Assembly (NCBI RefSeq): GCF_030397665.1
Contig: NZ_JAPUBT010000003.1
Location: 248,001 to 312,000 of the forward strand
Source of the DNA: Janthinobacterium sp. SUN073
Lineage (GTDB): Bacteria > Pseudomonadota > Gammaproteobacteria > Burkholderiales > Burkholderiaceae_D
Reading direction: 5' to 3'
DNA length: 64,000 nt
In this document: positions 1-64,000 of the stretch, one piece after another
Numbering within the stretch: position 1 is the stretch's first letter
How the letters are laid out: the number at the start of each line of letters is the position of its first letter
Notes under the pieces: model-generated
Seen by the model: only the letters and a program-made list of their open reading frames with translations
Database searches by the model: none
What the model was told of the DNA's origin: nothing
Translations under genes and position numbers: made by a program

Positions 1-2439
1 ATAGCCGCTTTCTTCGGCAGGACGCGCCACCACCTGCATGGCGTCGGACGGCAAGGCGCGGCCCGGCACGGGGGCGACCGGGAAGTCGGCATCGACTCTG
101 GCCACGGCCAGCGCACCGGCAACCTGCAAAGCCAAGGGCTGGCGGATGTCCTGCGCCGCCACTTTCACGTGCAAGGTGCCTTGCCTGTCTGCCGCGTCGA
201 AATACCAGCCTTCGACTGCCTTGTCGTAGGCGGCGCGCTCACCGGATGCCGCGATCAGTCGTTCGCCAGCGCGCACCGCTACCGGTGCCTGGCCCGCCAG
301 CATGCGCAGCGCATAACCGCGGCGCGCTTCCTGGTCCTGGTACTGGCCATCGACGGCGCCGATGTCGACCTGCACATCGGCGCCCGTCTGGCGCATGCGG
401 ATGACTTGCTGGCTGAAGGCGCCGCCCTGGTACTGGCGCGTATTGCCGTCGTCTTCATACAGGGTGTAGTCGGAATCGCCGTGCGGGTAGATGTCGAGCG
501 TGAGTTGATCCTTCGGCTTCTGGCCGTCGTACAGCATTTCCGGATACATGGGCAGGATGGCGCCGGCGCGCACGAACACGGGCAGTTTATCGAGCGTCAC
601 CTGCATGTCCAGGTCGCGCCCTTTCGCGTCCGCCGTGGCCTGACGGCCATCCCAGTAGTCGTACCACGTGCCCTGCGGCAGGTGGATGCCCTTGCGCCAG
701 CCGCCGCTGACGGCCTGGCTGCGGTAGACGGGCGCCACCAGCACGTCGCGCCCCAGCAGGAATTGGTATTTATACGCTTCCGTGTAGGCGGCCGGGTCTT
801 GCGGGTAATCCCACATCAGGCCGCGCACCAGCGGCGCGCCCGATTGCTCCGCTTCGCGCACGAGGGTATACATATACGGCGTGAGGCGCATCTTGAGTTT
901 CAGATAGCGGCGGTTGATGTCGCGGTACGGCTCATCGAACCACCACGGATGCTTGCGTTCGGCCGCGGCCCAGCCGGACATGCCCATCAGGACGGGCGTA
1001 AAGCTTTTCCACTGCAAGTCGCGCAGATAGGTTTCCGGACTGCCGCCGAAGATGGCGTCCACGTCGCCCGATGCATACGCCTGGCCGGACAGGCCCGAGC
1101 CGATCAGGGTCGGGATGTGCCAGCGGATGTAGTCCCAGCTGGCGCTCTGGTCGCCCGTCCACGCCACGGCGTAGCGCTGGATGCCGGCCCAGCCCATCAC
1201 CGTCCACAGGAAGGGGCGGCTGTCGGAGTTGTTCAGGATGCCATCATAGGCCGACTTGTTCGCGTCCATGGCAAACTGGTAGCCCTTGCCCGTCCACGCC
1301 ACGTCCAGCTTTTGCACGCGGCTGCCCGCCTGGCCCACTTCCCAGGCGATCTTGTCGACGCCGTTTTCCGTCCACAGGCCCGTGCGAAAGCCATAGCCAG
1401 CCAGGCCCTTCACCGTTTCCGGCAAATTCGTGTAGCCGCAGCCGTAGCCGTCGTTGGGTAGAATCCAGCCGCCCGGCATGTCGTGTGCGCGGTACTGGCG
1501 CGCCACCGTCTCCACCACGTCGGGCGTCTTGCCCGTCGGGCCATCGGTCCAGCCCTTCGGCACGGAGCCCGGTTTTTTCACGTTGTCGCCATCGTTGTAG
1601 CAATCGGCGTCGCCGTATTCCAGCGCCCAGCGGGGCAGCATGCGCGCGCGGCCCGTCAAATCCGTGTAGCGGGCGACGACGTCGCGCAAGTCCTTGCCGA
1701 CAAAGAAATACGCGTCGAAACGGCCTTCCGCGTGCTGCAGCGAGATCTGCTCCTTATCGCGCAAGTCGTAGTGCCCGTCGGACCAGGTATTGCGCAGCAT
1801 GCCCCAGCCCCTTGAACTCATCAAAAATGGCGCGGGATTCGGGCGGTCGCCCTCTTCCCAGCCGCCCGAATACGACACGGGCACTTGCTTGCCCTTGAAT
1901 TCGAAGCGGCCATTTTGCTGGCCGCCGCCAAAGTAACGCTCGCCCGGGAGGCTCGATAGCACCTGCACGCCCTGCTTGTCGTCGAGCGACAGCGGCTGCA
2001 CTTCGCGCCACAGCGGCACCAGGTCGCCCTTGCGGTACAAGGTAAAGCGCAGCGGTTTGCGGTCGATGCGCAGGCTCAGGGCCTCGGTGCTGATCAGGAT
2101 ATGCCCGGGCTGCTCATTGATCTGGTACGCCACCTGCGCGGCAGGCTGGCCCACGACGATGGGCGCGGCCTTATCGCCCGGCCCCGTCAAGCCCGCCTTG
2201 CCGCCCGCCTGGATGCGCAGCACGTCCGCCTGCGGCAGGCTGATACGCAGCTGCACGCCCGTGTCGCTGCGCACATCCCAGCCCAGTGCCTCGCCCTTGG
2301 TCACGTCGGCCGCATGCACGGCACTCAAGCTTGTCAGGTTGCCGATAGGCGCGGCCTGCAGGCCCGGCGCGGCCAATGTGGCGAGGGCGGCGAGGACACA
2401 GGCGGCAAGGGCGCGGCGGGGAAGCGGGAGAGATTTCAT
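1..2439 (-). CDS. GH31 glycoside hydrolase, probable alpha-N-acetylgalactosaminidase (3' end outside window)
   Basis: The first 813 codons are visible with no stop, so the C-terminus lies beyond base 1. A signal peptide (MKSLPLPRR followed by an Ala/Leu-rich core to about residue 30) indicates export. The GH31 barrel is recognisable. The likely nucleophile is Asp379 in KLDVAWTGKGY and the acid/base is Asp430 in WTGDQSASW. The KLDVAW context differs from the WxDMNE of ordinary alpha-glucosidases and resembles the GH31 alpha-N-acetylgalactosaminidase subgroup, as I recall it. It is divergent from the GalNAc operon beginning at 2787 and probably shares its AgaR-controlled intergenic region, so a role in releasing GalNAc from alpha-linked glycans is consistent. 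GH31 membership is firm. The specificity is inferred from the motif and the neighbours; an alpha-galactosidase or alpha-glucosidase role is not excluded. Confidence 0.82.
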   Translation of the reverse strand, partial: MKSLPLPRRALAACVLAALATLAAPGLQAAPIGNLTSLSAVHAADVTKGEALGWDVRSDTGVQLRISLPQADVLRIQAGGKAGLTGPGDKAAPIVVGQPAAQVAYQINEQPGHILISTEALSLRIDRKPLRFTLYRKGDLVPLWREVQPLSLDDKQGVQVLSSLPGERYFGGGQQNGRFEFKGKQVPVSYSGGWEEGDRPNPAPFLMSSRGWGMLRNTWSDGHYDLRDKEQISLQHAEGRFDAYFFVGKDLRDVVARYTDLTGRARMLPRWALEYGDADCYNDGDNVKKPGSVPKGWTDGPTGKTPDVVETVARQYRAHDMPGGWILPNDGYGCGYTNLPETVKGLAGYGFRTGLWTENGVDKIAWEVGQAGSRVQKLDVAWTGKGYQFAMDANKSAYDGILNNSDSRPFLWTVMGWAGIQRYAVAWTGDQSASWDYIRWHIPTLIGSGLSGQAYASGDVDAIFGGSPETYLRDLQWKSFTPVLMGMSGWAAAERKHPWWFDEPYRDINRRYLKLKMRLTPYMYTLVREAEQSGAPLVRGLMWDYPQDPAAYTEAYKYQFLLGRDVLVAPVYRSQAVSGGWRKGIHLPQGTWYDYWDGRQATADAKGRDLDMQVTLDKLPVFVRAGAILPMYPEMLYDGQKPKDQLTLDIYPHGDSDYTLYEDDGNTRQYQGGAFSQQVIRMRQTGADVQVDIGAVDGQYQDQEARRGYALRMLAGQAPVAVRAGERLIAASGERAAYDKAVEGWYFDAADRQGTLHVKVAAQDIRQPLALQVAGALAVARVDADFPVAPVPGRALPSDAMQVVARPAEESGY

Positions 2440-2786
2440 CTATTGGCTTTCAGAAAATCGAAGTGATGGAAATACTTTAAGAAGAAAAATAAATATCGTC
2501 AATCAAAAGAAAGTTAAAGCGACAATTTATTAATAAAATGCCTAAAATTGGCGTGATTTTCTTACGTTTCGCCAAAATTTCACAAAACATACTTTCGTTA
2601 TCGTCGCATTTCAGCGACAGGCGGCAGCGCAACAGGGTTTCATGCGGCACTGCAACACGATTGAAAGGGGATAAAACGACATTATTTCGCAAGCCATGTA
2701 ACTATTTACTTTCGTTTTACTTTCGTATTTGACTTTTCGAAATTTAGTATTTATGCTTTCTCCAACAAACACTTTATTGACACTCC
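2440..2786. promoter_or_regulatory. Divergent GalNAc promoter region with repeated AgaR-like operators
   Basis: This 347-base gene-free stretch is AT-rich compared with its surroundings and separates the GH31 gene from agaS. The motif ACTTTCG occurs at 2591-2597, 2708-2714 and 2719-2725, with a related CTTTTCG at 2733-2739. The 2708 and 2719 copies are 11 bases apart, about one helical turn. They resemble the TTTCRTTTYRTTT core of the operator known for the DeoR-family regulator AgaR of E. coli, and an agaR homologue lies at 6241. The cluster sits 48-80 bases before agaS, where binding would block its promoter. I see no convincing -35/-10 pair. Confidence 0.55.
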
Positions 2787-3923
2787 ATGACTACCCTTCT
2801 TCAGCGTGACATTCAAACCTGGCGCGACATCGGCGGCCTGCACACGGCCGAGGAAATCGCCCACCAGCCGGCCATCTGGCGCGCGCTGGCCGGCATCTTG
2901 CGCAAGGAACAAGCCAGCCTGGCCGCCTTCCTGGGCGACGCGCTGTCCAATCCACAGCAACGCGTCATCCTGACGGGCGCCGGCAGCTCCGCCTATGTGG
3001 GCGAAATCGTCGTCGATACCCTGAATGCGGCCTGGCCCGCGCAAATCCGCGCCATCGCCACCACGACGTTGCTGACGCACCACGAGCTGTACCTGGAAGC
3101 GGATGCCCCTATCCTGCTCGTCTCGTTTGCCCGCAGCGGCGACAGCCCGGAAAGCCTGGCGGCCGTGGAACTGCTGCGCCAGGTCGTGCCCCGCGCGCGC
3201 TTCCTGAACATCACCTGCAACGCCGACGGCAAGCTGGCGCGCCAGGGCGCCAATGACAGCAACACCTATAACCTGCTGATGCCGGAAGGCAGCTGCGACC
3301 GCGGCTTCGCCATGACCAGCAGTTTCAGCAGCATGCTGCTGGCGGCCCTGTCGGTACTTGGCCAGGACACGGATTTGTCCCGCCTGGAGACCCTGGCGCA
3401 GCTGGGCGAACACGCCTTGCGCGACTGGTCCGCCGCCGTGGCGGACCTGGGCTCGACACCCGTACAGCGCGTCGTCTACCTGGGCAGCGGCCCGCTGGAA
3501 GCGCTGGCCAAGGAAGCGGCATTGAAAATCCTGGAATTGACGGGCGGCCGCGTGATGGCGATGGCAAATACCGCGCTGGGTTTCCGCCACGGCCCGAAAT
3601 CGGCCGTCACCACGGAGTCGCTGGTAATCCTGCTGCGCAGCAGCAAGCCCTTGGCGCGCCAGTACGAAGACGACCTATTGAAAGAACTGCAGCGCGACAG
3701 CGTGGCGCAGACGTGCCTGACGGTAGGCATCGGCGGCGACCTGTCAGCCGACGCCCCGGCCTGGCCCGACGCCTGGCTGGCCCCGCTGTGGCTGCTGATG
3801 GCGCAGCAATATGCGCTGCACCAGTCCGCGCTGCTGCAACTGCGCCCCGACAATCCATTCGCCGGCGGCATCGTCAACCGTGTCGTGCAGGGCGTCACCA
3901 TCTATGGCCATGACCAATTCTAA
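2787..3923 (+). CDS. agaS: D-galactosamine-6-phosphate deaminase/isomerase AgaS (SIS domains)
   Basis: This 378-residue protein has two sugar-isomerase (SIS) domains. The first carries the phosphosugar-binding signature ILTGAGSSAYVG (about residues 56-67) and SFARSGDSPES; the second carries VVYLGSGPLEALAKEAALK. Length and motifs match AgaS (about 384 residues in E. coli), which deaminates and isomerises galactosamine-6-phosphate to tagatose-6-phosphate in the cytoplasm. It is the first gene of the operon and overlaps the start of the kinase gene. A glucosamine-6-phosphate deaminase of the NagB-II/GlmS type is the alternative, but the aga context favours AgaS. Confidence 0.9.
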   Translation: MTTLLQRDIQTWRDIGGLHTAEEIAHQPAIWRALAGILRKEQASLAAFLGDALSNPQQRVILTGAGSSAYVGEIVVDTLNAAWPAQIRAIATTTLLTHHELYLEADAPILLVSFARSGDSPESLAAVELLRQVVPRARFLNITCNADGKLARQGANDSNTYNLLMPEGSCDRGFAMTSSFSSMLLAALSVLGQDTDLSRLETLAQLGEHALRDWSAAVADLGSTPVQRVVYLGSGPLEALAKEAALKILELTGGRVMAMANTALGFRHGPKSAVTTESLVILLRSSKPLARQYEDDLLKELQRDSVAQTCLTVGIGGDLSADAPAWPDAWLAPLWLLMAQQYALHQSALLQLRPDNPFAGGIVNRVVQGVTIYGHDQF

Positions 3924-4863
3924 TTCCATCCAGGGCTTTCACGGCATCGACATCGGCGGCAGCAAGATGGAGCTGGTCGCCTTTGCCGACCGCGACGGCG
4001 CGCTGGCCGAGGTATTCCGCGAACGGGTAGCCACGCCCGGTGACGATTTTGCCGCCTTCGTGCAAGCGATCGTCGACCTGGTGGCGCGCGGCGACCTGGC
4101 ACTGGGCACGACGGCGCCCGTCGGCATCGGTTTACCCGGCGTGATCGACAGCGCCAGCGGCCGGCAACTGAGCTCCAACGTGCCGGCCCTGAACGGCCGC
4201 CTGGTGGCGCAAACCCTGCAGCAGGCCTTAAAACGCCCTGTCGCCATCGGCAACGATTGCCAGTGCTTCGCCCTGTCCGAAGCGCAAGGCGGCGCGGCCG
4301 GGAATGCCGCCAGCATGTTCGGCGCCATCCTCGGCACGGGCGCCGGCGGCGGCTACTGCGTGGGCGGCCAACTGCTGCGCGGCTTTAACGGCGTGGCCGG
4401 CGAATGGGGCCACTGGAGCCTGCCCGCCACCCTGCTGGTGCAGCACGGCCTGGCCGAATACCCCTGCCCGTGCGGCAAGACGGGCTGCCTGGAACGCTAT
4501 GTCTCCGGCCCCGCCATGCGCAAAATCCACGCACATTTTGGCGGCGATGGCGCCGAACCGCTGGCGATCGTGGCGCGCGCCAACATGGGCGATGCCGTGG
4601 CCCAGCGCACGGTGGCCGTGCACCTCGACGTGCTGGGCCACGCGCTGGCCGGCCTGGTACTGGCCTACGACCCGCACGTCATCGTGCTCGGCGGCGGCCT
4701 GTCCAAACTGCCGCACCTGTACGACAAGCTGCCGGCCGCCGTGAAGCGCCATCTGTTCCCCGGCGTGCACGTGCCGCCCATTTTGCCACCCCGCTTTGGC
4801 GACGCCGGCGGCGCGCGCGGCGCGGCCCTTTTGATACGACAACATACCAAGGCGTCAACATGA
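3904..4863 (+). CDS. agaK: ROK-family N-acetylgalactosamine kinase
   Basis: A 319-residue ROK-family sugar kinase. It has the N-terminal phosphate-binding motif FHGIDIGGSKMEL, the glycine-rich ATP region LGTGAGGGYCVGGQ, the EWGHW motif, and the zinc-binding ROK signature CPCGKTGCLERYVSGPA. In-frame ATGs occur at 3904 and 3910, both inside the end of agaS, so translation is probably coupled. I take the first. The gene overlaps the next start by four bases (ATGA). Between agaS and agaZ, and with an MFS permease rather than PTS components in the operon, it most likely phosphorylates imported GalNAc to GalNAc-6-phosphate, as AgaK does in Shewanella. Specificity within the ROK family is inferred from context. 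Confidence 0.85.
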   Translation: MAMTNSNSIQGFHGIDIGGSKMELVAFADRDGALAEVFRERVATPGDDFAAFVQAIVDLVARGDLALGTTAPVGIGLPGVIDSASGRQLSSNVPALNGRLVAQTLQQALKRPVAIGNDCQCFALSEAQGGAAGNAASMFGAILGTGAGGGYCVGGQLLRGFNGVAGEWGHWSLPATLLVQHGLAEYPCPCGKTGCLERYVSGPAMRKIHAHFGGDGAEPLAIVARANMGDAVAQRTVAVHLDVLGHALAGLVLAYDPHVIVLGGGLSKLPHLYDKLPAAVKRHLFPGVHVPPILPPRFGDAGGARGAALLIRQHTKAST

Positions 4864-6206
4864 TGAAGCAAGTGGAAAACCCGACCTTTACCTTGTCCCC
4901 GATCCAGCAAGTGATCAAGGCACACCGCCGCGGCGAACGCGTGGGACTGTACGCCGTGTGCTGCAGCCACCCGAGCGTGCTGCGCGCCGCCATGCGCGTG
5001 GCCAGCGAGTACGACACCGTGCTGCTGGTCGAGGCGACCTCGAACCAGGTGGACCAGTTCGGCGGCTACACGGGCATGACGCCGGTCGTTTTCCGCGACA
5101 CCATGCTGGCACTGGCGCGGGAACAGGGTTTCCCGACCGAACGCCTGGTGCTGGGCGGCGATCATCTGGGCCCGAACGCCTGGCAGCACCTCGATGCGGC
5201 CACCGCGATGGCCCACGCAGAGACCCTGATCGCCGCGTATGCGGCGGCCGGCTTCCATAAAATCCACCTCGATTGCAGCATGCGCTGCGTTGATGACCCT
5301 TTGCAGCTCGACGATGAAACCGTGGCGGCCCGCTCGGCGCGCCTGTGCCTCGTCGCCGAAACCGCGGCAGCGGCCGCCGGCTTCGCGCCGCCCGTCTACG
5401 TGATCGGCACGGAAGTGCCGATACCCGGCGGTGAAGCGTCCTTGGCGCAGGCCGGCGCCGTCACCAGCCCGCAGGCAGCGCACCGCACGCTGGACGTGCA
5501 CCGCCGCGCCTTCCTGGATAACGACCTGCATGGCGCCTGGCGCCGTGTGATCGCCATGGTGGTGCAGCCGGGCGTCGATTTCGATCAGTGCAGCATCCAG
5601 CATTACGATGCGCCGGCGGCCGCCGAGCTGTCGGCCTTCGTCGCCGAGCAGCCCGGCCTCGTGTTCGAAGCCCATTCCACCGACTACCAGCGCGAATCGG
5701 CCCTGCACGCCATGGTGCGCGACCATTTCGCCATCCTGAAAGTGGGGCCGGCCGCCACCTTCGCCCTGCGCGAGGCGCTGTACGCGCTATGCCAGATCGA
5801 GCAGGAACTGCTGCCGGCACACGCCACTTCGCAGCTGATGCAAGTGCTCGACGATGTGATGCTGGCCAAGCCGAAGCACTGGGTCAAGCATTACCTGGGC
5901 ACGCCGCAAGAACAACGCCTGATGCGCCGCTACGGCTTGAGCGACCGTTGCCGCTATTACTGGGGCGAGCCGGAAGTGGCGGCCAGCGTCGACAAGCTGC
6001 TGGCCAACCTGGACGGCCTGACGATTCCGCTGCCGCTGCTGAGCCAGCATTTGCCGGAACAGTACCTGGCCGTGGTGCAAGGCAGCCTGGCAGCCGAGGC
6101 GCCGGCCTTGATCGAGCACAAAATCGGCAGCTTGCTGGCGCAATATGCGCGCGCCTGCAACCGCAATACGGCCGTCCCCGTCGTTGCCGAAGCGGCAATC
6201 TGTTAA
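4860..6206 (+). CDS. agaZ: Tagatose-1,6-bisphosphate aldolase subunit, GatZ/KbaZ/AgaZ family
   Basis: A 448-residue member of the GatZ/KbaZ family. Recognisable blocks are GVYAVC-like RVGLYAVCCSHPSVL, EATSNQVDQFGGYTGM, LGGDHLGPN, HLDCSMRC, and VIGTEVPIPGG. The start at 4860 overlaps the kinase stop (ATGA); a second ATG follows at 4863. In E. coli, KbaZ is the non-catalytic partner of the aldolase KbaY. No KbaY-like gene is in this window. In Shewanella-type GalNAc pathways AgaZ is taken to act as the aldolase, yielding dihydroxyacetone phosphate and glyceraldehyde-3-phosphate. A tagatose-6-phosphate kinase is also missing here and must be elsewhere in the genome. Confidence 0.9.
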   Translation: MMKQVENPTFTLSPIQQVIKAHRRGERVGLYAVCCSHPSVLRAAMRVASEYDTVLLVEATSNQVDQFGGYTGMTPVVFRDTMLALAREQGFPTERLVLGGDHLGPNAWQHLDAATAMAHAETLIAAYAAAGFHKIHLDCSMRCVDDPLQLDDETVAARSARLCLVAETAAAAAGFAPPVYVIGTEVPIPGGEASLAQAGAVTSPQAAHRTLDVHRRAFLDNDLHGAWRRVIAMVVQPGVDFDQCSIQHYDAPAAAELSAFVAEQPGLVFEAHSTDYQRESALHAMVRDHFAILKVGPAATFALREALYALCQIEQELLPAHATSQLMQVLDDVMLAKPKHWVKHYLGTPQEQRLMRRYGLSDRCRYYWGEPEVAASVDKLLANLDGLTIPLPLLSQHLPEQYLAVVQGSLAAEAPALIEHKIGSLLAQYARACNRNTAVPVVAEAAIC

Positions 6207-6214
6207 GCTCGATA

Positions 6215-6227
6215 TTTTCATTTTTAC
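6215..6227. promoter_or_regulatory. Possible AgaR half-operator before agaR
   Basis: In the 34-base gap between agaZ and agaR the sequence TTTTCATTTTTAC resembles the TTTCGTTTTAC unit repeated before agaS. It could allow autoregulation of agaR, which begins 14 bases downstream. Evidence is motif likeness only. Confidence 0.3.
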
Positions 6228-6240
6228 TGAGCCCGCCACC

Positions 6241-7008
6241 ATGCGAAATACCAGCCAACGCCGTGAATCCATCCTCCACATGCTTACCCAGCAGGGCTCG
6301 GTGCAAGTGACCGATCTGGTGGAAAAGCTCGGCGTGTCCGCGGTCACCATCCGCAGCGACTTGAATGCGCTGGAAGCGCAAGGCATGGCCACGCGCAGCC
6401 ACGGCGGCGCGACCCTGACGCGCACGCCGCCGCTTGAACACACGATACGCCAGAAGGATGCCATCAACCACGAGCAAAAGGAGCGCATCGGCGCCTATGC
6501 GGCGCGGCTGGTGGAACCGGGCGATAACATCATCATCGACTCGGGCACCACCACCATCTCGCTGGCGCGCCATTTGCGCGACGCCACCGGCGTGACGGTG
6601 GCCACGAATGGCCTCAACATCGCCTGGGAACTGGCCGACGCGCCCGGCGTGGACCTGATCCTGACGGGCGGCCTGCTGCGCAAGCAGTCGCTGTCGATCC
6701 AGGGCAGCCAGGCGGAAACCTGTTTGCAGGCGTACAGCTTCGACAAGCTGTTTTTGGGCGTGGATGGCTTCGACCTGCAGTTTGGCGTCACCACCCACCA
6801 CGAAGCGGAAGCGAGCCTGAACCACAAGATGGTGGAACGGGCCAAGAAAATCATCGTCCTCACGGACGCCTCCAAGTTCGGCCGCGTCAGCCTGCACCGC
6901 ATCGTGCAGCTGGACCGCGTCGATACCGTCATCACCGATGCCAGCATCAGCCAGGAGTACCGCGAAGGGCTGCAAAAGCTGGGCATCGAACTTTTTATAG
7001 CGGAATAA
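6241..7008 (+). CDS. agaR: DeoR-family transcriptional repressor AgaR
   Basis: A 255-residue DeoR/GlpR-family regulator. The N-terminal winged helix-turn-helix is clear (RRESILHMLTQQGSVQVTDL, then VSAVTIRSDLNALEAQG, residues about 8-60). The C-terminal effector domain has the family motifs DSGTTTISLARHL, TNGLNIAWEL, LTGGLLRKQSLS, FLGVDGFD and VLTDASKFG. This domain binds phosphorylated sugars in characterised relatives, so a GalNAc-6-P or GalN-6-P effector is expected. I chose the ATG at 6241 because it opens directly into the conserved HTH; longer in-frame extensions would run into agaZ. It lies in the middle of the operon, three bases before agaA. Confidence 0.88.
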   Translation: MRNTSQRRESILHMLTQQGSVQVTDLVEKLGVSAVTIRSDLNALEAQGMATRSHGGATLTRTPPLEHTIRQKDAINHEQKERIGAYAARLVEPGDNIIIDSGTTTISLARHLRDATGVTVATNGLNIAWELADAPGVDLILTGGLLRKQSLSIQGSQAETCLQAYSFDKLFLGVDGFDLQFGVTTHHEAEASLNHKMVERAKKIIVLTDASKFGRVSLHRIVQLDRVDTVITDASISQEYREGLQKLGIELFIAE

Positions 7009-7011
7009 CAC

Positions 7012-8106
7012 ATGCTGAGCGGCAGAATCCTTACCCCATCTGGCTGGATCACGGGCACCATCACTTTTGACCAGCGTATCGTCCAGATACAAGAAGACCC
7101 TGCCGCCGACAGCGCGCTGACCATTTTGCCCGGTTTTATCGACCTGCACGTGCACGGCGCGGCCGGCGTCGACATCATGGAAGGCGGCAACGCGGGCGCC
7201 ACCGTGGCGCAGGTACACGCGCGCCACGGCACCACGGCCCTGCTGGGCACCACCCTGACGGCGAAGGAACCGTCGATTTTGCGCGCCCTGCAAGGCCTGG
7301 CCGGCGTCATCGCCGAGCGTCCGGCCAACGGCGCGCGCATGCTGGGCGTGCACCTGGAAGGCCCGTTTTTGAATTTGCGCCGCCTGGGCGCACAGCCGCC
7401 CGACGTGGTGCAAGCGAGCCTGGCGCTGGTGCAGCGCTTCCACGCCATCGCGCCCATCAAGGTACTCACCATGGCGCCGGAAATCCCCGGCCACCTGGAA
7501 CTGATCCCGCAACTGGTGGCCATGGGTATCCGCGTGCAGATCGGCCACAGCGCCGGCACGTATGACGAAGGCGTGGCCGCCCTGAAAGCCGGCGTCTCCG
7601 GTTTTACCCACCTGTACAACGGCATGACGGGCATGACGCACTACGACCCGGGCATGGTGGGCGCGGCGCTCGCGCATGCCGAATACGCGGAAATCATCCC
7701 CGACCTGCAGCACGTGGCCAAGGGCGCCCTGCGCGCGGCCTTGCGCGCCATCCCGCGCCTGTATGGCGTGACGGACGCCACCTCGGCCACCGGCATGCCC
7801 GATGGCGAATACGGCCTGGGCACGCAGCGCGTCTACAAATGCCTGGGCTGCGTGCGCCTGGCCACGGGCTCCTTGGCCGGCAGCGTGCTGACCATGGACC
7901 AGGCGCTGCGCAATTTCGTCGAGCTGGGCCTGGACCTGGCCGATGCCTCGAACCGTTTGTCGCTGTACCCGGCCGACTACCTGGGTGAATCCGCACGGGG
8001 CCGTTTGGCGCCCGGCGCCTGGGCCGATATCGTCGTCCTCGATCCCCAGTTACAGCCAGTGTCCGTCTTCGTCGAAGGCACGGCCATCGATCTTTCCACC
8101 CGCTAG
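7012..8106 (+). CDS. agaA: N-acetylgalactosamine-6-phosphate deacetylase (NagA family)
   Basis: A 364-residue amidohydrolase of the NagA/AgaA family. It carries the metal-binding FIDLHVHG (His46, His48), HLEGPFLN (Glu116), the histidine motifs GHSAGTYDEG and FTHLYNGMTGM, and the catalytic-region TDATSATGMPDGEYGLG. It removes the acetyl group from GalNAc-6-phosphate to give galactosamine-6-phosphate, the substrate of AgaS. The start is three bases after the agaR stop. Where many NagA proteins have a DGxHV segment, this one reads DLQHV, a small substrate-loop difference. A GlcNAc-6-phosphate deacetylase is the only serious alternative; the aga neighbours argue against it. Confidence 0.88.
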   Translation: MLSGRILTPSGWITGTITFDQRIVQIQEDPAADSALTILPGFIDLHVHGAAGVDIMEGGNAGATVAQVHARHGTTALLGTTLTAKEPSILRALQGLAGVIAERPANGARMLGVHLEGPFLNLRRLGAQPPDVVQASLALVQRFHAIAPIKVLTMAPEIPGHLELIPQLVAMGIRVQIGHSAGTYDEGVAALKAGVSGFTHLYNGMTGMTHYDPGMVGAALAHAEYAEIIPDLQHVAKGALRAALRAIPRLYGVTDATSATGMPDGEYGLGTQRVYKCLGCVRLATGSLAGSVLTMDQALRNFVELGLDLADASNRLSLYPADYLGESARGRLAPGAWADIVVLDPQLQPVSVFVEGTAIDLSTR

Positions 8107-8144
8107 ACCACCTCAACTTACCTCAACCCCGTCCCGGAGTTACC

Positions 8145-9932
8145 ATGCACGACACGTCACACAAGGCCCCCGTGTGGGCCATGCGCTACCTGCTATTTAT
8201 TGCCGGCATGGGGGGATTGCTGTACGGCATAGACATCGGCATCATCGCCGGCGCCCTGCCCTATCTGGAATCGACGGCCTCCGTGGCATGGAAACTGACG
8301 GCCCAGCAACTGAGCTTTATCGTCGCCGCCGTGCTCCTCGGCTCCGTCCTGTCTTCTCTGTTCGCCGGCGCCCTGGCCGATATCCTGGGCCGGCGCTGGG
8401 TGATGTTCCTGGCCGGCGCCCTGTTCAGCGCCAGCATCCCGCTGATCGCCCTGGCCGACGGCTACACGCCGCTGCTGCTGGGCCGCCTGCTGCAAGGCAT
8501 CAGCGGCGGCTTGATCGGCGTCGTCGTGCCCCTGTACCTGGCCGAATGCCTGCCCGCGCAACAGCGTGGACGCGGCGCCGCCCTGTTCCAGTTGCTGCTG
8601 ACCATCGGCCTGGTGGCCGCCGCCCTGATCGGCCTGCAGCAAGCGCAGACGGTGGAAACGGCCACGCAGGCGGCGCAGGCGTTGCCGGAAGCGGGCCGCA
8701 TCGCCGCCATCTTCACGGCCAAGGACCACGCCTGGCGCAGCATCTTCTGGGTCTGTTTGACGCCGGGCCTGGTGTTTACCATCGGCGCCCTGCTGCTGGC
8801 CGAGTCGCCGCGCTGGCTGGCGCAACGGGGCCGCATCGAGCAGGCGCGCCAGTCGCTGCTGCGCACGCGCCTGCCCGCCGCCGCCGACATCGAACTGCGC
8901 GAAATGCAAGACACGCCGGAAAACGCGGCCAAGGCCAGCGGCAAGGCGAAAGATCCGCTGCTGAGCCGCCGCTATGTGCTGCCCTTCCTGCTGGCCTGCC
9001 TGATCCTCGCCTGCACGCAGGCGACGGGCATCAATTCCATCCTCGCCTATGTCGTCAATATTTTGAACCAGGCGGGCCTGTCGGGCGCCTCGGCCAACAT
9101 GGCGGACGTGCTGTTGAAGGTACTGAATGCCGTGATGACGGTGGTGGCCGTGCTGCTGGTCGATCGCAAGGGTCGCAAATTCCTGCTGATGCTGGGCACG
9201 GGCGGCATCGTCGTCTCGCTGCTGGCGGCCGGGCTGCTGTTCCGCGGCGCCGAAGCGCACCTGGCCGATGTGCGTCCCGCCATCGCCGCCCAGGTACAAG
9301 CCGATGGCCTGACCCTGCACCTCGATGCGCCCACCTTGACGGCGCTGGGCGCGGCGGCCGACGGCACGCCGCAGCAGCTGACAATCGCCTACGCCTACGG
9401 CCCGTTCACCAACGTGAAAAGCCTGCGCAGCGATGACCCAGTGCTGCGCCAGGTGTCCATCGCGCGCGACGACGCCGTGCAGGCCGACAGCGTGATCGGC
9501 GTGTTCTTCCGCAAGCTGCACCTGAACCCGTTCGCCGACCCGGCCGCCGGACGCGAGGCGCCGCTGCGCATCGAGAAGGCCAGCCTGGGCCCCGTGCCCT
9601 CGTCCTCGCACGGCTGGCTGGTGGCGATTGCCATCTGCGTGTTCGTTTCCAGCTTTGCCGTGGGACCGGGCGTGTGCGTGTGGCTGGCCCTGTCCGAACT
9701 GATGCCGACCCGCATCCGCTCGAACGGCATGAGCATCGCGCTGCTGGTGAACCAGTTCGTCTCGACGGTGATCGCCGCCATCTTCCTGCCCACCGTGGGC
9801 TTGCATGGCTACTCGACCTTGTTCTTCTTCGGCGCCGGCTGCACCGTGCTGTATTTCCTGGCCGCCGCCTTCCTGCTGCCGGAAACGAAGGGCAAGACCT
9901 TGGAAGAAATTGAAGCGCACTTTTCAAAGTAG
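8145..9932 (+). CDS. MFS sugar:H+ symporter, probable GalNAc permease, with a large loop insertion
   Basis: A 595-residue member of the sugar-porter branch of the major facilitator superfamily. Signatures include GGLLYGIDIGIIAGALPYL near TM1, ADILGRRW (loop 2-3), LAESPRWLAQRGR after TM6, QATGINSILAY in TM7 and LPETKGKTLEEIE at the C-terminus. A GGAG ribosome site precedes the ATG at 8145. Unusually, about 120 hydrophilic residues (367-488) separate TM9 from TM10, where most relatives have a short external loop, and a further loop of about 30 residues lies between TM5 and TM6. As last gene of the GalNAc operon it is the likely importer (AgaP role), an inference from position. A terminator follows. 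Confidence 0.82.
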   Translation: MHDTSHKAPVWAMRYLLFIAGMGGLLYGIDIGIIAGALPYLESTASVAWKLTAQQLSFIVAAVLLGSVLSSLFAGALADILGRRWVMFLAGALFSASIPLIALADGYTPLLLGRLLQGISGGLIGVVVPLYLAECLPAQQRGRGAALFQLLLTIGLVAAALIGLQQAQTVETATQAAQALPEAGRIAAIFTAKDHAWRSIFWVCLTPGLVFTIGALLLAESPRWLAQRGRIEQARQSLLRTRLPAAADIELREMQDTPENAAKASGKAKDPLLSRRYVLPFLLACLILACTQATGINSILAYVVNILNQAGLSGASANMADVLLKVLNAVMTVVAVLLVDRKGRKFLLMLGTGGIVVSLLAAGLLFRGAEAHLADVRPAIAAQVQADGLTLHLDAPTLTALGAAADGTPQQLTIAYAYGPFTNVKSLRSDDPVLRQVSIARDDAVQADSVIGVFFRKLHLNPFADPAAGREAPLRIEKASLGPVPSSSHGWLVAIAICVFVSSFAVGPGVCVWLALSELMPTRIRSNGMSIALLVNQFVSTVIAAIFLPTVGLHGYSTLFFFGAGCTVLYFLAAAFLLPETKGKTLEEIEAHFSK

Positions 9933-9965
9933 ACCAAAGTAACCATTTGTAGCAATCTCCTTTCC

Positions 9966-9997
9966 AGCTCCGGACCACCATCCGGGGCTGTTTTTTT
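9966..9997 (+). terminator. Rho-independent terminator of the GalNAc operon
   Basis: AGCTCCGGA (9966-9974) pairs with TCCGGGGCT (9981-9989) through one G-U pair around a six-base loop, followed by seven T residues (9991-9997). It ends the operon 34 bases after the transporter stop codon. Confidence 0.88.
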
Positions 9998-10143
9998 GCC
10001 GGCAGAACAAGTTTACGGGGCTGGCGCGCACGGCACGACACAGTTTTCCTTCTGGAATCACGGGCGCGTGGGCTAGAATCTGGCTGCGTCGTGCTACTCA
10101 CGAGGCGGCAATGGCGCCATGACAAAAACCACCAGGAGACACA

Positions 10144-11541
10144 GTGAGCTTATTTAGAACCAAGAATTTGGATGACATGATCGCCCACAGCAAGAAGCCG
10201 GGAGGTCTGGCCAAGGTGCTGGGACCGCTCGACCTTGTCCTCATGGGCATAGGCGCCATCGTCGGCACGGGCATTTTCGTGCTCACCGGCACGGGTGCGC
10301 TGACAGCCGGCCCCGCCCTGTCGCTGTCGTTCGTCGTGGCGGCCGTCGCCTGCTGCTTCGCCGCCCTGTGCTATGCGGAATTTGCCTCCACCGTGCCGGT
10401 GGCCGGCTCCATCTACACCTACAGCTATGCGACTTTGGGCGAGCTGGCCGCCTGGATGATAGGCTGGGACTTGCTGCTCGAGTACGGCCTGGCCGCGGCC
10501 GCCGTCTCCGTCGGCTGGTCCGGCTACTTCCAGTCGCTGCTGGCGGGCTTTGGCATCGCCCTGCCTGCGGCCCTGTCGGCCGCGCCGGGGGCCCTGCCGG
10601 GCGTGACGACCTTCATCAACCTGCCGGCCCTGGTCATCATGCTGCTGCTGACGGCCATGCTGGGATGGGGCGTGCGCGAATCGGCGCGCCTGAACAACAT
10701 CATGGTGGCCATCAAGGTGGGCGTGGTGCTGCTGTTCATCATCTTTGGTGCGCGCCACGTGCAGCCGGCCAACTGGCAGCCCTACATGCCGTTCGGCTAC
10801 CACGGCATGCTGAGCGCCGCCGCCCTCGTCTTCTTCGCCTTCATCGGTTTTGACGCCGTCACCTCGGCCGCCGAGGAAGTCAAGAAGCCGTCACGCGATT
10901 TGCCGATCGGCATCATCGGCTCGCTGGCCGTGTGCGCCGTGCTGTACGTGGTGGTCTCGGCCATCATGACGGGCATCGTGCCGTATCAAAAATTCCTCGG
11001 CGTCGACCATCCCGTCTCGCTGGCCCTGCAATATGCGGGGGAAAACTGGATCGCCGGCTTCGTTGACCTGGGCGCCATCCTCGGCATGACCACCGTCATT
11101 TTGGTGATGGCCTTCGGCCAGACGCGCATCATCTTCGCCATGTCGCGCGACGGCTTGCTGCCCAAGCGACTGTCGACCGTGCATCCGCGCTTCCACACGC
11201 CGTTCTTCGCCACCTGGCTGGTGGGCATCGTCTTCGGCCTGATCGCCGCGACGATCCCGCTCAACATCCTCGCCGAGCTGATCAACATTGGCACCCTGGC
11301 CGCCTTCACCATGGTGTCGATTGCCGTGGTGGTGCTGCGCAAGAAGCGCCCGGACCTGCCGCGCGCCTTCCGCTGCCCCGGCGTGCCCTACGTGCCGGCG
11401 CTGGCCGTGATCCTGTGCGTGGGCCTGATGACTTTCCTCAGCTGGGTCACCTGGATGGCCTTTAGCATCTGGCTGGTAATCGGCCTGGTCATCTACTTCG
11501 GCTACGCGCGCCGCCGTTCGCTGCTGCACCCGCCGCAGTAA
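10144..11541 (+). CDS. APC-family amino acid permease (cationic amino acid/YfnA type)
   Basis: A 465-residue membrane protein with 12 or more hydrophobic segments and the amino acid-polyamine-organocation signature GPLDLVLMGIGAIVGTGIFVLTG in TM1, a discontinuous helix that binds the substrate. Other family motifs are AGSIYTYSYATLGE and FFAFIGFDAVTSAAEEVKKPSRDLP. The start is GTG at 10144, supported by AGGAG six bases upstream. It stands alone after the GalNAc terminator and before a DUF445 gene, so context gives no substrate. Close families import or exchange basic or branched-chain amino acids; I cannot distinguish these from sequence. Confidence 0.88.
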   Translation: MSLFRTKNLDDMIAHSKKPGGLAKVLGPLDLVLMGIGAIVGTGIFVLTGTGALTAGPALSLSFVVAAVACCFAALCYAEFASTVPVAGSIYTYSYATLGELAAWMIGWDLLLEYGLAAAAVSVGWSGYFQSLLAGFGIALPAALSAAPGALPGVTTFINLPALVIMLLLTAMLGWGVRESARLNNIMVAIKVGVVLLFIIFGARHVQPANWQPYMPFGYHGMLSAAALVFFAFIGFDAVTSAAEEVKKPSRDLPIGIIGSLAVCAVLYVVVSAIMTGIVPYQKFLGVDHPVSLALQYAGENWIAGFVDLGAILGMTTVILVMAFGQTRIIFAMSRDGLLPKRLSTVHPRFHTPFFATWLVGIVFGLIAATIPLNILAELINIGTLAAFTMVSIAVVVLRKKRPDLPRAFRCPGVPYVPALAVILCVGLMTFLSWVTWMAFSIWLVIGLVIYFGYARRRSLLHPPQ

Positions 11542-11551
11542 AAAGTCCCGT

Positions 11552-11574
11552 GCAGCGACACATCCCGTCGCTGC
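11552..11574. repeat. Perfect stem-loop after the APC permease gene
   Basis: GCAGCGAC (11552-11559) and GTCGCTGC (11567-11574) form an eight-base perfect stem with a seven-base loop, ten bases after the permease stop. There is no T-tract, so this is not a classic terminator. It may protect the mRNA 3' end or assist Rho-dependent termination. Confidence 0.5.
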
Positions 11575-11617
11575 CGCAGTTAAGATGGCGGTCTCGCAAC
11601 CCTGCAGGCCGCCATCC

Positions 11618-12904
11618 ATGCTCCCTTCCCCCGACCTCATCGCACAGCTGGACCAAAGCACGGACCAGCTCAAGCGCGCGCGCCTGCGCAACATGCAGTG
11701 GCTGGCCGTCGGCTTGCTGCTGCTCGCCGCGCTGGTGTTTGCCGTGGCCCGCTCGCAGCGCGGCGGCCACCCCGCCTGGGGCTATGTGGAAGCATTCGCC
11801 GAAGCGGCGATGGTGGGCGCGATCGCCGACTGGTTCGCCGTCGTCGCCCTGTTCCGCCACCCGCTGGGCATCCCCTTGTGGCATACGGCCATCATCCCGA
11901 ACAGCAAGGCGGACATCGGCCGCAGCCTGGGCGCCTTCGTGGAAAACCATTTCATTACCGAGCAAGGCATCGCCGAACGCATCGCACAAGCCGATCCCGC
12001 CGCGCGCCTGGGCACCTGGCTGGCGGACGAGGGCCACGCGCGGCAGCTGGGCATGGCCAGCGCCGGCGTGATGAAACAGCTGCTGGCGATGGCCGACCAT
12101 GAGAAGCTGGGCCGCCTGCTGCGTGAGCAGGCCAGCAGCTACCTGGGCCAATTGAATCTGTCGGAGGTGGCGGCCGACTGCCTCGACGCGCTGATCGCCG
12201 ACGGCAAGCCGCAGGAGCTGCTGGACTTCCTGCTCGACCGCAGCGCCGCCTACCTGGACGACGAGGTACACCACGCCGCCATCGGCGACTTCGTGCTGGG
12301 CGCCTTCCAGATCGAGAACACGCTGGTGAAAAAGGCCGTGAAAGCGTATGAGCCGCGCATGATCGCCTCGCTGCAAAAGTTTGCCGTCGCCGTGCGCGTC
12401 GATGCGCAGCACCCGCTACGCCAGCGCGTCGCCGGCTGGATCGCCGACAGCGCCTTGCACCTGAAGGCCGATCCGCACTGGCAGGACACGGTGCGCCGCT
12501 ACCAGCTGCGGCTGATCGCCAGCGATACGGTGCAAGCCATGCTGGGCGACGTCTGGAGCAACATCAGCACGCGCCTGCTGGCCGACCTGCACGCGGACCA
12601 GCCCGTGCTGGCGCAAGCCATCGCCAGCCTGGCGCGCAACACGGGCCAGGTGCTTGGCGCGGACAAAGCTGCGCGGGAATGGCTGAACGACGCCATCGTC
12701 GCCGGCAGCGGCACGCTGGTGCGCCGCTACCGGGGCGAAGTGGGCGCCTTCATCGCCGCCCGCCTGGACCTGTGGAGCAAGGACGAAATGAGCGAGCGCA
12801 TCGAACTGGCCATCGGGCGCGACCTGCAATTCATCCGCATCAACGGCACCATCGTCGGCGGCCTGGCCGGCTTGCTGATTTACGCCGTCAGCCAGGCGTT
12901 TTAA
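11618..12904 (+). CDS. DUF445 family inner-membrane protein
   Basis: A 428-residue DUF445 protein. A transmembrane segment lies near residues 28-45 and another at the extreme C-terminus. The family block [33 protein letters not shown] and [16 protein letters not shown] are plain. The function of the family is not established. I prefer the ATG at 11618 (MLPSPDL) over the ATG at 11585, because the latter lies within an inverted repeat (GATGGCGG at 11584-11591, CCGCCATC at 11609-11616) and adds an unconserved-looking leader. The stop codon shares bases with the stop of the convergent chemoreceptor gene. Confidence 0.85.
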
Positions 12905-14553
12905 GCACTCTTTACCAGCCTCGTCACGGACAACTGCTTGCGCGCCGCGGCAGCCCTGGCTGGCTGCCGTGCCGCCACGCCGGCCGCGACACTGCGCACC
13001 AGCTGGAAGGAATCAACCAAGGTCGCCAGTTGCATGGCCTGCTGCTGCATATCGGTCGCCGCGGCGGAGGCCTGTTCGACCAGGGCCGCATTTTGCTGCG
13101 TCACGTCATCCATCTGCGTGATGGCCTGGTTGATTTGCTCGATGCCCTCGCTCTGTTCCTGGCTGGCGGCCGTGATGTCGGCCATGTAACCGGCCACCTG
13201 GCGCACCGATTGTTCGATATCCCCCATGGTCTTGCCCGCATCCTGCACCAGCCGGCTGCCCACGCCCACCTTGTCCACCGAGTCGCCGATCAGCACCTTG
13301 ATTTCCTTGGCCGCCTGGGCCGAGCGGTGCGCCAGGTTGCGCACCTCGGACGCCACCACGGCGAAGCCGCGTCCCTGCTCACCCGCGCGCGCCGCCTCCA
13401 CGGCCGCATTCAGGGCCAGGATATTCGTCTGGAAGGCGATGCCATCGATCACGCCGATGATGTCGACGATCTTGCGCGAGCTTTCCTGGATCGATCCCAT
13501 GGTGGCAATCACCTGCGACATGGCTTGCTCGCCCTTGTGCGCCGTCTCCGAGGCGGCGCTGACGAGGCGGTTCGCCTCCCGCGCATTATCGGCATTCTGC
13601 TTGACCGTTCCCGTCAGCTCTTCCATGGACGATGCCGTCTCTTCCAGCGCGCTCGCCTGCGACTCCGTGCGCTGCGACAGGTTCGCGTTGCCTTCGGCGA
13701 TTTCCTGCGCGCCACGGCCGACCACGCCCGTCGATTCCTTGATTTGTCCAACCAGCAGCTTGACATTCGTCTGCAAGACGCGCAGCGCCTGTACCACCGC
13801 AGTCAGCTCGTCATTGCCGCTGGCGCTGATGCTGCCCGACAGATCGCCCGCGCTCATGCGCTCGATATCGCTGCGCATGCGCTGCAGCGGCGTCACGGCC
13901 GAGCGCTGCAAGGTATAGCCGCCGGCAGCGCAGGACACCACGCCGCACAGGGTAGTAAACAGCATCGGCATGCCGGCATGCCCGGCGGCCACGTAAGAGA
14001 TGGCCGGCGCCGCGACGAAAAGCAGCGCCAGCGAGCCGAACACCAGGCCCAGCCTGGCGCGCAGCGACAGCTGCGCCATCGGGTTCAGGCGCCGCAAGAC
14101 CGAGCGGTGCACGGCCACGCCTTCGCGCACTTCGAGCGTGCTGCTGCCTAGCTTGATGGCCCGGTAAGCTTGCTCGGCGGCGGCAACCTGTTCCCGGCTG
14201 GGTTTGACGCGGATCGATGTGTAGCCCACCATCTTGCCATGCTCCAGCATCGGCGCGGCATTCGCTTCCACCCAGTAGTAATCGCCATTCTTGCAGCGGT
14301 TCTTGACCATGCCCGTCCATGCCTTGCCGCTCTTGATGGTGCGCCAGAAGTCGGCGAACGCTTCGACCGGCATGTCCGGATGGCGCACGATGTTTTGCGG
14401 CGCGCCGATCAGCTCCTCGGCCGAAAAGCCGCTGATGTCGATGAAATCCTGGTTGACATAGGTGATGTTGCCCTGCAGGTCAGTCTTCGATACCACCGTC
14501 TGACCATCATGGAGCACATACTCCCTGTTCGTTACCGGCATATTTGTACGCAT
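12901..14553 (-). CDS. PAS-containing methyl-accepting chemotaxis protein, Aer-like
   Basis: A 550-residue chemoreceptor. The N-terminal PAS domain (about 10-120) has the Aer-type sequence [24 protein letters not shown] and NIVRHPDMP, the fold that binds FAD in E. coli Aer. Two hydrophobic segments follow (about 168-190 and 195-213), then a HAMP-like linker and a long signalling coiled coil whose tip reads [35 protein letters not shown]. There is no large periplasmic domain, so it senses internal redox or energy state. GGGGAG lies seven bases before the ATG at 14553. A perfect FNR-type box lies about 160 bases upstream, which fits control by oxygen. It converges on the DUF445 gene, sharing four bases at the stops. 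Confidence 0.92.
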
Positions 14554-14712
14554 GTTCGTCTCCCCAATTCAGCACAACCGAATGGCGGCGCCATCCGGAA
14601 ACCAGCCAGCTGACGCCCTGACCTCAGCAGCGTTCGCCTCTTCCCGCCCTGATGATGAACAAGTGCAAAGGCAGCACGCCCTCTGCATTTCTTTCTCTTA
14701 TTCGCCATCTTT

Positions 14713-14726
14713 TTGATGTAGATCAA
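14713..14726 (-). promoter_or_regulatory. Perfect FNR/Anr-type box upstream of the Aer-like receptor
   Basis: TTGATGTAGATCAA matches the FNR/Anr consensus TTGAT-N4-ATCAA at every defined base. It lies in the 477-base AT-rich gap (14554-15030) between the divergent chemoreceptor and GGDEF genes. It is 160 bases from the receptor start and 305 from the GGDEF start, so I assign it to the receptor. No convincing -10 lies at the ideal class II distance. The rest of the gap holds the inverted repeats and candidate promoter listed separately. Confidence 0.6.
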
Positions 14727-14761
14727 ATTTATTTTGCTACATAAATTTACCAAATACAACA

Positions 14762-14801
14762 TTTAATTTAAAAATTAAACGAATTTGTTATTTTTAATAA
14801 C
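14762..14801. repeat. Two adjacent perfect AT-rich inverted repeats
   Basis: TTTAATTT (14762-14769) and AAATTAAA (14772-14779) form one palindrome with a two-base centre. GTTATT (14787-14792) and AATAAC (14796-14801) form a second with a three-base loop. They lie in the AT-rich divergent intergenic region and may be regulator-binding sites or local DNA-bending elements. Confidence 0.45.
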
Positions 14802-14916
14802 ATTGAAAATGAGAAATTTGCCCGAGCCACAGAGGAAAACTGCTTGTTTTCTGGTGAATTGAGGGCCGTGATGGTAGTTGCGTCAGAAATACAAATCATT
14901 AAAATCATGAAATTCA

Positions 14917-14944
14917 TTGCATTCAATTTTATTTGAGGTATGAT
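14917..14944 (+). promoter_or_regulatory. Candidate sigma-70 promoter for the GGDEF-CheW-HD-GYP-FIST operon
   Basis: TATGAT (14939-14944) matches five of six -10 bases. TTGCAT (14917-14922) is a weak -35 at 16-base spacing. It lies 87 bases before the GGDEF start, in an AT-rich stretch. Confidence 0.35.
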
Positions 14945-15030
14945 GATTCCTAAGGGAAAACAAAAATGAGGCAGCGATAGCGTGGCCTTCGCCTTCCCAA
15001 GAAATCCGCATTCATGCAGGGGACAAGCAC

Positions 15031-15933
15031 ATGAACAAAATCCTGGCCTTGCGTCTGCTCGACGCCGCCGACGACGCCGCCGTCATCATCGATGCGGGTT
15101 CACGCATCCGCTATGCGAACGACGCCATGTATGCGCTGAGCGGTTATGCCCCGGGCAGCCTGTCGGGCCAGCAGATCGAGGCGCTGCTGCCCGACTCCGT
15201 GCGCAAGCAGCATGGCGCACGGATCGGCGCCTATCTGGCCGGCGAAAAGAAGTCCACGGTACTAGGACACAAGCGCCATTTCGCCATACGCCACCACGAT
15301 GGCACCATGCTGCCCATCGTGCTCAAGGCCATGGACCTGGGCAAGCTGGACGATGAGAACTACCTGGGCGCCTTTTTCATCGACCAGCGCCATGAACGCG
15401 CCATCGAACAGCAGAATGCGGCCCGCTGGCAGCAGTTGCAGCGCATCGCCCTGAGCGATCCCCTGACCCACCTGCCCAACCGCCGCGCCTTCGAGATCGA
15501 AGCCGTACGTTCGGCCGCGCGGGCCAGTCGCGCGGGCAGTTCGATGAGCATCGGCATCGCCGACATCGATTTCTTCAAGAAGGTCAACGACCGGCATGGC
15601 CACGCCGCCGGCGACGCCGTGCTGCAAGCCATCGCGGCCGTGCTCCAGACCCAGGCACGGGCATCCGATGTCGTCGCCCGCGTGGGCGGCGAGGAATTCG
15701 GCTTGCTGTTCCCGCATACGGACATGGCCATGGCGCACCAGGTGGCCGAACGCATACGCCTTGCCGTGGCCGCAACGTGCGTCGCCTTCGAGCACACGCC
15801 CATCACGGTGACGATCAGCATCGGCCTGGCGCCGCTGCCGGCAGACGGCGACTGGAAAGCCGGCTTCATGCAAGCCGACGCCGCGCTGTACCAGGCCAAG
15901 AGCAATGGCCGCAACCGCACCGAGCAAGTTTGA
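15031..15933 (+). CDS. PAS-GGDEF diguanylate cyclase
   Basis: A 300-residue soluble protein. A PAS domain (about 1-125; RIRYANDAMYALSGY, KSTVLGHKRHF) precedes a GGDEF domain (about 140-300) with DPLTHLPNRRAFE and the active-site loop GGEEF at residues 219-223. An RxxD inhibitory site (RASD) lies five residues before it, so product inhibition by c-di-GMP is expected. There is no membrane segment, so the signal is cytoplasmic. GGGGA before the ATG at 15031 supports the start. It is the first gene of a five-gene signalling operon that also contains the opposing HD-GYP enzyme. Confidence 0.92.
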   Translation: MNKILALRLLDAADDAAVIIDAGSRIRYANDAMYALSGYAPGSLSGQQIEALLPDSVRKQHGARIGAYLAGEKKSTVLGHKRHFAIRHHDGTMLPIVLKAMDLGKLDDENYLGAFFIDQRHERAIEQQNAARWQQLQRIALSDPLTHLPNRRAFEIEAVRSAARASRAGSSMSIGIADIDFFKKVNDRHGHAAGDAVLQAIAAVLQTQARASDVVARVGGEEFGLLFPHTDMAMAHQVAERIRLAVAATCVAFEHTPITVTISIGLAPLPADGDWKAGFMQADAALYQAKSNGRNRTEQV

Positions 15934-15993
15934 GCACTACCCGGTAACCCCCGCAGTTTCATGCATCACGCATCACCTGACAGGAGCAAACAC

Positions 15994-16497
15994 ATGGAAA
16001 CCACCACGACACATGCCGCGGCAGCGAGCCAGCTGGTACAAGCGGGCGCCCGGGAATTGCTGGTCTTTGGCCTGGGCAATGAGGAATACGCCATCGACAT
16101 CGGCCTGGTACAGGAAATCCGCGGCTACGGCGCCGTGACCCGTATGGCCAATGCCCCCGCCTTCCTCAAGGGCTTCATCCACCTGCGCGGCAGCATCGTG
16201 CCGCTGATCGACCTGCGCATCGCACTGGGCCAGGCCGAGCCCGCGTATGACGCCTCGACCGTGGTGATCATCCTCATCTTCGCGCATGGCGCCACCGGCA
16301 TCGTGGTCGACCGGGTGGCCGATGTGGTGCCGCTGGCCCCGGCACAGATCAAGCCCCCGCCGCAGCTGCACGGCTCGGCGATGGCCGGCCATGTCACGGC
16401 CATCGGCAGCCTGGACGAACGCATGCTGATCGTGCTCGACATGGACAGCCTGCTGTCAGGCCTGGGCGTGCAAGCCACGGGCAAACTGGCGGCTTGA
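15994..16497 (+). CDS. cheW: CheW-like chemotaxis coupling protein
   Basis: A 167-residue single-domain CheW protein (VFGLGNEEYAIDIGLVQEI, GFIHLRGSIVPLIDLR, GIVVDRVADVV, DMDSLL). CheW links receptors to the kinase CheA. CAGGAG at 15981-15986 selects the ATG at 15994 over the upstream ATG at 15961. No cheA, cheY or receptor gene is adjacent; it lies between a diguanylate cyclase and an HD-GYP regulator. It may connect a receptor array to c-di-GMP turnover, or scaffold the encoded kinase, but this is inference. Confidence 0.9.
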   Translation: METTTTHAAAASQLVQAGARELLVFGLGNEEYAIDIGLVQEIRGYGAVTRMANAPAFLKGFIHLRGSIVPLIDLRIALGQAEPAYDASTVVIILIFAHGATGIVVDRVADVVPLAPAQIKPPPQLHGSAMAGHVTAIGSLDERMLIVLDMDSLLSGLGVQATGKLAA

Positions 16498-16550
16498 GCC
16501 AGCCATCGCCATTTCGCCCTGCAGCCTGACCGCCATCCGCCGGAGACACC

Positions 16551-17609
16551 ATGAGCATCCTGATCGTCGATGACAACGACACTAACCTGAGCCTGCTATC
16601 GACGCTGGCGCGCAAGGCCAGCAGCATCGAACCCGTCTGCATGAACGACCCCATCGATGCGTTGACCTGGTGCGAGTCGCATGTGCCGGACCTGGTCCTG
16701 CTCGACTACCGGATGCCCAGCCTGTCAGGCAATGAATTTCTCAGCATCTTCCGCAAGATGCAGGGCATGGCCGACATCCCCATCATCATGGTCACCACCG
16801 AGAACGACCGCGCCGTGCGCAAGCAGGCCTTTTCGCTCGGTGTCACGGAGTTTCTCACCAAGCCCGTCGACACCATCGAGTTCAGCCTGCGCGTGCGCAA
16901 TCTGCTGTCCCTGCGCACGGCGCAAACCATGCTGGCCGACCGCGCCAAGCTGCTCGAGCATGAAGTGAGCGAGGCCATCGCCAACGTCACGGCGCGCGAG
17001 ATGGAACTGGTCACGCGCCTGGCGCGGGCGGCCGAATTCCGCGACCCCGAAACGGGCGCCCACATCATGCGCATGGCGCGCTATTCGGCGCTGATCGCCA
17101 GGAACCTGGGCATGGATGCGCAATGGCAGGACCTGCTGCTCAAGGCTGCGCCCATGCACGACGTGGGCAAGCTGGCCACGCCCGACCATATCCTGCTCAA
17201 GCCGGGCCGGCTGGACCCCGAGGAAATGGCCATCATGCGCCAGCATGCGGAAATCGGCGGCAAGATCCTCGCCGGCAGCGATTCGCCGCTGATCCAGCTG
17301 GCCGAGCAAATCGCCTGCGGCCACCACGAAAAATACGACGGCAGCGGCTATCCGCGTGGCCTGGCGGGCGAACAGATACCGCTGTCGGCGCGCATCGTCG
17401 CCGTGGCCGATGTCTTCGACGCGCTCACGTCGGAACGCCCGTACAAGCCGGCCTGGCCCGTGGAACAGGCGCGCCTGTTCCTGCAACAGAACAAAGGCAG
17501 CCATTTCTGCCCGCACTGCATCGACGCCTTCCTGGGCGCCTGGGACGAGGTGCTCGATATCCGCAACAGCCTGCCCGACCCCGTCCAGCACCACGCCCAC
17601 CCACTGTAA
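16551..17609 (+). CDS. REC-HD-GYP response regulator, c-di-GMP phosphodiesterase (RpfG-like)
   Basis: A 352-residue protein. The N-terminal receiver has the phospho-acceptor Asp52 in LVLLDYRMPS and a KPVDTIE lysine motif. A helical linker (about 125-150) joins it to an HD-GYP domain with MHDVGK (His203-Asp204), CGHHEKYDGSGYPRGL and the DVFDALTSERPYKPAW segment. All expected catalytic residues are present, so it should hydrolyse c-di-GMP when phosphorylated. Its likely partner is the hybrid kinase two genes downstream. A nearby Cys/His-bearing stretch (HFCPHC) near residues 317-322 is unusual and could bind metal. Confidence 0.92.
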   Translation: MSILIVDDNDTNLSLLSTLARKASSIEPVCMNDPIDALTWCESHVPDLVLLDYRMPSLSGNEFLSIFRKMQGMADIPIIMVTTENDRAVRKQAFSLGVTEFLTKPVDTIEFSLRVRNLLSLRTAQTMLADRAKLLEHEVSEAIANVTAREMELVTRLARAAEFRDPETGAHIMRMARYSALIARNLGMDAQWQDLLLKAAPMHDVGKLATPDHILLKPGRLDPEEMAIMRQHAEIGGKILAGSDSPLIQLAEQIACGHHEKYDGSGYPRGLAGEQIPLSARIVAVADVFDALTSERPYKPAWPVEQARLFLQQNKGSHFCPHCIDAFLGAWDEVLDIRNSLPDPVQHHAHPL

Positions 17610-17623
17610 GCGAGGACCCTGCC

Positions 17624-18765
17624 ATGCGCGTGCAACAACTGATCCTGAAAAACCGTGCCGACATCGATGCCGCACTGGCGCCCCTGGCCGCCATGGCGCC
17701 CGACCTGGTGTTGGTGTTTGGCGCCTGCGCCTATTTCTCCACCCCCGAACTGACGGCGGCGCTGCGCCGCCAACTGCCCGCCGCCGTGATCGCCGGCTGC
17801 TCCACTGCTGGCGAGATCGCCGGCAAGCGAGTCTACGACGACAGCTGCGTCATCACCGCCATCCGCTTTGCCCACACCACGGTGGCGATTGCCGACGCCA
17901 TCATCTGCGACATGGCGGACTCGTACGAGGCGGGCGAGCGCCTGGCGCAGGCGCTGCCGCAGGATGGTCTGGCGGCGGTCTTCATGCTGGGCACGGGCGT
18001 GGCCATCAACGGCAGCGCCGTGATTGCCGGCCTGCAGGCGCATCTGCCGCCGGGCGTCACCATATCGGGCGGGCTGGCCGCCGACGGCGGCGCCTTCCGC
18101 CAGACCTGGACCCTGGGTCCGCGCGGCGCGGCCGACAATACCATCGTCGCCGTCGGCCTGTACGGCGAGCATATCCGCCTCGGCTACGGCAGCCATGCGG
18201 GCTGGGAAGCGTTCGGCCCGGCGCGCAAGGTGACGCGCTGCGTCGACAACGTGCTGTATGGCCTCGATGGCGCGCGGGCGCTGGACATCTACAAACTGTA
18301 CCTGGGCGACTATGCGCGCGACCTGCCCGGCTCGGGCTTGCTGTTCCCGTTTGAAATGCTCTCGGCGGCGCATGAAAAAAGCAATGTGTTTCGCACCATC
18401 CTCGCCGTCGATGAAGCACAGGGTTCGCTGACACTGGCCGGTGACATCCTCGCCGACGGCTACCTGAAACTGATGCATTCCAGTACCAACCGGCTGATCG
18501 ACGGGGCCGAAATGGCCGCGCGCGGTGTCCAGCGCCACGCCGATACGCCGGGCGACCAGCTGGCCCTGCTGGTCAGCTGCGTGGGGCGCAAGCTGGTCAT
18601 GGGCGACCGGGTCGAGGAAGAGGTCGAAGCGGTGGCCGACGTGCTGGGCAGCGGCGCCACCTGTATCGCCGGCTTTTACTCCAACGGCGAAATCGGCATC
18701 ACGCAGCCGCATGGCGCATGCCAGTTGCATAACCAGACGATGACCGTGACTGTGCTGAGCGAAAC

Positions 18766-18769
<4 letters not shown>
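17624..18769 (+). CDS. FIST domain sensory protein
   Basis: A 381-residue stand-alone FIST_N plus FIST_C protein. Family segments visible are LVFGACAYF, AVIAGCSTAGEI, GDLAADGGAF-like SGGLAADGGAFRQT, RCVDNVLYGLDGARALDIYKLYLG and CIAGFYSNGEI. FIST is a predicted small-ligand-binding, probably amino-acid-sensing, domain found next to signalling proteins. There is no signal peptide. The ATG at 17624 is 14 bases after the HD-GYP stop, and its stop overlaps the kinase start (ATGA). FIST output is probably read by that kinase, since the domains also occur fused. Confidence 0.9.
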
Positions 18770-22310
<3,541 letters not shown>

Positions 22311-22314
<4 letters not shown>

Positions 22315-22352
22315 TGTAGATCATAATTTTTTGAACAAGCTCTTGCTATCCT
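22311..22352 (+). promoter_or_regulatory. FNR/Anr-dependent class II-type promoter of phaC-usp
   Basis: TTGATGTAGATCAT (22311-22324) matches TTGAT-N4-ATCAA at nine of ten defined bases. A TATCCT -10 element with an upstream TG lies at 22344-22352. The box centre (22317.5) would sit 41.5 bases before a start near 22359, the classic position of an FNR-activated class II promoter. It overlaps the kinase stop codon and lies 53 bases before phaC. Confidence 0.72.
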
Positions 22353-22376
22353 GTAAAAAAATGACAGGAGTGCTGA

Positions 22377-24194
22377 ATGAGCAAGACGCAGCCGAGCAAT
22401 GCGGAACAACAAGTTGAACATGAGCGCCAGGGCAGCGCCTGGCAAGGCGTGCCGGCGCCCGACTATCCGGAGAGCGTGCCCGAAGGCGCCACCCTGGACC
22501 TGCTGCTGAACGCCTGGCTGGGCAAGTTTACGGGCGGCATTTCGCCGGCCGCGCTGGGCAACGCCTATGCCGACTGGCTCAGCCACCTGGCGCTGGCGCC
22601 ATCGAAGCAGCTGACCCTGCTGCAGGAAGCGTGGAAGAAGATCGGCCGCTGGCAGCAGTACGCGCTGCAATCCGCGCTGCAGTCGGCGCAGAGCGGCAGC
22701 GCCAGTGCGCCGCCGTGCATCGCGCCGCTGCCGCAGGACCGGCGCTTCGAGGACCCCGCGTGGCAGCGCTGGCCGTACAACCTGGCATACCAGGGCTTCT
22801 TGCTGCAGCAGCAGTGGTGGCACCGTGCCACCACGGGCGTGCGCGGCGTCTCGCCGCACCACGAAGATGTCGTCACGTTCACCGTGCGCCAGTGGCTCGA
22901 CATGCTGGCGCCGTCGAACTTCATGCTGACCAATCCCGTGGTGCAGCAAACAACCCTGGCGAGCGGTGGCGCCAACCTGGCGAACGGCGCGCAGCACCTG
23001 GCCGACGACTGGCGCCGCGCCGCCATGGGCGCGCATGCGCCCGACCAGCGCAGCTACAAGGCAGGCGAGAACGTGGCCGTCACGCCCGGCAAGGTGGTTT
23101 ACCGCAATGACCTGATCGAGCTGCTGCAGTACGCGCCGGCGACGGCCAGCGTGCATGCCACGCCGCTGCTGTTCGTGCCGGCGTGGATCATGAAATACTA
23201 CATACTCGACCTGTCGCCGCACAATTCGCTGGTGCGCCACCTGGTGCAGCAGGGCCACACGGTGTTCATGATTTCATGGAAAAATCCCCTCGAAGAAGAC
23301 CGCGAGCTGTCGCTGGAAGACTACCGCCAGTTGGGCGTGATGGACGCGCTCGACGCCGTTGCCCGCATCACGGGCGCGCCGCAGGTGCACGCGACCGGCT
23401 ACTGCCTGGGCGGCACCCTGCTGGCGATTGCCGCCGCGACGATGGCGCGCGACGGCGATGCGCGCCTGGCCAGCCTCACCATGCTGGCGTCGCAGGTGGA
23501 CTTCAAGGAACCGGGCGAACTGTCGCTGTTCATCGACGAGAGCCAGGTCAGCTTCCTGGAAGCGGCCATGTGGAAGCAGGGTTATCTCGACACGAAGCAG
23601 ATGGCGGGCGCCTTCCAGCTGCTGCGTTCGAACGACCTGATCTGGTCGCGCCGATTGAACCACTATCTGCTCGGCCTCGATGAGCAGGACAGCGACCTGA
23701 TGGCCTGGAATGCGGACGCCACGCGCATGCCCTGCCGCATGCATTCGGAATACCTGCGCCGTTTGTTCCTGCACAACGACCTGGCCGAAGGGCGCTACCG
23801 CACGGCAGGGCGGCACATCGCCCTGCCCGACATCGATGCCCCCATCTTTGCCGTCGGCACCCTGACGGACCACGTGGCGCCATGGCGCTCCGTGTATAAA
23901 CTGCAGCTGCTGACCGACACCGACGTCACCTTCCTGCTCACCTCGGGCGGCCACAATGCGGGCGTGGTCTCGCCGCCGGGCCAGGCGCGCCGCAGCTACC
24001 AGCTGGCCACGCACCCCCACGACGCACCCTACATCGACGCGGACAGCTGGCAGCGCGAGGTGCCACACCACGACGGCTCCTGGTGGCCCGCCTGGCAAGC
24101 CTGGATGGCAGAGCGCTCGGGCGCGCAGGTGGCGCCGCCGGCCATGGGACCCGACCTGGGCGACGCGCCGGGCAACTACGTGCTGCAGACTTGA
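22377..24194 (+). CDS. phaC: Class I poly(R)-hydroxyalkanoate synthase
   Basis: A 605-residue PHA synthase. The catalytic nucleophile Cys343 lies in the lipase-like box GYCLGG, with the Asp in GTLTDHVAPW and the His in SGGHNAGVV completing the triad. The N-terminal third (TLDLLLNAWLGKFTGGISP, NFMLTNPVV) is typical of class I/II enzymes. It polymerises hydroxyacyl-CoA into storage granules. AGGAG precedes the ATG at 22377. It is not beside phaA, phaB or phaR. It pairs with a stress protein under an FNR-type promoter, as in low-oxygen regulons of Pseudomonas and Burkholderia, and is probably a second, anaerobiosis-linked copy. Confidence 0.93.
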   Translation: MSKTQPSNAEQQVEHERQGSAWQGVPAPDYPESVPEGATLDLLLNAWLGKFTGGISPAALGNAYADWLSHLALAPSKQLTLLQEAWKKIGRWQQYALQSALQSAQSGSASAPPCIAPLPQDRRFEDPAWQRWPYNLAYQGFLLQQQWWHRATTGVRGVSPHHEDVVTFTVRQWLDMLAPSNFMLTNPVVQQTTLASGGANLANGAQHLADDWRRAAMGAHAPDQRSYKAGENVAVTPGKVVYRNDLIELLQYAPATASVHATPLLFVPAWIMKYYILDLSPHNSLVRHLVQQGHTVFMISWKNPLEEDRELSLEDYRQLGVMDALDAVARITGAPQVHATGYCLGGTLLAIAAATMARDGDARLASLTMLASQVDFKEPGELSLFIDESQVSFLEAAMWKQGYLDTKQMAGAFQLLRSNDLIWSRRLNHYLLGLDEQDSDLMAWNADATRMPCRMHSEYLRRLFLHNDLAEGRYRTAGRHIALPDIDAPIFAVGTLTDHVAPWRSVYKLQLLTDTDVTFLLTSGGHNAGVVSPPGQARRSYQLATHPHDAPYIDADSWQREVPHHDGSWWPAWQAWMAERSGAQVAPPAMGPDLGDAPGNYVLQT

Positions 24195-24225
24195 CAACCG
24201 ACTTCCGACAACCGAGGAAAACGCC

Positions 24226-25071
24226 ATGCCCTACACTACCCTGCTGGTCCACGTCGACAATTCCCGCCACTGCGCCCAGCGCATCCGCCTGGCCGTGCGC
24301 CTGGCCGTCGCCGAAGGCGCGCACCTGATCGGTTCGGCCATGAGCGGCATCTCGCGCTATGCGTATGGCGGCGGCGTCAACGCGCTGCAGTTTGCGCCGG
24401 CGCAGATGCAGGCGCTGCGCAGCCAGGCCAGCGAGGCCTTGCATGAATTCGAGCGCATCGCCCGCGAAGAAGGCCTGGGCACCTACGAAACGCGCTTCGT
24501 CGACGACGACGCGCAAGGCGCGCTGCTGCTGCAGGCGCGCTATTGCGACTTGCTGATCCTCGGCCAGACGGACGCGCAGGATACGCCCTCGCGCGTCATC
24601 GCCGGCACGCCCGAATACCTGATGCTGCATTGCGGCCGGCCCGTGCTGATGGTGCCGCACATGCCGTCCGCCGCGCTATCGGATACCGCGCAGCACCCGC
24701 TGCTGGCCTGGAACGGCAGCGCCGAAGCGCTGCGCGCCATCACCGATGCGCTGCCGCTGCTGCAACGCGCGCGGCAGGTGACCCTGGCCGTCGTCAATTC
24801 GCACGCCCAGCCGGCCGCGCACGGCGAGCAGCCGGGTGCCGACCTGGCCCTGTACCTGGCGCGTCACGGCGTCAACGTCGAGGTGCTGCAGCACGACACG
24901 CCGCCGGGCCAGGACGTGGGCGCGGCGCTGCTGGCCATGGCCGCGCAGCGCCAGTGCGACCTGGTTGTGATGGGCTGCTACGGCCACATGCGCCTGCGCG
25001 AAGCGCTGCTGGGCGGCGTCACGCGCACGGTGCTGCAGGACATGCGCTTGCCGGTGCTGGTGTCGCACTGA
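24226..25071 (+). CDS. Tandem-domain universal stress protein
   Basis: A 281-residue protein with two UspA-like domains. The first begins TTLLVHVDNSRHC and ends GTPEYLMLHCGRPVLMVPH; the second (about 150-281) carries LLAWNGSAEALRAI and the phosphate-binding-like VVMGCYGHMRLREALLGGVTRTVLQ. The first domain has a diverged glycine loop (LGQTDAQDTP), so nucleotide binding may rest on the second. The ATG at 24226 follows a GAGG site; longer in-frame starts would overlap phaC. It lies 31 bases after phaC and is probably co-transcribed from the FNR-type promoter. It ends five bases before the convergent VIT gene. Confidence 0.9.
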   Translation: MPYTTLLVHVDNSRHCAQRIRLAVRLAVAEGAHLIGSAMSGISRYAYGGGVNALQFAPAQMQALRSQASEALHEFERIAREEGLGTYETRFVDDDAQGALLLQARYCDLLILGQTDAQDTPSRVIAGTPEYLMLHCGRPVLMVPHMPSAALSDTAQHPLLAWNGSAEALRAITDALPLLQRARQVTLAVVNSHAQPAAHGEQPGADLALYLARHGVNVEVLQHDTPPGQDVGAALLAMAAQRQCDLVVMGCYGHMRLREALLGGVTRTVLQDMRLPVLVSH

Positions 25072-25076
25072 CAGCG

Positions 25077-25775
25077 TCAGGCTGCCGTGGCGCCGAACAG
25101 CGCCCCGATGCCCGATGCCGCCGCCATCGACAGCGCGCTCCAGAACACCACGCGCAGCACGCCACGGCCCACGCGCGCGCCGCCGGCCCTGGCGGCCAGG
25201 CCGCCCAGCAGGGCCAGCGATAGCAGCGACGCCACGACGATGGCTGGCGCCAGCATCGACAGCGGCGCCAGCAACACCACCAGCAGCGGCAACGCCGCAC
25301 CGACGGCAAAACTGAGCGCCGAAGCGAGCGCCGCCTGCAGCGGGCGCGCGCGCATGCTCTCCGTGATGCCCAGTTCATCGCGCGCATGCGCGCCGATCGC
25401 ATCGTGCGCCGTCAGCGCCCTGGCCACTTGCGCGGCCAGCGCCGGCGCCAGGCCGCGCGCCACATAAATGTGCGTCAGCTCGTGCAGCTCCCCCTTGGGA
25501 TCGCCGAGCAGCTCGCCGCCCTCGCGCTCCAGCGCCGCCTGTTCCGTATCGGCCTGCGATTGCACCGACACATATTCGCCCGTGGCCATCGACATGGCGC
25601 CCGCCACCAGGCCCGCCACGCCGGCCACCAGGATGCTGTCGTGCGTGGCGTGGGACGCCACGACACCCAGCACCAGGCTGGCCGTCGAGACGATGCCGTC
25701 ATTGGCGCCCAGCACGGCGGCGCGCAGCCAGCCCACGTTGTCCATCCGGTGAAACTCGCGGTGTCGCAATGGCAT
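25077..25775 (-). CDS. VIT/CCC1-family iron-manganese transporter
   Basis: A 232-residue membrane protein of the VIT1/CCC1 family, which moves Fe(II) or Mn(II) out of the cytoplasm. Motifs are LGANDGIVSTASLVLGV in TM1, SMATGEYVSVQSQ after TM2 (metal site), a charged Glu-rich metal-binding loop (about 70-130; LEREGGELL, KGELHEL) and three C-terminal membrane segments. AAGGAG six bases before the ATG at 25775 fixes the start. It begins ten bases after the sensor-kinase stop, so it is most likely the third gene of that two-component operon, suggesting control by a metal-responsive system. Confidence 0.88.
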   Translation of the reverse strand: MPLRHREFHRMDNVGWLRAAVLGANDGIVSTASLVLGVVASHATHDSILVAGVAGLVAGAMSMATGEYVSVQSQADTEQAALEREGGELLGDPKGELHELTHIYVARGLAPALAAQVARALTAHDAIGAHARDELGITESMRARPLQAALASALSFAVGAALPLLVVLLAPLSMLAPAIVVASLLSLALLGGLAARAGGARVGRGVLRVVFWSALSMAAASGIGALFGATAA

Positions 25776-25785
25776 ATTCGCTCCT

Positions 25786-27189
25786 TTATGCTGGAAAGGC
25801 CGCGTCGGTGGGCACGGGAAAGCGCACCGTCACCACCAGGCCAGCGCCATCGTGGCCGGCGGCCAGCTGCACGCTGGCACCATGCGTTTCGGCGATGCGC
25901 CGCACGATCGACAAGCCCAGGCCGCTGCCCGGCTGCTGCGCGCCGGCGGCGCGAAAAAAGCGTTCGAACACGCGCTCGCGCAGCTGCTCGGCGATACCGG
26001 GCCCCGTGTCGCTCACGCGCAGCAGCACGCCGTCGGCCTCGGTGCGGCAGGCCAGCACCAGCGTGCCGCCGGCCGGGGTGTAGCGCATGGCATTGTCCAT
26101 CAGATTGCGCGCCAGGATCAGGACATGGTCGAGCTGCAAACGGCACGGCGCCGTGGCCAGGTCGGCCCGCAGCAGCAAATCCTGGCGCTGCGCCTGCGCC
26201 ATCCAGGCGGGCAGCTGTTCGGCCAGCACGGCGGCCAGGTCCAGCACGGGCAGGTCGGGCGGCGGCTGCGACTGCGGGTCGAGCCGGGACAAGGTCAGCA
26301 ACTGCCCCACCAGGCGCGTGGCGCGGTCCACGCTCAGGCCCAGGCCCATCACGGATTCCTTGCGCTCGGCGTCGCTGCGCGCGCGCTGCAGCACCTGCAG
26401 GTTGGTCTTGATGGCCGCCAGCGGCGTGCGCAGTTCATGCGCGGCATCGGCCGTGAAGCGCTGCTCCTGCTCGCGCGTCTGGCGCACGCGCACGAACAGG
26501 CGGTTGATAGCCTGCAGCAGCGGCTGCACTTCCAGCGGCGCACCCGTCACGCTGACGCTGGCAAGATCGTCGGGCGTGCGCAGCGCCACTTCATCGGCGC
26601 TACGGCGCAGGGCGCGAAACACGCGGTTGATGCTCCACCAGATGGCCAGCGCCGCCAGGGCCGCCATCGGCAAGCCGATGGCCAGCAGCTTCACGGCGAA
26701 GCGGCCGCTGATTTCCTGGCGGTGGCTGGCCGGTTCCGCCACCTGGATCTGCAGCTGCGCGTTGTGATTCCAGCTCGTGTAGATGCGCCACAGGCGGCCA
26801 TCGTTGTCGTGCCAGCTGTAGCCCACATCGGCCGGCGCGGCGAACGCCTGATCCGGCGCGCCGGCGTTCTTGTACAGCAGGCGCTGCCGCGCATCCCACA
26901 CCTGGAACAGCAGATACTGGCGGTGGTTGCGGTTCTGCGCCACCGGCATCACCAGCGACGCGCTCGCGCCATGCTCCTGCACCTCGTGCTCGGCCAAAGC
27001 GAGCAGCAAATGGCCCGTCTCGGCCAGCGACTGGTCGAACAGTTCCTGGCTTTCGCGCCCCGCTTCCAGATACACGATGGCGGCACTGAAGCCCCATAAG
27101 GTGAACGTCAGTCCCAGCAGCACGGCCAGCAGCGTGCGCCGCAGCGACCATGCGCCCGCGTTACCCGGGATGGCGGGCATCATGGACAC
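25786..27189 (-). CDS. Sensor histidine kinase, QseC/PmrB-like
   Basis: A 467-residue membrane kinase. TM1 is near residues 18-38 and TM2 near 165-187, flanking a periplasmic domain of about 125 residues. The cytoplasmic part has a HAMP-like linker, HisKA with AHELRTPLAAIKTN, and HATPase motifs NLMDNAMRYTP, SDTGPGI and GSGLGLSIV. It overlaps the response-regulator gene by ten bases. Three further in-frame Met codons (MSMM) make the exact start uncertain by up to three codons. The periplasmic domain lacks an ExxE iron motif that I can identify, so the ligand is unknown. The co-transcribed VIT transporter hints at iron or manganese. Confidence 0.9.
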   Translation of the reverse strand: MSMMPAIPGNAGAWSLRRTLLAVLLGLTFTLWGFSAAIVYLEAGRESQELFDQSLAETGHLLLALAEHEVQEHGASASLVMPVAQNRNHRQYLLFQVWDARQRLLYKNAGAPDQAFAAPADVGYSWHDNDGRLWRIYTSWNHNAQLQIQVAEPASHRQEISGRFAVKLLAIGLPMAALAALAIWWSINRVFRALRRSADEVALRTPDDLASVSVTGAPLEVQPLLQAINRLFVRVRQTREQEQRFTADAAHELRTPLAAIKTNLQVLQRARSDAERKESVMGLGLSVDRATRLVGQLLTLSRLDPQSQPPPDLPVLDLAAVLAEQLPAWMAQAQRQDLLLRADLATAPCRLQLDHVLILARNLMDNAMRYTPAGGTLVLACRTEADGVLLRVSDTGPGIAEQLRERVFERFFRAAGAQQPGSGLGLSIVRRIAETHGASVQLAAGHDGAGLVVTVRFPVPTDAAFPA

Positions 27190-27875
27190 GCCTGCACATC
27201 GGGCGTATCCGGCGTAGCGGGCTTGTCGATGCTGTAGCCGATGGCATGCACGGTGCGGATCAGCGCCTTGCCCAGTTTGCGCCGCAAATGGTGGATATGC
27301 ACCTGCAGCGCGTTGCTGTCGACTTCCTCGCCCCAGCTGTAGACGCCCTCTTCCAGCTGCACGCGGCTCAGGATGCGCCCGCGCTGCTCGACGAGCATCA
27401 GCAGGATGCTGAACTCCTTGCCCGTCACGGGCACCTCCACGCCGCCCTGCCGCACCTGGCGCGCGGCGACGTCGATGACGATATCGCCGTGCACGAGTTC
27501 TTCGTGCGTGCGCCCGGCCGCGCGGCGGCAGGCGCTGCGCATGCGCGCCGCCAGCTCATCGAGGTCGAAGGGCTTGACGATGAAGTCATCCGCGCCCGCA
27601 TCCAGGCCCGTCACCCGGTCGACGATCTGATCGCGCGCCGTGACGATCAGGATCGCCCCGTCATAGCCGCCGCGGCGCAAGGTCGCCAGCGCCTGCATGC
27701 CATCTTCGCCCGGCAGGGCCAGGTCGAGCAACAGACAGCCATAGCGGTGCAGGCGCACGGCCATATGCGCGCTTTCGGCCGACTGCACCCAGTCGACCGC
27801 ATAGCCGGCCTGCTCCAGCCCCATCTGCGTGGCGCGCCCCAGCTGGGGATCGTCTTCTGTCAGCAATATACGCAT
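27180..27875 (-). CDS. OmpR-family response regulator, QseB/PmrA-like
   Basis: A 231-residue response regulator: receiver (residues 1-115) with Asp8-Asp9, phospho-acceptor Asp51 in LLLDLALPGEDGM and Lys in IVKPFDLDEL, then a winged-helix DNA-binding domain (about 125-220; VTGKEFSILLMLVEQRGRILSR, NALQVHIHHLRRKLG). The ATG at 27875 opens directly into the conserved MRILLTEDD; the longer in-frame extension reaches into the divergent promoter region and is not credible. A PmrA/QseB-type direct repeat lies 62 bases upstream, which would allow autoregulation. Confidence 0.92.
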   Translation of the reverse strand: MRILLTEDDPQLGRATQMGLEQAGYAVDWVQSAESAHMAVRLHRYGCLLLDLALPGEDGMQALATLRRGGYDGAILIVTARDQIVDRVTGLDAGADDFIVKPFDLDELAARMRSACRRAAGRTHEELVHGDIVIDVAARQVRQGGVEVPVTGKEFSILLMLVEQRGRILSRVQLEEGVYSWGEEVDSNALQVHIHHLRRKLGKALIRTVHAIGYSIDKPATPDTPDVQACP

Positions 27876-27936
27876 CGTGGCCTGTCCTGTCTGGCTGTCC
27901 TGTCCGAATTTCATGCCGGCAGCGTAGGCGCCGGAC

Positions 27937-27953
27937 ATTAAGAACTTCTTAAC
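27937..27953. promoter_or_regulatory. PmrA/QseB-type binding box between the regulator and cytochrome b561
   Basis: Read on the minus strand, GTTAAG-AAGTT-CTTAAT gives two TTAA units 11 bases apart, the spacing of the known PmrA/QseB direct repeat (YTTAAK-N5-YTTAAK). It lies 62 bases from the regulator start and 118 from the cytochrome start, so it could control both divergent transcripts. Confidence 0.6.
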
Positions 27954-28070
27954 ATCCGCTGGCGACCATCGATACATCGTCCACTTCCGGCTGCCTCCCA
28001 TGCCCGCCCCGTATCTTAACCGCTGGCGGCCAGATGCATCATCCACGCAACACAACGACAAGGAAACACC

Positions 28071-28613
28071 ATGCACACCCACACTTTGAAGACGCAAGAC
28101 TGGCGCTATGCGGCCCCTGCGCGCCTGCTGCACTGGCTGATGGCCGTGCTGATCCCCGCCATGCTGGCCCTGGGCTGGTATATGATGGAGGTCGAGGACG
28201 ATCCCGGCAGCGAGGTATACTTCAATCTGCATAAATCGCTGGGCTTGCTGCTCCTGCTGCTGCTCGCCGCGCGCGCCGCCTGGCGCCTGGGACACGCGCC
28301 GGCTAGCCTGCCGCCGTCCGTGGCGCCGTGGCAAGCGCGCCTGTCACGCCTGGGGCATGGCTTGCTGTACGCGGGCATGCTGCTGGTGCCGGCGACTGGC
28401 CTGGCGGGAGCGCTGCTGAGCAAGAGCGGCGTGGCCTTCTTCGGCCTGGCCCTGCCGCGCTGGTTCGCGCCCGACCACGCCCTGGCCGAACAATGCTTCG
28501 AACTGCACGAACTGGGCGCCTGGACCCTGGCCGCCCTGATCGTCCTGCACGCCATTGCCGGCCTCAAGCATCTGCTGCTGGACAAGGACGGCGTCTTCCA
28601 GCGCATGCTGTAG
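28071..28613 (+). CDS. Cytochrome b561
   Basis: A 180-residue four-helix membrane cytochrome of the bacterial b561 family. Haem-ligand histidines are visible in RLLHWLMAVL, FNLHKSLGLL, CFELHELGAW and LHAIAGLKHLL. It shuttles electrons from quinol or, in some relatives, oxidises superoxide at the inner membrane. AAGGAAA precedes the ATG at 28071. It is divergent from the two-component/VIT operon and shares the intergenic PmrA/QseB-type site. The 21-base gap to the convergent sigma-factor gene holds no terminator I can see. Confidence 0.9.
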   Translation: MHTHTLKTQDWRYAAPARLLHWLMAVLIPAMLALGWYMMEVEDDPGSEVYFNLHKSLGLLLLLLLAARAAWRLGHAPASLPPSVAPWQARLSRLGHGLLYAGMLLVPATGLAGALLSKSGVAFFGLALPRWFAPDHALAEQCFELHELGAWTLAALIVLHAIAGLKHLLLDKDGVFQRML

Positions 28614-28634
28614 ACGGCTGGCGTGCCATGATGC

Positions 28635-29237
28635 TTATGAGGCAACAGCAAACGATGACGGTCCCGGCTGGAAACCAGCCCGCGCCGTGCGCAAAGCCCG
28701 GCGCGCCGTACCGATGCCGCCGATGACGGTCTGCCCCGTCTGCGCGGCGCAGTGGTCGAGCGCCTGCCGCAGCAGGGTGTCGACGCTGCGCAGCGAGATG
28801 CCGTGGCGCGCGGCCACCTCGTCGCGCGTGGCGTCCTCCAGGCGCAAGCCGAACAGCACCTGGCGGTGGCGCCGCGGCAGGCACGCCACCGCCCGGTCGA
28901 CGGCGGCCAGTTCGGAGCGCACTTCGGCCAGCGTGGCCGGTCCCGCCGCGCCATCTGCCAACTGTTCCAGCACCGCTTCGGCGCCATCCGCGTAGTGCCA
29001 GGGCCGCGCCTGGCGCAGCCGGTCCACGGCCAGGTTGCACGCCACGCGGCAGACGTAGGCATCCATGCTGCTGGCGGGCGGTGCCGGCTTGCCCGCCAGG
29101 CGCAGCCAGGCGTCGTGCAGGCTGTCGCTGGCCAGCTCCGCGCAGCCCAGGTAGCGCGTCAGGCGCCGGTGCAGGCGCGTGTAGTGCGTGGCCAGGTGCG
29201 CCTGCAGGCATGGCGACAACGCTTCCACGCTGGCCAT
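28635..29237 (-). CDS. ECF-type RNA polymerase sigma factor, translationally coupled to the giant exoprotein
   Basis: A 200-residue sigma-70-family ECF factor. Region 2 spans LHRRLTRYLGCAELASDSLHDAWLRLAG to VACNLAVDRLRQ (about 20-80). Region 4 is LPRRHRQVLFGLRLEDATRDEVAARHGISLRSVDTLLRQAL (about 118-165). The ATG at 29237 uses the last A of the exoprotein stop codon (TGATG), so translation depends on ribosomes finishing the 4265-codon gene. A much longer upstream in-frame reading exists but lies entirely inside the exoprotein. No anti-sigma gene is adjacent. A close paralogue sits in the same position at 61202-61933. Confidence 0.88.
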   Translation of the reverse strand: MASVEALSPCLQAHLATHYTRLHRRLTRYLGCAELASDSLHDAWLRLAGKPAPPASSMDAYVCRVACNLAVDRLRQARPWHYADGAEAVLEQLADGAAGPATLAEVRSELAAVDRAVACLPRRHRQVLFGLRLEDATRDEVAARHGISLRSVDTLLRQALDHCAAQTGQTVIGGIGTARRALRTARAGFQPGPSSFAVAS

Positions 29238-31260
29238 CACAGATCCAGCTCCTGCTGCTCCTGGCGCGTCAGGTGGGCGCGCTGAGTGGCACCCGTGCCG
29301 CCAAGGCCCAGGATGGCGACGGGGCTGTCCGGCCGGTAGCTGGCCGCCTTGCCGCGCTTGTCGCCGTCCTCGACCGGCTCGTCGCCAAAGCCCAGCACGC
29401 GCACGGAAAAGATCGATGGCAAGCTGCCGCGCGCCGCCGCCCGCTCGCGCTGCAGCACTTCCTGCGCCGCGCCCGTCGCCTGCGACGCCGCCGCACTGGC
29501 GTTGCTCAGGGCGGCCACGTTCACGGCAGCCAGCACCGGCATGCCACTCGATTTCCCCTGCACCTGGATGTTCGCCGCGTTCACCACCTGCAGCGCCGCC
29601 AGGTTGATATTGCCCGAGACGCGGATGCCCGCCTCGCCCGCGTCGATGGTACCCAGCGGAGCGATCAGGTCGATATCGCCGGCCGGCACTTCCGGTATCG
29701 GCGCCAGCGTGGCGATGCCGGCGCCCGTGCTGGGTACGTCGGACGCCAGCGTCACATTGCCCCATTGGTCATACACGCGCTTGGGCGGCGTGTAGACGAT
29801 GGTCGACTTCGAACCGCGCCCCGCATTGATGTCGCCCAGCGCCGACCAGCCCAGGATGGCACCGCCGAAGGTGGTCATGATGCGGCTTTGGCCCAGCAGC
29901 ATGCTGTCCTGGGCGTACAGCGCGATATCGCCCGCACCCTGCGTGAGCACGCCGGGCACCAGGCCAGGCACCGCGAGCGGCGCCTGGCCCTCCGTACCGA
30001 AGACCTGTTTGCCGCCCGGCGCGAGCATGCTGATGTCGCCGCCGAACAGGGTATTGACGCCAGACGGGCCATACAGGCTGATATCGCCCTGGTAGCCGAT
30101 ACGCGCGCCGTGCGCATCCTGCGCGGGGAACAGCGCCGCGATGGCGTTGCGGCCGCGCAGGTAGCTGCCGAAACGCGGACCTTGCGCATCGTTGTACTCG
30201 CGCCCGCCCGCCTTCAATTCATCGAAGAAGACCTGGCGCGCGAAGATACGCTGCTGCTCGGGCGGCAAGGCGGCAAAACGCGTGCGCGCCTGTTGCGGCG
30301 TGCCGGCGAAACCCAAGCGCGCCGCCAGCCAGGCGGCCAGCTCCGGCGCATAGGTCCTGGCGACCTTGCCCGCCTGTTGTGCCAGCGGCACGCCAGCCTG
30401 GGCCAGGTTGGCCGGGTCCAGGTAGCGCTGCGCGAAGGCGGCGAAATCGACGCCGTTGACGCCGGCTTCGCCCAGCCCCGCCTGCAGCACGATGCCGGCG
30501 CCGGGACGTTGATCGCCAGCCACCACGGCGCCCAGGCTGACCAGCGCACCCTGCTCTTCCATGCGGATATGCCGCCCCGCCGTCAGTTCCAGCGTGCCGG
30601 GACCGGCCACGTTGAAGCTGCTATGCAGGATGTCGCGGCCGGCCGCGACGATGGACACGTCCGTGGCATGCGCATGCACGAACAGGTTGCCCGTGCTGAC
30701 GCCATTGCCATACGCGTTCTCGCGGGTATTGGCGATGGCATTCGGCAGCGCCGTCGGCTGGCCCGGCTGCGTGCCGGAGTTGACAATGTCGCGCCCGGCC
30801 CTCATCCACACGGGGGTGGTGCCCTCGTACCACGTCTGCCCGGCCCGCTGGCCGTTGGCAAACGCCAGAATTTCGCCGCTGCGCAAGCCGACGATATCGC
30901 CCTTGCCCGCGTACAGGCGCGACGGCGTGCCGGCGGCGTCGCCGAGCGGCGCGGCGCTGGGGCTGCCAAACGCGAACAGGGGAAAGCGTGCCAGTGACGA
31001 CACGATGCCGTCCACGCCGCCATTGCCCGCCACGTAGGTGGCCGGCTGCTCATAGCCGGCGAAGGCGGGATGAACGGGCGTGGGCAGGCTCGATGCGGCG
31101 GCGCCCGAGCGGCTCACGGCATAACCGCTGGCATACAGCGAATCGCCGGCCAGCAGGTCGAGCCGGCCGCTGGCCGATGGCGCCAGCAGCATGGAATAGC
31201 CGGGCGCATAATAGTCGTTTCCGCCCAGCGCCGACTTGCCCAGGAAGATGCTGCCATTCG
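29237..31260. repeat. Direct repeat, copy 1: 3' end of the giant exoprotein gene
   Basis: About 2 kb at the 3' end of this gene is homologous, in the same orientation, to 61930-64000. The best-conserved part is about 29430-29870 against 62130-62570, where long stretches differ at only scattered positions (for example the segment encoding GRGSKSTIVYTPPKRVYD). The full extent cannot be fixed because copy 2 leaves the window. Confidence 0.8.
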
Positions 31261-34200
31261 CGGCCACCACCCCCAGCTGCGAAGGAAACAGGAAACGCCC
31301 GTCCGAATCGGCATGGTTGCCCAGGCTGGACGGCGCACGGCTCGAATCGACATCGCCCAGCTGCACGCTCGGCGCCAGGCTGCCGCCGGCGGCGAACAGG
31401 TCGATCGCCGTGCCGTCCGTCCACAGCGAAAACCAGCCATATCCGCCCTGCGCATAGGCCTTGCCATGGGCCGTGAACGCGGACGAATGAGGCGTCTTCA
31501 CGCGGCCCGGATCGCCCGTGCCGGCCAGCACCAAGTCACCCCGCGTGGACACGCGCGCCGCCGCATCGCCCAGCATCAGCGTCGCGCCGCCCGTGGCCGT
31601 GCCCAGCGTGGCGCCGTAGGGATCGTAGGCGCGCTGCTCCTTGCTGTCGTGCTGCTGCGGCATGCCGCCATAATTGAAGGCGACGCCGCCCAGGCTGCCC
31701 GTTTGCAGGGCCAGCGCGCCGCGCAGATTGCCCAGCACGCCGTTCAGGTTCAGGTTCTGGTTCTGGTAATCCGTCGCCACGCCCGGCTGCATGCCAAAGC
31801 CGTTGTTGACGGCCGCCCTGGCCTGCAGGCCGGGATTGAGGTCGCCGCCGATGCGCACGTCCATGTCGCCGCCGCCCGTCAGCAGCATGCCGCCGTCGGC
31901 GCCGACGCGGCCCGTGCCGGCCACGGCCAGCACCAGGCCTTCGCTGCGCGGCGCCTGGGTGCCATCAGCCGAGCCGCGCCGCGCCTGCATGCCCGCGTGG
32001 CCGCCCACATCGACGCTCAGGTTGCCGCCGCCCAGCGTGCCCATGCCCGTGAAGCCCACCAGCATGGGCAGCTTGTCGATGATCGCCTGGTCGGGCTGCA
32101 GGACGCTCGCGCCGCCGGCTTCCTTGATATACGTGCCAAAATTGATCCACCAGCTGGCGGGAATCGGGTCCACGCCGGCCGTGCCGCCCGTGCCCTGGCG
32201 CCACAGCCAGTTGCCCACGTTGGCGCTGCCCGCCTGCCTGCGCAAGTCTTCCTGGCGCGCGACACCGAACGCACTGACGATGTCGCCCGTCAGGTTGCCG
32301 CCCGCGCGCAGCAGCAGATTGCCGCCATGGTCGGGGTACCAGGCCGCATAGGCGCTGGCCGCGCCGCCATCGACCAGGTGCTCATACGCGGCTCCGCCGC
32401 TACCCAGCACCGTCGCGCCGTCGCCGGCGCGCCCGCGCGCCTGATTGTAGGCGGCATTGCCCAGGCTGGCGGTCGAGGTGCCCGCCGTATAGATACCGTA
32501 TGGCGACAGGGTGCTGACGTTGCCGGCCGCGATCAGGTCCAGGTCGCCCGTCCCCGTGCGCAGCACGCTGAAATGCTGGGTCGCTGGCGTCACGCTTTTC
32601 AGCGCGCCGATTTCCACCCGGTCCGGCGTGCCGGGAATCGCCTTGCCCAGCGGGATGCAGAGGTCCGGGTCGCACAGCCCTTCCACATCCAGCGGCACCG
32701 GCTTGCCGGGCAGCCAGGTGGGGTCATACAGGCTGGCGCTGTCGCTCCAGGCATAGTTGTGGCGGTCGCAGGCGCCCTCGTCGCACATGCCTTCAAAATC
32801 AGGCGGCACCGGCGTGCCCGGCTCGTACCCCAGCTCGCCCCCGAACGCATTCCAGAACCAGGCACCGCCCGGCCGCGCCGGCGTGCCCGGGATGATTTTC
32901 CGGTCATACGTTTCATACAGCGCGTAGTGGCTGTCGGCCAGCCGCAAGTCGCCCGCCAGCACGGGCCGGATGCTGCGCGTGTCGGCCGCGCCGGTATCGG
33001 CGCCGGACACGAGCCGCATCGACCACGACAGCGAGCCTTCCGGCAGCATGGGCGCCACCGCCCAGTTACGGCCCTGCACGCCGCCCGTGATGGCACGCAG
33101 CGGCACGCTGAGGGCATCGCCCGGCAGCTTGACCCTGGTATCGGCGGGGATCAGCGCACCGACGCGCAAGGCCAGCGCACCGGCCAGCATGACCCCGTTC
33201 GGACGGAGGTAGTTGTCAAACTGCGCCAGGCTAGGCAATGGCACGCCGGCCGGCCAGGTCAGGCCTTCCAGCGCGACCGTCCCGGGCAATTGCGAACCGG
33301 CGCCCAGCTGCGTGCCTTTCGGCAGCAGCAGCGGCTGGCCCGCAACCAGCGTGCCGGCCGCATGCAGCAGGCGGCCGGCGCTGTCGCGCACGTCCGCGCG
33401 CAGCACCGTATCGACTGGCACTTCCAGCGCCGCCGCCAGGCTGGCCGCCACCGGCAACACGCTGCCCACGGCCAGCGTCGCCGACTGGATGGGCAGGGCA
33501 TAATTCAAGACCTTACCGGCGGGAAACAACGTTCCCTCGGCCAGCACCACGCCATGGCCCGGCACCACCACGTCGCCGCCGTAGGCCTGGCGGCCCGGCG
33601 TCAGCACCCAGCCCTTGTCGTCCGGCGTGGCGGGCGGCGGCGCAAAACCGTCGTTGATGCTGCCAAAGATGTCGAGATTGCCGCCCGCGCGCAGCACCAG
33701 GCTGCCCGGTTCGCCCGAGCCGGCCACGGCGGTTTTGGGCGTCTTCGCGTTCAGGCCCGCATAGCGGTGCGCGGACAGGTCGATGTCGCCGCTGACCACC
33801 AGGTCGCCCTGCGTGACGATTTCCACGCCGGGCCGCACATGCAGCGCCTCGGCGTATGCGGCCGTGCGCAAGCCGGCCAGCTTATTTTCCAGCAAATTGG
33901 CGTTGCCCAGCGCCGCCGCCATGAAGTCCGTGCTGTCGCCATGCTTGCCGTCGAGGTAAGCCTGGTCGATATACTGGTACGGCCGTCCGCCCGCCGCCAG
34001 GTCCGCCTGCGGCAAGCCGTCCGGGCCCGGCACGACCTGGCCACTGGCATCCTTGAGCACGCCTTGTGGCGCATCGCCGTAGCGCGCCGTGCCGTGCACG
34101 GCGATCTCGCGCGCGCCTTCGATGCGCAGGCCTGCGCCAGCCACGATGGCGATGTCGCCGTGCGTGGCCGCGTCGGCGTCGCCGGCGCCACCGGCGCTGC

Positions 34201-37200
34201 CCAGGCGCGCCGCGTGCAAGTCCAGCGTGCCGCGCGCCTGGCCGTCATGCCAGCCCTTGCCGGCGCCGCTGCCGGCGGCCGTGCCGTGGCGCACATCGAG
34301 CCGCGCGCCGCTGTCCAGGGCCAGCACGCCATCGCCTGCATTGATTTCGATCAACGCCCGGTTCGGCGCATCGATGATCTTGCCATAGCTGTCGACGCGC
34401 AGCACGCTGCCATGCGCGTCGAGCACGGCCGTGCCCGCCAGTGTCACGCCATGCTTGCCCGCCAGGCGGATGGCGCCCACGCGCTCGCCGCTGGCGTCGA
34501 TGGTGCCCGCCACCGTCAGGCGGCCATTATCGAGCGAAACATTGACGCTGCCCGCCCTGATCTCGTCGCCGATGGTCAGATCGCCCCGCTTGATCTGGAA
34601 ACTGCGTTCGCCATCGACCTTGCCATCGTTCAGGCGCCGGTTCAGTGCCGCGAAATCGCCCACGTCCTGCGCGCGGATATCCACGGCGCCGCCCTTGTAG
34701 GGCAAGACGGTGCCACCGGCGTCATAGCGGCCGCTGGCGCCGCCCAGCAGCCGGCCCTGCAGGTCGACCATGCCTGCGGCCGCATCGAGGGCGATGGCTT
34801 GCACCTTGCCCCCCTGGTTGTTGCGGGCCGACACATCGATGCCGGCGGCGGCCGCCTGCGCGATATTGCCGCTGCGGCTGGTCAGTATGACTTCGCCGCC
34901 CCAGCTGTACTTGTCCGCATCGTGGATGCTGACCTTGCGTCCTGCCAAGTCCAGCTGCGCGCCGTCCAGCAGGCGCACGTCGCCTGTGGCGGCCAGGGTC
35001 AGTTTACCGCTAGGCAACACCACGGCCGTATCCAGCGTCACGCTATTGCCCGCCAACAGCAGTTCCGCGCCCAGCGCGTCGCTGCCGGCAAGCGCCGGTG
35101 GCCTGGCGCCGCCCGCTCCCGCGATATTGAGCGCCCCGCCTGCCGTGATGCGGTTGACGGAACCGGCTTGTCCCGTCAGCAGCGGCGTGTTCAGGTACAG
35201 GTCGCCGCCTGCGTAGGCGTAGCCCTTGCCCGTCGCATAAGCGCCCTGCGACTGGTGCACGGCCAGGCTGCCCTTGTGGTTGGCCGTGATGCGCTCGCTG
35301 GCATTGAGCCTGACGTCGGCGAAGCCCAGGACCAGGCGCTGCGCGTCGGCCAGCGTGTCCGGGCGCGTGTCGGGCCCATAGCCGAACTCGATGCGCCGCG
35401 CGTTCACGTCCAGCGTGCCGCTGCCCGTGCCGGCGCCGCCGGCCAGCAGGGCGCCGGGCAGCGCTGCCGGGCCGGCCGTGCCGCCATTCCAGACGAGGGT
35501 ATCGGTGATGATGCGCGCCGCCTCGCCCGCCTTGCCGCCGCCATACATGGCCGGCGTCGTCAGCGACAACTTGTCCAGCAGCGACTTGCCGCTGGCATCC
35601 ATGGTGCTCAGGGTCGTGTCGCCGTAGAAATTGAGCGACTGGGCCGCCGTCAGCGACAAGGTCTGCAAGGCCGGCGCGCCCGTGCCGGCATCGCCGCGCA
35701 GCAGGCGGTCCAGGACCTCCTGGTTCAAGGTCAGTCCCGGCGGCAAGGCACCGCGCGCGGCCGCCGCATCGAGCGCCTGCGCACTGCCCACATTGATGCC
35801 GCCGACCGCCAGGGTCAGGTGACGCGTGCCGTAGCGCACGGCGTCGCCGAGCTCGAAGGCACTGCTGGTCGCAAAGGCGATCGAACCTTCCGAATACAGC
35901 GAGGTGACTGCCGCACAAGCTGCCTGCGCGCAAGTGCCGATGCGGATGCTGGCCGGCGTGCCCGCGCTATCGTATTGCGGCGCCAGCATCTGCAGGCGGC
36001 CGTTGGACACGGCCAGCACGCCGCGGTAGCCGGGCTGGTAGACGAAACCGTCGTCGGCATCGAAGGCGGACTTGCCGCGCCCCAGCGTGCTGATGGCCGC
36101 ACCCTGCTCGACCTTGATGCCGGCGCCCTGGTTTGCCACTGTTGAGTTAGCGATGAGCAATACTTCGGCTGCCGACAGCGACGCCCCGTCACGCACGGTG
36201 ATGGCGCCGGCGGCCCCGCCAGTGGAGAAGTCGAGCAGGTTGCCGCCCTGGCCGTAGCGCACCACGGGCAAGTTGCCCAGCGACAGGCGCGCCGCGCCCA
36301 CGGCGTTGACGTCAGCGGCGCGCAGCGATACGGTGCCAAGGTCGGCGCTGGCCTGGCCAACGGCCGCCAGCACTTCCAGATGCCCGCCGTCCATCGGGAA
36401 GGCCAGCGTGCCGCCATGTCCCTTGTCGGCGGGCTGAAAGCGGGCCTGGCCCTGGAAATGGAAATCGATGGCGTCACCATTGCCTGGCATCAACTGGACC
36501 AGCATGGTCCGCGCATCCGCTTCCAGCATGGCGCGCGGCACATCCAGCCTGGCCGCGTCGGCGCGCACGAAATCGGCATAGCTGGTTTCCCGGTACTGCG
36601 AATAACTGCGCAACACGCTGGCCGGCGTCACGATCAGCTGTCGCGACAGGGTGTCACCGATGCCCGTACCGGCCACGGACAGGCGGCCACTGGCGGCCCA
36701 GGAACCATTGCGCATGGCATTCGGCGCGGCCGGCGCGATGCCGGCCTGGCCATTGAACTCGACGCGGAAGGCGCCCGGCAACAAGGCGTAGGTCGACGGC
36801 AGCAAGGTGTAGCTGCCGGCCGGCAAGCCAGGCACGCCGGCGCCTATCGTCACCTGCTGGCCCGGCACGGGCACACTGGCGCCGCGCTCGCCATCGGCGG
36901 GCGCCACCGGCGCCTGCGCGCCCGGCACGATCGCGTACACGGGATTGCTGGCCAGTTCAGGCAGGATGAAGCCGCCGTTGGCCCGCGTCTGCACCAGCGG
37001 GTGGTAGCGCGCATCGGTGGAACCGCCACGGCCGGCCACGAAGGCGGCGCCCAGCAACTGGCCACCGCCCGACAGATCGAGCACGGCGCCCGGCTGCACG
37101 TCGACCGCGCGGCTCTTCATCGCCAGTCCCACCTTCAGATTGGCCGTCGTGCCATAGGTGCCTCCCGCGCCCAGCAGGCTGACATCCTGGCCATCGTAGC

Positions 37201-40200
37201 GCCAGCTGACGCCGTCGGCCGTGCCGCCATACGGCAGCATCAGGCCGGCGCCGCTGACCGACGTCACGCTGCCTGGCAGGAAGCGCAAGGAACGCGTGTC
37301 CGACAGGCTGGCGCCCGTACTGGCGCCCAGCACGAGGCTGCCCAGCGGGGCCAGCAACACGCCGCCCTGCTCGATCGCGGCCGCGCCCAGGGTCAGCGCG
37401 CCGAAGGCGGAAGATGGCGGCAGTGGCGGCGCTGCGTCATCCGTGCCGGCGCGGCCTATGCGCAGCAGGCGCTGCTGCGCATAATCGCTGCCCCCGCCCA
37501 GGTAGCCGGCCCGCACGATGGCGTTGGCGCCCGTTGCCGGATAAATGCGGGCCGCCGTCAGCGCCAGGTCGGCCGGCGTGTTCAGGACGGTATTCTGGCC
37601 GCTGACGGTGGCGCCCAGGAAACGCAAGTCGCCCTGGCTGGCCAGTTCCACGCTGTCGAAGGCACGCCGGTCGAGCACCATCGGCAGTCCTTGCGCGCGC
37701 TCCTTGCCGCCATGCGCACCCGTCGTCAGCACGTCGCGCACGTCGAGCAGCCGGCCCGCTTCCAGGCGCAGGCTGCCCGCAGCCGGCTGCGTCGACACGC
37801 CGCCCGTCACAGTGGGACGTATCTGCCCATCGCCCGTGCCGACGGCGCCGATGCCGGCCAGGCGCATGTACGGCGCCGCCAGCAGCACGCGCGTGGCCGC
37901 CGCCGCGCCGTCGGCCAGTACCAGGGTGGGCGCGTACAGATGCAGACTCTGGCCCAGCGACAGGGACAGGTCGCCATCGAAGCCGAGCATGCCGTTGCTG
38001 AGAATGGACAGATTGCCGAAGCCGCCAGCGGCCACCTGCGAGGCGGCCAGCGCCGCGTGGCCATACACGAACTGCGCGCCCGCCTGTTCCGGCTGCGTGC
38101 CGGCCAGCGTGCCGCCGGCCGGCTGCTGGCGCAGCATGAACTCGCGCGCCTGGCGCACGCGCGCGCCCGCGGTATCGCGGTACTGCGGCGTTTCCAGCGC
38201 GAGAGCAAGCGTGCCGCCGGCCGCGCCGGCGCCGCCCGCGCCGGCTTTCATCTGGCCGTCAAGATACAGGCCGTTGTTCGACGCCAGCGTAATGCTGCCG
38301 CCACGGCTGGCCACTTGCGTGGCGCCCAGACCCGCCACGTCGAGCTGCGCCTGTGTGCCGGAAGCGTCGAGCAGCGCGCCTTCGCGCACGACCACGAACA
38401 GGTGCGCCGCATCGGCCTTGCCCGTGGCCTGGTCGAGCGTGCCGCCCACCACGATGCTGCCACCGTCGCGCACCAGGCCATAGCGCTGGCCGCGCGCATC
38501 GACGGCCGTGGCGGCGCGCGCCGCCGCGTCCAGCACGGCCCCGTCGCCGATCCAGATCGAGCGGCCGTGCCCGGCGCCGTTGGCCGCCTCGGCCGCCTGC
38601 ACATCACCCGCCATGCCTTCCAGCACGATCTTGCCGCCCCAGGCATTCAGGCGGCCATCGAGCGTCAGCTGGCCGATGCCGGCGACCGTGATCGACTGGC
38701 CAGGATCGACTTCCAGCGTGGCGCCGTGGCCGATACGCGCCTGGACGCCGGCCATGTCCGCGCCACCGGAGACGTCCGCCACACCTGCCTGCAGCCGCAA
38801 GCTGGCGCCGAGGCGCTGTGTCAGCACGCCCTTCCTTGCGTCTTCGCGGTATACGGGCGACAGCCACGCTTCCACCTCCTGCCCGGCCAGGCGCAGCAGC
38901 GGCATCGTCACCGCGACCTGCGCGCCGTCTGCCACCGTCAAGCCGCCGTTGCCGCCGATATCGTAGCGGGAAAAACCCTTGTCAAAAAAGCCGCTGTCGA
39001 GCTGCAGCGTGTCGGCCGCCGCCCGCGCCGGTGCGCCAATCAGCACCTTCGCCGCGCGCACCTGCAGCGTGCCACCGCCCTCCATGCCCTGGCCCAGCAG
39101 CGCGCCATCGAAACCCAGGCTGGCCGCGCGCTCGCTGCCCTGCATCCGCGTTTCCAGCGTCACGTTGCCGCCCTTGCCGCCGCGTAGCGTACCACCGGCC
39201 AGCTGCGCCGCGCCCGAGCGCACGTCGATGCGGCTGTCCTGGCGCAGCAGCACATCGCCGCTGCTGCGCAGGGAAACACTGCCGCCATGCCGGTAGGCCA
39301 GCTTGGCGCCAGGCAATGATTCCTCCTCCTGCGGGGACTGGCTCCACAAGCCGCTCGCATCCAGCGTCACGCCGCCAGCCACCTGCACGCCGGCCTTGCC
39401 GCCGGTGGGCGCCTTCAGCACGCTGTCCTCGATGCGGTCGTTGACAGCCTGCCGCAGGATATTGCCGATCTGGATGCCGCCCGCATGCGCCGTCACGTCG
39501 GCATTGACCGCCACAGCGCTGCCGTACAGGGTCACGTTGCCGCCGTCGGCCACGCGCACGGCGCCATTGACGGCGATCGTGTCCGTGGCGGCAATGCGCA
39601 GGGCGCCCAGTTCGAAGCCGTTCAGGCGTGCCGTATCGAGCACCAGGCGCCCCTGGCGCGAGGTCGGCAGCAGCGTGCCCAGGTCCAGGCCTGCGGCGAT
39701 ATCGTCCGCGCCGCCGGCCAGTTGCACGTCGCGCATGACGGCGCTCAGGCTGTCGTGCGTCAGGCCCGTGCTCTTTTCGAACATGGGCACGGAGCGGCCG
39801 ACGATCAGCTGGCCGCGCGTGGCGGCGGCCTTGTGCGACTGATGGTAGCCATCGACACCGGCCTGCGCCGCCTGCTGCTGACCCGGCCCCTGGACGGCGC
39901 TGGCGTCGATCAGCCCTTCCAGCACGGCCGCCTGCGTGCCGATCACCAGCTTGCCGGCATCGCGCCCCACCGTATAGCCGTTTTCCAGCCGCTGCAGCGG
40001 CGCGATCAGCGGACTGCGGTAGGAAGCCGTGGCGGACTCGCCCCAGCGCGCGTGCAGCTCTTCAAAGCCCCGGTACAGGCCCGTGTACAGCAGGTCGCCG
40101 GGCGCGCGCGATGCTTCGTACTGGCGGCCGTCGGCCCCATTCACCCAGGTCTGGCGGATCGAGCCGCCTTCCACCCGCAAGGTACCGCCCGACAGGTTGA

Positions 40201-42034
40201 TGCTGGAGCCGGCCTGCGTGACGACGTCCTTGCCGTCAAAACTGAGCGTACCGCCCTGCGCCATCCATTCTCCCACCGTGTGTCCCTGCATGCCCAGGTA
40301 GCCGCCCACCTCCAGCAAGCCGCCCGCCGTGTACCAGCGGTCGCTGTCATAGCCGTTCGTTCCCTTGGGAACAAACACCAGGCTGCGCCTGTCCAGCCAG
40401 ATATCGCTGCTATTGAGCCCCTTGCCATCGCGGTTGCCCGGTGCGTCGCGCTGTTCGTTGCCCTGCACGTTGACCTTGACGTTGTTGCTTTCCATGGCCA
40501 GCCGCACGCCGGCCGCGCCCGCCACGTCGATCTGTGCGCCATCGCGCACCAGGCTGCGGCCGGCCGCGTTGACGCTGATCTGCCCACCCGTGGCCAGCGT
40601 CAGCGACGCGCCCTGAAAATCCACCGTGCCGGCGCTGTCGATGGCAATGCGCGACTGGTCGCGCCGGTCCGCCAGCGGCAGCATGGACGCTGCGCCGGCC
40701 ACGGCCGGGCCGCGCAAGCCGTCGCGCTGGCTGTCGAGCGCCGTATTGCTCGCATCTTCCTCGATCAGGACGGCTGTCGTGGCGCCCTGTCCCAGCACCA
40801 CGGCGGCCTGTTCGCCCAGCGCCTGCAGGTGCAGCGTGCCGCGCGCATTGACGCTGGTGCTGGCCAGCAGCACGCCATCCTGGCGCACCTCGCGCCCGGC
40901 CAGGGTCGCATCGCCTTCGCGCGCCTGGATCAGCCCCGAATTGGCGACCTTGCCTGTCGCCCCCGCCGCACCGAAGCGCGGCACGACCTCATTGCCACGC
41001 GTGGTGGACAGCGCATTGCCATCCGTGCCCACGCCCTTGCGGATGACGAAGCTGTCGCCAGCGGCCAGCAGCACCTGACCCTTCGGCGCCAGGATCTCGC
41101 CGCCGTTATGCACCTCGGCGCCCGCCAGCAGCACATAACCGCCCCCCTCGGTGGAATTGGCGGGCGCGCGCGCGGCGAGGCGCGCGCCGCGCAGCACGTC
41201 GACCTTGCCCAGTGCATCGCTGATCGATGGCGCGCTGCCATTGCTGTAAATACCGCGCTCGCGGAACTGCGCGTCGCCGATGCCGGCGGCGCCAGCCACC
41301 AGGTTGCGCGTATCGACCTGGCTGGCGCCATGGAAGACGATGCCGTTGCGGTTGACCAGCAGCACCGTGCCGTCACCCTCGATGCGGCCCTGGATCTGGC
41401 TGGGACGCGCCAGCGGATCATTGACCCGGTTCAGCACGGCCCAGTCCTTCTGCTGCTGGAAGGACAAGATCGTATCCTTGCCGACATTCAACGTTTCCCA
41501 GTTCAGGATGGCCTTGTCGGCCGTCTGCCGCACCAGCACCGTCGTCTTGCCTCCCTGCACCGTCTGCACGGGCGCCTGGGCGTTGAGCCAGCCAGCCGTC
41601 AGGCTGTTGGCATCGATCTTCAGGCCGCCATTCACCAGGCCGTCGGGCACGCCGGGCGCAGCGGCCGCTGCCTGGCGTGCCTGTGCCTGCGCCGCCTGCT
41701 GCGCAGCGATCGCGCGCGCGGCCAGATTCAGGTTGTTGAGCGAACGCTGCAACTGCTCGCCAGTCTGCACGCCGGGCACCGCCGGCCGGCCAGCCAGCGG
41801 CACGCCGCCAGGCTGCCGCCCCGTCTGCACCGCTGTCGCCTGCGTCGCGCCCTTGCCGGCAAACCAGGCGCCGCTGAACGCCTGCTGCGCCTGCGCCTGC
41901 TGCACCGTGCCGCCCGCCGCCAGCAGCACGGCAACGGCATACGCGAGTGGCGTGAGCCGCATGGCCGCTTGCGGCGCGGGCACGCGCAGCGTCTGTGTCA
42001 TGGTCGTGCGCCGGGCAGTGTGAAACATGGTCAT
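29237..42034 (-). CDS. Giant filamentous-haemagglutinin-like two-partner-secretion exoprotein (DUF3739)
   Basis: A 4265-residue secreted protein. A long leader with a hydrophobic core (about 28-42) ends near AQAQQ at residues 48-51. A TPS secretion domain follows (about 135-330) with AILNWETLNVGKDTILSF and NRNGIVFHGASQ (residues 228-239), a variant of the NPNGI signature. The middle is Gly/Ala/Asp-rich repeated beta-helix sequence. The last 700-800 residues match the DUF3739 filamentous-haemagglutinin family C-terminus. Three CxxxxC pairs occur at 2035/2040, 3084/3089 and 3121/3126. AGGA about ten bases before 42034 supports the start. The outer-membrane TpsB partner is not in this window. 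Upstream come fecR, sigma and STN genes; downstream an overlapping sigma gene. Adhesin, biofilm or contact functions are possible; none is shown. Confidence 0.9.
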   Translation of the reverse strand: MTMFHTARRTTMTQTLRVPAPQAAMRLTPLAYAVAVLLAAGGTVQQAQAQQAFSGAWFAGKGATQATAVQTGRQPGGVPLAGRPAVPGVQTGEQLQRSLNNLNLAARAIAAQQAAQAQARQAAAAAPGVPDGLVNGGLKIDANSLTAGWLNAQAPVQTVQGGKTTVLVRQTADKAILNWETLNVGKDTILSFQQQKDWAVLNRVNDPLARPSQIQGRIEGDGTVLLVNRNGIVFHGASQVDTRNLVAGAAGIGDAQFRERGIYSNGSAPSISDALGKVDVLRGARLAARAPANSTEGGGYVLLAGAEVHNGGEILAPKGQVLLAAGDSFVIRKGVGTDGNALSTTRGNEVVPRFGAAGATGKVANSGLIQAREGDATLAGREVRQDGVLLASTSVNARGTLHLQALGEQAAVVLGQGATTAVLIEEDASNTALDSQRDGLRGPAVAGAASMLPLADRRDQSRIAIDSAGTVDFQGASLTLATGGQISVNAAGRSLVRDGAQIDVAGAAGVRLAMESNNVKVNVQGNEQRDAPGNRDGKGLNSSDIWLDRRSLVFVPKGTNGYDSDRWYTAGGLLEVGGYLGMQGHTVGEWMAQGGTLSFDGKDVVTQAGSSINLSGGTLRVEGGSIRQTWVNGADGRQYEASRAPGDLLYTGLYRGFEELHARWGESATASYRSPLIAPLQRLENGYTVGRDAGKLVIGTQAAVLEGLIDASAVQGPGQQQAAQAGVDGYHQSHKAAATRGQLIVGRSVPMFEKSTGLTHDSLSAVMRDVQLAGGADDIAAGLDLGTLLPTSRQGRLVLDTARLNGFELGALRIAATDTIAVNGAVRVADGGNVTLYGSAVAVNADVTAHAGGIQIGNILRQAVNDRIEDSVLKAPTGGKAGVQVAGGVTLDASGLWSQSPQEEESLPGAKLAYRHGGSVSLRSSGDVLLRQDSRIDVRSGAAQLAGGTLRGGKGGNVTLETRMQGSERAASLGFDGALLGQGMEGGGTLQVRAAKVLIGAPARAAADTLQLDSGFFDKGFSRYDIGGNGGLTVADGAQVAVTMPLLRLAGQEVEAWLSPVYREDARKGVLTQRLGASLRLQAGVADVSGGADMAGVQARIGHGATLEVDPGQSITVAGIGQLTLDGRLNAWGGKIVLEGMAGDVQAAEAANGAGHGRSIWIGDGAVLDAAARAATAVDARGQRYGLVRDGGSIVVGGTLDQATGKADAAHLFVVVREGALLDASGTQAQLDVAGLGATQVASRGGSITLASNNGLYLDGQMKAGAGGAGAAGGTLALALETPQYRDTAGARVRQAREFMLRQQPAGGTLAGTQPEQAGAQFVYGHAALAASQVAAGGFGNLSILSNGMLGFDGDLSLSLGQSLHLYAPTLVLADGAAAATRVLLAAPYMRLAGIGAVGTGDGQIRPTVTGGVSTQPAAGSLRLEAGRLLDVRDVLTTGAHGGKERAQGLPMVLDRRAFDSVELASQGDLRFLGATVSGQNTVLNTPADLALTAARIYPATGANAIVRAGYLGGGSDYAQQRLLRIGRAGTDDAAPPLPPSSAFGALTLGAAAIEQGGVLLAPLGSLVLGASTGASLSDTRSLRFLPGSVTSVSGAGLMLPYGGTADGVSWRYDGQDVSLLGAGGTYGTTANLKVGLAMKSRAVDVQPGAVLDLSGGGQLLGAAFVAGRGGSTDARYHPLVQTRANGGFILPELASNPVYAIVPGAQAPVAPADGERGASVPVPGQQVTIGAGVPGLPAGSYTLLPSTYALLPGAFRVEFNGQAGIAPAAPNAMRNGSWAASGRLSVAGTGIGDTLSRQLIVTPASVLRSYSQYRETSYADFVRADAARLDVPRAMLEADARTMLVQLMPGNGDAIDFHFQGQARFQPADKGHGGTLAFPMDGGHLEVLAAVGQASADLGTVSLRAADVNAVGAARLSLGNLPVVRYGQGGNLLDFSTGGAAGAITVRDGASLSAAEVLLIANSTVANQGAGIKVEQGAAISTLGRGKSAFDADDGFVYQPGYRGVLAVSNGRLQMLAPQYDSAGTPASIRIGTCAQAACAAVTSLYSEGSIAFATSSAFELGDAVRYGTRHLTLAVGGINVGSAQALDAAAARGALPPGLTLNQEVLDRLLRGDAGTGAPALQTLSLTAAQSLNFYGDTTLSTMDASGKSLLDKLSLTTPAMYGGGKAGEAARIITDTLVWNGGTAGPAALPGALLAGGAGTGSGTLDVNARRIEFGYGPDTRPDTLADAQRLVLGFADVRLNASERITANHKGSLAVHQSQGAYATGKGYAYAGGDLYLNTPLLTGQAGSVNRITAGGALNIAGAGGARPPALAGSDALGAELLLAGNSVTLDTAVVLPSGKLTLAATGDVRLLDGAQLDLAGRKVSIHDADKYSWGGEVILTSRSGNIAQAAAAGIDVSARNNQGGKVQAIALDAAAGMVDLQGRLLGGASGRYDAGGTVLPYKGGAVDIRAQDVGDFAALNRRLNDGKVDGERSFQIKRGDLTIGDEIRAGSVNVSLDNGRLTVAGTIDASGERVGAIRLAGKHGVTLAGTAVLDAHGSVLRVDSYGKIIDAPNRALIEINAGDGVLALDSGARLDVRHGTAAGSGAGKGWHDGQARGTLDLHAARLGSAGGAGDADAATHGDIAIVAGAGLRIEGAREIAVHGTARYGDAPQGVLKDASGQVVPGPDGLPQADLAAGGRPYQYIDQAYLDGKHGDSTDFMAAALGNANLLENKLAGLRTAAYAEALHVRPGVEIVTQGDLVVSGDIDLSAHRYAGLNAKTPKTAVAGSGEPGSLVLRAGGNLDIFGSINDGFAPPPATPDDKGWVLTPGRQAYGGDVVVPGHGVVLAEGTLFPAGKVLNYALPIQSATLAVGSVLPVAASLAAALEVPVDTVLRADVRDSAGRLLHAAGTLVAGQPLLLPKGTQLGAGSQLPGTVALEGLTWPAGVPLPSLAQFDNYLRPNGVMLAGALALRVGALIPADTRVKLPGDALSVPLRAITGGVQGRNWAVAPMLPEGSLSWSMRLVSGADTGAADTRSIRPVLAGDLRLADSHYALYETYDRKIIPGTPARPGGAWFWNAFGGELGYEPGTPVPPDFEGMCDEGACDRHNYAWSDSASLYDPTWLPGKPVPLDVEGLCDPDLCIPLGKAIPGTPDRVEIGALKSVTPATQHFSVLRTGTGDLDLIAAGNVSTLSPYGIYTAGTSTASLGNAAYNQARGRAGDGATVLGSGGAAYEHLVDGGAASAYAAWYPDHGGNLLLRAGGNLTGDIVSAFGVARQEDLRRQAGSANVGNWLWRQGTGGTAGVDPIPASWWINFGTYIKEAGGASVLQPDQAIIDKLPMLVGFTGMGTLGGGNLSVDVGGHAGMQARRGSADGTQAPRSEGLVLAVAGTGRVGADGGMLLTGGGDMDVRIGGDLNPGLQARAAVNNGFGMQPGVATDYQNQNLNLNGVLGNLRGALALQTGSLGGVAFNYGGMPQQHDSKEQRAYDPYGATLGTATGGATLMLGDAAARVSTRGDLVLAGTGDPGRVKTPHSSAFTAHGKAYAQGGYGWFSLWTDGTAIDLFAAGGSLAPSVQLGDVDSSRAPSSLGNHADSDGRFLFPSQLGVVAANGSIFLGKSALGGNDYYAPGYSMLLAPSASGRLDLLAGDSLYASGYAVSRSGAAASSLPTPVHPAFAGYEQPATYVAGNGGVDGIVSSLARFPLFAFGSPSAAPLGDAAGTPSRLYAGKGDIVGLRSGEILAFANGQRAGQTWYEGTTPVWMRAGRDIVNSGTQPGQPTALPNAIANTRENAYGNGVSTGNLFVHAHATDVSIVAAGRDILHSSFNVAGPGTLELTAGRHIRMEEQGALVSLGAVVAGDQRPGAGIVLQAGLGEAGVNGVDFAAFAQRYLDPANLAQAGVPLAQQAGKVARTYAPELAAWLAARLGFAGTPQQARTRFAALPPEQQRIFARQVFFDELKAGGREYNDAQGPRFGSYLRGRNAIAALFPAQDAHGARIGYQGDISLYGPSGVNTLFGGDISMLAPGGKQVFGTEGQAPLAVPGLVPGVLTQGAGDIALYAQDSMLLGQSRIMTTFGGAILGWSALGDINAGRGSKSTIVYTPPKRVYDQWGNVTLASDVPSTGAGIATLAPIPEVPAGDIDLIAPLGTIDAGEAGIRVSGNINLAALQVVNAANIQVQGKSSGMPVLAAVNVAALSNASAAASQATGAAQEVLQRERAAARGSLPSIFSVRVLGFGDEPVEDGDKRGKAASYRPDSPVAILGLGGTGATQRAHLTRQEQQELDL

Positions 42035-42153
42035 GGCAATGATTTCCTGGAAAAATGAACGTGCTGGTTGGTCAGGGAAGGCGCGCTGAAAATGCGCTGC
42101 TCATGACTGGGACGCATGCTGTCCGCCTAACCCGCATTTATTTTTTCCAGAAA

Positions 42154-42190
42154 CACTATCGAAGGCAACGCCGGGAGCGTTCCCATAGTG
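42154..42190 (-). other. Imperfect hairpin between fecR and the giant exoprotein gene
   Basis: CACTAT and ATAGTG (42154-42159 and 42185-42190) enclose an inner stem of AACGC/GCGTT in the 212-base gap between fecR and the exoprotein gene. A run of T residues is absent on the reading strand; an A-rich tract follows instead. It could attenuate read-through from the regulatory genes or stabilise the exoprotein leader mRNA. Confidence 0.45.
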
Positions 42191-42246
42191 GAAGGCGAGA
42201 TACCGTGGGTCCACGCCCGGCTTGATGCGCGTGTGTGTGACAGGGC

Positions 42247-43194
42247 CTAGCTGAGCAAGACCAGATTGCCAGGCAAGTAGGTGAGCCGGGCGCCGTACAG
42301 GTCGCGGATCAGCGCCAGGGCGACATCGAGCTTATCGATGGAAAACTGCGCCTGGACGCGGCGCATGCCCAGCTCTTCGCTTTGCAGGAAGATTCTGCCG
42401 GGCCGGTATCGGTTGAGCTCCTCGACCACCTGCGCCAGCGGCGTGTCATTGAACAGCAGCAGGCCGCGGCGCCAGGCCAGCACGGCATGCGAATCGGCCG
42501 GCGCTGCCAGGCGCAGCGCGGCCGGGCCGTAGCGCAACTGCTGCGACGCGGACAAGGTGGTGCGCCGCTGCGGGTGGTCGACCTCGACCCGGCCTTCCAG
42601 GCAGCTCAATTCCACGTCACCATCCGGAAGGCAGCGCACGTTGAAACTGGCGGCGCGCGCCTGCAGCCGCGCGCCGCCGGCCAGCACGGTACACGCGTCA
42701 CGGCCACCCGTGACGATCTGCGCTTCACCGGCCAGCAATTCGATGAACGCGGCGTCATCCGCGCCGCGCAGGTTCAGGCGTGTCTGCGTATTCATGCGCA
42801 CTTGTGCGCCGCCGGCCAGCGCCAGTTGGCGCTGCTCGCCCGTGCCCGTGCGATAGTCGGCGGCCAGTTCGCCCACAGACGGCCACAGGGCCAGCGGCGG
42901 ACGCAAGGCCAGCAGCGCCACGCCCGTGGCCAGCGCGCCGCCCAGGAAGGCGCGCCGGCCGCGCGACGGTGCGCGCATGGCTTGCTCGCGCGCCACCGCG
43001 GGCGCCGCCATGCGCAGGCCGCGCCACAGCTGCCCCAGTTCCCGCGCCGCCCGGGCGTGGCGGGAACTTTGCGCGCGCCAGCGGCCGAATGCCTGCGCAT
43101 CGGCCTCGCTCGCCCGGCCCGAGCGCAGGCGCACCAGCCATTGCCTCGCCTGTTCCTCGATATCGCCGTCGCTGTCGTTGCTGTGTTGGGTCAT
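42247..43194 (-). CDS. FecR-family sigma-factor regulator
   Basis: A 315-residue FecR-like anti-sigma/regulator. The N-terminal DUF4880-type segment (EEQARQWLVRLRSGRASEADAQAFGRWRAQ) would contact the sigma factor. One transmembrane helix (about 85-105, AFLGGALATGVALLAL) crosses the inner membrane. The periplasmic FecR domain follows (TGTGEQRQLALAGGAQVRMNTQTRLNL, ELLAGEAQIV), then a C-terminal STN-like region (LLFNDTPLAQVVEELNRYRPGRI) that in homologues receives the signal from a receptor. It starts 14 bases after the sigma gene; no clear Shine-Dalgarno site is visible. Unlike typical fecR it precedes an exoprotein rather than a TonB receptor. Confidence 0.9.
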   Translation of the reverse strand: MTQHSNDSDGDIEEQARQWLVRLRSGRASEADAQAFGRWRAQSSRHARAARELGQLWRGLRMAAPAVAREQAMRAPSRGRRAFLGGALATGVALLALRPPLALWPSVGELAADYRTGTGEQRQLALAGGAQVRMNTQTRLNLRGADDAAFIELLAGEAQIVTGGRDACTVLAGGARLQARAASFNVRCLPDGDVELSCLEGRVEVDHPQRRTTLSASQQLRYGPAALRLAAPADSHAVLAWRRGLLLFNDTPLAQVVEELNRYRPGRIFLQSEELGMRRVQAQFSIDKLDVALALIRDLYGARLTYLPGNLVLLS

Positions 43195-43208
43195 GATGAA
43201 GAATCGTA

Positions 43209-43751
43209 TCAGAAGCGGCGCGGGCCGCCACGGGCGGCCATGTCTGCCGGCGCGCCCACGTATTGCTGGCAATGTCGCAGGGCGTGCCGCAACTCTTTTT
43301 CCACCAGGCTCAGCGAAATATCCAGGCGCGCGGCGATCTCGCGATTGAGCTGGCCATCGATATGCGCCGCCAGCAGGATCTCGCGCTGGCGCGGCGTAAG
43401 CTGGCGCAGCGCCGCTTCCAGGGCGATGATCTCGCTGCGCGCCGCGACGATGCGTTCGGGATCGGCCAGTTCATCTTCCACGTCGAACAGGGCGTCGATA
43501 TCGGCATCGTTCAATTTCCGGTGTTCGCGGCGGTACTGGTCGGTGGCGACGTTGACCGCCATCTGCAGCAGGTAGGCGTCGGGATTGCGCACGGCGGTAT
43601 TGCCGGGCATCGACTCCAGGCGCAGCCAGGTCTCCTGCAGGGCATCGCTCGCGCGCTCCCCGGTGCCGACGATGTATTCAAGCTTGCGGCGCAACTGGCC
43701 GTAGCGCGTCACCAGCACGCCGCGCAGGCGCGCGCGCAAGCTATCGGGCAT
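43209..43751 (-). CDS. FecI-like ECF sigma factor
   Basis: A 180-residue ECF sigma factor of the FecI type. Region 2 includes YIVGTGERASDALQETWLRLES and PDAYLLQMAVNVATDQYRRE; region 4 includes LTPRQREILLAAHIDGQLNREIAARLDISLSLVEKELRHAL. GGAGG about nine bases before the ATG at 43751 decides the start, which lies 11 bases inside the STN-protein gene. Together with the downstream fecR it forms a cell-surface-signalling pair; the natural target is the exoprotein gene directly after fecR, by position only. Confidence 0.9.
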   Translation of the reverse strand: MPDSLRARLRGVLVTRYGQLRRKLEYIVGTGERASDALQETWLRLESMPGNTAVRNPDAYLLQMAVNVATDQYRREHRKLNDADIDALFDVEDELADPERIVAARSEIIALEAALRQLTPRQREILLAAHIDGQLNREIAARLDISLSLVEKELRHALRHCQQYVGAPADMAARGGPRRF

Positions 43752-44472
43752 CTGCCTGGTCCTCCGCGGGCGCCGGCTGGCAGGCGCCGCCCGCGTCATC
43801 CGGGCGCAGCAGAATGGTGATCGGCTGCGGCATGGCCGGCGGCGGCGGCTCGAATACCTGCGCACGCAAGTTGCGCGAGATCACCGCATCGCGCAGCGGG
43901 CGTCCCGTGCTGCCCGCCTGTTTCAGCGTCGCCACGCTGCCCGACGCGGCGATGCGCAAGCGTAGCGCCAGACGGTAGCTGCCGGGGCGCGTCAGGGCCG
44001 AGCGGCACAGGACGCGCAGCAATTGCGCCTGCACGCCGCTGACATAAGCGCCATAATCAGCGCCGTCCGCATGCACGGCATCGATGGCATCCAGGGCGAT
44101 GGGACCGCTTTCTGGTGGGAGTGGCGGCGTGGCCGGGGTATCGCCGGCAGGCAGCTGGATGATGGCGGCATTCGCCGCTGGAAAATGGGCCTGCAGGCCG
44201 GTGCCCGACAGCAGGCGCTGCAGCGCCTCCGGCGCCGGCAAGCTGCCTTGCACGGCACTGCTGTAGCGCTGGCGCAAGGCGCCGCTGGGCGCCAGCACGG
44301 AAATCCCCGTGATCAGGCCATACGCCCTGAGCGCATCGGCGAGCGGCTGGGCAGGAATCTGGAACGCATACAGCGACGGCGTGGCGTGCGCCGTTCCTGT
44401 CGCGGCGAAGCCGGCCAGCAGCAGGCATCCGGCCAGCGCCAGCACACTGAGCGACGCCGGGCTTGCTGTCAT
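43741..44472 (-). CDS. Secreted STN-domain protein with TonB C-terminal-like domain
   Basis: A 243-residue exported protein. After a signal peptide (MTASPASLSVLALAGCLLLAG, to about residue 28) comes an STN domain (YAFQIPAQPLADALRAYGLITGISV ... LQRLLSGTGLQAHF, about 32-105), the module that TonB receptors use to signal to FecR. The C-terminal half resembles the TonB C-terminal domain (YRLALRLRIAASGSVATLKQAGSTG, FEPPPPAMPQPITILLRPD). It thus joins, without a beta barrel, a signalling module and a TonB-like module. I chose the ATG at 44472 since it opens the signal peptide. Overlap with the sigma gene indicates one transcript. Confidence 0.8.
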   Translation of the reverse strand: MTASPASLSVLALAGCLLLAGFAATGTAHATPSLYAFQIPAQPLADALRAYGLITGISVLAPSGALRQRYSSAVQGSLPAPEALQRLLSGTGLQAHFPAANAAIIQLPAGDTPATPPLPPESGPIALDAIDAVHADGADYGAYVSGVQAQLLRVLCRSALTRPGSYRLALRLRIAASGSVATLKQAGSTGRPLRDAVISRNLRAQVFEPPPPAMPQPITILLRPDDAGGACQPAPAEDQADAR

Positions 44473-44745
44473 CACGCTATCGTCCTGTTCTCGAAATGGG
44501 GCTGTTGCCGATGGATGACCCATCGACAGCAGCAGGCTACACGGCAAAAGTGACACCATCGTGACACGCCGTGACCAGCCGCCGCCTTCCGCCATTCTTC
44601 ACCCCATGCTCGGCCGCGCTGCCGGGCAGGCGCCGCCCGGCCATCGACAATGGCAAGCACGGCGACTTCTTCATCGAGTACGCGTCGGGTACGAGGCGGC
44701 GGTGGTCAACGCCATCGCCGCCCTGTCCCGTGCCTGAGCGCCTGA

Positions 44746-45057
44746 CTACATGCGCTGGCAGGCGGCCGGCTGGCCGTTACGCGCAGCAGGATGCCAGCTC
44801 TTGCCCGAGCTTTTCACCTTGCAGTTATGCGCATCGCGATTGCTCAGCACATCGCCGCCACACTTGGCCGCCGAGCAGCACTGCTGTACCGTGGCGTTGA
44901 CATCGCATGCCGCGTTGGGCGCGGCGACCGGGGTCTCGGGCTTGGCCATCTCGCCGCTGGCCGGTTTCGCCGGCTTGTCCTGGGCCAGGGCCGGCGCCTG
45001 CGCCAGCACAAGGAAGGACATCGATACCAACAGGGTGCTCAGAAAATGACGTTTCAT
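44746..45057 (-). CDS. Small secreted Cys-rich protein of unknown function
   Basis: A 103-residue protein not matched to a family I know. A signal peptide (MKRHFLSTLLVSMSFLVLAQAPALA) is followed by a Pro/Lys-rich linker and a C-terminal part with six cysteines, including adjacent CysCys in QQCCSAAKCGG and a final AACQRM. Six Cys in about 50 residues suggests three disulfides or metal binding in the periplasm. GAGGAG precedes the ATG at 45057. It is divergent from the hydrolase gene and runs in the same direction as, but about 270 bases before, the STN-sigma-FecR operon. That gap holds no gene I can support. Confidence 0.65.
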   Translation of the reverse strand: MKRHFLSTLLVSMSFLVLAQAPALAQDKPAKPASGEMAKPETPVAAPNAACDVNATVQQCCSAAKCGGDVLSNRDAHNCKVKSSGKSWHPAARNGQPAACQRM

Positions 45058-45377
45058 TGCTGCTCCTCGACAGGTAAACCATGAACCGGCCCACGGCTTG
45101 CATCAGCGCTTGTGCGAGACCGCGCCGTGACTCGGCAAGGGACGAGCCGCCGCCGCGGGCATTTCCGCATAAGCTAACTCGCAAACGGTATGACGAATCC
45201 ATGGTAGCAGCTAATTGCGCGCCAAATCTCTCGAATGCTTGCAACCGCGCTTGGCGCTGGCGACGCCCGCACGCGTCTACAATAGGGCTGGACCGGCATG
45301 CCGCCGGCCGCCGCGCCGCAGCCTGCTGACAGGCGGCATGGCATGCAAGGTCAGCCCCCGCCACAAGGAGTATCAGC
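45058..45377. other. Divergent intergenic region, no firm feature
   Basis: This 320-base gap separates the Cys-rich peptide gene from the alpha/beta hydrolase. A TACAAT hexamer at 45278-45283 could be a -10 element for the hydrolase, but no good -35 is at the right spacing. AAGGAG at 45365-45370 is the hydrolase ribosome site. Short open frames here look like chance. Confidence 0.4.
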
Positions 45378-46075
45378 ATGAACAATCAGACCACCATCGT
45401 CCTCGTCCACGGTTTCTGGGGCGGCGCCGCCCACTGGAGCCGCGTCATTGTCGAATTGCGGCGCCAGGGCCATACGGCCATCCGCGCCGTCGAACTGCCC
45501 TTGACCTCGCTGGCCGACGACGCCGAGCGCACGCGCAAGATGGTGGCGCAGGTCAATGGCCCGGTATTACTGGTAGGACACTCCTACGGCGGCGCCGTCA
45601 TCAGCGTGGCCGGCAATGCGCCGAATGTGGTCGGCCTCGTGTATATCGCCGCCTTCGCGCCCGATGCGGGCGAAAGCGCGGGCAGCATCACGCAGGAACA
45701 CCCCCCCTGGGCGCAGCCAGTCTGGAAGGCGACAGCGACGGCTATCTGTGGGTCAAGCCCGAGCAATACCATGACAGCTTTTGCCAGGACCTCGATGCGG
45801 AAGAAGGCGCCGTGCTGGGCGTGGTGCAGAAAGCGCCGCTGGCCAGCACCTTTGGCGACACCGTCAGCGACCCGGCCTGGAAGCATAAACCCAGCTGGTA
45901 CCAGATTTCCAGTGCCGACCGCATGATTTCCCCCGTCAACCAGGAGCGCATGGCAGCGCGCCTGCAAGCGCGGAAAGTCATCACGCTCAACGCCAGCCAC
46001 GCCTCGCTGGCCTCGCGGCCCGTGGAAGTGGCGGCGCTGATACTGGAAGCGGCTGGCGCGGTGGCGGGCGCGTAA
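45378..46075 (+). pseudogene. Alpha/beta hydrolase interrupted by a frameshift at a C7 tract
   Basis: The start reads as a complete alpha/beta hydrolase of about 232 residues (IVLVHGFWGGAAHW oxyanion region, nucleophile Ser in VGHSYGGAV, LVYIAAFAPD). After residue 110 the frame breaks at a run of seven C (45701-45707). The correct C-terminus continues in the -1 frame: LGAASLEG, YLWVKPEQYH, and the catalytic-His region LNASHASLASRPVEVA to 46075. One added C restores the full protein (EHPPLGAAS). Without it, translation gives a 182-residue product lacking the catalytic His. This could be a real mutation, a phase-variable tract, or a homopolymer sequencing error. The family contains esterases, dehalogenase-like and salicylate-esterase-like enzymes; substrate unknown. 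Confidence 0.85.
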
Positions 46076-46084
46076 GGCGGCTGG

Positions 46085-47071
46085 CTACAGCCAGCCTTCG
46101 CGCTTCAGGCGCCGGTGCAGCCAGTAGCAGCCGGCGATGATGACGACGATCACGGCCGGATAGCTGCCGCGCCACTTCAGTTCCGGCATGAATTCGAAGT
46201 TCATGCCGTACAGGCTGAAGACCATGGTGGGCACGGCCAGGATGGCGGCCCAGGCGGCCAGGCGCTTGACCACCTCGTTCTGGCGGATCGAGATTTGCCC
46301 CAGCGCCACCTGCATGGCTGAATTGACCAGTTCGCGCATCTGCCCCGCCGTGTGCGTGACCCGTTTGACGTGGTCGAGGATGTCGCGGTAATAGATGCGG
46401 TTTTCCTTCGGCACGATGTCGCCATGGAAACGGATCAGCTGGGTGCAAATGTCGTGCAGGGGATTGACGGCCGCATCGAGCTTGAGCAGTTCCGTCTTGA
46501 GCTGGTAGAAATCCTGCAGCTTGTCTTCGGAGAGACTGGGCTGGAACAGTTGCAGCTCGTAGTGCTGGAAGCGCGACTGCAAATGGTCGATGCAGGGCTG
46601 GTACTGGTCGACGATGAAGTCGATGATGGAATACAGCACGTAGCCAGGGCCTCTGGCCAGTTTCTCGGGCACGCTTTCCTTGCGCTCACGCAACTTTGCA
46701 TAACCGGCCGAGGCGCCATGGCGCACCGTGATGATGAAGCGGGGGCCGAGAAAGACGTGTGTTTCGCCGTACACGATGGCGCCGCCGTCCAGGGTAGCCG
46801 TGTGCATCACCATGAACAGCGTGTCGCCGTACTCTTCCAGCTTGGGACGCTCGTGCGCGCCCTGCGCATCCTCGACGGCCAGTTCGTGCAAGCCAAAAGC
46901 GGACTCCAGCGCCTGCATGGCGATGCTATCGGGACCGGCCAGGCCTATCCACACGAAACAATCGGGGTCGCCGAGGAAGTCGCCCACCTTGTCGATGTCG
47001 AAATGGGCGATCTTCCTGCCATCGCGATATGCTTCGCAATTGACGACGGCGGCGTGGGTACTCAGGTCCAT
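46085..47071 (-). CDS. corA: CorA-family magnesium/cobalt (divalent metal) transporter
   Basis: A 328-residue CorA-type channel. The large N-terminal cytoplasmic domain (LEEYGDTLFMVMHTA, FIITVRHG) is followed by two C-terminal membrane helices, the first ending in the selectivity motif YGMNF, then a basic tail (LHRRLKREGWL). It resembles the cation-transport branch in which CorA and ZntB are hard to separate; the intact GMN favours Mg2+ uptake. The loop after GMN is EFMPELKW, compared with the MPEL of classical CorA. It is divergent from the fecI operon. Confidence 0.88.
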   Translation of the reverse strand: MDLSTHAAVVNCEAYRDGRKIAHFDIDKVGDFLGDPDCFVWIGLAGPDSIAMQALESAFGLHELAVEDAQGAHERPKLEEYGDTLFMVMHTATLDGGAIVYGETHVFLGPRFIITVRHGASAGYAKLRERKESVPEKLARGPGYVLYSIIDFIVDQYQPCIDHLQSRFQHYELQLFQPSLSEDKLQDFYQLKTELLKLDAAVNPLHDICTQLIRFHGDIVPKENRIYYRDILDHVKRVTHTAGQMRELVNSAMQVALGQISIRQNEVVKRLAAWAAILAVPTMVFSLYGMNFEFMPELKWRGSYPAVIVVIIAGCYWLHRRLKREGWL

Positions 47072-47179
47072 GGTGATTTTCGGCTAATGGCGGCAATATT
47101 GGGGGGCCAGTATAGCGGAAAGACCATGATCACCATGCCAACACCTCCAACGCATTGACATTCGGGCACGCCAATGTAA

Positions 47180-47198
47180 AATGATAACCATTCGCATT
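47180..47198. promoter_or_regulatory. Fur box before fecI
   Basis: AATGATAACCATTCGCATT closely resembles the Fur consensus (GATAATGATAATCATTATC), with the two half-sites TGATAA and TTCGCATT recognisable. It lies 59 bases before the fecI start, implying iron repression of the sigma factor and hence the receptor operon. Confidence 0.72.
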
Positions 47199-47256
47199 TA
47201 AGAAGGGCCTGCATGCGCCAGCGGCACGGGACTTCCGCGCCAACCTGGAGTGTGCC

Positions 47257-47769
47257 GTGACGTATGCCGTATCGCCTGCCGCCGATCCTTTAGCTCAGAT
47301 GTATGGCCAGCACCATCCCTGGCTGCTGCGCTGGCTGCGCGGTAAATTGTCGTGTACCGATCACGCGGCCGACCTGGCGCAGGATACCTTCGTCAAGCTG
47401 CTGGCCACGCCAGGCGAACCTGCCTTCACCCTGCGCGAGCCGCGCGCCTACCTGACCACCGTGGCGCGCCGCCTGCTGATCGACCATTACCGCCGCCAGT
47501 CGCTGGAGCAAGCCTGGCTGGCCACCCTGGCGCAACTGCCCGCGCCCACCGCGCCATCGGTAGAGGAACGCTTGCTGATCCTGGAAACCCTGCACCAGAT
47601 CGATGCCATGCTCGACGGCCTGGGCGCGAAGGTGCGCACGGCCTTCCTGCTGTCGCAGCTAGAAGGCATGGCGTATGCGGACATCGCCGCGCGCCTGCAT
47701 GTCAGCGAGCGCACCGTCAAGCGCTACATGGTGCAGGCACTGACGCAATGCATCCTGCTGCTGGCATGA
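47257..47769 (+). CDS. fecI: FecI-like ECF sigma factor for iron uptake
   Basis: A 170-residue FecI-family sigma factor: region 2 YGQHHPWLLRWLRGKLSCTDHAADLAQDTFVKLL and YLTTVARRLLIDHYRRQ, region 4 VRTAFLLSQLEGMAYADIAARLHVSERTVKRYMVQAL. The start is GTG at 47257, supported by CTGGAG seven bases upstream. The stop overlaps the fecR start (ATGA). With the Fur box upstream and a TonB receptor downstream it is a standard iron-starvation cell-surface-signalling system. Confidence 0.92.
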   Translation: MTYAVSPAADPLAQMYGQHHPWLLRWLRGKLSCTDHAADLAQDTFVKLLATPGEPAFTLREPRAYLTTVARRLLIDHYRRQSLEQAWLATLAQLPAPTAPSVEERLLILETLHQIDAMLDGLGAKVRTAFLLSQLEGMAYADIAARLHVSERTVKRYMVQALTQCILLLA

Positions 47770-48722
47770 GCACGGCCATCGAGGCGCGCGCCGCGCGCGA
47801 AGCGGCGCACTGGATGATGCGGCTGCAAGGTGGCGAACTCGACGCTGCCGCCCGGCAAGGGCTGGCCCGCTGGCGCGCCGCCCACCCCGACCACGAAACG
47901 GCCTGGCAACGGGCCGAGCAAGTGTGCCGCACGTTCGGCATGCTACCCCCGCCGCTGGCCATGCCGGTGCTGGACCGCCCGGCCGGCGCGCAGCGCCGCG
48001 CCGCCCTGAAAACCCTGGCCCTGCTGATCGTCGCCGGGCCAACCGGCTGGGCCATGCTGCGCGCGGCGCCGTGGCAGGCATGGACGGCCGACCTGCGCAC
48101 GGCGACAGGCGAAATCCGCCACCTCACCTTGGCCGACGGCAGCGGCCTGAGCCTGAATACGGCCAGCGCCGCCGATATCGTCTTCAGCGACGCGCTGCGT
48201 CTGATCCTGCTGCGTGCTGGCGAGCTGCATGTGGCGACCGGCCCCGATCCCCTCGGCCGTCCCTTCATCGTGCGCACCGGCAATGGCAGCATCCGCGCCC
48301 TCGGCACGCGCTTCACGGTGCGCCAGGAGGACCGTCTGCTGGGCGCGCGCACCCACGTGGCCGTGTCACAGGGCGCCGTGGAGGTGCGGCCCGCCGAAGG
48401 CAGGCCCGTCATCGTGCAGGCGGGCTGGCAAGCCAGTTTCGATGAAACGGCCACCAGCGCGCCCCAGCCGCTGGCGCCGCATGCCTGCGCGTGGCTCAAG
48501 GGCCTGCTGTACGCGGACGACACGCCGCTGGCCCAGGTGCTGACACAGCTCAGCCGCTACCGCCACGGCGTGGTGCGCTGCGATCCGACCGTGGCACGGC
48601 TGCGCGTGTCGGGCGTGTACCAGCTGCGCGACACGGACGCCCTGCTTGCCCTGCTGCAAGCGTCGCTGCCCATCCGCGTGCGGCGCCACAGCCGTTGGTG
48701 GATTTCTGTCGAGCCCGCATAA
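47766..48722 (+). CDS. fecR: FecR-family anti-sigma regulator
   Basis: A 318-residue FecR. The N-terminal DUF4880-like segment (AREAAHWMMRLQGGELDAAARQGLARWRAAHPDHETAWQRA) lies in the cytoplasm. A single membrane helix (about 75-95, RRAALKTLALLIVAGPTGWAML) is followed by the periplasmic FecR domain (TATGEIRHLTLADGSGLSLNTASA, GSIRALGTRFTVRQ) and a C-terminal receptor-contact region (LLYADDTPLAQVLTQLSRYRHG). It receives the signal from the STN domain of the downstream receptor and activates FecI. Confidence 0.92.
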   Translation: MSTAIEARAAREAAHWMMRLQGGELDAAARQGLARWRAAHPDHETAWQRAEQVCRTFGMLPPPLAMPVLDRPAGAQRRAALKTLALLIVAGPTGWAMLRAAPWQAWTADLRTATGEIRHLTLADGSGLSLNTASAADIVFSDALRLILLRAGELHVATGPDPLGRPFIVRTGNGSIRALGTRFTVRQEDRLLGARTHVAVSQGAVEVRPAEGRPVIVQAGWQASFDETATSAPQPLAPHACAWLKGLLYADDTPLAQVLTQLSRYRHGVVRCDPTVARLRVSGVYQLRDTDALLALLQASLPIRVRRHSRWWISVEPA

Positions 48723-48724
48723 AG

Positions 48725-48768
48725 TTTTTTGAAAAGTATGTCCCTTTCCCCCATGTGCCCCGTCAATC
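48725..48768 (+). promoter_or_regulatory. Candidate FecI-type ECF promoter of the TonB receptor gene
   Basis: The 62-base gap between fecR and the receptor carries GTTTTTTGAAAAG and, about 25 bases on, CCCCGTC (48760-48764 area). An A/T-rich GAAAA element followed by a CGTC element is the general form of FecI-group promoters. This is pattern likeness only. Confidence 0.35.
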
Positions 48769-48784
48769 CACACAGGACCAACAC

Positions 48785-51211
48785 ATGAACGAAGGGAAAC
48801 ACCTGATGAAGCACTACCGCCACACCACCATGACCCTGGCCCTGCTGGGCAGCCTGGCCTTGACGCCGTGCGCGCACGCCCAGCAGCTCCAGCATCGGCA
48901 GGACGGAACCGCGCGCCACTACCAGGTGGCCGCCGGCCCCCTCGGCACCGTTCTGTCCGAGTTTGCGGCCGACGCCGGGGTCAGCATTTCCGGCGCCGCC
49001 AGCCTGTACGCAGGCTTGAACAGCCGTGGCTTGAGCGGCAATTACCAGGTGGCCGACGGTTTCGCCCGCCTGCTGGACGGCAGCGGCCTGGTTGCCGTCC
49101 AGCAGGGCGGCGGCAACTATGCCGTACGCCGGCTGCCGTCAGCAGCCGATGCGGCCACCCTGCCCGGCATCGCCGTGCATGCCACGGCCGAGCGCAGCAC
49201 CAGCACGGACGGCACGGGTTCGTACACGACGCCGGCCACGGCCAGCGCCACCGGATTGGTGCTGTCGCTGCGCGAAACGCCGCAATCGGTCAGCGTCATC
49301 ACGCGCCAGCGCATGGATGACCAGGACTTGCTGACGGTGCGCGACGTGCTGCGCAACACACCCGGCATCGCCGTCAACCAGTTCGACACGGAACGCAGCA
49401 CCTTTTCCGCGCGCGGCTTCGACGTCGACAATTTCCAGTACGACGGCGTGCCCACCACCTATAAGGTGCAGTATTCAGGCGGCGAATCGGAAATGGATTC
49501 GCTCATCTACGACCGCGTGGAGGTGACGCGGGGCGCCACGGGCTTGCTGACGGGTGCGGGCTACCCGTCAGCCTCGATCAACCTGGTGCGCAAGCGGGCC
49601 AGCGCCAGACAATTCGAAGGGCAATGGTCGCTGGCGGCCGGCTCCTGGAGCGATTACCGGGGCACGCTCGACCTGGCCACGCCGCTGAACGGGGACGGCT
49701 CCGTGCGCGGCCGGGTGGCGGGCGCCTGGCAGGACCGCAAGTCGTTTACCAATGGCTATTCGAACCAGCGCCAGCTCGTCTACGCTACCGTCGAGGCGGA
49801 CCTGGCGCCCGGCAGCGTGGCCACGCTGGGGGCCAGCTACCAGAAGAACGATCCGAAAGGCAGTAACTGGGGCGGCTTCCCCCTGTGGTACAGCGACGGC
49901 TCGCGCACCAATTTCGACCGTTCCGTCACCACGGCGCCCCGCTGGGCCGCATGGGCCACCGAGCAGACGAACGTGCACGCCACCGTGGAACACGCTCTGG
50001 GCCAGGGCTGGAAAGCGCAGGCGCAAGCCATGTACAGCAAGCACACGGAAGACACGCCTCTGGTGTTCCTGGCCGAACGGCCCGACCGCATCACGGGCCT
50101 GGGCATGCTCGGTTACCCGAACCGCTACATCGGCGCACGCGACCAGAGCAGCGCCGACGTCAAGCTGTCCGGACCCTTTACCCTGGGCGGACGCGCGCAT
50201 GAAGTCATCGTGGGCGCCAACTACACGGTGCAGCACGCCGAGTTCAGCGTCAAGGAAGCGCTCGATCCTGAACCGATCGGCAATTTCCTCGCCTGGGACG
50301 GCAGCTATCCGCAACCGGCCTGGGGCGAGCCCGTGTTGTCGGAAAAATACACGACCAGGCAATATGGCGCCTACGGCGCGGCGCGCCTGAATCTTGCCGA
50401 CCACATCAAGCTGATCCTCGGCGGGCGATTGACGCACTGGGACAAGGACCGCATCGGCTTTGACGGCAGCGCCCGCTTTGCCTTCGCCAAGAGCAAGTTC
50501 GTGCCGTACGCGGGCGTGGTGATGGACCTGAACGACACGTATTCCGCGTATGCCAGCTACACGGACATCTTCCGCCCGCAGGAAAACCAGGACCGCGCAG
50601 GCGCCTGGCTGGACCCATTGACGGGCCAGAGCTTCGAAATGGGCGTGAAGGGAGAATTGGCCGGGGGCCAGGCCAATGCTTCCATCGGCGTCTTCGAAAT
50701 CAGGCAGGACAAGCTGGCCCAGCCGGACGGCGCCCATCGCGTCCCCGGCACCACCACGCAAGCGTATTACGCGGCGCGCGGCGCCACCAGCCGCGGCATC
50801 GAGGGAGAACTGTCGGGCCGCCTGGCGCCGGGCTGGAGCGTGACGGTCAGCGCCAGCCACTTCCGCGCCAAGGACCGCGAACAGCAAGACATCAACACCC
50901 TGTCGCCCCGCTCGACGGCACGCCTGTTCACCACCTGGAAAGTCAAGCCCGACCTCACCGTGGGCGGCGGCGTCAACTGGCAAAGCAAGTTCTACTTTGA
51001 CGATGAGGGGCCAAACGGCAAGGAGCGCGTGACGCAGCCAGCCTACAGCACGCTTAGCCTGATGGCCACCTGGCAGTTGTCGCGCCAGCTGACGGGCCAG
51101 CTGAACGTGGAAAATGTACTCGACAAGAAGTACATCAACATCAACACTTATGCGCAAGGCACGTACGGCATGCCGCGCAGCGTGCGGGGGACGTTGACGT
51201 ACCGGTTCTGA
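48785..51211 (+). CDS. TonB-dependent ferric-siderophore receptor with STN signalling domain (FpvA/FoxA-like)
   Basis: An 808-residue outer-membrane receptor. The signal peptide ends near AHAQQ (about residue 33). The STN domain (about 43-118, RHYQVAAGPLGTVLSEFAADAGVSI) signals to FecR. The plug includes SLRETPQSVSVITRQRMDDQDLLTVRDVLRNTPGI, FSARGFDVDNFQYDGVP and the RVEVTRGATGLLTG segment. The 22-stranded barrel ends in a terminal Phe (RGTLTYRF) for outer-membrane assembly, and LNVENVLDKKYININTY is a family signature. The ATG at 48785 is preceded by AGGA; a second at 48806 is possible. The ligand is probably a hydroxamate or catecholate siderophore; no biosynthesis genes are present, so a xenosiderophore is plausible. 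Confidence 0.93.
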   Translation: MNEGKHLMKHYRHTTMTLALLGSLALTPCAHAQQLQHRQDGTARHYQVAAGPLGTVLSEFAADAGVSISGAASLYAGLNSRGLSGNYQVADGFARLLDGSGLVAVQQGGGNYAVRRLPSAADAATLPGIAVHATAERSTSTDGTGSYTTPATASATGLVLSLRETPQSVSVITRQRMDDQDLLTVRDVLRNTPGIAVNQFDTERSTFSARGFDVDNFQYDGVPTTYKVQYSGGESEMDSLIYDRVEVTRGATGLLTGAGYPSASINLVRKRASARQFEGQWSLAAGSWSDYRGTLDLATPLNGDGSVRGRVAGAWQDRKSFTNGYSNQRQLVYATVEADLAPGSVATLGASYQKNDPKGSNWGGFPLWYSDGSRTNFDRSVTTAPRWAAWATEQTNVHATVEHALGQGWKAQAQAMYSKHTEDTPLVFLAERPDRITGLGMLGYPNRYIGARDQSSADVKLSGPFTLGGRAHEVIVGANYTVQHAEFSVKEALDPEPIGNFLAWDGSYPQPAWGEPVLSEKYTTRQYGAYGAARLNLADHIKLILGGRLTHWDKDRIGFDGSARFAFAKSKFVPYAGVVMDLNDTYSAYASYTDIFRPQENQDRAGAWLDPLTGQSFEMGVKGELAGGQANASIGVFEIRQDKLAQPDGAHRVPGTTTQAYYAARGATSRGIEGELSGRLAPGWSVTVSASHFRAKDREQQDINTLSPRSTARLFTTWKVKPDLTVGGGVNWQSKFYFDDEGPNGKERVTQPAYSTLSLMATWQLSRQLTGQLNVENVLDKKYININTYAQGTYGMPRSVRGTLTYRF

Positions 51212-51214
51212 ACC

Positions 51215-51258
51215 CTGGTACCGGAGCGCAGGCGAGGCGCACCGGTACCAGCGTTTTT
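51215..51258 (+). terminator. Rho-independent terminator after the TonB receptor
   Basis: A perfect ten-base inverted repeat, CTGGTACCGG (51215-51224) and CCGGTACCAG (51242-51251), with a 17-base loop, is followed by CG and five T residues. It begins four bases after the receptor stop. Confidence 0.82.
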
Positions 51259-51371
51259 CATGGCAAGAGAGCGATAGCGCGCCATGTGACAATTCGTGAG
51301 CTTTCCTTGTGGAAATATCCGTAAAATCACGGCGCGCCACGGCAAGCCTTGCCGGCATCATCGACCCTATT

Positions 51372-51926
51372 ATGAAAAAAATCATCATCACTATGCTTGC
51401 AACCATGCTCTCCGCCTGTGGCGGCGGTGGAGGTGGCGGCGATGCCGCACCTGCGCCATCAGTCATCGCGGCCATCAGCAGCGGTACATTGGACGGCAAG
51501 TGGAAGTGTGCAACCGGCTCGCAGACGCTGGGACAGATCGCCGCCGGCGCCGGCGATACCTTGCAGATATCGGGGCTCGCCTATTACCCTTATCTGGGGG
51601 CGTCGGCACAAACGCTGTCCTTGAACCAGGGCATCATCACAGGTCCCGATACCGCGCATTATGGCGGCGCCGGCAATCTTGCCAGCCGATTGATCAACGA
51701 CCGCATCTATCCGGTGATCCACCTCGCCGATAAAATCGGCTATGCGGGCATTTATAGCACGCAAGATGCGCCGATTGGACGGGGACGGGAATTCCGCCTG
51801 AATGCCAGCGGCAACCTGGTGGTGAAAGATTACGCCGTACAATTTCTGTATGACACGGTTTTCTCGGATGCCAGCGGCAAGGCCGCGAACCTGGATATTA
51901 CCGAAACGACTTGCACGAAAGCATAG
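51372..51926 (+). CDS. Poly-Gly lipoprotein of unknown function
   Basis: A 184-residue putative lipoprotein. The signal peptide MKKIIITMLATMLSAC ends in a lipobox (LSAC; lipid Cys16), followed directly by seven glycines and GDAAPAP, a flexible linker. The rest (SSGTLDGKWKCATGSQTL ... YPVIHLADKIGYAGIY ... DITETTCTKA) matches no family I recognise; a second and third Cys could form a disulfide. The lack of Asp at position +2 suggests outer-membrane sorting. It is monocistronic and convergent with the hybrid-kinase gene; the 68-base gap between them holds nothing I can assign. Confidence 0.7.
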   Translation: MKKIIITMLATMLSACGGGGGGGDAAPAPSVIAAISSGTLDGKWKCATGSQTLGQIAAGAGDTLQISGLAYYPYLGASAQTLSLNQGIITGPDTAHYGGAGNLASRLINDRIYPVIHLADKIGYAGIYSTQDAPIGRGREFRLNASGNLVVKDYAVQFLYDTVFSDASGKAANLDITETTCTKA

Positions 51927-51994
51927 TAAACCCCTCCCCTGCCAGCAACCGGGCAAGGCGCTGACTGCCGTGCCCCTCCCTCCCAGGCCTTACC

Positions 51995-54508
51995 TTACCC
52001 CGTCGACATGACCGCATTCAAGGCGCGCCGCAACTCCTTCAGCCGGGGCGGCTTGCCCAGCACGCAGTCGACGTGTTCGGGATAGTCGCTGTCGGCCGCC
52101 AGGCGCTGGCCCCAGCCGGTGAGCATGATGATGGGCGTGGCCGGCGAGCACTGGCGCACGGCGCTGGCCACCTTGCGCCCGTCCACGTGGGGCATGCCCA
52201 GGTCCGTGATGACCACCGCAAAGTGTTCGTGCCGGTCGTACGCGGCCTGGAAGCAGTCGATGCCGGCCTGGCCCCCATCGGCGGACACCACCTCGTGGCC
52301 ATCGATTTCCAGGATGTCGCGCAGGGACTTGAGCACCATCGGGTCGTCGTCCACCACCAGGATGCGCAGGCGTGGCGGCACAACGTGGGCCGCGTCGGGC
52401 GCATCCTCCCTTTCGTCCGCGGCGCAGGCGGGGAAATCCAGGCGCACCGCCGTGCCCTGCCCCGGCGCCGTGAGGATGTCGATGCTGGCGCCATGGCGCT
52501 CCATCATGCCGTACACCATGGCCAGGCCCAGGCCCGTGCCCCGCTCGCCCTTGGTGGTGAAAAATGGTTCCAGGCAACGGCGGCGGGTATTCTCGTCCAT
52601 GCCGATGCCCGTGTCGCCCACCTCGATGCGCACCTGCCGCGCCTCTCCCGCTGCGCCGGTGCAGCTGGTGCGCACGCTCAGGGTGCCGCCGTCCGGCATG
52701 GCGTCGACGGCGTTGAAGACCAGGTTGGTCAGCGCTTCGCGGATTTCGCCCACGCTGCCGGGCAGCATGGGCAGAGCGTCCGCCAGCTCCGTGCGCAGGG
52801 CGATGACGATGCCGCGCTGCTGCGGCATGTCGCTCCAGCGCGCGCGCGTCAGGTCCAGCACCTGCTGCACCACCAGGTTGGCGTCGATGGGCGACAGCGC
52901 CAGCTGCGGTTCGCGCTGGCGGTAGAATTCGCGCATGCGCGCCACGGTGGCGGCCACATCGTCGATGGCGCGTTCGATGACTTCCAGGCAATGCCGGCCC
53001 TGCGGACTGAGATTGGTTTCCGTCTCCAGCAAGGACTCGGTGTACAGGGCCACGGGGGAAATGGCGTTGTTGATGTCGTGCGCGATGCCGCTGGCCATCT
53101 GCCCCAGCGCGCGCAGGCGCTCCTGCTGCATCACCGACTGCTGCGTCTGGCGTAAGTCGTCATACGCGCGCTGCAGCGCGCCGTAGAGCTGTGCCTGGTT
53201 GGCCGCCAGTGCCACATGCTCGCTCAGCTGGCTGAGGAATTCGCATTCGCCGCTGGTGAAACTGTGCGCGGCGCGGCGCGCCACGATCAGGATGCCGAAG
53301 ACCGTGTTTTCAGCCAGCAGCGGCGCCATGACGAGAGCGCGCAGCCCCCCTTGCGCCAGCCGCTGCGGAAACGGAAACGCCACTTCGGCGATGTCGGCTT
53401 CATACACGAGCTTGCCGCACACGCAGCTCGACAGGCCATTCTCGTCGATGGGGATGTGCGCCTGCTCGCCCATCATGAACGACAGCGCCAGCGCCTCGCT
53501 GCGCACGCCCACGCACGTCACCTGCAGCGCGTGCTGCGACGGTTCGTACAGGCAGATGCAGCTGAAATCGATGGGCAGCTGGTCTTCCAGGCTGCGCACC
53601 ACCACCTGGAAGATGCTGCGCAAGTCCTGCCGCTCGCCGATCGAGCGCGTGATCTGCTGTAGCAGGTTCAGCCGCTCGAGCTGCTCATGCACCTTGCGCT
53701 CGGCCAACTGGCGCTCGGCGATCTGCGTTTCCAGGGCGGCATTCGTGTGCGCCAGCTCGTCGCGCGAGACGGTGGTGCGGCGCAGCTTTTCCGTCATGCC
53801 GTCGAAGGCGCGCGCCAGGTCGCCGATTTCATTCCTGGTGTGCAGGCCGAGCGCAAAATCGAGCTTGCCGGCGCCGACGATCAGGGTCCCCTGGCGCAGC
53901 TTTTCCAGCGGTCCCGTGACGCTGGTCACGGTGAAGTAGATCAAGCCAGCCACCAGGGCGATGATCATGCCGCCAAACAGCATCACGGCGACGTTGGCCC
54001 GCTGCTGCGCATCGAGCACGCCTTGCCGGCTCAATTCGGACAGCCGCATCGCGTCCGAGATCATGCCCTGCACCTTGCCCATGATCTGGCCGGACAGGCG
54101 CGACTCCAGTTCGCCCAGCACCTCGCGCCGCCGCGGGTCCTGCCCCAGCTCGCGGTGATTCGCCACAAACAGCTCGAACAGGGCGCCCACGCCGGCCAGG
54201 TCGCCCTGCAATTCGCGCAACAGCGCGCGCTCCTCGCCGGTGCTGAAGGCAGGGGTGGCCAGCAAGCCCGTGGCCAGCGATTCGCTGCGCAGCTGCCACT
54301 GGGCGCGCGTGCGCGCGCCATGGTGCAGCGCATATTCGATCGACAGGTAGCGCAGCGACGTGACCGCTTGCAGGATATCGGCCGCCGCCTTGTTCTTCGC
54401 CAGTTCGCGCTGCATCGCCATGGTGGTGGAGAACAGCACGGCGACGATGATGGCCACCAGCAGCACGCAAAACAGTTCGGCCAGCTTGAAGCGCGTTACG
54501 ATTTTCAC
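51995..54508 (-). CDS. Membrane hybrid histidine kinase (HAMP-GAF-HisKA-HATPase-REC)
   Basis: An 837-residue kinase. TM1 (about 10-30) and TM2 (about 172-195) flank a helical periplasmic domain of about 140 residues. HAMP (about 196-250), a coiled coil, GAF (about 290-440; PIDFSCICLYEPS, SSCVCGKLVYE), HisKA with His477 in SGIAHDINN, HATPase (NLVFNAVDAMPDG, DTGIGM, GTGLGLAMVYG) and a C-terminal receiver (VVDDDPMVLKSL, VVITDLGMPHV) follow. The HDINN box is the type found in NtrB/AtoS-like kinases. It starts ten bases after the substrate-binding-protein gene and is last in a three-gene operon, so the helical sensor domain may read that protein. Confidence 0.9.
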   Translation of the reverse strand: MKIVTRFKLAELFCVLLVAIIVAVLFSTTMAMQRELAKNKAAADILQAVTSLRYLSIEYALHHGARTRAQWQLRSESLATGLLATPAFSTGEERALLRELQGDLAGVGALFELFVANHRELGQDPRRREVLGELESRLSGQIMGKVQGMISDAMRLSELSRQGVLDAQQRANVAVMLFGGMIIALVAGLIYFTVTSVTGPLEKLRQGTLIVGAGKLDFALGLHTRNEIGDLARAFDGMTEKLRRTTVSRDELAHTNAALETQIAERQLAERKVHEQLERLNLLQQITRSIGERQDLRSIFQVVVRSLEDQLPIDFSCICLYEPSQHALQVTCVGVRSEALALSFMMGEQAHIPIDENGLSSCVCGKLVYEADIAEVAFPFPQRLAQGGLRALVMAPLLAENTVFGILIVARRAAHSFTSGECEFLSQLSEHVALAANQAQLYGALQRAYDDLRQTQQSVMQQERLRALGQMASGIAHDINNAISPVALYTESLLETETNLSPQGRHCLEVIERAIDDVAATVARMREFYRQREPQLALSPIDANLVVQQVLDLTRARWSDMPQQRGIVIALRTELADALPMLPGSVGEIREALTNLVFNAVDAMPDGGTLSVRTSCTGAAGEARQVRIEVGDTGIGMDENTRRRCLEPFFTTKGERGTGLGLAMVYGMMERHGASIDILTAPGQGTAVRLDFPACAADEREDAPDAAHVVPPRLRILVVDDDPMVLKSLRDILEIDGHEVVSADGGQAGIDCFQAAYDRHEHFAVVITDLGMPHVDGRKVASAVRQCSPATPIIMLTGWGQRLAADSDYPEHVDCVLGKPPRLKELRRALNAVMSTG

Positions 54509-54518
54509 GGTGGCTTTC

Positions 54519-55547
54519 TCAATGAATGACCGTCACGGCCGATGGCGCCACAGCTTCCAGGCCGTCCAGATACACGGCGTCGAGGAAGTTCGGCATCTCG
54601 CCGTTCCCGGCCAGGCGGTTCTTGATGGCCCAGCGCGCCTCGTCTTCCAGCGCCAGCAGCAAGCCCTGGTCAAGCACGATGCCAAACTGATAACCGTGCC
54701 AGGCCGCCTGCAGGCGCGCCGCCTCGCCGGCCGACGCCGTGCGAAACAGGGCGCGCGCGGCGTCGGGCTCGTCGCGGCAAAAGCGCGCGCCGGCAAGCAG
54801 CGCGCGCAGCACCTTGCGCATCGTCGCCGGGTGGCTGCGCACAAAGTCGCCCATGCCGGCCACATTGAACAGGCCCGCATACACATCCTCGCCATAGAAG
54901 ATGGCCGCCTTGCCCGCGATGGCATGCGTCATGCCCGTCAGGAAGGGCTCCCAGCCGGCCGCCGCGTCGACCTCGCCCCGCGCCAGCGCAGCGGCCAGCT
55001 GGTCCGGAGGGTAGTTGCGCAAGGTGACTTCCGCGGGCAGCAGCTTCTGGCGGTTCAGGAAAGCGTCCAGCGTGAAATGGCCGGAGGTGCCCAAGGTGAC
55101 GCCGATGCGCTTGCCTTTCAGGCTGGCGGGCGTGGACACGCCGTGGTCCAGGCGCCCCACGATGCCGTGGTCGCGCTCGGCTTCGAAGATGCTGGCGATG
55201 ATGACGACGGACTGGTTCTGCAGGCTGGCCAGCACCACGGGGATGTCGGACACGGTCCCCAGGTCGGCCCTGCCCTGCAGCACGGCTTCCAGCGACGCCT
55301 TGCCCGACGAATACGGTTGCAGCAGCGCGTCGACGCCCTCGCGCGCGAAATAACCGCGTGCGCGCGCGGCCAACACGGGGCAGCTGCCCACGTATTCCGC
55401 ATTCACGGCCAGGCGCAGCACTTCCACCGGGCCGGGCGGCGCAGCGGGACGGGCATTGAAGCGCCAGATGGCCGCGGCGGCCAGCGCCAGCAACAGCGCG
55501 ATGGCCGCCAGCCAGATCACCCGCCGCACCGGCGCGGCGCCGTTCAT
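54519..55547 (-). CDS. Membrane-anchored NMT1/SsuA-like substrate-binding protein
   Basis: A 342-residue periplasmic binding protein of the NMT1/THI5/SsuA class (LRLAVNAEYVGSCPVLAARARGYFAREGVDALLQPYSSGKASLEAVLQGRADLGTVSDIPVVLA; LKGKRIGVTLGTSGHFTLDAFL; LARGEVDAAAGWEPF). The N-terminus (RRVIWLAAIALLLALAAAAIWRF) is a strong hydrophobic segment without an obvious cleavage site, so it is probably tethered to the membrane. It overlaps the preceding kinase gene (ATGA at 55544-55547) and no ABC permease or ATPase gene is nearby. It most likely acts as a sensor for the two flanking kinases rather than in transport; relatives bind sulfonates, pyrimidine precursors or nitrate. Confidence 0.85.
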   Translation of the reverse strand: MNGAAPVRRVIWLAAIALLLALAAAAIWRFNARPAAPPGPVEVLRLAVNAEYVGSCPVLAARARGYFAREGVDALLQPYSSGKASLEAVLQGRADLGTVSDIPVVLASLQNQSVVIIASIFEAERDHGIVGRLDHGVSTPASLKGKRIGVTLGTSGHFTLDAFLNRQKLLPAEVTLRNYPPDQLAAALARGEVDAAAGWEPFLTGMTHAIAGKAAIFYGEDVYAGLFNVAGMGDFVRSHPATMRKVLRALLAGARFCRDEPDAARALFRTASAGEAARLQAAWHGYQFGIVLDQGLLLALEDEARWAIKNRLAGNGEMPNFLDAVYLDGLEAVAPSAVTVIH

Positions 55548-57181
55548 GCGCTGCGCTGCGCCGTGGCCGACTCCAGCGCGCTGTTGACGGCCTCGGAAAA
55601 CGCCTGCACGTCGAGCGGCTTGGTGAGGTAGCGGTAAAAGCCAGCCGCCAGCCCCTGGCGGATATCGCCCGGCCCGGCCACGGCCGTCAGGACGATGACG
55701 GGAATATGCGCGGTGCGGACATCGGCGCGCAGCAGCTGCATGACTTGCGTGCCGCTGATGTCGGGCAGGTCGCTGTCCATCAGTATCAGCTGCGGCAGGT
55801 GGCGGCGCGCCAGGTCCAGGCCCGTTTGCCCGTCGCCGGCCGACAGCAGGTCGAGGTCGGGGCGAAAATGGATCAGGCCCGCCACCAGGGCCAGATTCAG
55901 GGGGTTGTCTTCCACATACAGCAGCGTCTTGCGGTCCGGCAGCCGTACCGTTTCCGCGGGCCGGGCAATGGCGGACAGGTGTGCACTTTCCTGCTGCGGC
56001 TGGCGCGCCGGGCAACTGGCGATATCGAGCCAGAAGGTGCTGCCGCGTCCGGGCGTGCTGGCCACGCCCAGCCTGGCCTGCATGGCTTCGGCCAGGCGCT
56101 TGCTGACCACCAGCCCCAGGCCCGTGCCCTCCTCGTCGCGCGCATCGCGTCCCAGGCGGTTGAAGGGCTGGAACAGCGCTTCGAGCTGCGCGGCGCTCAG
56201 CCCGCCGCCCGTGTCGCGCACGGACAGGCGCAGCTGCCGTGCGTCGACGGGCTGGCAATCGACGTGGATTTCGCCCTGTTCCCGGTTGTACTTGACGGCG
56301 TTCGACAGCAAGTTGAGCAGTACTTGCTTGAGGCGTGTACGGTCGGCCAGCACATGCAGGCCGACCGCTTCCACGAACGTCAAAGTGATGCCGCGCTTGC
56401 GCGCCAGCGGTTCCATCATTTGCCAGCATTCGTGGTAGATGCCGGCCAGCTCGACCGGCTCCATAGACAGCGACATATTGCCCGACTCGATTTTGGCGAT
56501 ATCGAGGATATCGTTGATCAAAGTCAGCAGGTGCCGGCCCGCGCCGAAGATGTGCGAGGCAAAGATTTTCTTTTCCTGCGCCGTCGAGGGGATGGAGTCG
56601 GACATCAGCATCTGCGAAAAGCCCAGGATGGCGTTGAGCGGCGTACGCAGCTCGTGGCTCATGCTGGACAGGAAATTGGTCTTTTCCTGGTTCGCCCGCT
56701 CGGCCACTTCGCGCGCCAGCTGCAAATCCTTGTTCATGGCGTCGAGTTCGTCCGTGTGCTGGCGCAGCAGCAGTTCCAGGCGCGCATTGGCGATGCGCAG
56801 CTGGCGCGTTTCCAGCGCGCGCGCCAGTATCAGCAGGATGCCCGACACCTTGAACGGCTTGACGACATAGTCGAGCGCACCCGCCTGCATGGCCTGCACG
56901 GCCGAGGCGATCGTGCCTTCGCCCGTCATGATGATGCAGGCCAGGTCCGGATCGATCTGCCGCGCCGCTTCCACCACGGCGATGCCGTTCATGCCAGGCA
57001 TCATCAGGTCGACCAGCAGCAGGTCGAACGATTCGACGGCCAGCAGGGACAGCGCCGCCTCGCCAGAGACGAGTCCCGTCGTGTCGTAGGCCTGCCCCCG
57101 CAAGGTGTCGCACAGCGCGCGCATGTGCGCCAGCTCGTCGTCGACGATGAGGATACGCGGCGGCATTGATGAGCTGTTCAT
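55544..57181 (-). CDS. REC-HisKA-HATPase-REC hybrid kinase/response regulator
   Basis: A 545-residue soluble protein. An N-terminal receiver (VDDELAHMRAL, Asp58 in LLLVDLMMPGMNG) is joined by a coiled coil (about 115-170) to HisKA (His176 in MSHELRTPLNAILGF), HATPase (NLLSNAVKYNREQGEI, DTGGGLS, GTGLGLVVSKRL) and a second, C-terminal receiver (YVEDNPLNLAL, ILMDSDLPDISG, with a KPLDVQAF lysine motif). AGGAGA seven bases before the ATG at 57181 fixes the start. It has no sensor or DNA-binding domain, so it probably relays phosphate from the third-gene membrane kinase. Confidence 0.9.
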   Translation of the reverse strand: MNSSSMPPRILIVDDELAHMRALCDTLRGQAYDTTGLVSGEAALSLLAVESFDLLLVDLMMPGMNGIAVVEAARQIDPDLACIIMTGEGTIASAVQAMQAGALDYVVKPFKVSGILLILARALETRQLRIANARLELLLRQHTDELDAMNKDLQLAREVAERANQEKTNFLSSMSHELRTPLNAILGFSQMLMSDSIPSTAQEKKIFASHIFGAGRHLLTLINDILDIAKIESGNMSLSMEPVELAGIYHECWQMMEPLARKRGITLTFVEAVGLHVLADRTRLKQVLLNLLSNAVKYNREQGEIHVDCQPVDARQLRLSVRDTGGGLSAAQLEALFQPFNRLGRDARDEEGTGLGLVVSKRLAEAMQARLGVASTPGRGSTFWLDIASCPARQPQQESAHLSAIARPAETVRLPDRKTLLYVEDNPLNLALVAGLIHFRPDLDLLSAGDGQTGLDLARRHLPQLILMDSDLPDISGTQVMQLLRADVRTAHIPVIVLTAVAGPGDIRQGLAAGFYRYLTKPLDVQAFSEAVNSALESATAQRSA

Positions 57182-57306
57182 GCATTCTCCTGGCGCCCCA
57201 CCTGCGCCTCGCGGAGCGGAGGCAGGCCTGCAAGATGCTTTTCGAGCATAACACTTGCGAATTACCAAAAATACACGAATTGTCACGCGCGCGGCAACGC
57301 AAGAGG

Positions 57307-59505
57307 CTAAGTAAGCTTGGGAAGCCCCCGCAGCAGCTTGTCCAGGGTCAGCGGATAGTCGCGCACGCGTACACCCGTGGCGTTGTAGACGGCATTGGCG
57401 ATCGCGGCCGCCACACCGCAAATGCCCAGCTCGCCCACGCCCTTGGCTTTCATGGGCGAGGACATGGGGTCGGTTTCGTCGAGGAAGATCACGTCCTGGT
57501 GCGGGATGTCGGCGTGCACGGGCACTTCGTAGCCGGCCAGGTCGTGGTTGACGAAGAAACCGGCGCGCTTGTCGACCACCAGTTCTTCCATCAGCGCCGC
57601 GCCCACGCCCATGGTCATGGCGCCGATCACCTGGCTGCGCGCCGCCTTCGGGTTCAGGATGCGGCCGGCCGCACACACAGCCAGCATGCGGCGCACGCGC
57701 ACTTCGCCCGTGTCGCCGTCCACGCCCACCTCCACGAAATGCGCGCCAAACGTCGATTGCTGGAATTTTTTGTCGAGCTCGCCATATTCCATATGGTCTT
57801 CGGCGACGATGTCGCCGTTCGCCGCCGCCTGCGCCAAAGGCACGCTGCGCTCGCCCTGGCTGACTTGCCCATCGGAAAAACGCGCTTCCTTCTCGTCAAA
57901 GCCCAGCTTGCCGGCGATGGCCTGGCGCAGGCGCACGCAGGCCGCATACACGCCTGCCGTCGAGCTGTTGCCACCCCACTGCCCGCCCGAACCGGCCGAG
58001 ACGGGAAAATCCGAGTCGCCCAGGCGCACGACGACACGCTTCAAGGTCACGCCCAGCATTTCCGCCGCCGTCTGGGCGATGATCGTGTAGCTGCCCGTGC
58101 CGATGTCCGTCATGTCCGTTTCCACGGTGACGATGCCGTTGGCGTCCAGGCGCACGCGGGCGGCGGACTGCATGACGAGGTTGTTGCGGAAAGCAGCCGC
58201 CACGCCCATGCCCACCAGCCAGCGGCCGTCGCGCCGCGTACCGGGCTGTGCTTGGCGCTCTTTCCAGCCGAACTCCACGGCGCCAGTGCGCAGGCAATCG
58301 ATCAGGCGGCGCTGGGAAAACGGTCTGCCCGGTTTTTCCGGGTCCACTTTCGTATCGTTCAGGATGCGCAAGACGATGGGGTCCAGGTTCAGCTTTTCCG
58401 CCAGCTCGTCCATGGCGATTTCCAGCGCCATCAGCCCCGGTGCCTCGCCCGGCGCGCGCATGGCGTTGCCTTCCGGCAAGTCGAGCACGGCCAGGCGCAT
58501 GGCCGTCATGCGGTGTGGCCCCGCATACAGCAGCCGCGTTTGCATCACGGCCGTTTCCGGCGACCCTCCTTTGAGGTCACCGGACCACGATTCATGGCCG
58601 ATGGCCGTGATCTTGCCATCGCGCGTGGCGCCGATACGCAGGCGCTGGATGGTGGCGGGCCGGTGCGTCGTGTTGTTGAACATCAAGGGCCGCGTCAGGG
58701 CCACCTTGACGGGACGCTGTGCCGCGCGCGCGCCAAGGGCCGCCAGCAGGGCTTCGGCGCGCACGAACAGCTTGCCGCCGAAACCGCCGCCGATATACGG
58801 CGAGACGATGCGCACCTGCTCTTTCGCCATGCCAAGGGTGCGGGCCAGGTCGCCCCGGCCCCAGTCCACCATCTGGTTCGCCGTCCACAGCGTCAATGTA
58901 TCGCCCTCCCAGGCGGCAATCGACGCGTGCGGCTCCATCATGGCGTGCGACTGGTCAGGCGTCGTGTAGCTGACGTCGAGACGCACGGGAGCATTCGCAA
59001 AGGCGCTGGCGAAATTGCCCGTCTTGCTGTCGGGCTTGCCATCCTTCGGCCTGGTGGCCGAGTTTTTTGCCTTGGCCAGGTCGAAAACGCCCGGCTGCTC
59101 GACATACTTGACGTCAAGCAACTGCGCGGCCGAGCGCGCCTGCTCGAAGGTTTCCGCCACCACCAGCGCGATGGCCTGCTGGTAATGTTGAATGTCCGGG
59201 CCGCCCAGCAAATGCGCCGTGTTCATCTTGCCTTTGCCCAGCTTGCCTGCCGATTGCGCCGTGACCACGGCCAGCACGCCCGGTGCGCGCCGCGCGGCGC
59301 TGGTATCGAGCGAGGCGATGCGGCCCCTGGCAATCGCCGCGCCCACCACGTAACCGTAGGCGGCGTACGGCGCGGCCTTGTTTTGTTCATACGCGTACGG
59401 CGCCGTGCCCGTGGTTTTCAGGGGGCCATCGATGCGGTCCGTGGGACGCCCCACGACTTTCAGCTGGTCGATGGGGTTCGTCGTGGCGGGTGTCGAAAAT
59501 TTCAT
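57307..59505 (-). CDS. paoC: Molybdopterin-binding subunit of periplasmic aldehyde oxidoreductase (PaoC-like)
   Basis: A 732-residue xanthine-oxidase-family large subunit. Motifs are GRPTDRIDGPLKTTGTAPYAYE (family start), IGGGFGGKLFVRAEALLAALGA, EGNAMRAPGEAPGLMALEIAMDEL, IGTGSYTIIAQTAAE and the C-terminal MKAKGVGELGICG with the active-site Glu. This matches PaoC/YagR, which binds molybdenum cytosine-dinucleotide cofactor and oxidises aromatic aldehydes. The ATG at 59505 opens the conserved N-terminus. It lies four bases after paoB. The maturation chaperone paoD does not follow here; a different operon begins 125 bases on. Confidence 0.92.
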   Translation of the reverse strand: MKFSTPATTNPIDQLKVVGRPTDRIDGPLKTTGTAPYAYEQNKAAPYAAYGYVVGAAIARGRIASLDTSAARRAPGVLAVVTAQSAGKLGKGKMNTAHLLGGPDIQHYQQAIALVVAETFEQARSAAQLLDVKYVEQPGVFDLAKAKNSATRPKDGKPDSKTGNFASAFANAPVRLDVSYTTPDQSHAMMEPHASIAAWEGDTLTLWTANQMVDWGRGDLARTLGMAKEQVRIVSPYIGGGFGGKLFVRAEALLAALGARAAQRPVKVALTRPLMFNNTTHRPATIQRLRIGATRDGKITAIGHESWSGDLKGGSPETAVMQTRLLYAGPHRMTAMRLAVLDLPEGNAMRAPGEAPGLMALEIAMDELAEKLNLDPIVLRILNDTKVDPEKPGRPFSQRRLIDCLRTGAVEFGWKERQAQPGTRRDGRWLVGMGVAAAFRNNLVMQSAARVRLDANGIVTVETDMTDIGTGSYTIIAQTAAEMLGVTLKRVVVRLGDSDFPVSAGSGGQWGGNSSTAGVYAACVRLRQAIAGKLGFDEKEARFSDGQVSQGERSVPLAQAAANGDIVAEDHMEYGELDKKFQQSTFGAHFVEVGVDGDTGEVRVRRMLAVCAAGRILNPKAARSQVIGAMTMGVGAALMEELVVDKRAGFFVNHDLAGYEVPVHADIPHQDVIFLDETDPMSSPMKAKGVGELGICGVAAAIANAVYNATGVRVRDYPLTLDKLLRGLPKLT

Positions 59506-59509
59506 GGCC

Positions 59510-60469
59510 CTAGCCTTTCTGGTCGGGTGCTTGCGCCAGCACGGCAGCAATCGTGCGCTGCGCCAGGGTCAGCTTGAAGGCGTTGTCGGCGGTGGGATGG
59601 GCGCCCGCCAGCAGCCGTTCGCTCACGGCAGCCGCGCCATTGGGCATCGCCTGCTCGGCGGCGGCGATTCTCCACGGCTGCGGCGCGACGCCGCCCAGGG
59701 CCAGCCTGCCAGTGCCGTTGGGCAAGATGATGGCCGCGACAGACACCAGCGCAAACGCATACGAGGCACGGTCGCGTACCTTGCGGTAGACGTGCGTGCC
59801 GCCGACGGGCGGGGGCAAGGTCACGCTGGTGATCAGTTCGCCCGGCTGCAGCACGGTTTCCAGCTGCGGCGTGTTGCCCGGCAAGCGGTAAAAGTCGGCA
59901 ATCGGGATGCTGCGCGTGCTACCGTCGGCCCGCACCGTGTCGATGCCGGCATCGAGCGCGCGCATGGCCACGGCCATGTCGCTGGGGTGCGTGGCGATGC
60001 AGGCCTCGCTGCCGCCCAGGATGGCCAGCGGCCGGCTGAAACCCGCGATGGCGGAGCAGCCGCTGCCCGGCACGCGCTTGTTGCACGCCTGATTCGTGTC
60101 ATAGAAATACGCGCAGCGCGTGCGCTGCAGCAAATTGCCTGCCGTCGTCGCCTTGTTGCGCAGTTGCGCCGAAGCGCCGGCCAGCAAGGCGCGCGACAAT
60201 ACGCCGTAATCGCGGCGCACCGTGGCGTGGGCCGCCAGCGCCGTGTTGCGCACCAGGGCGCCGATACGCAAGCCGCCGTCCGCCGTCGTTTCAATGCGAT
60301 CCAGGGCGAGGCCATTCACGTCGATCAAATGCGCGGGCGTTTCGATTTCCAGTTTCATCAGATCGAGCAGATTCGTGCCGCCCGCGATGAAGCGCGCGCC
60401 CGGCGTGTGCAAGGCGGCGGCCGCCGCCTCGGCCGGTGTGGCCGCCTTCTGGTAGCTGAACACTCTCAT
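59510..60469 (-). CDS. paoB: FAD-binding subunit of aldehyde oxidoreductase (PaoB-like)
   Basis: A 319-residue FAD subunit ([43 protein letters not shown]). The insertion [20 protein letters not shown] provides the cysteines that bind an additional [4Fe-4S] cluster in E. coli PaoB, a hallmark separating this group from ordinary xanthine dehydrogenases. The ATG at 60469 overlaps the paoA stop (ATGA). A 21-codon longer in-frame reading exists but would lie inside paoA. Confidence 0.92.
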
Positions 60470-61125
60470 GCCGGCCTCCCCGCCACCTCGGTGATGGCTT
60501 CGATGATGTTGGAATAGGCGCCGCAGCGGCAAATATTACCGCTCATGCGCTCGCGCAATTCTTCCGGCGTCACCGAGGGCGGTGCGTTCAAGTCAGCGCT
60601 GACGTGGCTGGGGATGCCCTGGCGGATTTCTCCCAGGGCGGCGACGGCCGAGCAGATCTGCCCCGGCGTGCAGTAGCCACATTGAAAGCCGTCATGCGCG
60701 ATGAAGGCGGCCTGCATCGGGTGCAGCCTGTCGGGCGTACCCAGTCCCTCGATGGTGGTGACCTTGGCGCCGTCATGCATCACGGCCAGGGTCAGGCAGG
60801 CATTGATGCGCTGGCCGTCGAGCATGACGGTGCAGGCACCGCACTGGCCGTGGTCGCAACCCTTCTTGGTGCCCGTCAGCTGTAAATGTTCGCGCAAGGC
60901 GTCGAGCAAGCTGGTGCGCGTGTCGAGTTCCAGGCTGTGGCGCCGGCCATTGACGTCGAGATTGACTTTCATCAGGACGGGCGGCGGAGAAACACTGGCC
61001 TGGGTGGCCGTATTCACCGCTTCCGCCGCTCCCGCCACGCCGGGCACGGCCACGGCCGTGGCCGACAGCGCGCCGGCGATCAGCAAGCCTCGCCTGCCGG
61101 CATTGATGTGATTACACTCTGTCAT
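60466..61125 (-). CDS. paoA: [2Fe-2S] subunit of periplasmic aldehyde oxidoreductase (PaoA-like)
   Basis: A 219-residue iron-sulfur subunit. An N-terminal Tat-type signal ([22 protein letters not shown]) indicates export of the folded complex to the periplasm, as for E. coli PaoABC. Two [2Fe-2S] sites are clear: [15 protein letters not shown] with a later C in INACLTLAV, and the alpha-helical site [11 protein letters not shown] with [15 protein letters not shown]. It is the first gene of the operon; the ATG at 61125 is 76 bases after the sigma-factor gene, so read-through from that locus is possible. Confidence 0.92.
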
Positions 61126-61201
61126 GTCGCGCTTCCTCCTGGCTGTGGACTGGCTGGGTGGGCGCATGCAGGCCCGAAGCAGCAGTCTGCTGGCAGGAAT
61201 G

Positions 61202-61933
61202 TTACGCGTCTGTACGCGAACGAACGTTCAGCCTCAGACTGCGCCGGGAGGCGCCGACGCCGCCCTGCGCCGCATGGCCCGTGTGGCGCGCGCAGTGGTC
61301 GAGCGCCTGGCGCAAGGTCGTATCGACATTGCGCAGCGACATGTCATGCCGCTCGGCCACCTCCTGGCGGGTCAGCTCGTCCACGCGCAGCGCTTCGAGC
61401 ACTTGCTGGTGGCGCCGCGGCAGCAGCGCGACGGCCTGCGCCAGCCGGCGCACATCGGCATGCAGTTCGGCCAGGCGTTCCGGCCCCGCCGCCGTATCGG
61501 CCAGGAAATCGACGAGGACGGCGGCGCCAGCGCCAGCTCCACCGCCATCGCCCTCGTCCGCATACAGCCAGGCGCGGTTGCGGCGCAGGCTGTCCATGGC
61601 CGCATTGCAGGCCACGCGGAACACATAGGCAACGGGGCTGTGCGCCAGCGCCGCGCCGCCCCATGCCGTCCACGCGCCCAGACGCAGCCAGGCGTCATGC
61701 AGGCTGTCGCTGGCCAGTTCGGCGCAACCCAGGTGGCGCGTCAGGCGCCGGTGCAAGCCCGCATAATTGCTTTCCAGCACCGCTTGCAGCTGGGCGCCCT
61801 GCCCTGGCACCGCCGCCACGTCGTTGGCCGCCTGCAAACGGGGCCGGATGGCGGGCCGGTACCTGGCCATGCCTGCAGGCCCCATGGCACCGGCCATGCG
61901 CAAGCGCAAGGGTTCGGCCAGGCGGGCCATCAT
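61202..61933 (-). CDS. ECF-type sigma factor coupled to the second exoprotein
   Basis: A sigma-70-family ECF factor of up to 243 residues, paralogous to the one at 28635-29237 (shared LHRRLTR-HLGCAELASDSLHDAWLRL; LPRRHQQVLEALRVDELTRQEVAERHDMSLRNVDTTLRQALDHC). It carries a longer N-terminus of about 60 residues; starts at 61933, 61930 or internal Met codons are all possible. I take 61933 because its ATG overlaps the exoprotein stop (ATGA). No anti-sigma gene is adjacent. It ends 76 bases before paoA. Confidence 0.85.
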   Translation of the reverse strand: MMARLAEPLRLRMAGAMGPAGMARYRPAIRPRLQAANDVAAVPGQGAQLQAVLESNYAGLHRRLTRHLGCAELASDSLHDAWLRLGAWTAWGGAALAHSPVAYVFRVACNAAMDSLRRNRAWLYADEGDGGGAGAGAAVLVDFLADTAAGPERLAELHADVRRLAQAVALLPRRHQQVLEALRVDELTRQEVAERHDMSLRNVDTTLRQALDHCARHTGHAAQGGVGASRRSLRLNVRSRTDA

Positions 61934-64000
61934 GGCGACAACCTGCTGCGCTCTTGCGCCGTCAGCTGGCGCGTGGCCGATTCCGGCAATGGTCCCAGGC
62001 CCAGCACTCGCACGGCGCTGCGCGGGTTGTAATCGGCCGCCTCGATGCGCGCGCCCTCCTGCGGCGCCGCTTGCGCGCTGTCGGGCGGTGCGTCATTGCC
62101 AAAGCCCAGCACGCGCACCGTGAACACCGATGGCTGCGCCGAACGGGTGGCGGCGCGCTCGCGCTGCACCACGTCCTGCGCCGCCGCGGTCGCCTGCGTG
62201 GCGGCCGCGCTGGCGTTGCTCATGGCGGCCACGTTGACGGACGCCACCGTCGGCATGCCCTTGGCTTCGCCCTTGACCTGGATATTCGCCGCGTTCATCA
62301 CCGTCAGCGCGGCCAGGTTGACGTTGCCCGAGACGCGGATGCCCGCCTCGCCCGCGTCGATGGTGCCCAGCGGAGCCAGCAAGTCCACGTCGCCGGCCGG
62401 CACTTCGGCGATCGGCGCCAGGGTGGCGATGCCGGCGCCCGTGCTGGGCACGTCGGACGACAGGGTCACATTGCCCCAGTTGTCATACACACGCTTGGGC
62501 GGCGTGTAGACGATGGTCGACTTCGAACCACGCCCTGCATTGATGTCGCCCTGCGACGACCAGCCCAGGATATCGCCGCCAAACGTCGTCATGACGCGGC
62601 TCTGGCCCAGCAGGATGCTGCCGTGCGAGAACAGCTCGATATTCCCGCCGCCCTTGGTCATGACGCCCGAGGTCGATGGCGGCGCTTCGCCTTCGATGCC
62701 GAACACCTGCTTGCCACCCGGCGTCAGCAGTTGAATGTCGCCGCCGAAGTTGGTGTGCACGTAGCCGCTGCGGGGAACGATGCGGTCGTTTCTTCCAGAG
62801 CTCGGGTTGTAAAGACCAAACGTGCCGCGGTACATGACGATGTCGCCCGCATAGGCAATTGCCTTGCCGCTGGCGTCCGTGGCCGGCGCCAGGCCCGCGA
62901 TGGCGTTGCGACTGCGCAAAAAGCTGCCATAGCGCGAACTGTCCCGGTCGTTGTACTCGCGCCCGCCCGCCTTCAGTTCGGCGAAATACACGTCGCGGGC
63001 AAACACGCGCTGCTGCGGCTCGGGCAAGGCCAGATAGAAGGCTTGCGCTTCGGCGGGCGTGCCCTTGAAGCCGTAGCGCTCGACTAGCCAGGTCACCAAT
63101 TCGGTTTCGTACGATTTCACCACCTTGCCGGCCTGCTCAGCCAGCGGCACGCCCGTCTTTGCCACGTTGGCCGGGTCCAGGTAGGGCTTGACGAAGCGCA
63201 GGTAATCGAGACCGGCCGCGCCCACGCCTGCCTGCATTGCGATGCTGGCGCCCGCACGCTTGTCGCCCTGTACGACGGGGCCGAGGCTGACGACGCTGCC
63301 CTTGTCCTGCATCAATATGTTGCGTCCCGCGCTGATGTCCAGCGTGCCAGGGCCGGCCACGTTGAAGGCGCTGTTCAGGATATCGCGCCCGGCCGACACC
63401 ACCGACACGTCATATGCATTGTTGTGCACGAACAGGTTGCTGATATTGGCGAAGCGCATGTCGCTGTTGCTGGCATTGCCCTCAATGGCTTCCAGCTGCG
63501 CCGTGCCGCTGCCGACGATATCGCGTCCCGCCTTCATCCACACGGGTTGGCCACCCTCATACCAGGTGATGCCCGCATGCCTGGCGTCCAAAAATTCGAG
63601 GATGCGGCCGCTGTTCACGCCCACCAGGTCGCCCGTGACGGCATAGATACGGGCCACCTGCGTGCCGCTGTTGGCGGGGCCGGCCGAGGAATTGGGGCCG
63701 AAGGCAAACAGCGGGAAGTTCCATTTCGTTGCCGGCCCCCCCGTGCTTGAGACATTGCTAGCCAGGGGACTGCTCGCGTAAGGATTGATATCCCAGCCCG
63801 TGAAGCCAGGCTTGAACGGCGTCGCGATGCTGTCGGCGGCAGCGCCGGACTGGCTGATGGCATAGCCGCCCGCATAAATGGAATCACTGGCCAGCCATTG
63901 CAACTGGGCATAGCCCGACGGTGCCACCACCAGGGGGGCATCATATTCGCGGATGGCATTCGGGCTGCCAACCGCCTTGCCATAGTACAAACTGCCATGC
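61930..64000 (-). CDS. Second filamentous-haemagglutinin-like exoprotein, C-terminal part (5' end outside window)
   Basis: The last 690 codons of a second DUF3739 exoprotein; the open frame runs to the window edge. It aligns with the C-terminus of the 4265-residue protein (SIYAGGYAISQSGAA, GGREYND, GGKQVFGIEGEAP, ILLGQSRVMTTFGGDILGWS, STIVYTPPKRVYDNWGNVTL) and shares the end pattern VRVLGLG...LTAQER. Comparison shows two near-identical stretches separated by divergent ones. The N-terminal TPS domain, if present, lies beyond base 64000. Its stop overlaps the sigma-factor start, repeating the organisation at 29237. Confidence 0.88.
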   Translation of the reverse strand, partial: HGSLYYGKAVGSPNAIREYDAPLVVAPSGYAQLQWLASDSIYAGGYAISQSGAAADSIATPFKPGFTGWDINPYASSPLASNVSSTGGPATKWNFPLFAFGPNSSAGPANSGTQVARIYAVTGDLVGVNSGRILEFLDARHAGITWYEGGQPVWMKAGRDIVGSGTAQLEAIEGNASNSDMRFANISNLFVHNNAYDVSVVSAGRDILNSAFNVAGPGTLDISAGRNILMQDKGSVVSLGPVVQGDKRAGASIAMQAGVGAAGLDYLRFVKPYLDPANVAKTGVPLAEQAGKVVKSYETELVTWLVERYGFKGTPAEAQAFYLALPEPQQRVFARDVYFAELKAGGREYNDRDSSRYGSFLRSRNAIAGLAPATDASGKAIAYAGDIVMYRGTFGLYNPSSGRNDRIVPRSGYVHTNFGGDIQLLTPGGKQVFGIEGEAPPSTSGVMTKGGGNIELFSHGSILLGQSRVMTTFGGDILGWSSQGDINAGRGSKSTIVYTPPKRVYDNWGNVTLSSDVPSTGAGIATLAPIAEVPAGDVDLLAPLGTIDAGEAGIRVSGNVNLAALTVMNAANIQVKGEAKGMPTVASVNVAAMSNASAAATQATAAAQDVVQRERAATRSAQPSVFTVRVLGFGNDAPPDSAQAAPQEGARIEAADYNPRSAVRVLGLGPLPESATRQLTAQERSRLSP
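61930..64000. repeat. Direct repeat, copy 2: 3' end of the second exoprotein gene
   Basis: Homologous to 29237-31260 in the same orientation, with the strongest match at about 62130-62570. The two copies are about 32.7 kb apart, so recombination between them would remove the interval holding the iron-receptor, kinase and pao operons. Confidence 0.8.

Follow-up and report, generated by a model that had tools for sequence, protein, structure and literature searches.

A clade of ECF sigma factors behind giant TPS exoprotein genes of Vre/PUMA3-type cassettes and its possible role in feedback

In Janthinobacterium sp. SUN073, the gene of a giant TPS exoprotein is preceded by one ECF sigma factor gene (sigma 1) and directly followed by a second (sigma 2), whose start overlaps the stop codon of the exoprotein gene. 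What is this second sigma factor for? We addressed the question in the window, i.e. the whole analysed stretch of 64,000 nucleotides, and in related cassettes of other genomes. Our preferred reading, to which we assign a probability of roughly 0.4, is that the locus belongs to the Vre/PUMA3 type of cassette, with sigma 1 likely starting an exoprotein-sigma 2 operon and sigma 2 likely feeding back on the exoprotein promoter. The part for which we found no earlier report is sigma 2, whose family sits almost only behind giant exoprotein genes and which likely helps to keep the exoprotein gene on.

The cassette and its known relatives

The cassette reads, on the minus strand, STN/TolA-like protein, sigma 1, FecR, TPS-DUF3739 exoprotein and sigma 2 (Table 1), and the sequence confirms the gene order and the stop-start overlap described in the original prediction. 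Also supported are the FecIR-type set before the exoprotein, whose STN protein has no barrel, and sigma 2 as a real gene; both sigma factors contain sigma-70 regions 2 and 4 above the Pfam cut-offs. The FecR protein matched PF04773 (E 5e-15) and DUF4880 (E 8e-12). The exoprotein carries an N-terminal TPS secretion domain and a C-terminal DUF3739, and is predicted to be secreted. The VreA-like protein is 44 % identical over 95 % to a protein named VreA in its source, the comparison being to Paraburkholderia and not to P. aeruginosa. Beyond sigma 2 lies a convergent cytochrome b561 gene. No Rfam family reached gathering scores within 26000-48000, the sigma-70 promoter scan of 28000-45000 returned 0 sites, and terminator-like sites in the same range were at shuffle level (8 vs 7.1).

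Table 1. Positions of the cassette genes, candidate regulatory sites and other sigma factor loci in the window
Feature	Position	Strand	Remarks
PhoB-box-like pair	44546..44567	-	GTGTCAC-N4-GTGTCAC + TTTT; ~75-95 nt upstream of STN start; read by eye
VreA-like periplasmic protein	43741..44472	-	243 aa; STN lobe + TolA/TonB-like C-terminal lobe, barrel-less
ECF sigma factor 1, VreI-like	43209..43751	-	180 aa; start overlaps STN stop by 11 nt
FecR/VreR-like anti-sigma factor	42247..43194	-	315 aa
Candidate ECF promoter of exoprotein gene	42111..42146	-	A-tract, TGCGG, CGTC; CGTC end ~77 nt before ATG
TPS-DUF3739 exoprotein	29237..42034	-	4265 aa
ECF sigma factor 2	28635..29237	-	200 aa; ATG overlaps exoprotein stop (TGATG)
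Sigma 2 of second, paralogous cassette	61202..61933	-	Cassette continues past the right edge of the window; exoprotein overlap ATGATGG
FecI-like sigma + receptor	47257-51211	+	Separate FecIRA-type set

The upstream half of the cassette is a Vre/PUMA3-type set, which is already known. PUMA3 sets before tpsA genes of Janthinobacterium were reported by Llamas 2009 (PMC2729926), whose Discussion notes such clusters in Janthinobacterium and Rhodopseudomonas palustris. In these clusters the set is repeated four times, three times followed by tpsA and once by tpsB with exbBD, which is the same kind of arrangement as in the window; unlike in the window, a second sigma factor behind tpsA is not mentioned in the passages of that paper considered here. 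The paper also describes control of a TPS gene by VreI. The exoprotein had originally been seen as an unusual target for a FecIR-type set; the set itself is real, but Vre/PUMA3 control of a TPS exoprotein has been known since 2009 (PMC2729926). The proposed role of the STN protein as the trigger is doubtful, as VreA of P. aeruginosa is reported not to be needed for sigma factor activation (PMC7035377).

With the P. aeruginosa system (VreA-VreI-VreR, PdtA/PdtB) the cassette shares the A-I-R order in one direction, a barrel-less STN + TolA-like protein, a FecR-type regulator, a TPS exoprotein neighbour and, upstream of the A gene, a site resembling a PhoB box. The A and I genes overlap in both, by 11 nt in the window and 4 bp in P. 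aeruginosa (PMC2729926); besides the exoprotein-sigma 2 junction, this is the other overlap in the cassette of the window. Four features differ: the exoprotein gene comes directly next, its promoter lacks a PhoB-like box, TpsB is unlinked, and a second ECF sigma factor ends the operon. FecIRA-type iron sets likewise have a FecI-kind ECF sigma factor and an STN domain, but what they control is a TonB-dependent receptor that has both barrel and plug, and none is found in this cassette.

Regarding the PhoB-box-like sites, the 22-mer before the STN gene is identical in the ortholog of the cassette (L137), with a score of 11.4 that none of 300 shuffles equalled. Such a site, as a sequence match, precedes the A gene with a score of at least 10 in 56/70 cassettes, a count in which the STN promoter of the window was scored as a miss, its copy having been read by eye. 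At the exoprotein promoter of the window a PhoB-like box is absent (score 8.5, p 0.38). Pho boxes are present at pdtA and phdA, and family cassettes with linked TpsB likewise display PhoB-box-like sites before both exoprotein and TpsB. Altogether, the exoprotein gene is preceded by a PhoB-like box in 0/32 cassettes with sigma 2 vs 28/38 others (0/12 vs 10/19 among representatives; Fisher p 0.004). The idea that sigma 2 replaces PhoB at this promoter was weakened and dropped, because the box is present in 3/15 later sigma-2 loci (L297, its near copy L298, and L300) and the independent tree pairs are too few.

A sigma factor clade at the ends of exoprotein genes

For the sigma tree, we removed near copies (>=88 %) from 102 sigma sequences, which left 38 sigma factors plus an outgroup (39 rows). 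Sigma 2 forms a single clade with 100/100 support inside VreI-like sigma factors. The clade is tied to DUF3739: in a scan of named genomes (seven genera and one unclassified MAG), a DUF3739 exoprotein gene is the immediate upstream neighbour in 55/61 loci of the sigma-2 family. The gene order of the cassette is conserved in related genomes. Our literature search found no report of a sigma 2 behind an exoprotein gene. Sigma 2 is under purifying selection, with dN/dS of 0.28 (core 0.22) among 19 orthologs of the second cassette of the window. On the tree of 31 exoprotein C-terminal ends, the sigma-2 label needs 6 changes, at least 4 of them on supported branches. We therefore rejected a gain of sigma 2 together with its exoprotein; sigma 2 was moved or lost on several occasions.

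The TGATG junction is present in 22/32 sigma-2 cassettes and lacking in 10/32, including L137, which has TGACG. The conserved trait of sigma 2 is therefore its operon-distal position, not the junction. The original prediction saw in the overlap a possible completion sensor, and this is at most one local version of the operon-distal position, given the missing TGATG and the RNA at the junction, which folds no better than shuffles (z -0.33 and 0.45). In orthologs of the second cassette the stretch from TGATG to the sigma core is 59 to 70 residues long and in frame in 19/19, which indicates that the overlapping ATG sets the sigma 2 frame. Synonymous change dropped to 0.12-0.13 in the last 50 exoprotein codons, and equally to 0.12-0.13 in another pair of sequence windows.

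These results bear on a simple explanation, namely that sigma 2 is just the operon's ordinary final gene, with the overlap reflecting gene packing and translational coupling and with no sensing or feedback. STN and sigma 1 of the same cassette overlap too, conservation of TGATG does not extend to the wider family, and the folding of the junction RNA is at shuffle level. We nevertheless consider this explanation unlikely, as it accounts neither for one sigma clade at DUF3739 3′ ends across genera nor for their common promoter class, described below.

Exoprotein promoters and possible feedback

An A-tract-N27-31-CGTC pattern precedes the exoprotein gene in 9/10 sigma-2 representatives vs 2/18 representatives without sigma 2, the pattern having been picked after viewing these same representatives. 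Among sigma-2 loci fetched later, 10/15 have the strict pattern and 15/15 a relaxed one (spacing 26-32, [CT]GT[CT]), at per-sequence backgrounds of 0.3-7 % and 3-25 %, respectively, and with three of the 15 being near or full repeats of another row's promoter. This later set comprised 16 of 20 stretches, the sixteenth being L301, a case against feedback with the A-tract promoter and no sigma 2 in cis. The other four (L289, L290, L293 and L303), each with the A-tract class, were left out because the stretch stops short of the end of the exoprotein. Short FecR loci, some of them without the A-tract class, were also kept out of the promoter counts, the presence of sigma 2 in them not having been established. 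Promoter class and sigma-1 type are largely confounded. In favour of feedback, among loci related in sigma 1 the A-tract is present in L022 and L026, both with sigma 2, and absent from L143, which has none. A genome-wide search gave no excess over the reversed control (7 vs 12 rows), so a regulon cannot be defined by the motif alone. We also searched for the A-tract class alone ahead of sigma 2, in stretches reaching from the final 200 nt of the exoprotein gene to the sigma-2 core. It was absent from 86/89 stretches, among them that of the window; two of the three positive stretches are from Achromobacter and span the next FecR.

Under the feedback reading, PhoB would drive the STN-sigma 1-FecR operon, and sigma 1, predicted to be held and then released by FecR, would start the 13-kb exoprotein-sigma 2 operon, as VreI does for pdtA. 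Sigma 2, probably lacking another promoter, would arise only from the distal end of this message, its translation coupled to that of the exoprotein by the stop-start overlap. If it uses the A-tract promoter, it would act back on the exoprotein gene and sustain its expression. Such a loop would fire only once a full transcript exists and could keep the exoprotein expressed once the initial signal has faded. At ordinary elongation rates, the delay to the full transcript would be about five minutes. The feedback on the exoprotein promoter is an inference from the sequences, confounded with the sigma-1 type. No anti-sigma gene was found beside sigma 2; this counts against feedback, as an unchecked loop needs another brake.

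A bolder and rather unlikely version takes the whole clade, seated at the 3′ ends of genes for giant exoproteins, as a run-completion amplifier, in which the sigma factor that re-fires the promoter arises only from a message read through to the last codon. The cell would then commit to a 13-kb effector only after one full pass, and the exoprotein would stay on without further signal or PhoB.

The cassette holds a single FecR, and cytochrome b561 rather than an anti-sigma gene lies beyond sigma 2, so one FecR might hold both sigma factors, with sigma 2 reading a different promoter set. The precedent is FpvR of P. aeruginosa (PMC4256889), one anti-sigma factor for the two ECF sigma factors FpvI and PvdS, although there the second sigma factor serves pyoverdine synthesis genes and in the window it closes the effector operon. 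Moreover, the C-terminal helix-turn-helix of sigma 2 has an S..VDT invariant in eight aligned members and differs from that of sigma 1. Sharing of FecR is thus a candidate, and a somewhat improbable one: no other sigma 2 promoter set was found, the A-tract class being seen in 1/70 STN promoters and in none of the TpsB upstream regions.

The signal that opens the Vre system was called still unknown in the abstract of a 2020 paper. With its link to the ends of giant exoprotein genes, the sigma-2 clade offers a direct handle on Vre-type systems, as the clade predicts the promoter served and sigma 2 is a single gene with which to probe positive feedback in a 13-kb operon. It also illustrates how a lone transporter gene can coexist with many exoprotein genes under separate control.

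The TpsB export partner

No TpsB gene lies beside the exoprotein gene of the window, and the six ShlB matches of the genome lie elsewhere; the C13 cassette L023 is the only one with a TpsB start behind it. Across the cassettes compared, TpsB was found within 2.5 kb behind the exoprotein in 24/37 without sigma 2 vs 0/29 with it. Each of the 15 sigma-2 genomes searched encodes a single TpsB from this subfamily, with 56-68 % identity to the query (other matches <=31 %). Both results would fit a sigma 2 that switches on a TpsB-ExbB operon in trans for exoproteins without linked TpsB. We regard this as highly improbable, since a linked TpsB is likewise missing from 13/37 cassettes that have no sigma 2. 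The exoprotein tree offers too few independent pairs for a test of the association. That sigma 2 drives TpsB from an A-tract promoter was rejected, with 0/15 TpsB upstream regions containing one. Viewed by eye, the TpsB upstream regions contain CGTCT in 12/15 and an inverted GTCAT-type repeat in 10/15, the latter with scores of 9.7-10.5 (p 0.005-0.10 each).

Cassette order in the window and in related genomes

The gene order claimed in the original prediction, namely STN protein, ECF sigma factor (sigma 1), FecR, TPS-DUF3739 exoprotein and a further ECF sigma factor (sigma 2), is present in the window, with Pfam matches for both sigma factors, FecR and the exoprotein. The STN stop codon and the sigma 1 ATG overlap by 11 nt. 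Next to sigma 2 comes a convergent cytochrome b561 gene on the plus strand, so the minus-strand run ends with sigma 2. Nearby (47257-51211, plus strand), a FecI-like sigma factor of the ordinary kind lies with a TonB-dependent receptor that has STN, plug and barrel; the two provide a contrast.

Features of the window cassette and its surroundings
Feature	Position	Strand	Remarks
Candidate GTCAT-type box GTGTCACGATGGTGTCACTTTT	44567-44546	minus	ahead of STN gene; same sequence in ortholog L137
STN protein	44472-43741	minus	
ECF sigma 1	43751-43209	minus	Pfam sigma regions 2 and 4
FecR	43194-42247	minus	Pfam FecR
Exoprotein, 4265 residues	42034-29237	minus	Pfam TPS and DUF3739
ECF sigma 2	29237-28635	minus	Pfam sigma regions 2 and 4
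Cytochrome b561 gene	28071-28613	plus	convergent to sigma 2
L022, second paralogous cassette, 3′ end	61202-64000	minus	

Counting the window's own genome each time, DUF3739 was found at genus level in 28 of 40 genomes (26 above the family cut-off), at family level in 19 of 195 and in a sample of the phylum in 14 of 398. We looked for the cassette order in 85 loci around DUF3739 genes, which belong for the most part to one genus and are not independent of one another. The DUF3739 profile matches in 84 of them and the STN-sigma-FecR set is complete in 70, with sigma 2 behind the exoprotein in 32 of these 70.

The window's genome (6.45 Mb, 34 contigs) encodes five DUF3739 exoproteins, every one behind its own STN-sigma-FecR set: the window's cassette (L026), L022, whose 3′ end falls within the window at its right edge, and L023, L024 and L025 on other contigs. 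Three of the five have sigma 2, with an overlap in L026 and L022 (in the latter, the end of a DUF3739 exoprotein of 4228 aa is overlapped by a 243-aa sigma 2) and with a gap in L024. L025 has no sigma 2, and the sequence of L023 stops 446 nt past the exoprotein, within the beginning of a gene for TpsB, the putative transporter partner. The cassette on contig C30 of this genome (L186:7427-11836, minus strand; DUF3739 exoprotein of 3779 aa) carries in place of sigma 2 a 190-aa protein with a weak STN/TonB-C profile match, a trypsin-PDZ protease and an S41 peptidase; by look, the ORFs of locus L119 resemble those behind the C30 exoprotein.

The sigma 2 family and its junction with the exoprotein gene

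A 39-row tree places sigma 2 in a single clade (support 100/100) among VreI-like factors. A sigma-2 profile, seeded with two short peptide patterns and scanned against named genomes, recovered 61 loci, partly overlapping the earlier ones as some come from the same Janthinobacterium genomes, in Janthinobacterium, Variovorax, Cupriavidus, Herbaspirillum, Bordetella, Achromobacter, Steroidobacter and two MAGs, one bearing the name Xylophilus. The exoprotein lies directly ahead of sigma 2 in 55 of the 61, the sigma core being located from 42 nt before to 546 nt after the exoprotein stop; sigma 2 is broken into pieces in two of the 55 (L237, L246). Of the other six, L201 is at a contig edge, L248 is a fragment, and in four Achromobacter loci (L239, L240, L243, L244) the sigma factor is farther off. 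In L240 (9298-10501) the sigma-2-like factor, preceded by an A-tract...CGTC site, stands behind FecR and an unknown 208-aa ORF, with no exoprotein there. Sigma 2 had a dN/dS of 0.28 across 19 orthologs of the window's second cassette; the values for sigma 1 and the exoprotein end were 0.11 and 0.22, respectively. Among the matches listed from the literature searched, which was mostly non-subscription, titles and abstract starts named no second sigma factor behind tpsA, and DUF3739 did not occur in that literature.

The stop-start overlap was predicted correctly for the window, where the final A of the exoprotein's TGA doubles as the A of the sigma 2 ATG. TGATG occurs in 22/32 sigma-2 cassettes, spread over two ortholog groups. 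In the larger group, between 59 and 70 residues separate TGATG from the sigma core, in frame in 19/19, which means that the reading frame of sigma 2 is set by the overlapping ATG. The remaining 10/32 lack an ATG at this position and have candidate starts between a few and about 170 nt downstream; one of them is L137, which is orthologous to the window's cassette and has TGACG at the junction. Further in-frame candidate starts overlapping the exoprotein gene exist in L109 and L137. Only 13 of the 55 named loci have TGATG (11 from Janthinobacterium, Cupriavidus L232, and L246 with its fragmented sigma 2). As TGATG is confined to part of the cassettes and loci, coupling by overlap would be, judging from the junction sequences, a local variant of a broader operon-distal placement of sigma 2. 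This placement might also be plain operon packing, which we regard as unlikely.

Candidate promoters and upstream boxes

Between FecR and the exoprotein gene we found an ECF-like candidate promoter, of several classes among the cassettes. An A-tract 27-31 nt ahead of CGTC, a pattern picked after inspecting the representatives, is present in 9/10 with sigma 2 versus 2/18 without (in shuffles of the sigma-2 set, 0.6-4 % per sequence). In 15 sigma-2 loci fetched later, partly redundant (L298 is a repeat of L297, L291 of L288, and L286 of L109 from the first set), the strict pattern matched in 10 (background 0.3-7 %), and spacing 26-32 with [CT]GT[CT] matched in all 15 (background 3-25 %). Ahead of the STN gene the class was seen in 1/70.

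The most economical account, to which we give a probability of roughly 0.4, is that sigma 1 would provide a Vre-type start at the exoprotein promoter and sigma 2 would reinforce it at that same promoter. The chief weakness of the tie between sigma 2 and the promoter is that promoter class covaries with sigma-1 type. The sigma-1 tree groups L022, L026 and L143 as near relatives; the first two carry both sigma 2 and the A-tract and L143 has neither, a comparison which favours the link; L301, a locus without sigma 2 that matches the A-tract class too, argues the opposite way. Alternatively, one FecR may be shared by both sigma factors and sigma 2 may read a second regulon, which seems somewhat unlikely. 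Across the window's genome, a pattern with TGCGG returned seven rows, including the window and L024 promoters, against twelve for the reversed control, so the TGCGG-type pattern is not genome-wide specific.

By eye, the leaders between promoter and exoprotein ATG in L024, L133, L141, L147, L136 and L140 have in common inverted repeats resembling GGCTGGCC...GGGCAGCC and, just ahead of the start codon, a GACTCAA stretch, possibly a structured 5′ leader. The L110 leader has the GACTCAA stretch only, and such a leader was not seen in the window's cassette.

Phosphate-type boxes (two GTCAT-type repeats 11 nt apart, score 10 or more against an assumed consensus) lie upstream of the STN gene in 56/70 cassettes. 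The window's box was read directly, as the automated scan began at an upstream ATG and left it unscored; the identical L137 box scores 11.4, reached by 0/300 shuffles. Ahead of the exoprotein, the box occurs in 28/38 cassettes without sigma 2 versus 0/32 with it, a rule of the first set against which 3/15 later-fetched sigma-2 loci have the box.

The putative export partner TpsB

Among the 66 of 70 cassettes with long enough sequence, TpsB lies within 2.5 kb behind the exoprotein in 24/37 without sigma 2 versus 0/29 with it. A single TpsB of the subfamily was found in every one of the 15 sigma-2 genomes searched; in the window's genome a complete TpsB with its own upstream sequence is at the start of contig C1, and the end of C13 holds a second TpsB start. 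Given one TpsB per genome and unlinked exoproteins, many exoproteins appear to share few transporters, presumably exporting via this subfamily. Sigma 2 could then activate TpsB in trans, but the A-tract class was found in 0/15 upstream regions of TpsB, which makes this very unlikely. The Bordetella ansorpii genome (G628, locus L235) has 12 VreR-like FecR matches above 290 bits among the matches listed, versus one TpsB of the subfamily. On the minus strand of L183 (1-3284), an ExbB-like protein that carries N-terminal DUF2341 and laminin-G domains comes after TpsB.
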